Both the position numbers and the translations under genes were made by a program. A DNA stretch of 38,907 bases from Bacteroidota bacterium (GTDB lineage: Bacteria; Bacteroidota; Ignavibacteria; Tepidaquicellales; Tepidaquicellaceae): contig JAJTBN010000004.1 in the NCBI GenBank assembly GCA_021286895.1, positions 1 through 38,907 of the forward strand, in the 5' to 3' direction. This document shows positions 1 to 38,907 of the stretch, piece by piece. How positions within the stretch are numbered: position 1 is the stretch's first letter; each line of letters begins with the position of its first letter. The notes under the pieces are model-generated. The model did no database searches. It saw only the letters and a program-made list of their open reading frames with translations, and had not been told where the DNA came from.

Positions 1-28
1 TTTTTTTTATCCCTTTCCGAACAAAAAA

Positions 29-56
29 GCCCGTGCGAAAGTACGGGATTTTTTTA
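29..56. terminator. Intrinsic terminator at left edge
   Basis: A 7-bp stem (cccgtgc / gtacggg, with one G-T wobble) closes on a GAAA tetraloop at 30-47. It is flanked by an A-run on the left and a T-run on the right, so it could act in both directions. It most likely ends a gene lying to the left of the window. Confidence 0.75.
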
Positions 57-189
57 TCCCGTCCGCCAAGACACACAGCGATTATGCAGTAAAAAAAACA
101 GATAAACTTATAAAAAATATATCTATATTACGTAATAAAACTAGCAGGAAATAATTTTAAAATTTAACCTCAATTAGGAGATTTACAAA

Positions 190-990
190 ATGAAGTTTTA
201 CAAAATTCCGGTTCTTCTGCTGGCATTATCTTTTCTCTTTTCGGCGAAAGTATCACGCGCGCAGGACGAGACGAAGGGGTCCGAAGATATGGACGAAGAC
301 CAGTGGGAAGCGCAGATACTTGAACTTACCGCTAAAAAGAACCAGCTTACTGAGCAGCTCGCGAACATGCAGAAAGAAGTCGACGGGCTTACAGGCCAGA
401 ACAATCTCAAGAGCGAAGAGTTAAAGAAAGCCGAAGACGCTTACTGGGATTACTTCGGAGGCAAGGACGCTTACACGCAATTCAAGAATGACCTTGACAA
501 ACTTGAAAGACAGTGCAGAAACAAGGACGGAATGAAGGACGAAGCGCAGGCGAAATTCGATAAGATGGACAAGATGAAACTAAAATGCCATCCTGAGTTC
601 GCCGATAGGTTTAAGAGGCTGAGAGAGTGCCTTGAGAGCTGGCAGACGTCGGTGCCCGAATACACAATACAGAAAGGCGAATACCTTTTCGTTATTGCGG
701 CAAAGAAAGAAATTTACAACAACCACCATATGTGGCCCATTCTCTGGGAAGCCAACGAAAACGGAGTGCAGAGCGCGCCGAAAGGAATTCCCAAAACAAT
801 CAGAAACCCGCATCTGGTTTATCCCGGACAGGTGCTGAAAGTTCCGAAGATGACCGAAGCCCTCAGGAAGTCGCCTATATTCGACAGGGCGAAACAGTGG
901 CTCGATTGGAAGAAGAACAGACTTCACAAGAAGAAAATAATTAAGGATTCGACAAAAGACACAAAGAAAACAGAAGAAAAGAAAAAATAA
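190..990 (+). CDS. Periplasmic coiled-coil protein with C-terminal LysM domain
   Basis: This 266-aa protein has an N-terminal signal peptide (about residues 1-24, ending near SRAQ). A Lys/Glu/Gln-rich coiled-coil stretch follows at roughly 35-150. A LysM-type module lies at about 158-219: it opens with YTIQKGEYL, has WPILWEAN in the middle and closes with NPHLVYPGQVLKVPK. The last 45 residues are a basic Lys-rich tail. LysM modules bind peptidoglycan, so a periplasmic, cell-wall-associated role is inferred; no catalytic domain is visible. The start is supported by a taggag SD about 8 nt before the ATG. The gene stands alone, with a terminator on each side. The domain call is fairly safe; the exact function is unknown. 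Confidence 0.85.
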   Translation: MKFYKIPVLLLALSFLFSAKVSRAQDETKGSEDMDEDQWEAQILELTAKKNQLTEQLANMQKEVDGLTGQNNLKSEELKKAEDAYWDYFGGKDAYTQFKNDLDKLERQCRNKDGMKDEAQAKFDKMDKMKLKCHPEFADRFKRLRECLESWQTSVPEYTIQKGEYLFVIAAKKEIYNNHHMWPILWEANENGVQSAPKGIPKTIRNPHLVYPGQVLKVPKMTEALRKSPIFDRAKQWLDWKKNRLHKKKIIKDSTKDTKKTEEKKK

Positions 991-1016
991 CAATTTATTA
1001 TATTAGTTACTTTTCA

Positions 1017-1044
1017 AACCCTCCTTACATAAGGAGGGTTTTTT
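1017..1044 (+). terminator. Intrinsic terminator after the LysM gene
   Basis: A perfect 10-bp stem (aaccctcctt / aaggagggtt) with loop acat is followed by a run of Ts. It lies 27 bases after the LysM gene stop codon. Confidence 0.9.
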
Positions 1045-1239
1045 ACAGTATCCCGCCGCTTACTATTTATTTGACAGACTAAAATTACTAATTTGGATTA
1101 ATCTCCCTTTATAAATAATTTTTGTTTATGAAAATCAAAAAAAAGAAGCCGTTTTCCAACCTTATGCCGGCTGCAAAAATTAAAGGGGAGCAATAACCCG
1201 CGTAAATGATTTTGCAAATCAATATATAATATTATCGAT

Positions 1240-1557
1240 ATGAATGACATAGGAGTTGTGGAATACTCAAGGGATACCGTAAATAAACGGATAATTGCAG
1301 ATTGGTATTATATGAAGGAAGGGGAAAAAATATCCGGCACCGGCATAGTTAAGGGGGTGCCAACCGACGGTTACACGGGCGATTATATTGTCACCTATTA
1401 TGACCGAAACGGCAAGGAACTTTCAGGTTTTAATCTGAAAATTACAAAAACAGAAACCTGTTATGAGTTAACGTGGATTAGCGGCGGAAAGATAATATAT
1501 TACGGCCTCAGCATGGAAAAAAACGGCAGGCTTTATGCCGGCTGGAGAAGCCGCTGA
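1240..1557 (+). CDS. Small protein of unknown function
   Basis: This 105-aa protein has no signal peptide or membrane segment. Its sequence alternates short hydrophobic strands with Gly and aromatic residues (ISGTGIVKG, GDYIVTYYD, YELTWISGGKIIYYGLS), ending in LYAGWRSR. This pattern suggests a small beta-barrel or beta-sheet fold. No family is recognised with confidence. There is no clear SD before the ATG, which is common in this group of bacteria. It lies 60 bases upstream of the methyltransferase gene on the same strand and may be co-transcribed with it. The start is the first ATG of the frame. Confidence 0.6.
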   Translation: MNDIGVVEYSRDTVNKRIIADWYYMKEGEKISGTGIVKGVPTDGYTGDYIVTYYDRNGKELSGFNLKITKTETCYELTWISGGKIIYYGLSMEKNGRLYAGWRSR

Positions 1558-1617
1558 ACAGACGAGCGCTGATATAAAGCGAAAACAATTTTAACAAAAA
1601 CAATAAATAACTGTTCT

Positions 1618-2442
1618 ATGGCAGATTCCAAAGAACTTAAACTTGGAAGCGTCCAGGAAACGTTGTTGCTTCCGTTGTGGGGTCGGGCGGTAGAGACCCG
1701 GAAAGAAAGACCTCTATTAATAGATAAGAAAGCAGTTTCAATTATCAAAACCATACCATACGATTTTGCCGTCATCTCAAAAAACATAAGCAGGCTGACG
1801 CGCGCGGCATGGATTGCAAGGAGCATCTACCTTGATAAAAAAATTTTGTCCTTCATAAATTCGTATCCCGATGCAACTGTTGTAAACGTCGGCTGCGGAC
1901 TTGATACAACGTTTGACCGCGTTGATAACGGTAAAATACAATGGATTGACCTCGATTTGCCGGATTCCATTGAATTGCGCAGAAAGTATATATCCGAATC
2001 TTTCCGCAGAAGTTTTATCTCATGTTCCGTCTTTGATAAATCCTGGTATTCTCAAATCAGAGATTCGAAAAAAGTAATGATTATGCTGGCGGGTGTTATT
2101 TACTATTTTGCCGAAACCGAGGTAAAAAATCTATTTAATGATATTCGGACTTACCTTCCCGGCGCTGAAATGATTTTTGATTATTCTTCGAAAAAAGGAG
2201 TGGAGGTCGCAAACAAACGGGTAATAGATAAAGGAGGCATGGATAAATCCGCCTATCTGAAGTGGGGCATCGACAATATTTATGAAATAGAAAAATGGTT
2301 TAGCGGGATTAATGTGCTTGAAACAATACCGATATTCCGCGAACACAAAAAGAATTATCCGTTATATAAAAGAATAGGGTTCAACATCTCCGACGCTTTA
2401 AAAATAATGTCTTTGGCACGCGTAAAAGTAAACGCCGGTTGA
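1618..2442 (+). CDS. Leucine carboxyl methyltransferase-family (TcmP-like) SAM-dependent O-methyltransferase
   Basis: This 274-aa protein has the signature of the LCMT/PPM1/TcmP family (PF04072). The SAM-binding motif is VVNVGCGLDTTFDR (GCG at residues 92-94), followed by IDLDLPD at about 110-116, where an acidic residue typically contacts the SAM ribose. Bacterial members methylate carboxyl groups of small molecules, often polyketide-like metabolites; the substrate here cannot be read. Length is normal for the family. Its stop lies about 86 bases before the likely ATG of the glycyl radical enzyme, so the two may share a transcript, but a functional link is not established. Confidence 0.85.
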   Translation: MADSKELKLGSVQETLLLPLWGRAVETRKERPLLIDKKAVSIIKTIPYDFAVISKNISRLTRAAWIARSIYLDKKILSFINSYPDATVVNVGCGLDTTFDRVDNGKIQWIDLDLPDSIELRRKYISESFRRSFISCSVFDKSWYSQIRDSKKVMIMLAGVIYYFAETEVKNLFNDIRTYLPGAEMIFDYSSKKGVEVANKRVIDKGGMDKSAYLKWGIDNIYEIEKWFSGINVLETIPIFREHKKNYPLYKRIGFNISDALKIMSLARVKVNAG

Positions 2443-2528
2443 TATTCTTAAATTATCGAACCCTGTTTATCTTTTTTATATTTCTAAAAAGAGGTAATTT
2501 ATTATTCAAATACTTATTTCGATTCATT

Positions 2529-5006
2529 ATGGATACTTTTAAAAGAGAAGTCATATCCGAGCCCTCCACCGATAAAGTCAGACTGATGAGGACAAGATAC
2601 CTGAGCGAGCCGCTCTACATCGATTCCGAATATATTAAATTCTACACGGAAGCGCATTCAAAAACCGACGGCAAAAACGTCCTCGAACGCCGCGCCGAGT
2701 GCCACGCTTACGCCATTGAGCGCCTTACGCCCGTTATACGCGACGGGGAATTATTCGCCGGGAGCAAGACGCGCTACGTCAGGGGCGCGATTCCCTACTG
2801 CAATTATGCCTCGCGTTATATTCTCCGTGAATTTAAAAACGAGGAAGCCGAAGCGCAGGATGCGGTTACGGATATAGGCGAAGGCGGCGGCATAGCAAGG
2901 TCGAAAGAGATTGCCGCTAAAGGCGACTTCGAATTCTTCTGCAAGAAGTATCTCATTTCGAAAGAAGATAAAAAGATTTTAAAAGAATCAGCGGAATACT
3001 TTTTAGGCAGGTCTATGCAGGATGTCGGCGATTCTCTTTGGCGGAACGTTTACGAACACGCGGATTATATAGAAAAAGGCTGGCAGGCGGGACTTTATAC
3101 CGCGCCTCATGACCCAGCGCCGGAAGGCCGGTACGTGCTGGATTTCGAGACGGCGCTGAATCAGGGTTTGAACGGAATTATAGAAAGACTGAAAAATAAA
3201 ATTAAGAACGCGGAAGTTACGGATTACAAATCCGCTGAAAAAATTTATTTCTGGCGTTCGGGAATACGCGTTCTTGAAGCTACCATAAAGTGGGCGGAGA
3301 ATTACGGCAGAAAAGCCGCTGAACTCGCGGCTGCCGAAAAAAATCCGGCGAGAAAAAAAGAACTTGAGGAAATGTCGGAAAGGTGTTTCTACGTTCCCGC
3401 AAATCCTCCCAGAGATTTCCGCGATGCAATGCAGGCGTACTGGTTCATATATCTTGCCGGACACATAGAGGGAGCGCATCTCGGCTACTCGCCGGGCAGG
3501 TTCGACAGGTACATGTATCCGTTCTATAAAAAAAATAAAGATGCCGGCGGAATAAAAGACTCCGAAGTTCTCGAACTTCTCGAAATGCTCCGTGTGAAAA
3601 TGACGGAGATTGAATACGTCGCTTCGTTCTCATGGGCGGGGCTCGGCTCGGGAAACCTTTTCCAGAATATGATTCTCGGAGGAGTAGACGAAAACGGAAA
3701 CCGCGGCGACAACGAACTATCGAAACTCGTTGTGCAGTCCGCGATTAACTGCCAGACAACGCAGCCGACACTGTCTGTATGGTACAACGATTCCCTCAGT
3801 GAAGAGTTTCTCCTTAAAGCAGTAGAATGCGTGAAAACGGGATGCGGTTTCCCCGCTTGGTTTAACCTCAAGGTTTTCATTCAGCACGAACAGGAGAAAT
3901 CGGGACTTTCCGTTCCGGTAATCAGAAAATACGCGGCGATGGGCGGATGCACAGAGCCGACGATGGAGGGAATGAGTTACGGAGTTGTTCAGGCGGGATT
4001 CATTAACCACGGAAAACTTTTTGAACTCGCGATGAACGGCGGAAGGGACCCGCGTACGGGAGTGCAGTTCGATGAAACTAACATTCCCGAAACTTTCGAA
4101 GAATTGTACGACGCGTATCTTCTGCACATGAAAAATTCTATACGCAACTGGCAGAGATACTGGAACTACGTAATGTCGGCGCACAGACAAACCTGCAATC
4201 TTATTTTCTCGTCAATGCTTGTGAGAGACTGCATTGAAAGAGGTCTTTCTCTTGACGACGGCGGCGCGGTCTGCAACGGAACACCGACAACTCTCAGCAG
4301 CGGCATGGTAAACGTCGTGAACTCAATGTCGGTTGTAAAGAAACTCGAAGAATCGGGAACTCCGCTCGACGAAATACGCGAGGCGATTAACAAAGACTGG
4401 AACGGATTCGACAAACTCAGAAACAAGGCGTTGAACGCTCCGAAGTGGGGAAACAACGACGACTTTGCGGATGAAATTTATGAAGACCTATTCAACAGGT
4501 ACTGCGCGTACGTCTCGGAACAGAAAAATTATCTCGGTGAGCCGTACGACCCGTCGATGCTGGCAATTAGCACGCATGCTCCGTTCGGCAAGGTGTGCGG
4601 CGCGACGCCCGACGGCAGGCGTTCGGGCGATACGCTTTGCGACGGCGTAACGTCACCCGCTTCAGGCACGGATAAAAATGGACCGCTCGCGGTCTTGCTC
4701 TCGGCCGGAAAAATCGACCACTCGAAAATCCGCGGCGGGCTTCACAACATGAAGTTTCATCCTTCGGCGCTGAAAGGAATCCAAGGCTCGAAGAAACTTC
4801 TTAGTCTTATAAAAACCTATTTCGAATCTCCCGGATTCCAGATACAGTTCAACGTTGTCGACAGCACAATGCTTAAAGACGCGCAGGAGCATCCCGAAAA
4901 TTACCGCGATTTGATAGTACGCGTAGCTGGATTCAGCGCGTTCTTCGTCGAACTCGGAAAATCAATGCAGGACGAGATTATAAGGAGGACGGAGCATTAC
5001 ATCTGA
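2529..5006 (+). CDS. Glycyl radical enzyme (PFL/glycerol dehydratase superfamily), substrate unknown
   Basis: This 825-aa protein is read from ATG 2529; the frame is open to a TTG at 2439 but the extra 30 residues look non-coding. The thiyl-radical site is GGCTEPTMEG, with Cys474 (codon 3948-3950) and Glu476 in the G-C-x-E arrangement. That arrangement is used by glycyl radical dehydratases, C-N/C-S lyases and arylacetate decarboxylases rather than pyruvate formate-lyase (which uses Cys-Cys). The glycyl radical loop is RVAGFSAFFVELGKSMQDE near the C-terminus, with Gly801 at 4929-4931. Both catalytic centres are intact. It is followed directly by its activase. No small subunit, microcompartment gene or dedicated transporter is next to it, so the reaction cannot be named. 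Confidence 0.92.
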   Translation: MDTFKREVISEPSTDKVRLMRTRYLSEPLYIDSEYIKFYTEAHSKTDGKNVLERRAECHAYAIERLTPVIRDGELFAGSKTRYVRGAIPYCNYASRYILREFKNEEAEAQDAVTDIGEGGGIARSKEIAAKGDFEFFCKKYLISKEDKKILKESAEYFLGRSMQDVGDSLWRNVYEHADYIEKGWQAGLYTAPHDPAPEGRYVLDFETALNQGLNGIIERLKNKIKNAEVTDYKSAEKIYFWRSGIRVLEATIKWAENYGRKAAELAAAEKNPARKKELEEMSERCFYVPANPPRDFRDAMQAYWFIYLAGHIEGAHLGYSPGRFDRYMYPFYKKNKDAGGIKDSEVLELLEMLRVKMTEIEYVASFSWAGLGSGNLFQNMILGGVDENGNRGDNELSKLVVQSAINCQTTQPTLSVWYNDSLSEEFLLKAVECVKTGCGFPAWFNLKVFIQHEQEKSGLSVPVIRKYAAMGGCTEPTMEGMSYGVVQAGFINHGKLFELAMNGGRDPRTGVQFDETNIPETFEELYDAYLLHMKNSIRNWQRYWNYVMSAHRQTCNLIFSSMLVRDCIERGLSLDDGGAVCNGTPTTLSSGMVNVVNSMSVVKKLEESGTPLDEIREAINKDWNGFDKLRNKALNAPKWGNNDDFADEIYEDLFNRYCAYVSEQKNYLGEPYDPSMLAISTHAPFGKVCGATPDGRRSGDTLCDGVTSPASGTDKNGPLAVLLSAGKIDHSKIRGGLHNMKFHPSALKGIQGSKKLLSLIKTYFESPGFQIQFNVVDSTMLKDAQEHPENYRDLIVRVAGFSAFFVELGKSMQDEIIRRTEHYI
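4982..4998 (+). promoter_or_regulatory. Strong ribosome binding site upstream of an AUU start
   Basis: The sequence aaggagg (4982-4988) is a near-perfect Shine-Dalgarno. It sits 7 bases before ATT 4996, inside the 3' end of the glycyl radical enzyme gene. No ATG, GTG or TTG in the activase frame is suitably spaced from it. It therefore argues for a rare AUU start and for translational coupling of the two genes. Confidence 0.6.
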
Positions 5007-5922
5007 GAATGCATTAATATTCGACATACAGGATTTGTCGGTTCAGGACGGGCCGGGCATACGTACTACCGTATTCCTGAAAGGCTGTCCGCTTAAATGC
5101 AAATGGTGCTCCAATCCAGAAGGACAGCAGTCATACCCGGAACTGATGCACGTCAACACCCTTTGCAAAAAAAATTACGAATGCGTTGCCGCCTGCCCAT
5201 ACGGCTCTTCTTCACGCAATCTAATAGACGAAGATAGTTATCCCGTTTTTAATAACGATATATGCAAATCATGCGAAACACGCGAATGTATTGAATCATG
5301 TCCGGAACAGGCGCTGAGATTCACGGGAAGAAATATAACGGTTGATGACTTGCTGAAGCGCGTTCTGGCAAATATCCGGTTTTATAAAAACTCCGGCGGC
5401 GGAGTTACATTTTCCGGCGGAGAGCCGTTTCTTCAAACGGAGTTCATAAAAAATTTTATTGAAAAAGCGCTGCCTCTCGGAATATCTTTCGGCGCGGAAA
5501 CCTGCGGTGTATTTGAGATTGAAAAAGTGAAGGAAATATATTCAAAACTCGAATTTCTTTATTATGATTTGAAGTGCATGGACGGAGAAATTCATAAAAT
5601 TCACACAGGAAGTACAAATAGAATAATTCTTGACAATCTCAAAAAACTTGCCGGGATTAATCCCGATATTATTATAGTTTCTGTTCCGGTTGTGCCGGGT
5701 GTGAACGCCGGCGAAACGCAGATTGACCGCATTGCTTCATTCTGTAAAGAATGCGGTATAAAAGAAATGCGCCTTCTGCCCTATCACAGTTTCGGCCGCG
5801 ACAAATATTCTTTCCTTGGCAGGGAATATAAAATGGATGACGGCGTCAGTGTTTCCGAAGAGGAAACAGAGCGATTCGTCTCAATTGTCACAGGGCACGG
5901 AATTTCCTGCAAGGCTGAATAA
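4996..5922 (+). CDS. Radical SAM glycyl-radical-enzyme activating protein
   Basis: This is the activase that installs the glycyl radical on the upstream enzyme using SAM and a [4Fe-4S] cluster. The radical SAM motif is CPLKCKWC (C-x3-C-x2-C), preceded by the family hallmark DGPGIRTTVFLKG. A ferredoxin-like insert follows, and the SAM-contact motif GGGVTFSGGEP is present. The family usually begins with a strand like IFDIQ before DGPGIRT, and here that strand (ALIFDIQDLSVQ) lies upstream of the first standard start, TTG 5035. Translation from ATT 4996 would give 308 aa; from TTG 5035 it would give 295 aa and lack the strand. Oddly, the first ferredoxin-like cluster motif reads C-KKN-YE-C-VAA-C, with Asn where the second Cys is expected. 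The second motif keeps four Cys. Confidence 0.9.
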   Translation: MTSENALIFDIQDLSVQDGPGIRTTVFLKGCPLKCKWCSNPEGQQSYPELMHVNTLCKKNYECVAACPYGSSSRNLIDEDSYPVFNNDICKSCETRECIESCPEQALRFTGRNITVDDLLKRVLANIRFYKNSGGGVTFSGGEPFLQTEFIKNFIEKALPLGISFGAETCGVFEIEKVKEIYSKLEFLYYDLKCMDGEIHKIHTGSTNRIILDNLKKLAGINPDIIIVSVPVVPGVNAGETQIDRIASFCKECGIKEMRLLPYHSFGRDKYSFLGREYKMDDGVSVSEEETERFVSIVTGHGISCKAE

Positions 5923-6493
5923 CACAAGCAAGCATGGACTTTATTCGTACAAATCCGGAACAGACCATCTCATAACACAATTTTTCTCGTGAAGAAAATA
6001 TAAATTCTTACAAGTCCGGCTCCTTCCGGGCGTATAAACGAAAGAATCAAAAACATTTGTCTAAAATAGACAGGAATTGATTTATAATTTACAAAGCCCG
6101 GATTCTATCCAACCATGTATTAATCTTGATTCTTTCCGAATTTTAAATTAAAGTTTATTGGTCAAAGAATGAGCAGAAAAGACCGCGAAAATTTCTGTGC
6201 AACATTCTGCTGTATTTCCCCGTGCGGTCAAAGTATATTATAATCCCCATCGGCTAAGGCGGCTTATTTCAAGGCAAACTTCACATTGCAAAAAGGTTTA
6301 TCGTATCGGATTTATTAAGACACAATGCTGACTCCGGACGGCGCAAAGTGTAATTCCGCTTTTTATGTTTTGTTTTAACGGTTCCTCTCCATGGCGGAAT
6401 TTATAGAAACCGTCCGCCGGATGAATCAGGAAAGCATATTTTTACCGAAAGCCGAAGACAAAACTTTTAAAAACATAAGCAGGGGGTACGGCA
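5923..6493. other. 571-base intergenic region with no recognisable gene
   Basis: No convincing ORF on either strand; the frame from 6391 is only an overlap of the following gene. It contains a 6-bp perfect hairpin tgtcta-aaa-tagaca at 6058-6072 and a spaced inverted repeat gaccgc...gcggtc near 6181-6229. No tRNA, known riboswitch or terminator was recognised. It presumably holds the promoter of the BNR gene starting at 6494. Confidence 0.5.
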
Positions 6494-7717
6494 ATGAAAA
6501 ATTCATTTACAATTTTTCTCGTTTCTTTATTCTCGTTACTATTTTTATTGTGCGTAATTTCGCCCGGGTATCTGCCGGCGCAGTGGGTTCAGACAAGCGG
6601 ACCTTCGGCGGGATATTCGTATGCATTCATTGCAAACGGCTCAACATATTTTTCGGGAACACAGCGGGGAGTTTTCCGCTCAACGGACAGCGGACTTTCG
6701 TGGTATCAGCCCCAGACAGAACTGAATACATACTTGATTAGTTCGTTCGCAATGGACGGTTCAACTATTCTGGCAGGAGCAGAACCCGGCGGCCTTTATT
6801 ATTCGACTGACAACGGAGTTACGTGGATGCAGAGTTCTCTGAATAATGTGAGTGTTACTGCTATTGCGTCAACGAGTTCATCAATTCTGGCAGGCACATT
6901 GGGAAGCGGTATACTTCGGTCTACTGACCATGGTGCGACCTGGACGCAGACGCCGCTCTCAAGCGAAGATGTTTCATGCATGATAATCAGCGGTTCGTAT
7001 ATCTTTGCGGGCGCGAGCGCGGATACGATTGGAATTTACCGCTCTTCTGACGACGGCGTTTCCTGGACAAGGTGTTATTATGCTGACGGGTGGCCGACAA
7101 TGGCGCTTGCAAGAAATTCAACTTCCATATTCGCGGCGACGCTATCAACCTACTACATGGGGCGCGTGCTGCGCTCGACAGACAACGGCGCGAACTGGGT
7201 TATCACTTCTTTAAGCGGACATAAAATATATTCTCTTGTTACAAACGGAACGGACATATATGCCGGGCTTTACGGCGAAGGAGTTTACCGTTCAACAGAT
7301 AACGGGAATAACTGGTCAGCGACTAATTTCGGACAGATTACCGCTGCATCGATGAATTATCTTGGTACAAAAATTTTCGCGGGGACATATTATTTTGGTA
7401 TATATTATACTACAAACAACGGGACGAACTGGATACAGCCGTCGTACCCAGGCGGCAATGTAGTTTCGCTGGGTTGCGGGGGAAACAAAATATACGCGGG
7501 TGACAACGAAATGTTCAGTTCGGTTGGTCTCTTTTCAAGTTCGAATTCGGGCACAAACTGGTCCGCTCCGATGCTTTCCGCGCGCCAGATAGACGGCATC
7601 GCGTACAGCGGCAGCAACACATGCTTGCCGCCACAGACAACGGAATTTATCTGTCTTCCAACGACGGCGCAAACTGGTCGCTCGTTTACAGCAGCAGCAG
7701 CGGAGCCGGTTCAATAG
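6494..7717 (+). CDS. BNR/Asp-box repeat surface protein, N-terminal part (frameshifted)
   Basis: The signal peptide covers about residues 1-30 (hydrophobic core LVSLFSLLFLLCVIS, then LPAQW). Repeated blades follow, each ending in an Asp-box such as STDNGVTW, STDHGATW, SSDDGVSW or STDNGANW. These are typical of beta-propeller photosystem-stability/sialidase-like proteins of the Bacteroidota surface. From about residue 376 the frame loses the repeat pattern and ends after 31 unrelated residues. The pattern resumes at once in another frame at 7621, so the last residues are probably not native. The intact protein would run to 8547 and carry the T9SS sorting domain encoded there. Without that domain this fragment would not be sorted to the surface. 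Confidence 0.8.
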   Translation: MKNSFTIFLVSLFSLLFLLCVISPGYLPAQWVQTSGPSAGYSYAFIANGSTYFSGTQRGVFRSTDSGLSWYQPQTELNTYLISSFAMDGSTILAGAEPGGLYYSTDNGVTWMQSSLNNVSVTAIASTSSSILAGTLGSGILRSTDHGATWTQTPLSSEDVSCMIISGSYIFAGASADTIGIYRSSDDGVSWTRCYYADGWPTMALARNSTSIFAATLSTYYMGRVLRSTDNGANWVITSLSGHKIYSLVTNGTDIYAGLYGEGVYRSTDNGNNWSATNFGQITAASMNYLGTKIFAGTYYFGIYYTTNNGTNWIQPSYPGGNVVSLGCGGNKIYAGDNEMFSSVGLFSSSNSGTNWSAPMLSARQIDGIAYSGSNTCLPPQTTEFICLPTTAQTGRSFTAAAAEPVQ

Positions 7718-8547
7718 CGGCGAGCGGCAGTTATGTTTATGCGGGAATCGGCACGACGGGAATTATCCGGTCGACCAACAGCGGCGCTTCATGGGCGGGT
7801 ACATCGATTAATGCGGATGTTGTCAGGGGAATCGCTGTCAGCTTCTCCGTTGTGTTCGTTAGCGGCGACGCGGGTTTGTACAGGTCTACGAATAACGGCG
7901 CAAACTGGACGACTACAGAAGGCCCCGTCGGCACGGCAGCGATTACAATAAGCGGAACGAATATTTATGTCGGAAATTATCTCGGCGTCTATATGTCATC
8001 AAATAACGGCGACAACTGGTCGTCAACTTCAATGACAACCAATACTACCTGTTTGGCATCTTCCGGTTCAAATGTTTTCGCGGGCACTCTCGGCAACGGC
8101 ATTTATGTAACGAAGGATAACGGGAACACCTGGCTGTTAAAGGATGAAGGTATGGGCGTACAGTATTTTAATACTCTTATGGTGTATAATAATTACCTTT
8201 ATGCGGGCACGCAGTTCAGTTCAGTGTGGAAGCGCTCAATACAGGAAATGATAGGTATAAGACAGATATCGGAAGTAATTCCGCGTAACTATTTGCTTCA
8301 TCAGAATTATCCTAATCCGTTTAACCCGGTGACGAAAATCCGCTACGAAGTGCCGAAAGCAGGTATTATCAATCTTAGCGTATACGACATTCTCGGAAGA
8401 AAAATAGTCACACTTGTAAACGAAAATCAATCCGCAGGAGTTTACGAGTCAGATTTCAACGCTTCCTCGCTTGCAGGAGGGATTTATTTTTACAGACTCA
8501 CAGCCGAAGGATACGGCGAAACGAAAAAAATGATTGTGATTAAATAA
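7621..8547 (+). CDS. BNR/Asp-box repeat protein, C-terminal part with T9SS sorting domain (frameshifted)
   Basis: This 308-aa frame continues the propeller repeats of the preceding ORF (SSNDGANW, STNSGASW, STNNGANW, SSNNGDNW). It ends in a T9SS type A sorting domain starting at HQNYPNPFNPVTKI, with the typical strands SVYDILGRKIVTLV and GIYFYRLTAEG and a Lys-rich end. It has no signal peptide of its own, so alone it could not be exported. Removing two bases near 7619-7620 (an apparent AC duplication: aacacatg instead of aacatg), or adding one base, restores one reading frame of about 684 aa. This is either a real disabling mutation or a sequence/assembly error. No typical slippery heptamer is visible. 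Confidence 0.8.
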   Translation: MLAATDNGIYLSSNDGANWSLVYSSSSGAGSIAASGSYVYAGIGTTGIIRSTNSGASWAGTSINADVVRGIAVSFSVVFVSGDAGLYRSTNNGANWTTTEGPVGTAAITISGTNIYVGNYLGVYMSSNNGDNWSSTSMTTNTTCLASSGSNVFAGTLGNGIYVTKDNGNTWLLKDEGMGVQYFNTLMVYNNYLYAGTQFSSVWKRSIQEMIGIRQISEVIPRNYLLHQNYPNPFNPVTKIRYEVPKAGIINLSVYDILGRKIVTLVNENQSAGVYESDFNASSLAGGIYFYRLTAEGYGETKKMIVIK

Positions 8548-8560
8548 TCCGAAAGAAAAA

Positions 8561-8583
8561 GCCCTCCCCGAAAGGGAGGGCTT
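8561..8583. terminator. Bidirectional terminator between convergent genes
   Basis: A perfect 8-bp GC-rich stem (gccctccc / gggagggc) with loop cgaaa. It is flanked by an A-run on the left and Ts on the right, so it can serve both the BNR gene (+) and the PliI-like gene (-). Confidence 0.9.
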
Positions 8584-8611
8584 TACTTCCTCTGTATTGT
8601 TTTATGGCGGT

Positions 8612-9223
8612 CTAATCCTTTCTCTTATAGAAAAATCCTTCCGCGGATTTTTCTATCGTGTAATAAAGCGTTTTATATCCGAGTCCCGGATTTTCGTATG
8701 TATCACCGGGCCGGTGTACAGGGAAAGTTCTTTCGAGTACGTTATTCTTTATTATAAAAACATCCCTGCCATTGTATCCCTCAAACGGTCCTCCCGTATT
8801 GATTTCCCCGGGTTTTATGGCAGGGAAATTTATTTCTTTAAAGGTCATATCCCCGTCCGACGCGATTCCGAAAATGTGAGCGTATTCTCCCGGCTTGAAG
8901 CCGCGCGTGAAAAGGTACATTTCTTCAAATCCGTCGTTGTCAAGGTCCGCGGTAAATATGGTGTCGATATGCTCTATTTCGTCAAACAGTATGGTATCGC
9001 GCGACTCGGGAAATCCTTTACCTGTAATGTATACATCGAAAAGATATTCGCTTTCGGGAACGCATCTGACCAGAAAGGATTTACCGGTTTTTGTGGCTAT
9101 TTCTACTGTGGTTATACCGCCGGTTTTGTCGGAATCGTTTACGCAAAAATACCCGGGCTGTTTCGTAAAACCTAAGATTAATGACGGCAAAAATATTAAC
9201 ATTATTCCCGTAATAATTTTCAT
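8612..9223 (-). CDS. Secreted PliI-like (I-type lysozyme inhibitor-like) domain protein
   Basis: This 203-aa protein is read from the ATG at 9223, which has a ggggggaag SD; an ATG at 9241 is also in frame but less likely. A signal peptide covers about residues 1-19. The middle contains a DLDNDGFEEMYLFTRG segment. The C-terminal half resembles what I recall of the PliI fold family: GYNGRDVFIIKNNVLERTFP followed by an RxGD turn and a final beta strand. PliI proteins are periplasmic inhibitors of invertebrate-type lysozymes. The inhibitor function is inferred only from this resemblance. An FG-GAP/VCBS-like calcium-loop protein is the main alternative. Confidence 0.65.
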   Translation of the reverse strand: MKIITGIMLIFLPSLILGFTKQPGYFCVNDSDKTGGITTVEIATKTGKSFLVRCVPESEYLFDVYITGKGFPESRDTILFDEIEHIDTIFTADLDNDGFEEMYLFTRGFKPGEYAHIFGIASDGDMTFKEINFPAIKPGEINTGGPFEGYNGRDVFIIKNNVLERTFPVHRPGDTYENPGLGYKTLYYTIEKSAEGFFYKRKD

Positions 9224-9245
9224 AACTTCCCCCCGAAACATCCGC

Positions 9246-10637
9246 TTATTTTATTAAAGTTATTTTCTTGACGTCAGAGAAATTATCCGCCGTAAGTTTG
9301 CAGAAATATGTTCCGCTCGATAGCCTGCTTCCGTCAAAAAACACTTCATACGTTCCGGCGTTCAACCTTTCGTTCACGAGAGTCGCCGCGGCTTTTCCGG
9401 AGATGTCGTAAACAGTAATATTAACGTTTGAATTATTCTTTGCGGGAACGTCGAATTTTATTCTTGTCGCGGGATTAAACGGATTCGGGTAATTTTGATA
9501 AAGCCTGTAAGAAGCGGCGCCCGGGTCGGTGTTTCCCTGAATACCAAGCGGCTTGCTCAAGGTAAGCGTATCGATTACAGAATTAGTATTGCTGTAAATC
9601 GTCATCTGTATTGCCGCGCTTGTAACGTCGAAAACTCCGTAGCAGTACGACTGCGCCGACTTTACAACGAACGACGCGGATGTCGGAACGTAAAGGGGCG
9701 CGCCCCCGCCGCCGATTACAAACTCGTGAAGTCCGCCCGAAAGACAGTGCTGGTAAAAATGATTATGCCCGCAAAAAACCATGTCTACTCCTTTCGGTAT
9801 AAATATATTCGTGTACCATGACTGCATTGTGGCGTTTGACCCGTGCCCGCCGGATGAATAGGCAGGTTCATGGAAATATACAATTTTCCACCTTTTATTC
9901 GTCATCGTAAGATCGTTCATCGCCCAGTTGTACTGCGGACTTCCGACGGTGTACGAAACGGAATTGTTAATCGATACAAAGTGAACATCGCCCGCGTCGA
10001 ATGAATAATAATCCGGCGTGCCGGATGTTGAAGGCGGACTGAAGAAAAAGGCCTGATTGTTCGGACCCCAGTTTTCATGATTTCCGGACGTGGAAAAAAA
10101 CGGGACCCTGGAAATCAGATTTAACTCCTCAGTGACAAAATACTGGCTCTTCCATGAAGAGTAACTGTCGTCTATACAGTAATCTCCGGAATAGATAGAA
10201 AACAGCGGATTCATCCCGAGCATTGCTGTCGCTATTTGCCCGTGTGTCGTGGGATTGGAACGGCAGTCCCCCATAACGCAGAACCTGTAACCTGTGCCGG
10301 GAAGCACGCCCGAACGAAAACTTGTCACGGGAGAAGACGAAGAACCCTGCACCGCCTGATAAAAATAAATTGTATTGGCGGTAAGGTTTACCAGATTAAT
10401 TCTGTGAATGTAAGTGCTGCCCCCCGAAGTCGGAACAATAAACAGAGATTTGGCGCTTGAGCCGAACCCTCCGGTAAGTCCGTAATTTACCGTTACAGTA
10501 TCCGCCGTACTGCATTCAACGCACACAAAAACAGAATTTGATGTAAGCGCCTGAAGATACGGAGTCATTGAGATTGCCGAATACGAAAACGGACATAATA
10601 CTATAACCAGCAGTAATGCCGTAAGATGTTTCTTCAT
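9246..10637 (-). CDS. Secreted purple acid phosphatase-like metallophosphoesterase with T9SS sorting domain
   Basis: This 463-aa protein has a signal peptide (about 1-20). An N-terminal fibronectin-like domain covers about 21-112. A metallophosphoesterase core then carries the metal-ligand motifs in order: GDCR (Asp124), GDYC (Asp152), GNHE (Asn186, His187), FHEP (His256) and GHNH (His291, His293). This is the purple acid phosphatase layout. The C-terminus, from YQNYPNPFNPATRI, is a T9SS type A sorting domain, so the enzyme should be exported and attached to or released from the cell surface. A role in releasing phosphate from organic phosphoesters is inferred. All recognisable ligands are present. 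Confidence 0.9.
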   Translation of the reverse strand: MKKHLTALLLVIVLCPFSYSAISMTPYLQALTSNSVFVCVECSTADTVTVNYGLTGGFGSSAKSLFIVPTSGGSTYIHRINLVNLTANTIYFYQAVQGSSSSPVTSFRSGVLPGTGYRFCVMGDCRSNPTTHGQIATAMLGMNPLFSIYSGDYCIDDSYSSWKSQYFVTEELNLISRVPFFSTSGNHENWGPNNQAFFFSPPSTSGTPDYYSFDAGDVHFVSINNSVSYTVGSPQYNWAMNDLTMTNKRWKIVYFHEPAYSSGGHGSNATMQSWYTNIFIPKGVDMVFCGHNHFYQHCLSGGLHEFVIGGGGAPLYVPTSASFVVKSAQSYCYGVFDVTSAAIQMTIYSNTNSVIDTLTLSKPLGIQGNTDPGAASYRLYQNYPNPFNPATRIKFDVPAKNNSNVNITVYDISGKAAATLVNERLNAGTYEVFFDGSRLSSGTYFCKLTADNFSDVKKITLIK

Positions 10638-10753
10638 AATAAATCACCCCTTGATTATATACTTATGCTTTAGACAAAAAATAACAATTTCAAGTTTAAG
10701 ATGTGTGCAAAATTTTTTGCATTAATGAACAACCGTTCGATAAACAACAATGT

Positions 10754-11218
10754 TTATTTTTTTCCGCTATTATGCAAAATCTTAATTACAATCTTTTTAA
10801 CGGTTTCTTTTCCGCCGTTCATAATACCGGGCGTATGAAGTTCTCCCGGGAAAAAAAGAGCGAACATTCCAGGCTCTGTTTTTATGTACGAAACGGGCGC
10901 GTTGTGAAGAACAAAATCTTTTTCTTCGTCATATTCCCCCGCGGGGTTGCTGAAGTTATACGGCGCGTATCCGATATTTTCGCTTCCAGATACAGCGTAA
11001 TGTATGTCTGTATATTTTTTGTGCGTTTCGGGTCTTGAGTTCAAGGCCGGTTTTGTTTCGTATGAACTGACGAGAGCGTATACGCTGCCGCCGTCAATTT
11101 CATATTTTCCGTTTTCAAGAGCGGAAAGATTGTTACCGCTGAGAAAGGAAAAAGCAAGATGCATTTTTTTGTGTATCGGAAAATACAGGAAAGCGTTATC
11201 TATTTTATCTATTATCAT
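10754..11218 (-). CDS. YhcH/YjgK/YiaL family protein
   Basis: This 154-aa cytosolic protein has the marks of the YhcH/YjgK/YiaL family (DUF386, cupin-like fold): EIDGGSVYALVSSYET, THKKYTDIHYAVSGSENIGY and the metal-type motif FFPGELHTPGI, then VKKIVIKI. Members are associated with sugar-acid, sialic-acid or beta-galactoside metabolism, and some act as sugar anomerases or isomerases. No sugar-catabolism gene is adjacent, so the substrate is unknown. The length is normal. It is transcribed in the same direction as the phosphoesterase, 116 bases upstream of it, and has no obvious SD. Confidence 0.85.
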   Translation of the reverse strand: MIIDKIDNAFLYFPIHKKMHLAFSFLSGNNLSALENGKYEIDGGSVYALVSSYETKPALNSRPETHKKYTDIHYAVSGSENIGYAPYNFSNPAGEYDEEKDFVLHNAPVSYIKTEPGMFALFFPGELHTPGIMNGGKETVKKIVIKILHNSGKK

Positions 11219-11387
11219 ACTTTCGGTTTTTATTTCAAAAATAATTTATTTACGGAACAGATGCTTCAAGAAACAGTAAAATTTCGACAAGCCCCCGAAG
11301 ATTAGAAATCGCCGGCCTTTTTTGCCCGGAGCAACAAAGAACCTGCGGATACGTATAAATAGTGTTCCCTTACTCCAATGTAACAAA

Positions 11388-12422
11388 ATGAAATACTTAA
11401 TAATAATATTCTCGGTTATCCTGATGCGAATTTCCGCGTCCGCCCAGGAAAATAATGAAGTACTATTCAGGACGGAAGAAATCACGGTTAAAGCCGGCAG
11501 GTTCGGTATAAAAGCGGATATAATTTTTCCCGCCGAAGGGAAAAATTTTCCAGCGGTTGTGTTCTGCACAGGAAGCGGCCCTACTGACAGGAAGGCTTCA
11601 ATAAAGTACTCGAAAGCAATGAGGCTGTTTATAAAAAAAGGGTATGCGGTTCTGATTGACGATAAACCGGGATACGGAGGTTCGACCGGAGAATTCTCCG
11701 ACGACAGTCTTTTCAGAGATCGGGCGTTGATACTTTGCAAAGAAATTGAAACGCTGAAAAAACATCCGGCGATAAACCCCCTGAAGATAGGCGTGTACGG
11801 CTCCAGCCAGGCAAGTTATGTCATGTCGCTTGCGGTTCCAGACAACAAAGAGGTGTCATTTGTGATTGCATGGTCGTGTCCCGCGATGAACAGCATCGAA
11901 CAGTCGGCTTATCTCGTTAAAATGCAGGCTCTATGCGGCGGGCGGACGAAAGAGGAAGCCGAAGAACTTTATAAATATTACAGGCTGAGAGCCGAAGCTA
12001 AAACATACGCCGAATTCAAGGACGCCGCAAATTATCTGAATCAAGATTCCGTAATCGCAGAACTCGGGTGGGGGTATGATTTAAAAGAAGAGGAATTCGA
12101 ACCGCTTAAACCTGAATCGGAGTCGTACATAAATCCGCTTGACGGTCTTGGCAGGATTACCATTCCCGCGCTGTTCATATTCGGCGGGAAAGACACGCAA
12201 ATAGACCCCGTTCAGGGCGCGGCTGAATTCGATAAATCATTAAGCAAAGCCGGGAACCGTAACTACAGGGTATTGACGGTCAACGGTGTCGACCACAACA
12301 TGCGTCTGACAAAAACAGGAAGCCTCAGAGAGCAAAAAGAAAATTACGGCAAAGAAGGCGTCGCGGTACTCTCGACTGATTTTCTCGACGCTCTTGAAAA
12401 ATGGCTCGATGAAATAAAATAA
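11388..12422 (+). CDS. Secreted alpha/beta hydrolase (dienelactone hydrolase/S9-like)
   Basis: This 344-aa protein is read from ATG 11388; an in-frame TTG at 11322 would add 22 residues before a clear signal peptide and is rejected. The signal peptide is about 1-19 (MKYLIIIFSVILMRISASAQ). The alpha/beta hydrolase core shows an oxyanion-type VFCTGSGPTDR, the nucleophile elbow VYGSSQAS with Ser140 (Ala instead of the final Gly of GxSxG), the acid region LFIFGGKDTQID and the catalytic His in VNGVDHNMRL. An esterase or peptidase acting in the periplasm is the likely role; the substrate is unknown. It is divergent from the YhcH-family gene to its left. Confidence 0.85.
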   Translation: MKYLIIIFSVILMRISASAQENNEVLFRTEEITVKAGRFGIKADIIFPAEGKNFPAVVFCTGSGPTDRKASIKYSKAMRLFIKKGYAVLIDDKPGYGGSTGEFSDDSLFRDRALILCKEIETLKKHPAINPLKIGVYGSSQASYVMSLAVPDNKEVSFVIAWSCPAMNSIEQSAYLVKMQALCGGRTKEEAEELYKYYRLRAEAKTYAEFKDAANYLNQDSVIAELGWGYDLKEEEFEPLKPESESYINPLDGLGRITIPALFIFGGKDTQIDPVQGAAEFDKSLSKAGNRNYRVLTVNGVDHNMRLTKTGSLREQKENYGKEGVAVLSTDFLDALEKWLDEIK

Positions 12423-12784
12423 TTGGTGAAATATTTTTCGCCGTGATAATTATTTGAAAATCACAGAGATATTTTTGCAAAAATATTTTAAGGACGAACG
12501 CGGTTATCGCATTAAAGAAATATTTATTAATAAGAAATTTAATAAATCCACTTACACACATACAATATTTTTTTTCAGATTCTTTTCCCTCCTCAAGATA
12601 CTGTTTTCCTTTTACATGCGTACAAAAAACTCCTAAAAAGAATTGAATTGAATTTCTTTATGTTTTAGTAATTAAGAAGCGGATGTACAAGCACGATAAT
12701 AATGCTTATCAACGGAAATCGTGCGCCGGCGAAGAGACGATGCGAACATAAATAATATGTGAAATTATTTTAAGGAGAACGGTA
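12423..12784. other. 362-base AT-rich intergenic region
   Basis: No supported gene. The short frame at 12454-12636 has no ribosome binding site and unremarkable composition. The right end carries aaggag 6 bases before the ATG of the next gene. No clear terminator hairpin was found. Confidence 0.5.
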
Positions 12785-14233
12785 ATGATAAAGTCAAAAG
12801 GGAAAATGCCTGCGGCTATCCTTGCCGCGGCGCTTTTGGTAAACTACGCTCTTCTCGCTTACGGCATTACGGCAATTATCAGGCAAGAGAAAACCACTCA
12901 GCCGCAACCGCAGGTGTCGAACGAAGAAAAGATTCTTGGAAACGACAACCCCTTCGTTCAGAACAACGAAGACCTTATTAACGCTGATTACAAAAATTTT
13001 TACGACGACCTTAAGCCATACGGCACATGGGTCGAAGTAAATCTGAAAAATAAATCCGTCGAGTCTGGAGCGGCGGAACAGGACAATTTGTCCGAAACCA
13101 TACGGAATGTACTGGGAATAAAAGACGCGAAGGCCGATGCTGGTCTCGGCTGGAGCGTCTTTTATGTATGGAGACCTTCGCCCAATACGGCAATAAGCAT
13201 AGCCGCGGGCGACCCCGCTCCGGCAATGTATGTTCCGTACACAAACGGACAATGGGTTTATACCGATTACGGCTGGAACTTCCGCGCGGCTACGCCGTAT
13301 GAGGAACTGACACATCATTACGGCCGCTGGGTTTACACAGTCCCGTACGGATGGATATGGGTTCCCGGTAACCGCTGGGCTGCCGCGTGGGTATCCTGGG
13401 ATTACGACGATGATTATATCGCATGGACTCCCGGCTCGCCCGGAATTTATCTCGCGGTGAATTACTACGGACTTCCGTACAGACTCGAACCGAACTATGT
13501 CGTATGCGAGCGCAGGCACTTTATAGACCCTTATGTTTACAGGTATTCCGGATTATACCGCGAACATGAATTCGAAAAAAAGTACCGCGACATGGAATCT
13601 TTTTCCGGAAACAGGTACGCGGGTAATAAACATTTCGGTTTCGGTCCCGACCCGAAAAGAGTAGAAAAAGACTACGGCAGAAAAATAGAACCAATACACC
13701 TGAATTCGGTATCGGACCGCGGAAAAGTAAAATACGGAAATAAACAGTTCGACGTTTACGCTCCGCGATTTAAGGATAAACAAAATTCTTTTACTGATAA
13801 AAAGTCCGGAAGTGAAAGGGAATTAAAACAATACGACAGAAATTCCCTTTCGTCCGGCACAGGAAAAAAGTCCGCTGATAAACTACACGGCTATAATTTC
13901 AGGAAAGGAAAAAATGACAAAGCGGTTAATCTTAAAAATTTAAATAACGGCTTTGATAAGTCCGGCAGAAAGGAAAACAACGCGTACAATACCGGTAAGT
14001 CTGATAATCGCCGCAGTCATGAAAATTACAATTGGAAAAATAACCGCGTTGATAAAACCCGGAACAAGAATAATATAAGGCGCGTTCCGGAAAACATTGA
14101 CAAACAGAATAACAGGTTTAATTCCGGAAAACAAAGAGGGAACGAGAACACATTACGGCAGCGCGGCAACGGCAATAACGATACCCGGTCTGCCAACAAA
14201 GAACAAAAGGGCGGTCAGAAAGGACACAGATAA
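12785..14233 (+). CDS. DUF6600-like Tyr/Trp-rich envelope protein with basic Asn-rich tail
   Basis: This 482-aa protein is read from an ATG with a clear aaggag SD. An N-terminal hydrophobic segment (about 9-32) serves as signal peptide or anchor. Residues about 70-240 have the YxxWV-rich repeat pattern seen in DUF6600 proteins: FYDDLKPYGTWVEV, WVYTDYGW, HYGRWVYTVPYGWIWVPG and WAAAWVSWDYDDDYIAWTP. From about residue 260 the protein becomes a long hydrophilic Lys/Asn/Arg/Gly-rich tail that is probably disordered. The first part is likely an extracytoplasmic beta-rich domain. Function is unknown; the basic tail could bind nucleic acid or acidic polysaccharide, but this is only a guess. Confidence 0.8.
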   Translation: MIKSKGKMPAAILAAALLVNYALLAYGITAIIRQEKTTQPQPQVSNEEKILGNDNPFVQNNEDLINADYKNFYDDLKPYGTWVEVNLKNKSVESGAAEQDNLSETIRNVLGIKDAKADAGLGWSVFYVWRPSPNTAISIAAGDPAPAMYVPYTNGQWVYTDYGWNFRAATPYEELTHHYGRWVYTVPYGWIWVPGNRWAAAWVSWDYDDDYIAWTPGSPGIYLAVNYYGLPYRLEPNYVVCERRHFIDPYVYRYSGLYREHEFEKKYRDMESFSGNRYAGNKHFGFGPDPKRVEKDYGRKIEPIHLNSVSDRGKVKYGNKQFDVYAPRFKDKQNSFTDKKSGSERELKQYDRNSLSSGTGKKSADKLHGYNFRKGKNDKAVNLKNLNNGFDKSGRKENNAYNTGKSDNRRSHENYNWKNNRVDKTRNKNNIRRVPENIDKQNNRFNSGKQRGNENTLRQRGNGNNDTRSANKEQKGGQKGHR

Positions 14234-14316
14234 ACTCCGGAAAAATTGACCCTTTACTTAATTAACATAGCCGCCTTTGTTCAATTGACTTCGTGAACAG
14301 GGGCAGCCCCCCTATC

Positions 14317-14350
14317 CCCGGCGTACTCATGTTCGCCGGGGATTCTTTTA
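14317..14350. terminator. Bidirectional terminator between convergent genes
   Basis: A 7-bp GC stem (cccggcg / cgccggg, 14318-14341) is followed on the + strand by attctttta. It separates the DUF6600-like gene (+) from the 851-aa BNR gene (-). Confidence 0.75.
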
Positions 14351-14378
14351 AGCAATATTAAATTTTATAAGAAAGAAA

Positions 14379-16934
14379 TCACTTCAGCAGAACCATTTTT
14401 CTCGTAGCCGCTTTTTCGCCGTTTATGTACAACGAATAGAAATATATTCCGCTCGGTGTGTTATTCCCGGAATACCGGATAATTGAAAATGGAATTTCGT
14501 ACGTACCTGATATAAGATTCTCTTTGATGAGGTCTGTTACTTTCTTTCCAAGTATGTCGTAAACAGACAGTGTTACAAAACTCTTTTCGCTTTTCGATTT
14601 TCCGTTTTCGGTTATGGAGAATTTAATTGTTGTAGAAGGATTGAACGGGTTCGGGTAATTCTGGTACAATGCGAATCCGACAGGCTCGGAGCTTCCTCCG
14701 GGCTGTATGTATTGTATCTGCGACAGATAGTTTGAATACGCGCTTCGGCCGTGAGTCCACGCGATTATCTTTGATGTTGGCTGGTGAAGTGTCAGGTCGT
14801 GAACAGGAACTGTCGTCGGGAGATTTCCAAATATGCTCCATGTCTGACCGAGGTTTGTCGTGACCATCACTCCGTAATCAGTGCCGGTATAAAGCGTCGA
14901 AGAATTGAACGGGTCAACAAGTATGTCGTTTACCGGAGCGTCGGGAAGATTACCGTTAATAGCCGTCCAGTTCGTTCCGTAGTTTGTAGTCCTGAAAACA
15001 TGCGCCCCCGTTGAATCTACCTTATACCCGGAAAGCGTTACGTAACATATATTCGCGTTTGAAGGGTCAATGGTCAATCTCGTTACCCATCTGTTCGGCA
15101 GCCCCGCGTTGATTAACGCCCAGTTTGTTCCTCCGTTTGTCGTTACCCATACGTTCGCGTCGTCGGTTCCCGCGTAGAGGACGTTCGTGTTTGTCTTGGA
15201 AACATCGAGTGTCGTGATTGTACCGAGGTTGGCTACGTGCGCCTTCGCGAGGTCAGGGCTGATTGCCGTCCATGACTGCATTCCGTTCGTTGTCCTGTAA
15301 ACTTTGAAAGTTCCGCAATAAAGCGTTGTAGGAGTGTTCTTGTCCATCACAAGCGGAGTGCTCCAGTTGGAATATGTAAGGTCTAAACCCGAGGTTCCTC
15401 CGTAAAACGACGCACCTCCGTTCGTTGAATAACCGAATGAGCCGTTCTGCGACGAAGCGTACATCCTCTGCGGGTTCTGGTAGTCGATAAGACAGTAAAA
15501 CCCGTCGCCCCCGTACACGGAATTCCACGCGCCGATACCACCGCTTGTCAGGTTTGTGCCGTTATCCTGTGCGCCTCCGATAAGCACGTTCGGGTTCTGG
15601 TAACTAATATCGCCGGCGTAGAACTGCGTCACGGGCAGAGTCGGGCTTTCTGTGAATGTGCTTCCGTTGTTGGTCGAGTAATTTATGCCTCCGTCGTTTC
15701 CTATCACAATATAGTTCGGATTTGTTCGCGCGAAACATACCGCGTGATGATCGACATGTATCGACGACAATGTCTGGTTTACGGAACTTCCGCCTGTGTT
15801 TGAAATTTCCATATACAGCCCGCCGCAGAAAATATGGTTGGGGTTGCCCGGGTCGACTTTAACGACGCGGTTAAACCACGCGTAATTTGAAGAGCCCCCG
15901 ATGGAGGTATTCGTATTCGTCCAGCTTGTTCCGCCGTCCGTCGATTTATAAAGACCGGAAGTATAACCGCTTGTGTTTGATAGCAGCGTGTAGATTGTCT
16001 GCGGATTGGACGGCGAAATGTCTATTGATATTCTTCCGAGGTTTGATGTATTCGACGGAAATCCTCCGTTTACAACCGTCCAGTTCGTTCCGGCGTTCGT
16101 CGATATGTACAGTGCCGACTTCGGGCCGCCGTATTTGACGTAATCCTCGCGGCGCGTTCTTTCCCACATTGCGGCGAATACAACGTTTGAATTTATCGGA
16201 TGAGTTACAACGTCGACCGCGCCGACTGAGTCCGCGACAAAAAGAGAAAGCGACCAGGTGTTTCCGGCGTCTGTAGATTTGTAAACTCCCCTTTCGGGAT
16301 TGTTATGCCTGAGCGAGCCGAGAGCGGCCGCGTAAACGATATTTGTATTGACGGGGTCAATCGCGATGTTGCCAATGCTGTATGTGTTCTGCAGCCCGGT
16401 GCAAACCCAGTTCAGACCGTAGTTAGTAGATTTGTATATGCCCGTGCCGGGATAATAACTTCTCAGCGAATTAGGCTCTCCCGTACCGCAGTATATAACG
16501 TTTGACGAAAGCGGATTAATAGCAAGCGCGCCGATTGAAGAAGTATTCTGATTGTCGAATACGCTTACCCATGACTGGCAGAAGTTCGTTGATTTCCAGA
16601 CTCCCCCGTTCGCGCAGCCCGTGTAAACAATCTGTGGATTTCCCGGGTCAATCGCGATTGTTGTAATCCGGCCTTCCACATTTGTCGGACCTGCAAGCGT
16701 CCAAGGGTCGGTGAGTTGTTTGCTCATACTCATACGGTTTCGGACGTATTCGAGAGATTTAACTCTTTCGTCGTTTGGAATCTCCGCGAACGGATAAGCG
16801 CGCTGCGTTTCGAACCAGCCGTAATCCGGTATTTCATCCGATTCTGTTTCCTTTTCCGTGAGATTTATCAGCAGTAAAAAAACGGGTATGGTGAGCGATA
16901 CCGCAAGAATAATTCTTGTATATTTTGAGACCAT
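14379..16934 (-). CDS. Large BNR/sortilin-like beta-propeller surface protein with T9SS sorting domain
   Basis: This 851-aa protein has a hydrophobic signal segment at about 7-25. The rest is built of repeats of the form IAIDPxNPxIVYxG...GVWKSTNxGxSW, each blade with an Asp-box (STNYGLNW, STDAGNTW, STNAGTNW, STDGGTSW, TTNGGTNW). This is the layout of VPS10/sortilin-type and GH74-like propellers, probably two propellers in tandem. No GH74 catalytic residues can be assigned by eye. The C-terminus from about residue 763 (YQNYPNPFNPSTTIKF) is a T9SS type A sorting domain. It is probably a secreted adhesion, scaffold or carbohydrate-active protein. No strong SD precedes the start. Confidence 0.85.
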   Translation of the reverse strand: MVSKYTRIILAVSLTIPVFLLLINLTEKETESDEIPDYGWFETQRAYPFAEIPNDERVKSLEYVRNRMSMSKQLTDPWTLAGPTNVEGRITTIAIDPGNPQIVYTGCANGGVWKSTNFCQSWVSVFDNQNTSSIGALAINPLSSNVIYCGTGEPNSLRSYYPGTGIYKSTNYGLNWVCTGLQNTYSIGNIAIDPVNTNIVYAAALGSLRHNNPERGVYKSTDAGNTWSLSLFVADSVGAVDVVTHPINSNVVFAAMWERTRREDYVKYGGPKSALYISTNAGTNWTVVNGGFPSNTSNLGRISIDISPSNPQTIYTLLSNTSGYTSGLYKSTDGGTSWTNTNTSIGGSSNYAWFNRVVKVDPGNPNHIFCGGLYMEISNTGGSSVNQTLSSIHVDHHAVCFARTNPNYIVIGNDGGINYSTNNGSTFTESPTLPVTQFYAGDISYQNPNVLIGGAQDNGTNLTSGGIGAWNSVYGGDGFYCLIDYQNPQRMYASSQNGSFGYSTNGGASFYGGTSGLDLTYSNWSTPLVMDKNTPTTLYCGTFKVYRTTNGMQSWTAISPDLAKAHVANLGTITTLDVSKTNTNVLYAGTDDANVWVTTNGGTNWALINAGLPNRWVTRLTIDPSNANICYVTLSGYKVDSTGAHVFRTTNYGTNWTAINGNLPDAPVNDILVDPFNSSTLYTGTDYGVMVTTNLGQTWSIFGNLPTTVPVHDLTLHQPTSKIIAWTHGRSAYSNYLSQIQYIQPGGSSEPVGFALYQNYPNPFNPSTTIKFSITENGKSKSEKSFVTLSVYDILGKKVTDLIKENLISGTYEIPFSIIRYSGNNTPSGIYFYSLYINGEKAATRKMVLLK

Positions 16935-17296
16935 AATAAGTTATTATACAAGAAATTGAATAAATCAATTTTAACATACAACAATAAAAAGAAGAAAGCG
17001 TTTTGCAATCGGTAATTAGACTTATGAAAAACTATATCTTTTGAAAAATGCAAAACCCCAAAGCATATTCCTGTTATAAATCCCGGCCTTCGCCGGAATA
17101 ACATAGTTTTATTCAAAGAGAGTAAATCTGCTATGTGATGAATTTATACGGATTTTGCTTATTAAAATCCGGCTGTGCGATTCAGGAATTACTAATGCCC
17201 CGAAGTTGTTTTAAATGAAAGTTATCATAATCTAAAAAGGATGATAGCGGCGGGCATTCTCAGATAATGCCGCCGTTTTAAGCATTAAAATTTTTT
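16935..17296. other. 362-base divergent intergenic region
   Basis: This lies between the divergently transcribed BNR gene (-) and the first carbonic anhydrase (+), so promoters for both should be here. No specific promoter match is claimed. A terminator-like hairpin at 17248-17280 sits just before the carbonic anhydrase start and is listed separately. No coding region is supported. Confidence 0.5.
17248..17280 (+). promoter_or_regulatory. Terminator-like hairpin in the carbonic anhydrase leader
   Basis: The stem is cggcg(g)gcat / atgccgccg with one bulged base, followed by TTTTA. It ends only 17 bases before the carbonic anhydrase start codon. Its position in the leader rather than after a gene suggests attenuation, or a block on read-through from upstream. 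Whether it folds in vivo is unknown. Confidence 0.45.
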
Positions 17297-17905
17297 ATGT
17301 CTTCAGAGAAGAAAAATACAACGAAATATATAATTAATACGCCTGATGAAGCGCTGGCGGAATTAAAAAACGGGAATAAAAGATTTTCAGCGGGACGGTC
17401 AGTCCACACAGATTTTATGGCAAGCATAGAAAGCACAAAGGACGACCCGCGCCCTCATACGATTGTTCTTTCCTGCTTTGATTCACGCGTGCCGCCTGAA
17501 ATTATCTTTGACCAGGGAATCGGAAATATTTTTGTCGCGAGAGTGGCGGGCAATATCGCCGATAAGCACATCCTTGGAAGCCTTGAGTTTGGCGCGCAGA
17601 TGAACGGAAGCAAACTGATAGTTGTGATGGGGCACAGCAAATGCGGCGCGGTAAAAGGCGCGATAGAAAACGCCGAACTCGGACATCTTACGCAATTGGT
17701 GAACGTCATAAAACCCGCAATCACGGGAGACAAATCGGACCCCGAAGAAATGGTGAATGAAACGGCAAGAAAGAACGTGCGAATGACAATAGAGTATATT
17801 ATGAAGAACAGCGAGGTGCTTTCCGGTCTTGTAAAAGAAGGGAAGCTTAAAATCGCCGGCGCTTTCTACGATGTCTCGTCGGGAAAAGTGGATTTCCTTG
17901 ACTGA
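17297..17905 (+). CDS. Beta-carbonic anhydrase, cytosolic
   Basis: This 202-aa protein lacks a signal peptide. It catalyses reversible hydration of CO2. The zinc ligands and catalytic dyad of beta-class enzymes are present: Cys60, Asp62 and Arg64 in SCFDSRVPPE, and His113 and Cys116 in GHSKCGAVKGA. The stretch FDQGIGNIFVARVAGN is also typical. It is followed 97 bases later by a second, closely related gene whose product is a lipoprotein. The pair clearly arose by tandem duplication: both proteins end in a YDV...G-V-F-D pattern. No SD stands out before the ATG. Confidence 0.95.
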   Translation: MSSEKKNTTKYIINTPDEALAELKNGNKRFSAGRSVHTDFMASIESTKDDPRPHTIVLSCFDSRVPPEIIFDQGIGNIFVARVAGNIADKHILGSLEFGAQMNGSKLIVVMGHSKCGAVKGAIENAELGHLTQLVNVIKPAITGDKSDPEEMVNETARKNVRMTIEYIMKNSEVLSGLVKEGKLKIAGAFYDVSSGKVDFLD

Positions 17906-18002
17906 CCCGGACAACAAAAGGTAACACAAATGCGCGGAATGTCTTGCGGCAGTATGCGCCTGAACCGTAATCGGAATTATAAAAATAATAAATCATCAAA
18001 TT

Positions 18003-18710
18003 ATGAAAAAGAAAACATTTTTCGGTTTTGCGATTGCTCTGATTTTATCTTTCTCGCTATTCTCATGCGGGCAGAAGAAAACGGAATCGGATGCGCCAAA
18101 AGAAGTTGTTAAAACAACAAAGCACGAACACGCCGTCATAAATACTTCAGACGACGCGATAAAAGAACTTAAGAACGGCAACATTAGATTCACGTCCGGA
18201 AAACTTGAAAACACCGATTACAAAGAGCAGATAGAGAACACAAAAGCCGACCAGCATCCGCACTCTGTAATTCTGTCATGTCTGGATTCGCGCGTTCCGC
18301 CTGAAACGATTTTTGACCAGGGCATTGGCAATATTTTTGTTGCAAGGGTCGCTGGAAACCTGGCCGACGAAAATATTCTTGGAAGTTTGGAATACGGCGC
18401 CAAAGTAAAAGGTTGCAAACTGATAGTAGTGTTGGGACACAGCATGTGCGGCGCGGTGAAAGGAGCCGTGGATAACGCCGAACTCGGACACCTTACTCAG
18501 TTGGTCGACCAGATAAAACCAGCGATTACGGGAGACAAATCGAATCCAGATAAGATGCTTGATGAAACATCGAGGAATAACGTAAAACTTACAATTGAAA
18601 AAATTCTGAAAAGCAGCGAGGTGCTTGCTTCGCTGGTTAAAGATGGAAAATTGAAAATTGTCGGAGCGTATTATGACGTCGCTACCGGCAGGGTTGAATT
18701 CATGGATTAA
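18003..18710 (+). CDS. Beta-carbonic anhydrase lipoprotein
   Basis: This 235-aa protein opens with a lipoprotein signal peptide (residues 1-21) and lipobox LFSC with Cys22. A charged linker (about 24-43) is followed by a beta-carbonic anhydrase core. All zinc and catalytic residues are intact: Cys93, Asp95, Arg97, His146 and Cys149. It should therefore act outside the cytoplasmic membrane. Paired with the cytosolic paralogue just upstream, it would allow CO2/bicarbonate interconversion on both sides of the membrane; this cooperation is an inference. An operon with the upstream gene is likely because only one strong terminator follows the pair. Confidence 0.93.
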   Translation: MKKKTFFGFAIALILSFSLFSCGQKKTESDAPKEVVKTTKHEHAVINTSDDAIKELKNGNIRFTSGKLENTDYKEQIENTKADQHPHSVILSCLDSRVPPETIFDQGIGNIFVARVAGNLADENILGSLEYGAKVKGCKLIVVLGHSMCGAVKGAVDNAELGHLTQLVDQIKPAITGDKSNPDKMLDETSRNNVKLTIEKILKSSEVLASLVKDGKLKIVGAYYDVATGRVEFMD

Positions 18711-18722
18711 ACAAATTTTAAA

Positions 18723-18754
18723 AAATCATCCCCGCTTGAGCGGGGATGATTTGT
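18723..18754. terminator. Strong bidirectional terminator
   Basis: A perfect 13-bp stem (aaatcatccccgc / gcggggatgattt) with loop ttga lies between the carbonic anhydrase pair (+) and the convergent T9SS gene (-). Confidence 0.92.
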
Positions 18755-18776
18755 ATAACCTTCGCTAAAAACTCAA

Positions 18777-20279
18777 TTACTTTATTAACGACATCTTTTT
18801 TGTTTCAACATAACCGTTGACTTCCAGTCTGTAAAAATATGTTCCCGAAGAAAGACTTGCCGCGTTCATTGTATAAGAATATTTTCCCGGTTCAAGTCTC
18901 TGCGAGACGAGCGTTGATAATTCTTTTCCGAGAATATCATATATCTTCAGGCTTACCATGCCCGCTTTCTTTATATCGAAATCTATGCTCGTCGTCGGGT
19001 TGAACGGATTCGGATAATTCTGCTTAAGGGAATAAGCGTCGGGTATTCCTGCTCCTAAATTCTGTCTGATTCCCGTCAGACTGTATCTGTTCCAGTAAAC
19101 CTTGTAAACGCTCGCGCTTCCGCCTACCCAGGCGGCTCCGACATCGCTGTTTCCTACCTCGACTATAATCGGTTTGCAGTTTGCGCTGCTCCAATGCGGA
19201 TAGAACTGCGAAATCTGCGTTGCCGTCGTGAACGTTCCGGGAGTCGGCGAAGATGCGAATCTGTACATGAGTTTGTCAGTGTTGTTTGTGGGACTTCCCG
19301 ACTGAAGGCTGTCGCTGTAATATATAAAATCGCAGTACTTTGTTGAAGTGGTTCCGCTGATGCCGACATCAAAATAATATTCGTCGGTATTCGGATTTCC
19401 CGCGGCGAGAAACGCGGTTCCGAATGTCAGGCCGTTGTCAATGCTTGTTCGGCAGTAAATATCTATCGCGCCTGTCGAACCTGATGTATAATAATACCAG
19501 GCAACACTGTTGGAAACCGCAACGTTGAACTCCGTTTTAAGCGCGCTGCTGTCTGCCATATCCTTGAAATCCATGGAGGCAAGAGTTCCCGGAGCGCTCT
19601 CGCGGTAACGGGCAAGACGCAAAATTGATTTTTCAATCGTAGTATTCACGGGCGATCTGTATGCGGCAAGAAGTGTATCGGACGTAACCGACATCGCGAG
19701 GCGTATGTTTCTTGAATTCGCCTGAACGTATCCGGCGTTCTGCCATGTGTATCCGTTCGTTATTGAGGCGAACCTTCTTAACCCGCCGGAGTTCGTAGTA
19801 ATCCAGAGGTAGATTGAATTTGTCGAACTCTTAACGATATCGAAGTCGTTGACGGTGGTAGAGTCAAACGCTCTTATAGCGTTTGTGTTTATATTCCAGC
19901 CGTAAACCTGTGTACCGAACATTAACCAGCAGATTACGGAGTCGTTCTGAACCTCGAGAAGTTTAATCCTCGGGAAATTAATCCTGTTTGTGAGAGAGTT
20001 GCCGTGCGTAGTCCAGGTCGCGCCGTTATCGGTGGACTTTCTTATAATTAGCCCGGACGTTGTCGAAAGAGTGTCGTTTATAGCGACGTAAATTGTCCCG
20101 TTCGATGCCTTGATTCCGTGCATCGGGCCGATGGGCTCGGTATTCAGAAGAAGAACGTTCGTTCCCCATGTGGCCGCGCCTGTCGGATTTGGCGGAAGCC
20201 CCGTCGATGTTACCGGCTGCGACATCAGATTGACGTAAGTTACAGCAATCAGAAATAAAAGAGTGAATAGTTTTTTCAT
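18777..20279 (-). CDS. BNR/sialidase-like secreted protein with T9SS sorting domain
   Basis: This 500-aa protein has a signal peptide (about 1-20, MKKLFTLLFLIAVTYVNLMS). Asp-box-like motifs are visible (STDNGATW, SITNGYTW, SIDNGLTF), which suggests a six-bladed sialidase-like propeller. Arg residues of a true sialidase active site cannot be assigned. The C-terminus from about 415 (KQNYPNPFNPTTSIDF, then KIYDILGKELSTLV and GTYFYRLEVNG) is a T9SS type A sorting domain. A secreted or surface role is well supported; enzymatic activity is not. Confidence 0.85.
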   Translation of the reverse strand: MKKLFTLLFLIAVTYVNLMSQPVTSTGLPPNPTGAATWGTNVLLLNTEPIGPMHGIKASNGTIYVAINDTLSTTSGLIIRKSTDNGATWTTHGNSLTNRINFPRIKLLEVQNDSVICWLMFGTQVYGWNINTNAIRAFDSTTVNDFDIVKSSTNSIYLWITTNSGGLRRFASITNGYTWQNAGYVQANSRNIRLAMSVTSDTLLAAYRSPVNTTIEKSILRLARYRESAPGTLASMDFKDMADSSALKTEFNVAVSNSVAWYYYTSGSTGAIDIYCRTSIDNGLTFGTAFLAAGNPNTDEYYFDVGISGTTSTKYCDFIYYSDSLQSGSPTNNTDKLMYRFASSPTPGTFTTATQISQFYPHWSSANCKPIIVEVGNSDVGAAWVGGSASVYKVYWNRYSLTGIRQNLGAGIPDAYSLKQNYPNPFNPTTSIDFDIKKAGMVSLKIYDILGKELSTLVSQRLEPGKYSYTMNAASLSSGTYFYRLEVNGYVETKKMSLIK

Positions 20280-20577
20280 GTTGTTTTCATTTTAAATTTT
20301 GCGAGAATGTTGTTGGAAAAATATACAAAATTATTTTTTTTATTCAAGTGTAATAATTCTTTTAAGAATTGATCGCAGTCCTGAAATCCGGCCTCATTCC
20401 CGACCCGGCGCTTTTAGCGGATATTCACTGGAAACCGGATAAGTTTAACAGGAATGATAATTGGTTATCCGGCGGATCTCCCGTACAAAGAAAAAATGGC
20501 CTCGCTGAGTTTAGACTTGACAATTGCGCAGCCGATGCGTAAAATTTTAGCGTAAGTTAATTATTTACGGAGGTGTT
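20280..20577. other. Intergenic region with an inverted repeat
   Basis: About 300 bases with no gene seen. A perfect 8-bp inverted repeat (ccggataa 20435-20442, ttatccgg 20465-20472) lies about 105 bases before the next start codon. It could be an operator or a stem-loop. Confidence 0.4.
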
Positions 20578-20766
20578 ATGAATGTTAATTTATCCGAAGA
20601 GGAGGCTGTTTACCTTCTCGGCATTCTCGAAAGAGAAATGGCGGACACAAAGAGCGAGATTCACCATTCCGACAGTTTTACTTACAAAGACGATTTAAAG
20701 AAACAAATCAGATTTATTCAGGACCTGATAAATAAAATGGGTGTTCCGCGGGCCGCGGCCGGTTAA
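20578..20766 (+). CDS. Small conserved helical protein
   Basis: This 62-aa protein is preceded by a strong SD (ggaggt, 5 bases before the ATG). The sequence is amphipathic: LSEEEAVYLLGILEREMADTK, then SEIHHSDSFTYKDDLKKQIRFIQ. It matches a recurrent but uncharacterised small-protein type with an EIHHTD...YK..LK pattern, probably two helices forming a coiled-coil hairpin. There is no signal peptide. Its good ribosome site is notable in a window where most genes lack one. It is followed by a probable terminator. Confidence 0.7.
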   Translation: MNVNLSEEEAVYLLGILEREMADTKSEIHHSDSFTYKDDLKKQIRFIQDLINKMGVPRAAAG

Positions 20767-20787
20767 AATTAATTTAAATCGCAATAT

Positions 20788-20819
20788 AAGGACGGATATT
20801 TTATCCACCCTTTTTTTAT
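20788..20819 (+). terminator. Probable terminator after the small protein gene
   Basis: The hairpin ggata-ttt-tatcc is extended by outer GG/CC pairs across two mismatches. It is followed by seven Ts. The stem is weak but correctly placed. Confidence 0.5.
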
Positions 20820-20890
20820 TCGTTCACCATTACTTATAATGAACTTTGATTTTTCCGATTGTATGCATATTTTATCCCAAAAATAATTCA

Positions 20891-21469
20891 ATGAGAATTT
20901 GCGTTTATTGCGCCTCGAGCGCGAAAGTCGATAGAGCGTATTTTGAGGCGGCGGAAAAACTCGCCGACGAGTTCGCGAAGAATAACGTCGAGGTGGTCTA
21001 TGGCGGCGGCGCAGTAGGACTGATGGGCGTTCTGGCGGATACTATGCTGAAACACGGCGGAAATATTATCGGAATTCTTCCGAAATTTATGGTTGAGGTC
21101 GAATGGGAGCATAAAGGAGTAAACAACATGATAATGACAGATACGATGCACGAAAGAAAAGCGAAATTTATGGAAGATGTTGACGCTCTCGTCGCGCTTC
21201 CCGGCGGAAGCGGTACACTTGAAGAATTGCTTGAAGCAATCACGCTCAAAAGGTTAGGACAGTTTACAAAACCAATAGTAATACTCAACACAAAAAGTTA
21301 CTACGAACCGCTGCTGCGAATGTTCGACAAGGCAGTCGAGGAAAATTTTATGAATAAGGTACATCTTGAGATGTGGAAAGTCGTGGACAAACCCGAAGAT
21401 GTTCTCGACGCGGTAAAAAACTCAAAGCCCTGGGACAAAGGCATGATTAATTTTGCGGCGGTGAAATAA
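20891..21469 (+). CDS. LOG family protein (nucleoside 5'-monophosphate phosphoribohydrolase)
   Basis: This 192-aa protein is read from ATG 20891, where the family's usual N-terminus MRICVYCASS begins; an upstream in-frame TTG at 20846 is rejected. The lysine decarboxylase-like/LOG signature is complete: VVYGGGAVGLMG, MHERKAKF and the active-site motif PGGSGTLEELLE. Family members cleave nucleoside 5'-monophosphates to free base and ribose 5-phosphate; in plants and some bacteria the base is a cytokinin. The bacterial role is probably nucleotide salvage. The DUF1003 gene starts 13 bases after its stop, suggesting an operon. Confidence 0.93.
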   Translation: MRICVYCASSAKVDRAYFEAAEKLADEFAKNNVEVVYGGGAVGLMGVLADTMLKHGGNIIGILPKFMVEVEWEHKGVNNMIMTDTMHERKAKFMEDVDALVALPGGSGTLEELLEAITLKRLGQFTKPIVILNTKSYYEPLLRMFDKAVEENFMNKVHLEMWKVVDKPEDVLDAVKNSKPWDKGMINFAAVK

Positions 21470-21482
21470 ATCAAACTAATAA

Positions 21483-21962
21483 ATGATGGAAAAGACCGAA
21501 CTTCCAAAACCGCTTACGTTCGACGAAATCCGTAAAAAATACGGATCTGCGCGGAACGTTAACATTCAGCACAGGGAAAAACTCACGAGGCTCGATAAAA
21601 TCGCCCTCTGGATAACCGTTCATGTCGGCAGCATGGGGTTTTTTATTATTATTTTTGTCTGGACTATACTCTGGATGGGATGGAACACACTCGGTCCCAT
21701 GGAAATGCGCTTCGACCCCTATCCCGCTTTTGTTCTCTGGCTCTTTGCTTCTAACGTTCTTCAGATATTTTTAATGCCCCTCATAATGATAGGCCAGAAT
21801 CTGCAGTCGAGACATGCGGAACTCCGCTCTGAACAGGATTTTCTTATAGATAAGCGCGCTGAACTGGAAATTGAATCTATTCTGATGCACCTTGAAAATC
21901 AGAATGAAATAATGCTCAAAATACTCAGCCACATACAGAAATCCGCGGAAAATGAAAAATAA
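21483..21962 (+). CDS. DUF1003 membrane protein
   Basis: This 159-aa protein has the DUF1003 pattern: an N-terminal cytosolic segment, then DKIALWITVHVGSMGFFIII as the start of membrane helix 1 (about 38-63). A short loop with FDPYPAFVLWLFASN leads to helix 2 (about 78-101), followed by the family's IMIGQNLQSRHAELRSEQDF and a charged, probably coiled-coil tail. The function of DUF1003 is not known. It begins with two adjacent ATGs (21483 or 21486) and is closely linked to the LOG gene. Confidence 0.9.
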   Translation: MMEKTELPKPLTFDEIRKKYGSARNVNIQHREKLTRLDKIALWITVHVGSMGFFIIIFVWTILWMGWNTLGPMEMRFDPYPAFVLWLFASNVLQIFLMPLIMIGQNLQSRHAELRSEQDFLIDKRAELEIESILMHLENQNEIMLKILSHIQKSAENEK

Positions 21963-22180
21963 TAAACCCGGAACCGCGAAAAATATCAACCGTATTTCAA
22001 TCCGTTTTATACGGAATAAAAAAATCAAATATTCTATTCCTGACTTAACCGCCCTGAATTATAATTTATTAATTGCAGTTTACAGTTGTTCTTAAAATTC
22101 ATTTTTCTTAATATGCAAAATAATTAAAGGGGAGAGCGGCAGTACACTGCCCGCTGTATTAATAAATCAAATCAAACAAG

Positions 22181-23005
22181 ATGAGACCAAAAGGACAAGC
22201 CATAGTAGCAAACATCGGAATAATTATCGGCCTGCTCGGCGGGCTTATCGGCATGGCGGTTGGTATTGCGGCCGCGCCGATTCCGGGGACTATATTTTCT
22301 TTATTCTTCATAATAGTATTCGGATGGGTATTCGGGGGATTATACCTGCGCGGCAGAAAACAGAAATCGCTTCTTGCAAACGGTACGCGCGCTAACGGCA
22401 AAATTGTTGAAATGTACGATACCGGCGTAACGGTCAATAACCAGCCGCAGGTAGGATTAAAGATTGAGGTAACGCCTCTTGCCGGTCCGCCGTTCACGTC
22501 TGAAATAAAACTTGTAATATCAAGACTGCAGACCGCGTATTATCAGGTCGGCGCGCAATGTGTCGTCAGATATGACCCGAATGATAAAAAAACAGTAGCC
22601 ATCGAAAGCCTCGGCGGCACGCTCGACGGCGGCTCAGGCGGCAGCAGCGGTTTTGACGGCGGCACGCTCGGAAAACAGGAGAGCCCGTATTTCCCTGGCA
22701 AGACACCTGAACAGATTGACGCTATTCTTGCCGATATAGCAAAAGAAGAAAACAGAATCAGGGATACAGGCGTCGAGGCAAAAGCAGTAATTAAAACGAG
22801 TAACTGGACAAACATCTACGTTAACGGACAGAACGAATTCCGACACTTTGACCTTATGGTAATGCCAAACGACCAGCCCGCTTACGAAGCCGAATGCTTC
22901 GGACTGATTTCCGAAATGGCTTCGCTTAAATACACCGCGGGAAAAGAAATCTGGGTGAAATACGACCCGTCCGATAAGAAGAAGGTGACGCTGTATCACT
23001 CTTAA
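22181..23005 (+). CDS. Membrane protein with duplicated DUF3592-like domain
   Basis: This 274-aa protein starts with two membrane helices (about 9-29 and 37-57) and a basic stop-transfer region RGRKQK. Two related soluble domains follow. The first covers about 65-145 (GTRANGKIVEMYDTG...QCVVRYDPNDKKTVAIES). The second covers about 200-274 (GVEAKAVIKTSNWTN...EIWVKYDPSDKKKVTLYHS). A Gly/Ser-rich linker near 146-165 separates them. The repeated ending V-K/R-YDP-x-DKK-x-V shows an internal duplication. The fold resembles DUF3592-type domains. Function is unknown. It stands apart from its neighbours, with 218 bases of upstream sequence. Confidence 0.75.
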   Translation: MRPKGQAIVANIGIIIGLLGGLIGMAVGIAAAPIPGTIFSLFFIIVFGWVFGGLYLRGRKQKSLLANGTRANGKIVEMYDTGVTVNNQPQVGLKIEVTPLAGPPFTSEIKLVISRLQTAYYQVGAQCVVRYDPNDKKTVAIESLGGTLDGGSGGSSGFDGGTLGKQESPYFPGKTPEQIDAILADIAKEENRIRDTGVEAKAVIKTSNWTNIYVNGQNEFRHFDLMVMPNDQPAYEAECFGLISEMASLKYTAGKEIWVKYDPSDKKKVTLYHS

Positions 23006-23009
23006 TCAA

Positions 23010-23037
23010 TTAACAGTTAACATTTAACAGTTAACAA
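23010..23037. repeat. Heptanucleotide tandem repeat, four units
   Basis: Four contiguous 7-base units read ttaacag, ttaacat, ttaacag, ttaacaa. They lie just after the stop of the DUF3592-like gene and just before a second heptad array of different sequence. Confidence 0.85.
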
Positions 23038-23049
23038 TTTTAAGAGCAG

Positions 23050-23084
23050 AATTAAGAATTAAGAATCAAGAATCAAGAATCAAG
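23050..23084. repeat. Heptanucleotide tandem repeat, five units
   Basis: Five contiguous 7-base units: aattaag twice, then aatcaag three times. The 7-base period is the same as in the neighbouring array but the unit differs. Confidence 0.9.
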
Positions 23085-23112
23085 AAGAGAAGTATAGTCG
23101 AAATCAGGAAGA

Positions 23113-23134
23113 AGTCCCGTAGGGACGACAGTAT
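23113..23134. repeat. Short palindromic repeat, copy 1
   Basis: This is a 22-base direct repeat containing the hairpin gtccc-gta-gggac followed by gacagtat. An identical copy lies at 23162-23183. It resembles REP-like intergenic elements. Confidence 0.85.
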
Positions 23135-23161
23135 TTTAGAAAAATAGTAAACAAAAGAGAG

Positions 23162-23183
23162 AGTCCCGTAGGGACGACAGTAT
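23162..23183. repeat. Short palindromic repeat, copy 2
   Basis: Second identical copy of the 22-base element at 23113-23134, offset by 49 bases. The bases between the copies are AT-rich and non-coding. Confidence 0.85.
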
Positions 23184-23235
23184 AATTCTTGCTGCCGAAA
23201 AGAAGAGATTGGTTCAGGCTCTTAAAATTAATAGC

Positions 23236-23520
23236 ATGGAAAAAGCACAGGCGATAAAAGAATTAAAAACGATACCGGGAGTCGGCAAATCAATTGCCGA
23301 AGACCTTTGGAATATAGGCATACGGAGTGTCAGCAACCTCAGACGGAAAAATCCTGAAAAACTATATGACCTTTCGAATGATTACGCGGGCTGTATTCAG
23401 GACAGATGCCTGCTGTATGTTTTCAGAGGCGCCGTTTATTTCGCTGAAACTCCCGAAGATGAACGCGAACCCGAAAAACTTAAATGGTGGAACTGGAAAG
23501 ACAAAACACATATCCGGTGA
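23236..23520 (+). CDS. Cdd1-type helix-hairpin-helix protein
   Basis: This 94-aa protein is read from ATG 23236. The N-terminal half is a helix-hairpin-helix motif (IKELKTIPGVGKSIAEDLWNI). The C-terminal half has DRCLLYVFRGAVYFAETP and ends EKLKWWNWKD. This is the pattern of the 'pathogenicity locus' Cdd1 family (PF11731). HhH motifs usually bind DNA without sequence specificity; the cellular role of Cdd1 proteins is not established. Its TGA stop overlaps a GTG start of the next gene (GTGA), so the two are likely translated together. Confidence 0.85.
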   Translation: MEKAQAIKELKTIPGVGKSIAEDLWNIGIRSVSNLRRKNPEKLYDLSNDYAGCIQDRCLLYVFRGAVYFAETPEDEREPEKLKWWNWKDKTHIR

Positions 23521-23924
23521 ACAACACGACTCTTATAGCCCCGTGCGGTATTTACTGCGGAGTCTGCAAAACTTATCTCAGGAAAAAGAATAAATGCCGC
23601 GGATGCCGCGCGGACACGGACGATATACCAGTTACGAGAGCGCGTTGTAAAATCAAAAAATGCGTAAACCTCAAAAATAACAACGGCTTTTGCGGAGAGG
23701 TTTGCGTGTTGTTTCCTTGCGCGGATATAAAACGCCTCGACGCCAGATACAGGAAAAAATACAACACAGATATTTACGCCAACCTGCATTATTTATATAA
23801 AAACGGTCCGGCCGCATTTCTGAAGAAGGAAAAGAAAAAACACAAATGCCTGTCATGCGGAGGCGTTGTCTGCATACATACGGGCGAATGCTTTGAATGC
23901 GGCAATGCGGGGGCCCGCGCTTAA
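23517..23924 (+). CDS. DUF3795 Cys-rich protein
   Basis: Read from GTG 23517, this protein begins (M)NNTTLIAPCGIYCGVCKTYL, the standard DUF3795 N-terminus. An ATG at 23484 in the same frame would add 11 residues and overlap the previous gene by 37 bases. Cys residues occur in pairs throughout: CGIYCGVC, KCRGC, CKIKKC, CGEVC and, in the C-terminal part, CLSCGGVVC and CFECG. The protein probably binds zinc or an iron-sulfur cluster. Function is unknown. It is translationally linked to the Cdd1-type gene through GTGA. Confidence 0.8.
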   Translation: MNNTTLIAPCGIYCGVCKTYLRKKNKCRGCRADTDDIPVTRARCKIKKCVNLKNNNGFCGEVCVLFPCADIKRLDARYRKKYNTDIYANLHYLYKNGPAAFLKKEKKKHKCLSCGGVVCIHTGECFECGNAGARA

Positions 23925-23960
23925 AACCCAAACAATCTTCATTTTTATCTGTGTTTTTCA

Positions 23961-23987
23961 TTGAACATTGAAGACCGAAGACTGATA
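23961..23987. repeat. Short heptad-like repeat
   Basis: The 7-base units ttgaaca, ttgaaga and ccgaaga, plus a partial fourth, lie between the DUF3795 and HXXEE genes. It is degenerate but has the same period as the arrays at 23010-23084. Confidence 0.5.
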
Positions 23988-24019
23988 TTTGTAATGGGGC
24001 GAATCTAACAGGAGGAACA

Positions 24020-24424
24020 ATGAAACCGCTTCAGCGAAAATCAGTACTGTTCATGCTGCTGCTTTTATTCTTTCATGCCGCGCACATACTCGAAGAGGTG
24101 TGGGGGCGGTTCTGGCCTGTGGGCAGATACTATTCAATGGAAGTTTTTATCATTCTCAATCTCGTGCTCTTTGCCGTGCCGCTTGTATTTTTCTATTATT
24201 TTCTCGCGGGCAAAAGATGGGCTGTTTACATGTGCCTTGTTTACGGCGCGATAATGATACTCAACGGTCTCGGGCACAACATTGCGACAATCGTTACAGG
24301 CAGATACTTTGGCGGTTTCGCGGGAGGGTTCTCGGGAATAGGTCTTATATTTTCGGGAATTCCAGTAGTATATTACATGCGCGCCAATCTTAAAGCAATC
24401 TACAAAGGAAAACAAAATGGATAA
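24020..24424 (+). CDS. HXXEE-type membrane protein
   Basis: This 134-aa protein is preceded by a good aggagga SD. Four predicted membrane helices are visible (about 8-24, 40-62, 68-85 and 98-118). The first helix ends in FHAAHILEEVW, which contains the His-x-x-Glu-Glu motif that defines the HXXEE family, and a further conserved-looking His occurs in NGLGHNIA. The family is uncharacterised; the motif suggests metal binding in the membrane. The gene overlaps the next one by 8 bases, forming the first of three small membrane-protein genes. Confidence 0.75.
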   Translation: MKPLQRKSVLFMLLLLFFHAAHILEEVWGRFWPVGRYYSMEVFIILNLVLFAVPLVFFYYFLAGKRWAVYMCLVYGAIMILNGLGHNIATIVTGRYFGGFAGGFSGIGLIFSGIPVVYYMRANLKAIYKGKQNG

Positions 24425-24791
24425 AATATTACTCATAAAAATCTGCGGCGTTTATGATTTCGCGTTCTTCGTTTTCCATATTTTCTTCTGGAAACTTTTC
24501 GACTGGAAGAACGACCTCGCTAAACTTAAACCCGGCAACCGCGCGATTATGCAGATACTCAACCTGCGGCTTATATACATATTTCTGCTCATGTCTGCCG
24601 TCTGCTTTTTCTTCGCGGGCGAACTCGCGTCTACGTCTCTCGGCAGGTTTTTGCTCGCGGGTTTCTTTCTGTTCTGGCTCGGCAGGCTGATAGAGCAGTT
24701 TATATTCCTTAGAATTAAATCGAGAATGGTAACGATTCTGACTTTTGTGTTTATTGCCGGAGTTATAATGCATTTTCTGACACTGATTTAG
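24417..24791 (+). CDS. Four-helix membrane protein, unknown function
   Basis: This 124-aa hydrophobic protein has four likely transmembrane helices (about 5-25, 46-66, 75-95 and 102-122). A charged loop, DWKNDLAKLKPGNRAIMQ, lies after helix 1. It starts 8 bases inside the HXXEE gene and ends 6 bases before the methyltransferase gene, so the three almost certainly form an operon. No family is recognised with confidence. Confidence 0.75.
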   Translation: MDKILLIKICGVYDFAFFVFHIFFWKLFDWKNDLAKLKPGNRAIMQILNLRLIYIFLLMSAVCFFFAGELASTSLGRFLLAGFFLFWLGRLIEQFIFLRIKSRMVTILTFVFIAGVIMHFLTLI

Positions 24792-24797
24792 AACATT

Positions 24798-25316
24798 ATG
24801 GAAAACAAATTTATTTTTCTCGTTGTCCTTTGTATTACGGCGCACATTATAAGAACCGTGTATGAAATACTGAAGCGTGGGAATAAAATCAAAGCGGGCA
24901 GGACAAGTTTTATTATAATATTCGCTGATATGGTTGTGCTCTGGGTAAGCTGGTTCATGCTTTGCGGCGCTGATACAAATATTTTGCTGATACCGTCGCC
25001 GGTGAAATACGCGGGTATGGCGGTCACGGCCGCGGGGTCTCTTCTTTTCCTGACAGCGTTGTTGACGATTAGGACGCTCGAAACATACGAAGGCGACCTC
25101 GTTACATCGGGCATTTATTCAAAAATCCGCCATCCCATGTATCTCGGCTTCATATTCTGGCTCGTCGGCTTCCCGGTCTTTTGCGGCTCGTATTATTCAA
25201 TGATACTTGCCATTCCGTTTATTTTCAACGTTCTCTACTGGAGACGCCTTGAAGAACTTGAACTGTCCGAACGATTTTACGACTACGAAGAATACAGAAG
25301 AAGGACGTGGTTCTAA
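24798..25316 (+). CDS. ICMT/PEMT-type membrane methyltransferase
   Basis: This 172-aa integral membrane protein ends with the isoprenylcysteine carboxyl methyltransferase/phospholipid methyltransferase signature: GIYSKIRHPMYLGFIFWLVG. A Glu-rich ending, RRLEELELSERFYDYEEYRRR, supplies the usual downstream Glu. Four helices precede or surround it. Bacterial members probably methylate lipids or small hydrophobic molecules with SAM; the substrate is unknown. It is the last gene of a tight three-gene membrane operon. Confidence 0.88.
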   Translation: MENKFIFLVVLCITAHIIRTVYEILKRGNKIKAGRTSFIIIFADMVVLWVSWFMLCGADTNILLIPSPVKYAGMAVTAAGSLLFLTALLTIRTLETYEGDLVTSGIYSKIRHPMYLGFIFWLVGFPVFCGSYYSMILAIPFIFNVLYWRRLEELELSERFYDYEEYRRRTWF

Positions 25317-25389
25317 GCATTATTACAAAATAGATTATTAAAGGCGTATTCGCTATTTTGTATTATTATATTAATCAATCTTCGAAGAA

Positions 25390-27399
25390 ATGAAAAAGGT
25401 TTTTGCTCTTCTTCTCCTTGCGATTCTCGTCTCGTCCGCTTTCGCGCAGCAATTCAACGGTATGACGGGTTCGCAAATCTGTTCGCGCAACAAACAAAAC
25501 AGGATTTCGCACATGGACCCCGCGCTGCTGTCTCCGAACACCCCGCGGCACTCTTACGATGTTCAGAAATATACTCTCAATCTTGACATATACAACTGCT
25601 TCAAGACTTCTGCCAAGACGTTTACAGGCTCGGAAATAATGTCTTTCCGCGTCGACTCGTCTCTCAGTTCCATACAGTTGAACGCGGTATATTCATCTAT
25701 AGGTATAGATTCCGTAAGGCTGAACGGCGGAGCCGCGCTGGTGTTTTCGCACAGTTCATCCACAAACCTGCTTACGGTTACGCTCGACAGAACATACAAC
25801 ATCAATGAAATGGTGACGCTGTACATAAAATACCATCACAATAACGTCAGCGACGGTTCATTCAACGTCGGCTCGGGTTATGTTTATACCGATTGCGAAC
25901 CCGAAGGGGCGCGCGAATGGTTCCCCTGCTGGGACAGGCCGTCAGATAAAGCGACGTTCGACATAAAAGTAAAGGTTCCTTCAAATGTAAATATCGGCTC
26001 CAACGGCAGACTCGCGGATTCGGTAGTGAGCGCCGATACTATCTGGTATCACTGGATTAGCCGCGACCCGCTTTCGACATATCTCGCGGTGCTTACGGGT
26101 AAAACGGGATACAACGTCAGCATTGTCTGGTGGCACAAGATTTCAAACCCGAACGACAGCATTCCTATCCGCCTGTATTATTCAACAGGCGAGAATATCG
26201 CCCCGACAAGGGATGCAATTGCCGATATGACAACGTATTATTCACAGATGTTCGGAGAGCATCCTTACGAAAAAAACGGATTCGCCTCGGTTTCAAGTTA
26301 CGGAGGCGGCATGGAAAACCAGACGCTTACGACAATCTCGCCGAGCTGGAGTTCCGTTAACTATCTGATTTCGCACGAGTACGGACATCAGTGGTTCGGA
26401 GATTTGATTACATGCGGAACATGGGCCGATATATGGCTCAACGAAGGATTCGCAACTTATCTCGAAGCGCTGTATTATGAACACACATCCGGTTACGCGG
26501 CTTATAAAAACAGTATTGTGGGAAATGCAAATTCTTACATGGGAAGCAACCCCGGCTGGCCGATTTACAATCCGTCATGGGCAATTACGACCCCGCCGGT
26601 CGGAACACTCTTCAATGGAGCGATTACGTACGACAAGGGCGCGTGCGTTCTTCACATGCTGAGATACACAATAGGCGATTCGCTTTTCTTTGCCGGACTA
26701 AAAGCGTATGCTACCGATACGGTTAACTTCAAATTTAAAAACGCGGTTACGGACGACTTCACCGCGAAGATGAGTTCTGTCGCGGGACAGGACCTGACAT
26801 GGTTCATAGAGGAATGGGTCAAACAACCGAATCACCCGGCTTACCAGAACACTTACGGAATCTCAAATCTTGGAGGCGGAAGTTGGAGAGTGAACTTTAA
26901 GGCTTCTCAGACTCTGAGCAACACCACATTCCATAAAATGCCGATAGTGATTAAAGTCTCTTTTACTTCAGGAAGCGACTCTCTTATAAGAGTGATGAAC
27001 GACGTAAACAACCAGACGTTTTTGTTTACCTTCAACAGGCAGCCCACAGCAGTCGTGTTCGACCCGAACAACGATATCGTGATTAAAACGGCGACGCTTA
27101 CGGTCGGCGTAAATAACCTCGAAAATGAAGTTCCGAAAGATTTTTCTTTAGAGCAGAATTTTCCGAATCCGTTTAATCCGGAAACAAGCATTAAATTCGG
27201 CATTCCGAAAAACGCCTTTGTTACGCTGAAAATATTCGACGCCACAGGCAGGGAAATCGCGGCGCTGCTAAATGAACAGCGTTCTGCGGGCGTATATACC
27301 GTGGAATGGAAAGCCTCGTCCTATCCGAGCGGTGTGTATTTCTATACGATAAAAGCAGGCGAATTCAGCGAAACGAAAAAGATGCTTCTCGTAAAATAA
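25390..27399 (+). CDS. Secreted M1 family zinc aminopeptidase with T9SS sorting domain
   Basis: This 669-aa protein has a signal peptide at 1-19. An N-terminal beta-domain runs through the conserved WFPCWDRPSDKATF. The substrate exopeptidase loop reads GGMENQT. The zinc site is HEYGHQWFGD with His329, catalytic Glu330 and His333, plus third ligand Glu352 in LNEGFATYLE, matching HExxH-x18-E exactly. The C-terminal helical domain of large M1 enzymes is short or missing. In its place is a T9SS type A sorting domain from EQNFPNPFNPETSIKF. It likely trims peptides outside the cell. Confidence 0.95.
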   Translation: MKKVFALLLLAILVSSAFAQQFNGMTGSQICSRNKQNRISHMDPALLSPNTPRHSYDVQKYTLNLDIYNCFKTSAKTFTGSEIMSFRVDSSLSSIQLNAVYSSIGIDSVRLNGGAALVFSHSSSTNLLTVTLDRTYNINEMVTLYIKYHHNNVSDGSFNVGSGYVYTDCEPEGAREWFPCWDRPSDKATFDIKVKVPSNVNIGSNGRLADSVVSADTIWYHWISRDPLSTYLAVLTGKTGYNVSIVWWHKISNPNDSIPIRLYYSTGENIAPTRDAIADMTTYYSQMFGEHPYEKNGFASVSSYGGGMENQTLTTISPSWSSVNYLISHEYGHQWFGDLITCGTWADIWLNEGFATYLEALYYEHTSGYAAYKNSIVGNANSYMGSNPGWPIYNPSWAITTPPVGTLFNGAITYDKGACVLHMLRYTIGDSLFFAGLKAYATDTVNFKFKNAVTDDFTAKMSSVAGQDLTWFIEEWVKQPNHPAYQNTYGISNLGGGSWRVNFKASQTLSNTTFHKMPIVIKVSFTSGSDSLIRVMNDVNNQTFLFTFNRQPTAVVFDPNNDIVIKTATLTVGVNNLENEVPKDFSLEQNFPNPFNPETSIKFGIPKNAFVTLKIFDATGREIAALLNEQRSAGVYTVEWKASSYPSGVYFYTIKAGEFSETKKMLLVK

Positions 27400-27412
27400 T
27401 ATTTTCAAAATG

Positions 27413-27446
27413 ATAATCCTCCGCGCATAAGCGGAGGATTATTTTA
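27413..27446. terminator. Intrinsic terminator after the aminopeptidase gene
   Basis: A perfect 12-bp stem (ataatcctccgc / gcggaggattat) with loop gcataa is followed by TTTT. It lies only 14 bases before the DinB gene start. Confidence 0.92.
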
Positions 27447-27459
27447 AAATATTAAAGCC

Positions 27460-27966
27460 ATGATAAAAAAACCCGAAGCAATGCCCGACTATTGCAGGTA
27501 TTACGTTAACCTCGCGAAGGAAAACGACCTGATAGAATCTCTAAAGAACAGCAGGGACATGACCGTAAAACTACTGTCGTCCGTGCCGCATTCGAAGGAG
27601 AATTACAGTTACGCGCCCGGCAAATGGACTGTTAAACAACTTGTAAGCCACCTCGCCGACTGCGAAAGGATTTATCTTTACAGAGCGCTCAGGTTTTCGA
27701 GAAGAGACGACACGCAGCTTCCCGGCTTTGAAGAGGACGATTACGCGAAATACGCGAACACCGAAAACAGGACACTGAAAGACCTGACGGAAGAATACAA
27801 ACTCGTCAGGGAATCGGGAATAATCCTTTTTGAACACATAACGGAAGAAATGCTTGACTTCTCGGGCGTAGCCAACAATGTTTTTTATTCTCCCAGAAGT
27901 CTCGGCTGGATGGCGGCAGGGCATAACATTCATCACTGCAATATGCTAAGAGAAAAATATTTGTAA
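27460..27966 (+). CDS. DinB family protein
   Basis: This 168-aa protein has the DinB/YfiT four-helix bundle pattern: APGKWTVKQLVSHLADCERIYLYRALRF, and a C-terminal AAGHNIHHCNMLREKYL. The likely metal ligands His64, His155 and His159 are all present. Many members are metal-dependent thiol or bacillithiol transferases; others are unknown. The stop overlaps the start of the next gene (taATGa), so the two are co-translated. A degenerate copy of the last 20 codons lies downstream at 28384-28444. Confidence 0.88.
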   Translation: MIKKPEAMPDYCRYYVNLAKENDLIESLKNSRDMTVKLLSSVPHSKENYSYAPGKWTVKQLVSHLADCERIYLYRALRFSRRDDTQLPGFEEDDYAKYANTENRTLKDLTEEYKLVRESGIILFEHITEEMLDFSGVANNVFYSPRSLGWMAAGHNIHHCNMLREKYL

Positions 27967-28340
27967 TGATTGATTTTCATTTCAACAAAGAGGATGGTAT
28001 AATATACGCGAAATCAACCGGGGAAATCACCCTGGAGCAGATGATTGATGCCCGGGAAAAGGTTCTTGCCGCTGAGGATATTCCGCATGATTTGAGGATT
28101 CTGGAAGACGCTACAGAGGCCGTAATCAGTTTCTCCATGGCAGAACTCCGGAAGTTGAGAGAGTTTGCCGGGAATCAACCCCCTAAATATAATTTCGTTG
28201 GACATGCCGTAATAATGAATTCCCCAAAGGGCGTCGCGTTCGGAATGTGGTTCAATGAACACAGCCGCCGCATGAATTATAAGGTCAAAATATTCCAAAC
28301 CCGCGAAGCCGCGCTTAAATGGCTAAATGTCGCTAATTAA
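27966..28340 (+). CDS. Small cytosolic protein, STAS-like, unknown
   Basis: This 124-aa protein starts inside the stop of the DinB gene. It opens with DFHFNKEDGIIYAKSTGEIT, continues LEQMIDAREKVLA, and ends VKIFQTREAALKWLNVAN. The alternation of beta strands and helices and the closing TREAALKWL helix are like SpoIIAA/STAS-like proteins that many bacteria encode, but this is only a resemblance. There is no signal peptide or membrane segment. The 3' 172 bases, from inside the coding region to 15 bases beyond the stop, are repeated almost unchanged at 30827-30998. Confidence 0.7.
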   Translation: MIDFHFNKEDGIIYAKSTGEITLEQMIDAREKVLAAEDIPHDLRILEDATEAVISFSMAELRKLREFAGNQPPKYNFVGHAVIMNSPKGVAFGMWFNEHSRRMNYKVKIFQTREAALKWLNVAN

Positions 28341-28383
28341 TTTATAAACACATTTTCAGATTTTATTCTCACGGAAACCCCAA

Positions 28384-28444
28384 TCGGATGGCGGAAGGAA
28401 ATAGCATTCACCGCCGCAGCATGCTGAAAGAAAAATATTTGTAG
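28384..28444 (+). pseudogene. Fragment of a DinB paralogue (last ~20 codons)
   Basis: Translated in frame, this reads RMAEGNSIHRRSMLKEKYL followed by TAG. It aligns without gaps to the last residues of the intact DinB protein (WMAAGHNIHHCNMLREKYL). By eye, nucleotide identity is a little under 80 percent. Nothing upstream of it extends the match. It is a remnant of a second DinB gene. Confidence 0.8.
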
Positions 28445-28509
28445 GATATTAATTCAAAAAAACCGCAAAACATAATTTAAGATTGTGGTGATATAATTAT
28501 TCATTAGAT

Positions 28510-29424
28510 TTAATGATGCTCATTTTTTGCTGATTTAATCTGGTCGATTAATTTGTTTATAATATCGCTGTTACATTTTGCGCTAAGATTAAATAAAAAT
28601 GCTTCCTCCTTGCTTTTTCCTCCTAATTTTTCGCATAAACTCAAAGCAATATATATAAGCGAACGATTTTCCGGAGAATTAATATTATTTGTTATATAGA
28701 ATTCTATATCGGCTAACAGGGTTTCGTCATATTTATACTTTCCATAATCCCTGTCATAATAGCTTTGGACAAGGATTCTGCCCGCATAGGCCGAATTAGG
28801 ATAATTGTATAAAAACTCGACCGCTTTATCTGTTAATGCGATATTGTCTTCTTTTGTTTTTCTTCTATTCTTAAAAATGTTATTATAATTTATAAAATAC
28901 TGAAAATCATTGAAGGCCGCTTCCTCCTGTCCTGCGGGGCTTTCAATAATATAATTGATTGTGTTTGATTTTATAACGCCGTATTTCTCGTTTTTAATTA
29001 TTCCGCGCGCGGTATATTTACCCTTAGGGAAATAAGCATACAAAGGAGAACCTTCGCTTCCGCGCAACGCGCTTACGCAGGATGTCATTTCTTTCGACTC
29101 ACCGGGATTTATTTTTGTATAATATTTTATACCCGTTGATGTACCCCCGTATGGAATCGGTGAAGAATCGCCATTCGAAATTTCCGCGTCAAAAGCCAAA
29201 GTTCCGTCTTCGAAATTCAAAATTGAATCTGTACTGTTCCCCTTGTTTTCAACAATGAATTTTATGTAGACCGGTTCCCCGAGTATGTAACGTTGTTTTG
29301 AGGAGGATATAGAAAACTCGAAATTTGATGTTAGGGGTTTTCTCGCGCATGCCGTGTAAACAACCATACACAGGACAACAATGGCAAAAAGGCCGGAAAA
29401 GTACCGAAGTTTATCAAAAATCAT
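28510..29424 (-). CDS. Lipoprotein of unknown function
   Basis: This 304-aa protein has a lipoprotein signal peptide with lipobox VYTAC and lipidated Cys26. Residues about 35-150 look like an immunoglobulin-like beta-sandwich (QRYILGEPVYIKFIVENKGN, then KINPGESKEM and FPKGKYTARGII), a pattern also seen in BsuPI-type domains. The C-terminal half is helical and polar (FLYNYPNSAYAGRILVQSYY), resembling TPR-like repeats. It is noticeably more AT-rich than most of the window. It lies with a second lipoprotein gene in the same orientation, 47 bases apart. Envelope location is well supported; function is unknown. Confidence 0.75.
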   Translation of the reverse strand: MIFDKLRYFSGLFAIVVLCMVVYTACARKPLTSNFEFSISSSKQRYILGEPVYIKFIVENKGNSTDSILNFEDGTLAFDAEISNGDSSPIPYGGTSTGIKYYTKINPGESKEMTSCVSALRGSEGSPLYAYFPKGKYTARGIIKNEKYGVIKSNTINYIIESPAGQEEAAFNDFQYFINYNNIFKNRRKTKEDNIALTDKAVEFLYNYPNSAYAGRILVQSYYDRDYGKYKYDETLLADIEFYITNNINSPENRSLIYIALSLCEKLGGKSKEEAFLFNLSAKCNSDIINKLIDQIKSAKNEHH

Positions 29425-29471
29425 AAAATATATATTTTGTAAAGTAAACGACCCGAAATTTTATAAAGCTC

Positions 29472-30572
29472 TTATTTCAAAGTTCCTTTCATCAAAAAAA
29501 TAAAATCATCAGTATCGTAAAGAACAAATAAGTGGTTGTCGAATATTTTAAAATCTCTGGCAACAGAATTTATTAATGCGCCGTTAAATCTGAACTCTTT
29601 GCTGAAACGGATTCCGTTCCAGTGAAACAGGTATTGAGGATAACTATTTACGGAATTTCCAGCGATGTATCCGTTTAAAGCGAAATTGTTTAACCCTGCG
29701 CCTCCGGCGTAATCAATTTTATCGATTCGAAACGGAAGAAAATCAAAGACCTTATCAAAGTTATTGTTGTTGAAAATATATACTCCGTCGTCTTTTCCCT
29801 GAATGGTTCTATTTATTTTAAATGCGTACAGCGAATATTCCATTTTGAAAGGAATCAAACCGGAGACGAGTAAGTCTTCATAATAATACGCACTTGTCCA
29901 TTGCGAACCGTTGAATTTAAAAACAGCGTGTCTCGGCGGTTCATTGCCCGAAATTGAATAATGAAGAAGTTCCGCGGAGAAATTGCTGTTCCCGTCGTAG
30001 AAAAAGTTTCTTATTCTATATGATGTGTCGGTTTTAAAATGCGTATAGTTGAAACCGTCATACTTGATAATATCTCCTTTACTGGAACCCAGCCATATGT
30101 TTCCGGATTTATCTGAGGAAATGCACTGTATGCTGTATACCGGGAAATATACGGGAATCGAATCCAGTTTTAATATTAGTTTCTGAAAGACTCCCCCGTT
30201 TAACACATAGGCGGCGGGACATACTTTAACTCCGTCATAAGTGTATCCGCCTAAAAAAATGTTGTTATTTTCGTCCCTGAAGTATGATTCAGCAAACATT
30301 GATTCATCCGGAAAATCCAAATACGAATAAACCCCGTTATGGTATTGCAACAGCCATCGCCCCTGTAATATTATATAGTTGCCTGTGTCGGTTACGCACA
30401 ACCCCAAACCGTTGAGACCGAGCGTATCGATTTTCCAGGAATACCTTGCGCTGTCAAAACCGGAACCATAATAATTATTATCGGGACCGAAAATATCACA
30501 GGAAGAAACAGAAAGTAATGTTAGACCCGCTATTACAATAAAAACGTATGTTTTAACTAAATTATAATTCAT
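29472..30572 (-). CDS. Lipoprotein with beta-propeller-like repeats
   Basis: This 366-aa protein is read from the ATG at 30572 so that the signal peptide is terminal; the frame is open further upstream to 30665, but that would add 31 residues. The lipobox is SVSSC with Cys25. The body contains repeats such as DKSGNIWLGSSKGDIIKYDGFNYTHF and DENNNIFLGGYTYDGVKV, like two-component-regulator or Kelch-like propeller blades that read 'N-IWLG-...-I-YDG'. It is AT-rich and probably co-transcribed with the lipoprotein gene that follows it. Function is unknown. Confidence 0.75.
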   Translation of the reverse strand: MNYNLVKTYVFIVIAGLTLLSVSSCDIFGPDNNYYGSGFDSARYSWKIDTLGLNGLGLCVTDTGNYIILQGRWLLQYHNGVYSYLDFPDESMFAESYFRDENNNIFLGGYTYDGVKVCPAAYVLNGGVFQKLILKLDSIPVYFPVYSIQCISSDKSGNIWLGSSKGDIIKYDGFNYTHFKTDTSYRIRNFFYDGNSNFSAELLHYSISGNEPPRHAVFKFNGSQWTSAYYYEDLLVSGLIPFKMEYSLYAFKINRTIQGKDDGVYIFNNNNFDKVFDFLPFRIDKIDYAGGAGLNNFALNGYIAGNSVNSYPQYLFHWNGIRFSKEFRFNGALINSVARDFKIFDNHLFVLYDTDDFIFLMKGTLK

Positions 30573-30757
30573 AATTCGATGAACCGTCAAATTTAGTAAA
30601 TCTAAATTTATCACATAAAACAAAACCGGTTTATAATAGAAGAGGTAACGAAACATAATGTTCAATAATGTAAAAATATCCGGCTTTGTGAAAAACTATT
30701 CTGTGTTTATAGCGAAATAAATTTATTGTAATTTAATCAGACAAGAACGCACTTGCA

Positions 30758-30829
30758 ATGAATAATCGATACGATTTAGCAGTAAAAATCAAAAAACAGG
30801 TTTATGAATATAATAAACTGAAACGTTAA
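30758..30829 (+). pseudogene. Possible truncated ORF (23 codons)
   Basis: ATG 30758 opens a frame reading MNNRYDLAVKIKKQVYEYN and four more residues. It ends in a TAA at 30827-30829, exactly at the junction where the duplicated DNA begins. The amphipathic, Lys/Tyr-rich sequence looks protein-like, so it may be the 5' end of a gene cut off by the rearrangement. A chance ORF cannot be excluded. Confidence 0.35.
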
Positions 30830-30998
30830 ATATAATTTCGTGGGACATGCCGTAATAATGAATTTCCCAAAGGGCGTTGCGTTCGGAATGTGGTTCAATG
30901 AACACAGCCGCCACATGAATTATAAGGTCAAAATATTCCAAACCCGCGAAGCCGCGCTTAAATGGCTTAATGTCGCTAATTAATTTATAAACACATTT
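30827..30998 (+). pseudogene. Truncated duplicate of the small STAS-like gene's 3' end
   Basis: A 172-base, gap-free copy of 28184-28355 with about five substitutions by eye (roughly 97 percent identity). It includes the last 51 codons, the stop and about 15 bases of 3' flank. Three differences are silent and two change residues (Ser to Phe, Arg to His). There is no start codon or 5' half, so it is a gene fragment from a recent duplication. Confidence 0.92.
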
Positions 30999-31152
30999 CC
31001 CGCTTTAAGTCTTCTTAGGACGGATAATTAATAATCCGTAAAACCCTAAAACCTTTAAATTTCAGCAAAAATAAGACACTTGCATTATATAACTGATATT
31101 AATATTTTAGTAAATTAGTAAATAACTAAATCTACTTATTAAGTAAAAATAT

Positions 31153-31632
31153 ATGAAAATTCCAACAGAGTTAAAACATAAGCCTGTAATTGTTTCCGAA
31201 GAATACGACCTTATTGACGGGCGTCTGGCTTACAAATCGGACACAAAAGGCCTGTCTCTCGGGTTAGCGCAGTGGAACGAGCGCGGGAAAGTAGATATTT
31301 CAGCCAAGGTTTGGAGACATACGGGCGAGAAGTGGTCGCGGCAGTCTGAAGAAATGCCTTTGCACAGAGCGCTTGATCTTGCGATTTTAATTTGCAAGAC
31401 AAAATTGATTTTTAAGGAAAGGTACAGAAAGAACGAAAAGGATTATCCGAAGTTTCCGCTTCTCGACAGAATCGGACTTCAGGGCGGAGCGATGAATGTT
31501 TCGATTTGCGTGGATAACGAACACATAGAGGAAGACCTCGACCTTTTCGATAAGTGTCTCCGTGAGGACGATGAACTTATAAGCGAAAGGCTAAGGACTC
31601 TTATGAGGATATTAAAAGAACTCGAGTACTAA
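31153..31632 (+). CDS. DUF6530-like protein
   Basis: This 159-aa cytosolic protein begins MKIPTELKHKPVIVSEEYD and contains GLSLGLAQWNERGKVDISAKVW followed by RHTGEKWSRQSEEMPLHRALDL. This resembles what I recall of DUF6530-type proteins, whose function is unknown. The second half is charged and helical. It is followed 80 bases later by the GH130 gene on the same strand and may be co-transcribed. No SD precedes the ATG. Confidence 0.7.
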   Translation: MKIPTELKHKPVIVSEEYDLIDGRLAYKSDTKGLSLGLAQWNERGKVDISAKVWRHTGEKWSRQSEEMPLHRALDLAILICKTKLIFKERYRKNEKDYPKFPLLDRIGLQGGAMNVSICVDNEHIEEDLDLFDKCLREDDELISERLRTLMRILKELEY

Positions 31633-31712
31633 ACTTGCCGAAAACGGAAAATCAAAATTTACACTTTAATTTGACGAATTGAAAATTTAAATTATTCTGT
31701 CAATGAAAGCGT

Positions 31713-33167
31713 ATGAGAATTTCCGTCAACAGAAAGGCTGTCAGGATTTATCCTGATTCTAAGCGGGTCATTACCAGATTCTTTGACCACGGCGAAGTAA
31801 TAGCCCGTTCAATCGTGAGCAAGATTGAAGGGCTGAGCGAAGCCGAAGCCGAAAAATCGCTCAACTTTATACTCAGGGAATTTTCTAAACGCCACAGAAA
31901 CATCACGCAGATTTTTCTCCTCAACTATTCGAAGATGTATCACCACCTCGGAAAGTCGTTAACAAACGGGGATATGACATTTTCAAAGAAACTCCTTACC
32001 GGTTCGTATTTCACCATGGAGTATTCAATAGAATCCGCCGCGCTGTTTAATCCCTCAATCGTCGAGCACCCCGACCAGAGCGGTCTCGAAGAAGGCCAGA
32101 CGCGCGTCATCGTCAGTTTCAGGGCTACAGGGGAAAGTCATATTTCGTCTATTGTTTTCAGAAGCGGTATAATAGACAGGGATTATAATATTATGCTTGA
32201 CCCGAGAGGAAATTACGTAAGCGAAGCCGAAATTATAAAAGGATACGAATATAACAGAAATGAATTTCTGGCGATACTCGAAGAGCACGGCATACACAAC
32301 GATATTTCCGTGAAAATACTTAATGAACTCGGAGAAAGTTTTTATTATACGGAACTTAAGGAAATCGTAAAATCGGAACAGGATAAACACGACCTTAACC
32401 TTGACCAGAAAAAAACGCTCAAGGAAATGATGTGGCTCGCAAGGTCACATTATGAAATTGTATTCTCGCTTGATACCGATATATCTGAAAGAGTCATATT
32501 TCCGATTTCAAAAACGGAAAGCAACGGCATCGAAGACGCAAGGTTCGTGAAGTTTACTGATGATGACGGCGATTCGGTTTATTACGCGACTTACACTGCA
32601 TACGACGGATACACAATACTGCCGAAACTGCTCGAAACTAAAGACTTTTATCATTTCAAAAATCTTCCGCTGCACGGCGAATGCACGAAAAATAAAAACT
32701 TCGCGTTGTTTCCGAAAAAAGTAAACGGTAAATACGCCATGCTTTCACGGCTCGACGGTTACCGCCAGTATATTATGTTCTCCGATAATATTACAATCTG
32801 GGAAACCGCTTCCATATTACGTGAACCGATGTATGACTGGGAACTCATAAAAATCGGCAACTGCGGTTCGCCTATTGAAACGAAAGAAGGGTGGCTTGTT
32901 ATTACCCACGGAGTCGGCCGCATGAGAAGATACTGCATCGGAGCGATTCTGCTCGACCTGAAAGACCCTTCGAAAGTAATTGGCAGTCTGAAAGAACCGC
33001 TTATTGTTCCCAATGAAGACGAAAGAGAAGGGTATGTACCTAACGTTGTGTATTCATGCGGTTCAATGCTTGTAAAGGAGGTGCTTGTAATTCCTTATGC
33101 CATTTCGGACTACGCTTCTTCGTTCGCCACAGTGAACCTTGATGTTGTTTTAAAGAACATGAATTGA
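31713..33167 (+). CDS. GH130 family glycoside phosphorylase/hydrolase
   Basis: This 484-aa protein shows five-bladed propeller features of GH130: FNPSIVEHPDQ near residues 112-122, the core motif NGIEDARFVKF (Asp275 in the family's E-D-x-R-F stretch), a K-x-FALFPKKVNGKYAMLSRLDG segment, and GNCGSPIETKEGWLVITHGVG. Known GH130 members phosphorolyse or hydrolyse beta-mannosides (beta-1,4 or beta-1,2), and the related GT108 enzymes build beta-1,2-mannan. It lacks a signal peptide and should act on intracellular glycan. Its stop is only 7 bases from that of the convergent GT4 gene, supporting a functional pair. The exact linkage is not readable from sequence. Confidence 0.85.
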   Translation: MRISVNRKAVRIYPDSKRVITRFFDHGEVIARSIVSKIEGLSEAEAEKSLNFILREFSKRHRNITQIFLLNYSKMYHHLGKSLTNGDMTFSKKLLTGSYFTMEYSIESAALFNPSIVEHPDQSGLEEGQTRVIVSFRATGESHISSIVFRSGIIDRDYNIMLDPRGNYVSEAEIIKGYEYNRNEFLAILEEHGIHNDISVKILNELGESFYYTELKEIVKSEQDKHDLNLDQKKTLKEMMWLARSHYEIVFSLDTDISERVIFPISKTESNGIEDARFVKFTDDDGDSVYYATYTAYDGYTILPKLLETKDFYHFKNLPLHGECTKNKNFALFPKKVNGKYAMLSRLDGYRQYIMFSDNITIWETASILREPMYDWELIKIGNCGSPIETKEGWLVITHGVGRMRRYCIGAILLDLKDPSKVIGSLKEPLIVPNEDEREGYVPNVVYSCGSMLVKEVLVIPYAISDYASSFATVNLDVVLKNMN

Positions 33168-33174
33168 AATGATT

Positions 33175-35415
33175 TTATTTTTCATATTCATGCTCGAATT
33201 CAAATGCCCTCATCAGTGTCAGGTGAGATATCAGGTAAGCGATAGAACTCTCCGCTCCCTGATTCCTGTTTAAACCGTATTCTTCAAGTCCGTCCGCGCA
33301 TCCGCCTGTTTCATAATCGTAAACAGGAAGCCCGAGTTCGTTTTTTCCGAGAAACCACATGAAAGTAATGAACATCTGCTCCGGGTATTTGTGATTTCCT
33401 GTAACCATGTACGCTTCGAAAAGCAGCATTATCATTCCCATGGCTTCGACCGCCTGCTGAGCGAATTCGGCGCGAACGCCTCCTTTCGGATACCAGCCCC
33501 GGCTTCCAACCGGTTTGAAATATCCCGCGCCGAGCGTGACGCTTACAAGAAAATCTGTTGACTCCACGGCTGTTTTCAGCAATACGCCGTCGTTCGTGAT
33601 TCCCGCCGCGCGGAACAACGCGAGAGGAATAATCGCGTTGTCATACGTCAGTTCGTTTTCGAACCATTCCCAGCCCTTAACGGAATTATTTTTATACATT
33701 GCCGCGAGTTTCCCGGAAAGAGAACGGATTAAACGTTCCTCATTCTCGCCGGAGGCGTGTTTTTGTACGTAATATGACAACCCAATCAATGAATTCGCGA
33801 TACCTCTCGGGTAATTAAGGCTCGATATTTCCTTTAAGGATTCTCTGAAAATATCGAAAGCGGCGTCGTGATAGGAATTGTCAGGCGCGTTTAGTATCAG
33901 ATATCCGAGCGCCCAGATTGTCCTTCCGAAACAGTCCTCCGAGCCTTTTGAATCGAGGAATGTTCTGTTGAATGCCAGGAAATTCCTGAAAGTGCCGTCA
34001 TCATTCTGCATATAGTGTACAAAACTTAGATAGACCGGCATTAGCGAAAGTGCTTCGCGTGATTTGCTGATATGATGTGCCATCGCGGCCATCAGAAGCG
34101 CGCGGGCGTTATCGTCAAGACAGTATCCTTCTTTCAGGTTCGGAATTCCGAATTTCGCGTGCTGGACTATACCCGTATCATCAGTGAGGCGTCTTATGTG
34201 TGAAAGATTGAATTCCGGCAGAAGCATAGGGTCCAGCGATGTCTTTCTTTTATAGGGCACGTAACGGAAACTTTCTTTTGCCGATTTAGCCGTCATGATA
34301 TATCTGGCGCCGATTTTCGGCCATTTTAATTTCTGCCCGTACTCGAAAGCGGCTTCGCGCAGTTTTTCGATCTTATCCCTGTTGTCAAGAAGGTCGAGAA
34401 GTATGTTTCCGAGTTGAACATGGTTGCGGAAATCAAAAAGCACACCGCGTCCGTCTGAAAGCAGTTCAACGGCGTGCCAGTACGGCGTTGATATCACAGC
34501 GGTGCCCGCGCCTACGGCGTATGAAAGCGTACCGCTCGTAATCTGCGCTTCGTTCAGATAAGGCGTAATATAAATATCAGCGGCATGAAGATATTCCATC
34601 AACTGCTCTTCGGGCACGAAATTTTCATAAAAGTAAACGTGATTCTCGAGTCCTTTTTCCTTAACGAGCCGCCGCAGGGATTCGCGGTACTCCTCGCCGT
34701 GTTTTACGAGAACCTTCGGATGTGTTTTGCCGAGGACGATGTAAAGCACGTCATTGTGCTTTTCGACAACCCGCGGCAGGGCTTCTATGACCGTTTCGAT
34801 TCCCTTATTCCTGCTGAGCAGTCCGAAAGTAAAAAGCGTAGTCTTATTCGAAAAGTTGTATTTTTCCCTGACTGTTTCCCTGTGAAGTATCCTGCTTACA
34901 GGAACACCGTGTTCGATTATTTCTATTTTCTCTTCAGGGATGCCGTACACTTCAGTGAGAAACTTTACGGCTTTGCCGCTCATCACAACCACCTTAAACG
35001 CTTTTTTCCCGAGTTCCTGTACGATGGTTTTCTGTATGTGAGTCGGCTCGCGCAATACGGTGTGAAATGTAACGATGAGAGGTATTTCTATTCTTCCGGC
35101 GAGCGACAGAATGTACACGCCGCTTTCACCGCCGAAGATTCCGAATTCATGCTGTATTAAACATGCGTCGGCTTTGTTATGATTGATAAACCGCGCCGCT
35201 TTCACATAATCCCTCTGGCTGTTTTGATTTACGACAAACGCCACTTCATCCGGATAATGATATCCGTTCAGAGAATCGTTGACGGCAATTACGTAAAGAT
35301 TTGGAAAAAGGTCGTTGTAACCGAAATTGCCGGCTACAGCCTTCATAAGGTTATTTGTAAAGGTTCCTATTCCGCATTTCTGCGGCGGATATGTTCCTAC
35401 GAACGCGAGTTTCAT
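33175..35415 (-). CDS. Two-domain protein: GT4 glycosyltransferase fused to an alpha/alpha-barrel domain
   Basis: This 746-aa protein has no signal peptide. Residues about 1-385 are a GT-B, GT4-family glycosyltransferase: FVGTYPPQKCGIGTFTNNL at the N-terminus, QHEFGIFGG, LLSRNKGIETVIEALP, and the donor-site region PYLNEAQITSGTLSYAVGAG with a following AVELL. Residues about 400-746 form a helical, six-hairpin-glycosidase-like domain (GYCLDDNARALLMAAMAHH, KGSEDCFGRTIWALGYL, ENELTYDNAIIPLAL, LNRNQGAESSIAYLISHL). This fusion next to GH130 is a pattern I recall from other bacteria, but its product is not known to me. It likely makes a mannose-containing glycan. It is the second gene of the GT2-GT4 minus-strand unit. 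Confidence 0.85.
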   Translation of the reverse strand: MKLAFVGTYPPQKCGIGTFTNNLMKAVAGNFGYNDLFPNLYVIAVNDSLNGYHYPDEVAFVVNQNSQRDYVKAARFINHNKADACLIQHEFGIFGGESGVYILSLAGRIEIPLIVTFHTVLREPTHIQKTIVQELGKKAFKVVVMSGKAVKFLTEVYGIPEEKIEIIEHGVPVSRILHRETVREKYNFSNKTTLFTFGLLSRNKGIETVIEALPRVVEKHNDVLYIVLGKTHPKVLVKHGEEYRESLRRLVKEKGLENHVYFYENFVPEEQLMEYLHAADIYITPYLNEAQITSGTLSYAVGAGTAVISTPYWHAVELLSDGRGVLFDFRNHVQLGNILLDLLDNRDKIEKLREAAFEYGQKLKWPKIGARYIMTAKSAKESFRYVPYKRKTSLDPMLLPEFNLSHIRRLTDDTGIVQHAKFGIPNLKEGYCLDDNARALLMAAMAHHISKSREALSLMPVYLSFVHYMQNDDGTFRNFLAFNRTFLDSKGSEDCFGRTIWALGYLILNAPDNSYHDAAFDIFRESLKEISSLNYPRGIANSLIGLSYYVQKHASGENEERLIRSLSGKLAAMYKNNSVKGWEWFENELTYDNAIIPLALFRAAGITNDGVLLKTAVESTDFLVSVTLGAGYFKPVGSRGWYPKGGVRAEFAQQAVEAMGMIMLLFEAYMVTGNHKYPEQMFITFMWFLGKNELGLPVYDYETGGCADGLEEYGLNRNQGAESSIAYLISHLTLMRAFEFEHEYEK

Positions 35416-35595
35416 GATATATCACAAACTACTTTTAATTTTTCAGGGATACAGGTTGTGTAATTCAGAATTTACCGCGGCAGCCGGACCGAGAACACGG
35501 ACTCCTGGAAAGTATGTTTAATGAAATATATGAAATAAGATGTAAAAATCTACATGATTATTACGGGTACAAACCTTTAAAAACTGCGGGATTTA

Positions 35596-36588
35596 TCAAT
35601 AATGCGTGGTGGCGTCCCAGACAACTTTCTTCTTGGTTTTCCTGAATACGCTTACCGACCTTATTATCGCGAAGAAATTTATGAACGTGTCTATACCGAG
35701 CCTGAACAGACTTGCCGCGGCATAACGGAATCCGTACCAGTTGTACGTGAAAACAAAACGATGAAATCCTTTTGATACCATGAACACGAGATTGAACATC
35801 ATCAGCGACATAAGCACGGGTGATAACTTACCGCTGAGAAGCGTGTTGTCAAAACCGAGCGCAGTGCCCGCGGCGAGATATATGAAATATCCGAGTACAA
35901 TGTATGACAGAAAAGTCGACATAAAACTTAAAAGCGGTTTTCTGTCGCGGAACATGAAGTACTTGGTGGTAAGGTTGCCTTTCCATTTGTGCGCTTTCCA
36001 GTTCTGAAGGCAAATGCCCGCAATCCATCTTGACCTCTGTTTGACGGCTGGCCAGAACTTATTCGGAAAGAATTCGGCTGTGGCAATTCTTGTCGAATTC
36101 CTTTCTCCGTCGAGTTTGACATTGAAGAACCCCGTCTTCAGCCCGAGTTGATAAAAACGCAGCCCGAGTTCGTAATCCTCTGTAAGGTTTTCGTCGTTGA
36201 AAATTCCCTCGGTCTTCTTCCCGGGACGAAGGACAACGGGCTCGTCTTCAAAGCCTGATTTTCCAGCCTTTACATTTTCCTCCGAAGCCGGATTTCCCGC
36301 GGTGCTGCTGATTCCCGCTATGTATTTGCCTAAAAGCGTTTCAGCGTTTTCAAGACTGCCGTCTGTGTGCGTTGATGATTTTATTTCGTTGTACGGGCCG
36401 AGATCGTAGCCGAGTTCCCTGTCAAATATATCAATAAGTTTTCTGAATAGGTCGCCGCTCCGGCTATTATCGCTTTCCGCACCTTCGTACGCGCTGTAGT
36501 CGGAAGTATTTCTCTTAAGATTTGTCGAATCTCCTGAAGAAACAGATTTATTTCTGCTGTCTTTGCTGATTTTCTGCTGTGAACTCAA
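35596..36588 (-). CDS. C-terminal half of an NfrB-like GT2 glycosyltransferase
   Basis: Read from a TTG at 36588 with a weak aaaggg SD, this is 330 aa. Residues about 1-127 are Ser/Asn/Asp-rich and contain LFRKLIDIFDRELGYDLGPY. The second half of a processive GT2 domain then begins abruptly: IFNDENLTEDYELGLRFYQLG with the acceptor-site TED, and KQRSRWIAGICLQNW with the QxxRW motif. Three or so membrane helices follow (about 210-235, 255-270 and 293-312). The first half of the domain, including the Asp motif, is in the preceding ORF. The two are in the same frame, separated by two TAA codons. Alone, this half should be inactive. Confidence 0.8.
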   Translation of the reverse strand: MSSQQKISKDSRNKSVSSGDSTNLKRNTSDYSAYEGAESDNSRSGDLFRKLIDIFDRELGYDLGPYNEIKSSTHTDGSLENAETLLGKYIAGISSTAGNPASEENVKAGKSGFEDEPVVLRPGKKTEGIFNDENLTEDYELGLRFYQLGLKTGFFNVKLDGERNSTRIATAEFFPNKFWPAVKQRSRWIAGICLQNWKAHKWKGNLTTKYFMFRDRKPLLSFMSTFLSYIVLGYFIYLAAGTALGFDNTLLSGKLSPVLMSLMMFNLVFMVSKGFHRFVFTYNWYGFRYAAASLFRLGIDTFINFFAIIRSVSVFRKTKKKVVWDATTHY

Positions 36589-36618
36589 AACTTACCCTTT
36601 ATTATTTAAAACTTCTAT

Positions 36619-37830
36619 TTAGTACTTAAAAAATTTGTTCTTTGAAAATGTGTTGCTGCCGCCCGCGAGTGTAATATCAGTTTTCAGGGAAACGGCCATG
36701 TTCGTTGGCGTCTTTCCGTCTTTTTCCTTTGCGGCTGTTGATTTCGCAGGCCCGGATAATCTGCCCGCTTCCGTGTTTGTTTCCTTTGTCACGCCGGCGA
36801 TTACTGAATTGTCCGTTCCGTTAAAAGAACTTCCGGCGTACACAAACAGCGCTCCCGCGGACAGTACGAATATTATAAACACCGCCGTGTAGGCCAGTAT
36901 GACTCTTTTTGTTCCGGATATATCCGATGAAGGTTTTTCATTCAGAGTCTCAAAAGGATTTTCCGTATATTTCGTATTGTTAAAGTACTCCGCGGCGCCG
37001 GAATGTTTTTCCGTATTGCCAAAGTATTCATCCGTTGTTTCCACATTTCTTCCGAACCTGTCTTTGAAGTTGTCCTCATTTGTTAGACCGCTTACGGCTT
37101 CTTTCATGCTGTTCTGTTTTTCGATGCAGTACATTGATTTTCTGTGGAAACCCATACCCGTTCCAGAAAAAGGCATGAACGTTTTCATTTCCTGTCTGAT
37201 TATCATATCTTTCGTGTGCGTTTCGGCGAAAGCATCGCAGTATGTTCTGTGTATCATGTTTCCCAGATTGCTCTTGATAGGAACTACGGGAATTTGAATA
37301 CCGTGATAACCCCTGTAGCCGATTAGGAAATTATAGAGTTTCAGCGAACGGGGATGAATGAAATCTTCCGCGTCGTGCACGAGAAGAATCTCGAACTCTC
37401 CGAATTGTTTCTCGAAATCGCATACCGCTGTATACATATTGTTAAGGTTGTCCGCCTTCGTGGTCGGACCGTCCTGCGGATTGATTACCATCTTAACGCG
37501 TCTGTCGGTTTCGGATATTTTGCTTACCACGTCAATAGTTTTCCGGTCGTTCGGGTAAACCCCGACAAATATCCTGTAATTTGAGTAACGCAGGTTTTTA
37601 ACGGCAAAACTCAAAGTGCGGCCTATAACGCCCGATTCGTTCCAGGCTCCGAGAATTATCGCAATCGGCTTTTCGGGTTTGTCGTACATTTCGGAAAAAT
37701 CCGGCAGCGACGCCCTGTGCCTTCTCTTAAGCACCCAGTACATCAAGTCGACGTATAAATCGTCAATACCGCTGATTGCGAGCATAGCTGCCGCAATCCA
37801 TATTAACACATGGAAAATTTCAAAAAGCAT
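36619..37830 (-). CDS. N-terminal half of an NfrB-like GT2 glycosyltransferase
   Basis: This 403-aa protein starts with a membrane helix (about 6-34). The first half of a GT2 catalytic domain follows: IAIILGAWNESGVIG, YRIFVGVYPND, KADNLNNMY, the metal-site VHDAEDFIHP, and FSGTGMGFHRK at about 218-228. Where the domain should continue to the TED motif, the protein instead runs into an Asn/Thr/Glu-rich stretch. An extra membrane helix (VILAYTAVFIIFVLSAGALF, about 307-326) and a hydrophilic tail ending NTFSKNKFFKY complete it. The missing half is encoded by the next ORF in the same frame. It leads the minus-strand unit with the GT4 gene. Confidence 0.8.
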   Translation of the reverse strand: MLFEIFHVLIWIAAAMLAISGIDDLYVDLMYWVLKRRHRASLPDFSEMYDKPEKPIAIILGAWNESGVIGRTLSFAVKNLRYSNYRIFVGVYPNDRKTIDVVSKISETDRRVKMVINPQDGPTTKADNLNNMYTAVCDFEKQFGEFEILLVHDAEDFIHPRSLKLYNFLIGYRGYHGIQIPVVPIKSNLGNMIHRTYCDAFAETHTKDMIIRQEMKTFMPFSGTGMGFHRKSMYCIEKQNSMKEAVSGLTNEDNFKDRFGRNVETTDEYFGNTEKHSGAAEYFNNTKYTENPFETLNEKPSSDISGTKRVILAYTAVFIIFVLSAGALFVYAGSSFNGTDNSVIAGVTKETNTEAGRLSGPAKSTAAKEKDGKTPTNMAVSLKTDITLAGGSNTFSKNKFFKY

Positions 37831-38195
37831 TTGTCTGAATTTTAATTTGATCTCGTCACGGCCATAAACTGTTCATAGCAGGAATGCCGTGATTACGCTC
37901 TGCCGGTTTAACTATTGAGAAAAGTGTTAAGAAGTGATTTTTTGTCGTGTAAAAATATTCCCTTAACCTTTACTTCTCAATTGCATACAATAATGGCAGT
38001 AAAGCAATTGTTTTTCGTGAAGTAAATTGCATGTATTACCCTTTACCTTAATCTGTACCTGCAATATATAAAAAATTTTCTGCCTATAAAGTTCCGAAAC
38101 CGCTTAAAATCTGATATCGCGGCGTTGTTACCCTTTTAAACGACAAAATGAAGATAAACGAAAATATTTTTTTGACGTCGTTTTGAAGGAATAAA
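37831..38195. other. Intergenic region upstream of the split GT2 genes
   Basis: About 365 AT-rich bases with no supported gene. They presumably hold the promoter of the minus-strand GT2-GT4 unit. No specific regulatory site was identified. Confidence 0.5.
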
Positions 38196-38221
38196 AAAAG
38201 CGGAACAGTGTTCCGCTTTTC
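38195..38221 (-). terminator. Terminator of the edge gene
   Basis: A perfect 7-bp stem (gcggaac / gttccgc) with loop agt has flanking A- and T-runs. On the minus strand it is followed by a long T-run, placed 23 bases after the stop of the edge gene. Confidence 0.88.
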
Positions 38222-38243
38222 ATATCAATGTATAATTTTTCTG

Positions 38244-38907
38244 TCAGTTCTTCTTGATTGGTTTTGTCGCTTTCCATCTTCCGTTCATGCTGAGTCCGAA
38301 GTTTGAACCTGACCATTCTCCCGTAATTGTATAATTTCCGCCGTCGGGTTTTACGGTGCCTGTAAAATGATACTTCGTCATCATGTATGTTGTGCTCGCC
38401 TCGAGATTTCCGTCGTTGAATTTGAAATTAAGAGGCGGCGGCGGCATCGTTCCGCCTTTAGTCGACATCTTCGCGTATATTTCGTTTTCGGATACGAGAG
38501 TTACCGTCATGCTCATCGGAAGAAACTCCCCTTTGCCCGTTAGCATTGCATCCTTGATTTTCTTCTCGGCCATTTTTATCGGCGTGCTCCATGAATCCCA
38601 GCATGTGCCTCCGTCCCATTCGCCGACAAGGTCTTTCGCTTCAATCTTGCCGCCGACAAGAATAGTCTTGCACGATTTAGTGTCGAGCCGCGTGATTTTT
38701 ACTGTGATGATTGTTTCGGGTTTTGGTATTGTCAGAGACCATGTTGCCGAACCCGCTGAAGAAAGTTCCTTTCTTTTTTCTCCACCGAGAGCATAATCAC
38801 CGCCCGAGCATTCTATCTCAAGCATCGTTCCTTTGTCGCTTACGGATTCCAGAATCGCGGTTACCTTAAATTCTGGAGACGCGCCTTCCGATTTCAGTTC
38901 AACGGTC
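38244..38907 (-). CDS. Secreted lipocalin-like protein, 5' end outside the window
   Basis: The frame is open from the right edge to a stop at 38244; the visible part is 220 aa, and an internal ATG at 38825 is probably not the start because coding-like sequence (SEGASPEFKVTAILESVSDK) precedes it. The visible sequence has two parts. A beta-rich segment (EIECSGGDYALGGEKRKELS, then SLTIPKPETIITVKITRL) comes first. A C-terminal lipocalin-like domain then begins DLVGEWDGGTCWDSW and ends GEWSGSNFGLSMNGRWKATK. Proteins of this type are usually extracytoplasmic, but the signal peptide is not in view. Function is unknown. Confidence 0.7.
   Translation of the reverse strand, partial: TVELKSEGASPEFKVTAILESVSDKGTMLEIECSGGDYALGGEKRKELSSAGSATWSLTIPKPETIITVKITRLDTKSCKTILVGGKIEAKDLVGEWDGGTCWDSWSTPIKMAEKKIKDAMLTGKGEFLPMSMTVTLVSENEIYAKMSTKGGTMPPPPLNFKFNDGNLEASTTYMMTKYHFTGTVKPDGGNYTITGEWSGSNFGLSMNGRWKATKPIKKN

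Follow-up and report, generated by a model that had tools for sequence, protein, structure and literature searches.

The window analysed here, a stretch of 38,907 nt from a 3.07 Mb genome assembled in 330 contigs, contains two consecutive minus-strand ORFs whose translations each resemble a different part of one family 2 glycosyltransferase (GT2) catalytic domain, with the N-terminal half lying upstream of the C-terminal half. This arrangement raises the question of whether the ORFs are the remains of one damaged gene or encode the two chains of a working enzyme. An initial annotation had left both options standing, namely a genuine two-subunit glycosyltransferase or a single gene with a large insertion and later nonsense mutations.

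The layout described in that annotation is confirmed. The first ORF carries GAWNES, HDAEDFIHP and SGTGMGF, the second carries LTED and QRSRW, and the two are separated by 33 bases (36589-36621) that include two in-frame TAA codons, with both ORFs in the same frame. The NCBIfam profile NF011305 matches N-half residues 7-239 over profile positions 6-237 (E 8e-68) and C-half residues 126-329 over positions 239-453 (E 9e-39), such that the halves jointly cover positions 6-453. Because the match stops at 237 and resumes at 239, the break falls between virtually adjacent profile positions, and this placement of one GT2 profile over two ORFs is far beyond chance. Neither half reaches the whole-protein cut-off of 409 bits (scores are 229.8 and 133.9), and the best curated family matches for either half are NfrB and NfrB-like equivalogs. 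Together the ORFs hold the Asp, TED and QxxRW motifs of a GT2 enzyme and an NfrB-type match over its length; what they do not form is the single polypeptide of an NfrB-like GT2 synthase. The cut and the inserted residues are positioned between the GTG and TED motifs of the catalytic domain. Of roughly 300 extra residues at the break, 164 belong to the first chain, among them an added membrane helix (about 170 had been annotated), and 125 to the second (about 127 annotated). The features of the pair are collected in Table 1.

Table 1. Features of the split glycosyltransferase genes and neighbouring genes (window positions, unless a locus is named)
Feature	Position	Strand	Description or basis
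N-half chain ORF	36619..37830	-	403 aa, ATG start; N-terminal TM, GT2 donor-binding half, linker, second TM, polar tail
GT2 N-core, residues 1-239, with GAWNES, TKADN, HDAED, SGTG	37114..37830	-	NF011305 E 7.6e-68, PF13641 E 2.4e-26
HDAED, catalytic Asp motif	37363..37377	-	Sequence; D153, E155 and D156 invariant
Conserved linker motif NNTKYTENPF	36952..36981	-	Before TM in most split N-halves
Added membrane helix, residues 310-328	36847..36903	-	Predicted from hydropathy and charge count; three K/R before, none after
Polar tail, predicted periplasmic	36622..36846	-	SPOR-like domain at the tail end of long paralogues, lost here
AAAGGGTAA, ribosome-binding-site-like element directly before TTG start	36592..36600	-	Core AAGGGTAA by exact search
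C-half chain ORF	35596..36588	-	330 aa, TTG start; polar/helical extension, GT2 acceptor and catalytic-base half, C-terminal TMs
C-half N-terminal extension, 125 aa	36214..36588	-	Same part in long paralogues is DUF772 plus coiled coils
LTED catalytic motif (TED)	36175..36186	-	Sequence; invariant in split and single-chain copies
QRSRW (QxxRW) motif	36025..36039	-	Sequence; Q, S, R and W invariant in alignment
GT4-family glycosyltransferase, 746 aa, downstream of C-half	33175..35415	-	Adjoins this copy in G001 too (71% identity)
TPR/barrel gene examples	L075:6313-8004, L083:6342-7988, L091:6952-7938, L087:7000-8007		

A search of related genomes, all sequences compared being from metagenome-assembled genomes (MAGs), revealed the split in 14 genomes representing 8 genera of one family of uncultured Ignavibacteria. 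Some of these genomes carry two or three split pairs, and the window's own genome carries three. The numbers of N- and C-halves are equal in every genome except the fragmented assembly G009, which has one N-half and two C-halves. In all 16 pairs that are intact on one contig a stop codon lies between the halves. What is conserved, then, is a two-chain arrangement in which separate ORFs share the active site between them. The single-chain form, one continuous ORF of ~445-490 aa, is present in the order's other family (f2; 15 genomes), in one genus within the split family (G026 and G028) and in two distant genomes of the class (G222 and G384). A tree of the concatenated cores is compatible with the split having arisen once (AU p = 0.44), with G026/G028 and G006 taking no firm position in the tree. 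In the single chains of G026 (L053:6982-8436) and G028 (L054:6211-7665) this site holds a different insertion, ~40 aa long and unrelated to that of the split copies, so the loop is insertion-tolerant.

The two in-frame TAA codons in a MAG and the shared frame of the window's ORFs are what might be expected from a sequencing error or a recent pseudogene, in which one gene acquired an insertion and nonsense mutations. Yet 14 genomes from independent assemblies share the split, where an error in this contig would have left uninterrupted ORFs in close relatives. Moreover, comparison with the nearest orthologue (G002) gives core dN/dS values of 0.023 (N-half) and 0.029 (C-half), not the value near 1 of a pseudogene, with synonymous sites near saturation (pS ~0.7; pN ~0.05). 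The extensions evolve faster than the cores but are constrained nonetheless (dN/dS 0.06-0.36 where measurable). Finally, GAWxE, TKADN, HD(A/S)ED, (A/S)GTG, LTED and Q(R/K)SRW are kept in all 20 split pairs. Apparent frameshifts in G008 adjoin undetermined bases (X in translations) and were left out as signs of decay. This conservation and strong purifying selection refute both a sequencing error and a gene disabled by nonsense mutations, to which we assign a negligible probability.

Could the two ORFs nevertheless be joined into one chain by stop-codon read-through or programmed frameshifting? The C-half is in the same frame as the N-half in 7 of the 16 intact pairs, as read-through would require, but it is in frame 1 in six others and in frame 2 in the remaining three. 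The second ORF starts 6-60 nt past the first stop, and both the stop codons and the spacing vary among pairs. Because all three frames and this range of spacings occur, a common read-through or frameshifting mechanism is excluded. Furthermore, exact searching located AAGGGTAA, the core of a ribosome-binding-site-like element, next to the C-half start of 8 out of 21 copies, against a background of 0.002 per 40 nt. The window and several relatives have the full element, AAAGGGTAA, immediately in front of this start, and in the window its last three bases form the second in-frame TAA. We consider joining of the ORFs during translation very unlikely. The distribution, the purifying selection, the variable frames and the element in eight copies all favour the other option of the initial annotation, a genuine two-subunit enzyme.

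Two further copies of the same element lie in the non-coding region that precedes the N-half (window 38043 and 38135, minus strand), and these copies may be regulatory. Because of them, a role for AAAGGGTAA other than ribosome binding is conceivable.

The nature of the added residues is clearest in longer paralogues of the window pair. In these, the first chain continues through a linker and one TM into a C-terminal SPOR-like domain (PF05036), matched with E 2.4e-8 in L051 and at the same place in other long copies with E 2e-4 to 6e-2, several of these matches being slightly under the Pfam cut-off. Most split N-halves carry a linker motif before the TM with the consensus N-x-T-x-Y-x-D-(D/N)-P-F, which in most long copies resembles N-x-T-x-Y-x-(D/N)-D-P-F; judging from its sequence, the window's version could be a docking motif. 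Every complete N-half except that of G006 has one such TM, positively charged on its cytoplasmic flank, and in split copies positive charge precedes the TM and none follows it. The added helix is therefore predicted to run from cytoplasm to periplasm, and on the same grounds the SPOR-like domain of long copies should be periplasmic. Since only one helix is added, the C-half of a continuous chain would end up in the periplasm, a further point against read-through; separate translation would spare the C-half this placement.

The second chain of the long paralogues begins with DUF772, a domain found at the N-terminus of IS5-type transposases (PF05598; E 3.7e-9 in L041, 1.3e-8 in L052 and 5e-5 in L051, Pfam), continues with a coiled coil and ends with the GT2 C-half. 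In G006 the split and DUF772 are present, whereas the TM and SPOR domain are absent; the TM module may be a later acquisition, or G006 may have lost it. Because G006 is split without the added helix or SPOR domain, topology alone does not force the split. The G006 pair (L052:10099-13887) has a second chain of 932 aa that combines DUF772 with a very long charged repeat region. The window copy and its short paralogue group contain neither SPOR nor DUF772. As this group nests among long copies in the tree, its members are trimmed derivatives, and the window copy is a shortened paralogue from which both domains were lost. This placement, the SPOR and DUF772 domains of the longer paralogues' insert, and the occurrence of single-chain outgroups in the same operon (see below) go beyond the initial annotation.

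These contents also bear on whether the insert is spliced out, as an intron or an intein-like element, so that one chain results. The insert does sit at a single fixed site within a conserved domain, as a splicing element might. On the other hand, no Rfam intron family was detected over 35000-38907, no Hint match appeared in Pfam scans of the window ORFs or long copies, and the insert encodes recognizable SPOR and DUF772 domains and extensions under measurable constraint. Splicing of this kind is extremely improbable.

The genomic setting of the long copies points to a possible product. Most long split copies, and usually the single-chain genes of f2, lie in an operon with the order TPR and/or predicted barrel protein, GT2, and UDP-GlcNAc 2-epimerase (PF02350), often with an alpha/beta hydrolase gene as well. 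A TPR/barrel gene, recognized by TPR and position, adjoins nearly all long split copies and the single-chain outgroups, and the PF02350 gene lies downstream of most long copies and of those outgroups. NfrA, NfrB and WecB of E. coli have been put forward as a system for making and exporting a ManNAc-based polymer (PMC8669472; PMC8669469), and their putative counterparts in long paralogues and f2 are the TPR/barrel protein, the GT2 and the epimerase. Because the operon mirrors NfrA, NfrB and WecB, a ManNAc polymer is the likeliest product of the long copies, which by this analogy probably make an exported ManNAc-containing polymer. The barrel protein matches an NfrA model (PRK09782) with E 0.037 only, via TPR. 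Unlike NfrB, the catalytic domain here is divided between two chains, with SPOR and DUF772 added in long copies. E. coli NfrB also carries a C-terminal MshEN domain that binds c-di-GMP (PMC8669469); no Pfam match to MshEN was found in the window ORFs or long copies, and the single-chain relatives measure just 445-446 aa. The TPR/barrel gene upstream is larger where the split occurs, from 328 aa without a TPR match in f2 and 335 aa with TPR in G028 to ~550 aa in many of the lineages with split copies.

The window copy has neither a barrel nor an epimerase gene as neighbour, and a PF02350 copy is located on another contig (C81) of the same genome. Its neighbours are GT4 and GH130 genes, an arrangement it shares with G001 only. 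Specifically, window 31713-35415 encodes the GT4 enzyme and a GH130 phosphorylase-like protein, and G001 adds a second GH130 and another GT4. A gene for a DUF6530 protein (window 31153-31632; E 1e-71) also adjoins the split pair in G002 (L067). Elsewhere, the window encodes a pyruvate-formate-lyase-like glycyl-radical enzyme followed by a radical SAM activase (2439-5922), and four proteins that carry C-terminal sorting domains for type IX secretion (9246-10637, 14379-16934, 18777-20279 and 25390-27399).

If the chains are made separately, do they act together? Structure predictions are consistent with this possibility. In an AlphaFold model of a read-through chain that includes both halves, the pLDDT block means over C-half residues 117-156, a stretch containing the TED helix, are 75-88, compared with ~31-52 when the C-half is predicted alone (for residues 127-156, means of ~78-88 with the N-half and ~34-52 alone), although a joint model built as a single linked chain favours contact, and the alignments differed in depth (34 versus 21 rows). 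A strand that ends this stretch is assigned in the joint model only, and the membrane part of the C-half has similar pLDDT in both runs. These models suggest that folding of the C-half core depends on the N-half. Foldseek hits for the read-through model include hyaluronan synthase, cellulose synthase and further GT2 enzymes, all at low query TM-scores (0.16-0.25); these matches may cover the N-half only and were left out as proof of assembly. A sequence search with a single-chain relative gave no match among solved structures.

The halves also evolve in step. Distances among N cores and among C cores correlate with r = 0.94 (0 of 2000 permutations), a value which indicates that pairs are unshuffled and is not proof of contact, since relatedness alone gives strong correlation; the nearest neighbour is identical for the N- and C-half in 17 of 20 copies. 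These matched rates, like the whole catalytic motif set kept over both halves, speak against parted functions, in which one half works alone, or both serve only as scaffold or regulator, with no joint active site. Extra roles are suggested by the added SPOR, DUF772 and coiled-coil segments, and the epimerase/barrel context is lost in the window copy, but neither half contains a complete active site and the core of the lone C-half is predicted to be poorly ordered. We judge parted functions to be unlikely.

The pair is thus, with high probability on the sequence evidence, a natural two-chain NfrB-like GT2 polysaccharide synthase of GT-A fold that arose by gene fission and whose halves assemble into one enzyme. 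The split, its conservation, the selection on both halves, the intact motifs, the operon position and the domain content come directly from computation; the physical assembly, the activity, the topology, the sugar and the order of events at the insertion we infer. The first chain would contribute the donor-sugar side of the active site (HDAED and GTG) together with the membrane helix at its N-terminus, and the second the TED base, the QRSRW motif and the C-terminal membrane helices. An ancestral single-chain gene would have been cut by an insertion in the loop between GTG and TED. The first half would have acquired a membrane helix and a periplasmic SPOR-like domain, and the second a coiled coil and the N-terminal domain of an IS5 transposase. 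Each chain would be translated on its own, and most likely the two join into one active enzyme, the window copy being a later, trimmed paralogue.

More tentatively, and with slightly less than even confidence, we propose that an IS5-type element split the synthase. The transposase N-terminus would have been kept as the start of the second chain and the TM-SPOR segment as the end of the first; assembly of the enzyme could then be linked to the cell wall by way of SPOR, and the split gene would later have been duplicated and spread in the family. This origin is plausible because the second chain starts with the transposase's own N-terminal domain. The long C-half start matches a transposase ORF of G009 (33% identity, E 4.8e-12), the only clearly related ORF among candidates for the source. 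Full DUF772 transposases of the same family showed no useful BLAST similarity to the fused domain, and neither an intermediate for such an insertion nor a close source transposase was found among the genomes compared. Unlike IS5-type transposases, whose N-terminal domain they share, the long C-halves lack the DDE catalytic domain and are fused to half a glycosyltransferase. The long N-halves likewise resemble SPOR-domain proteins in having one TM followed by a C-terminal periplasmic SPOR-like domain, but differ from others in that this domain is joined to half a glycosyltransferase.

Two-chain glycosyltransferases are known in Alg13/Alg14 and EpsE/EpsF, which derive from one ancient gene split (PMC8993221). 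The likeness is that a glycosyltransferase is made as two chains. Those enzymes are of GT-B type with a MurG-like ancestor and are divided between two globular domains, whereas the present GT-A (GT2) domain is cut internally, separating donor-side from base-side motifs. Assignment of the window pair to the Alg13/Alg14 type was rejected on the GT2 profiles in both halves and the fold matches to GT-A/GT2. Literature searches returned no precedent for a GT-A domain naturally divided between donor-side and base-side motifs, and none on point for a split GT2 or a SPOR-glycosyltransferase. What is new here is the position of the cut, inside a GT-A catalytic domain, together with what was added.

Split genes of this kind in MAGs risk being annotated as broken. 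The pairs described here offer a ready-made, evolution-tested two-piece polysaccharide synthase for studies of complementation and regulation, and a traceable gene fission in which a transposase domain was recruited. For the bacteria that carry the long copies, the SPOR-like domain hints that polysaccharide synthesis may be tethered to peptidoglycan.
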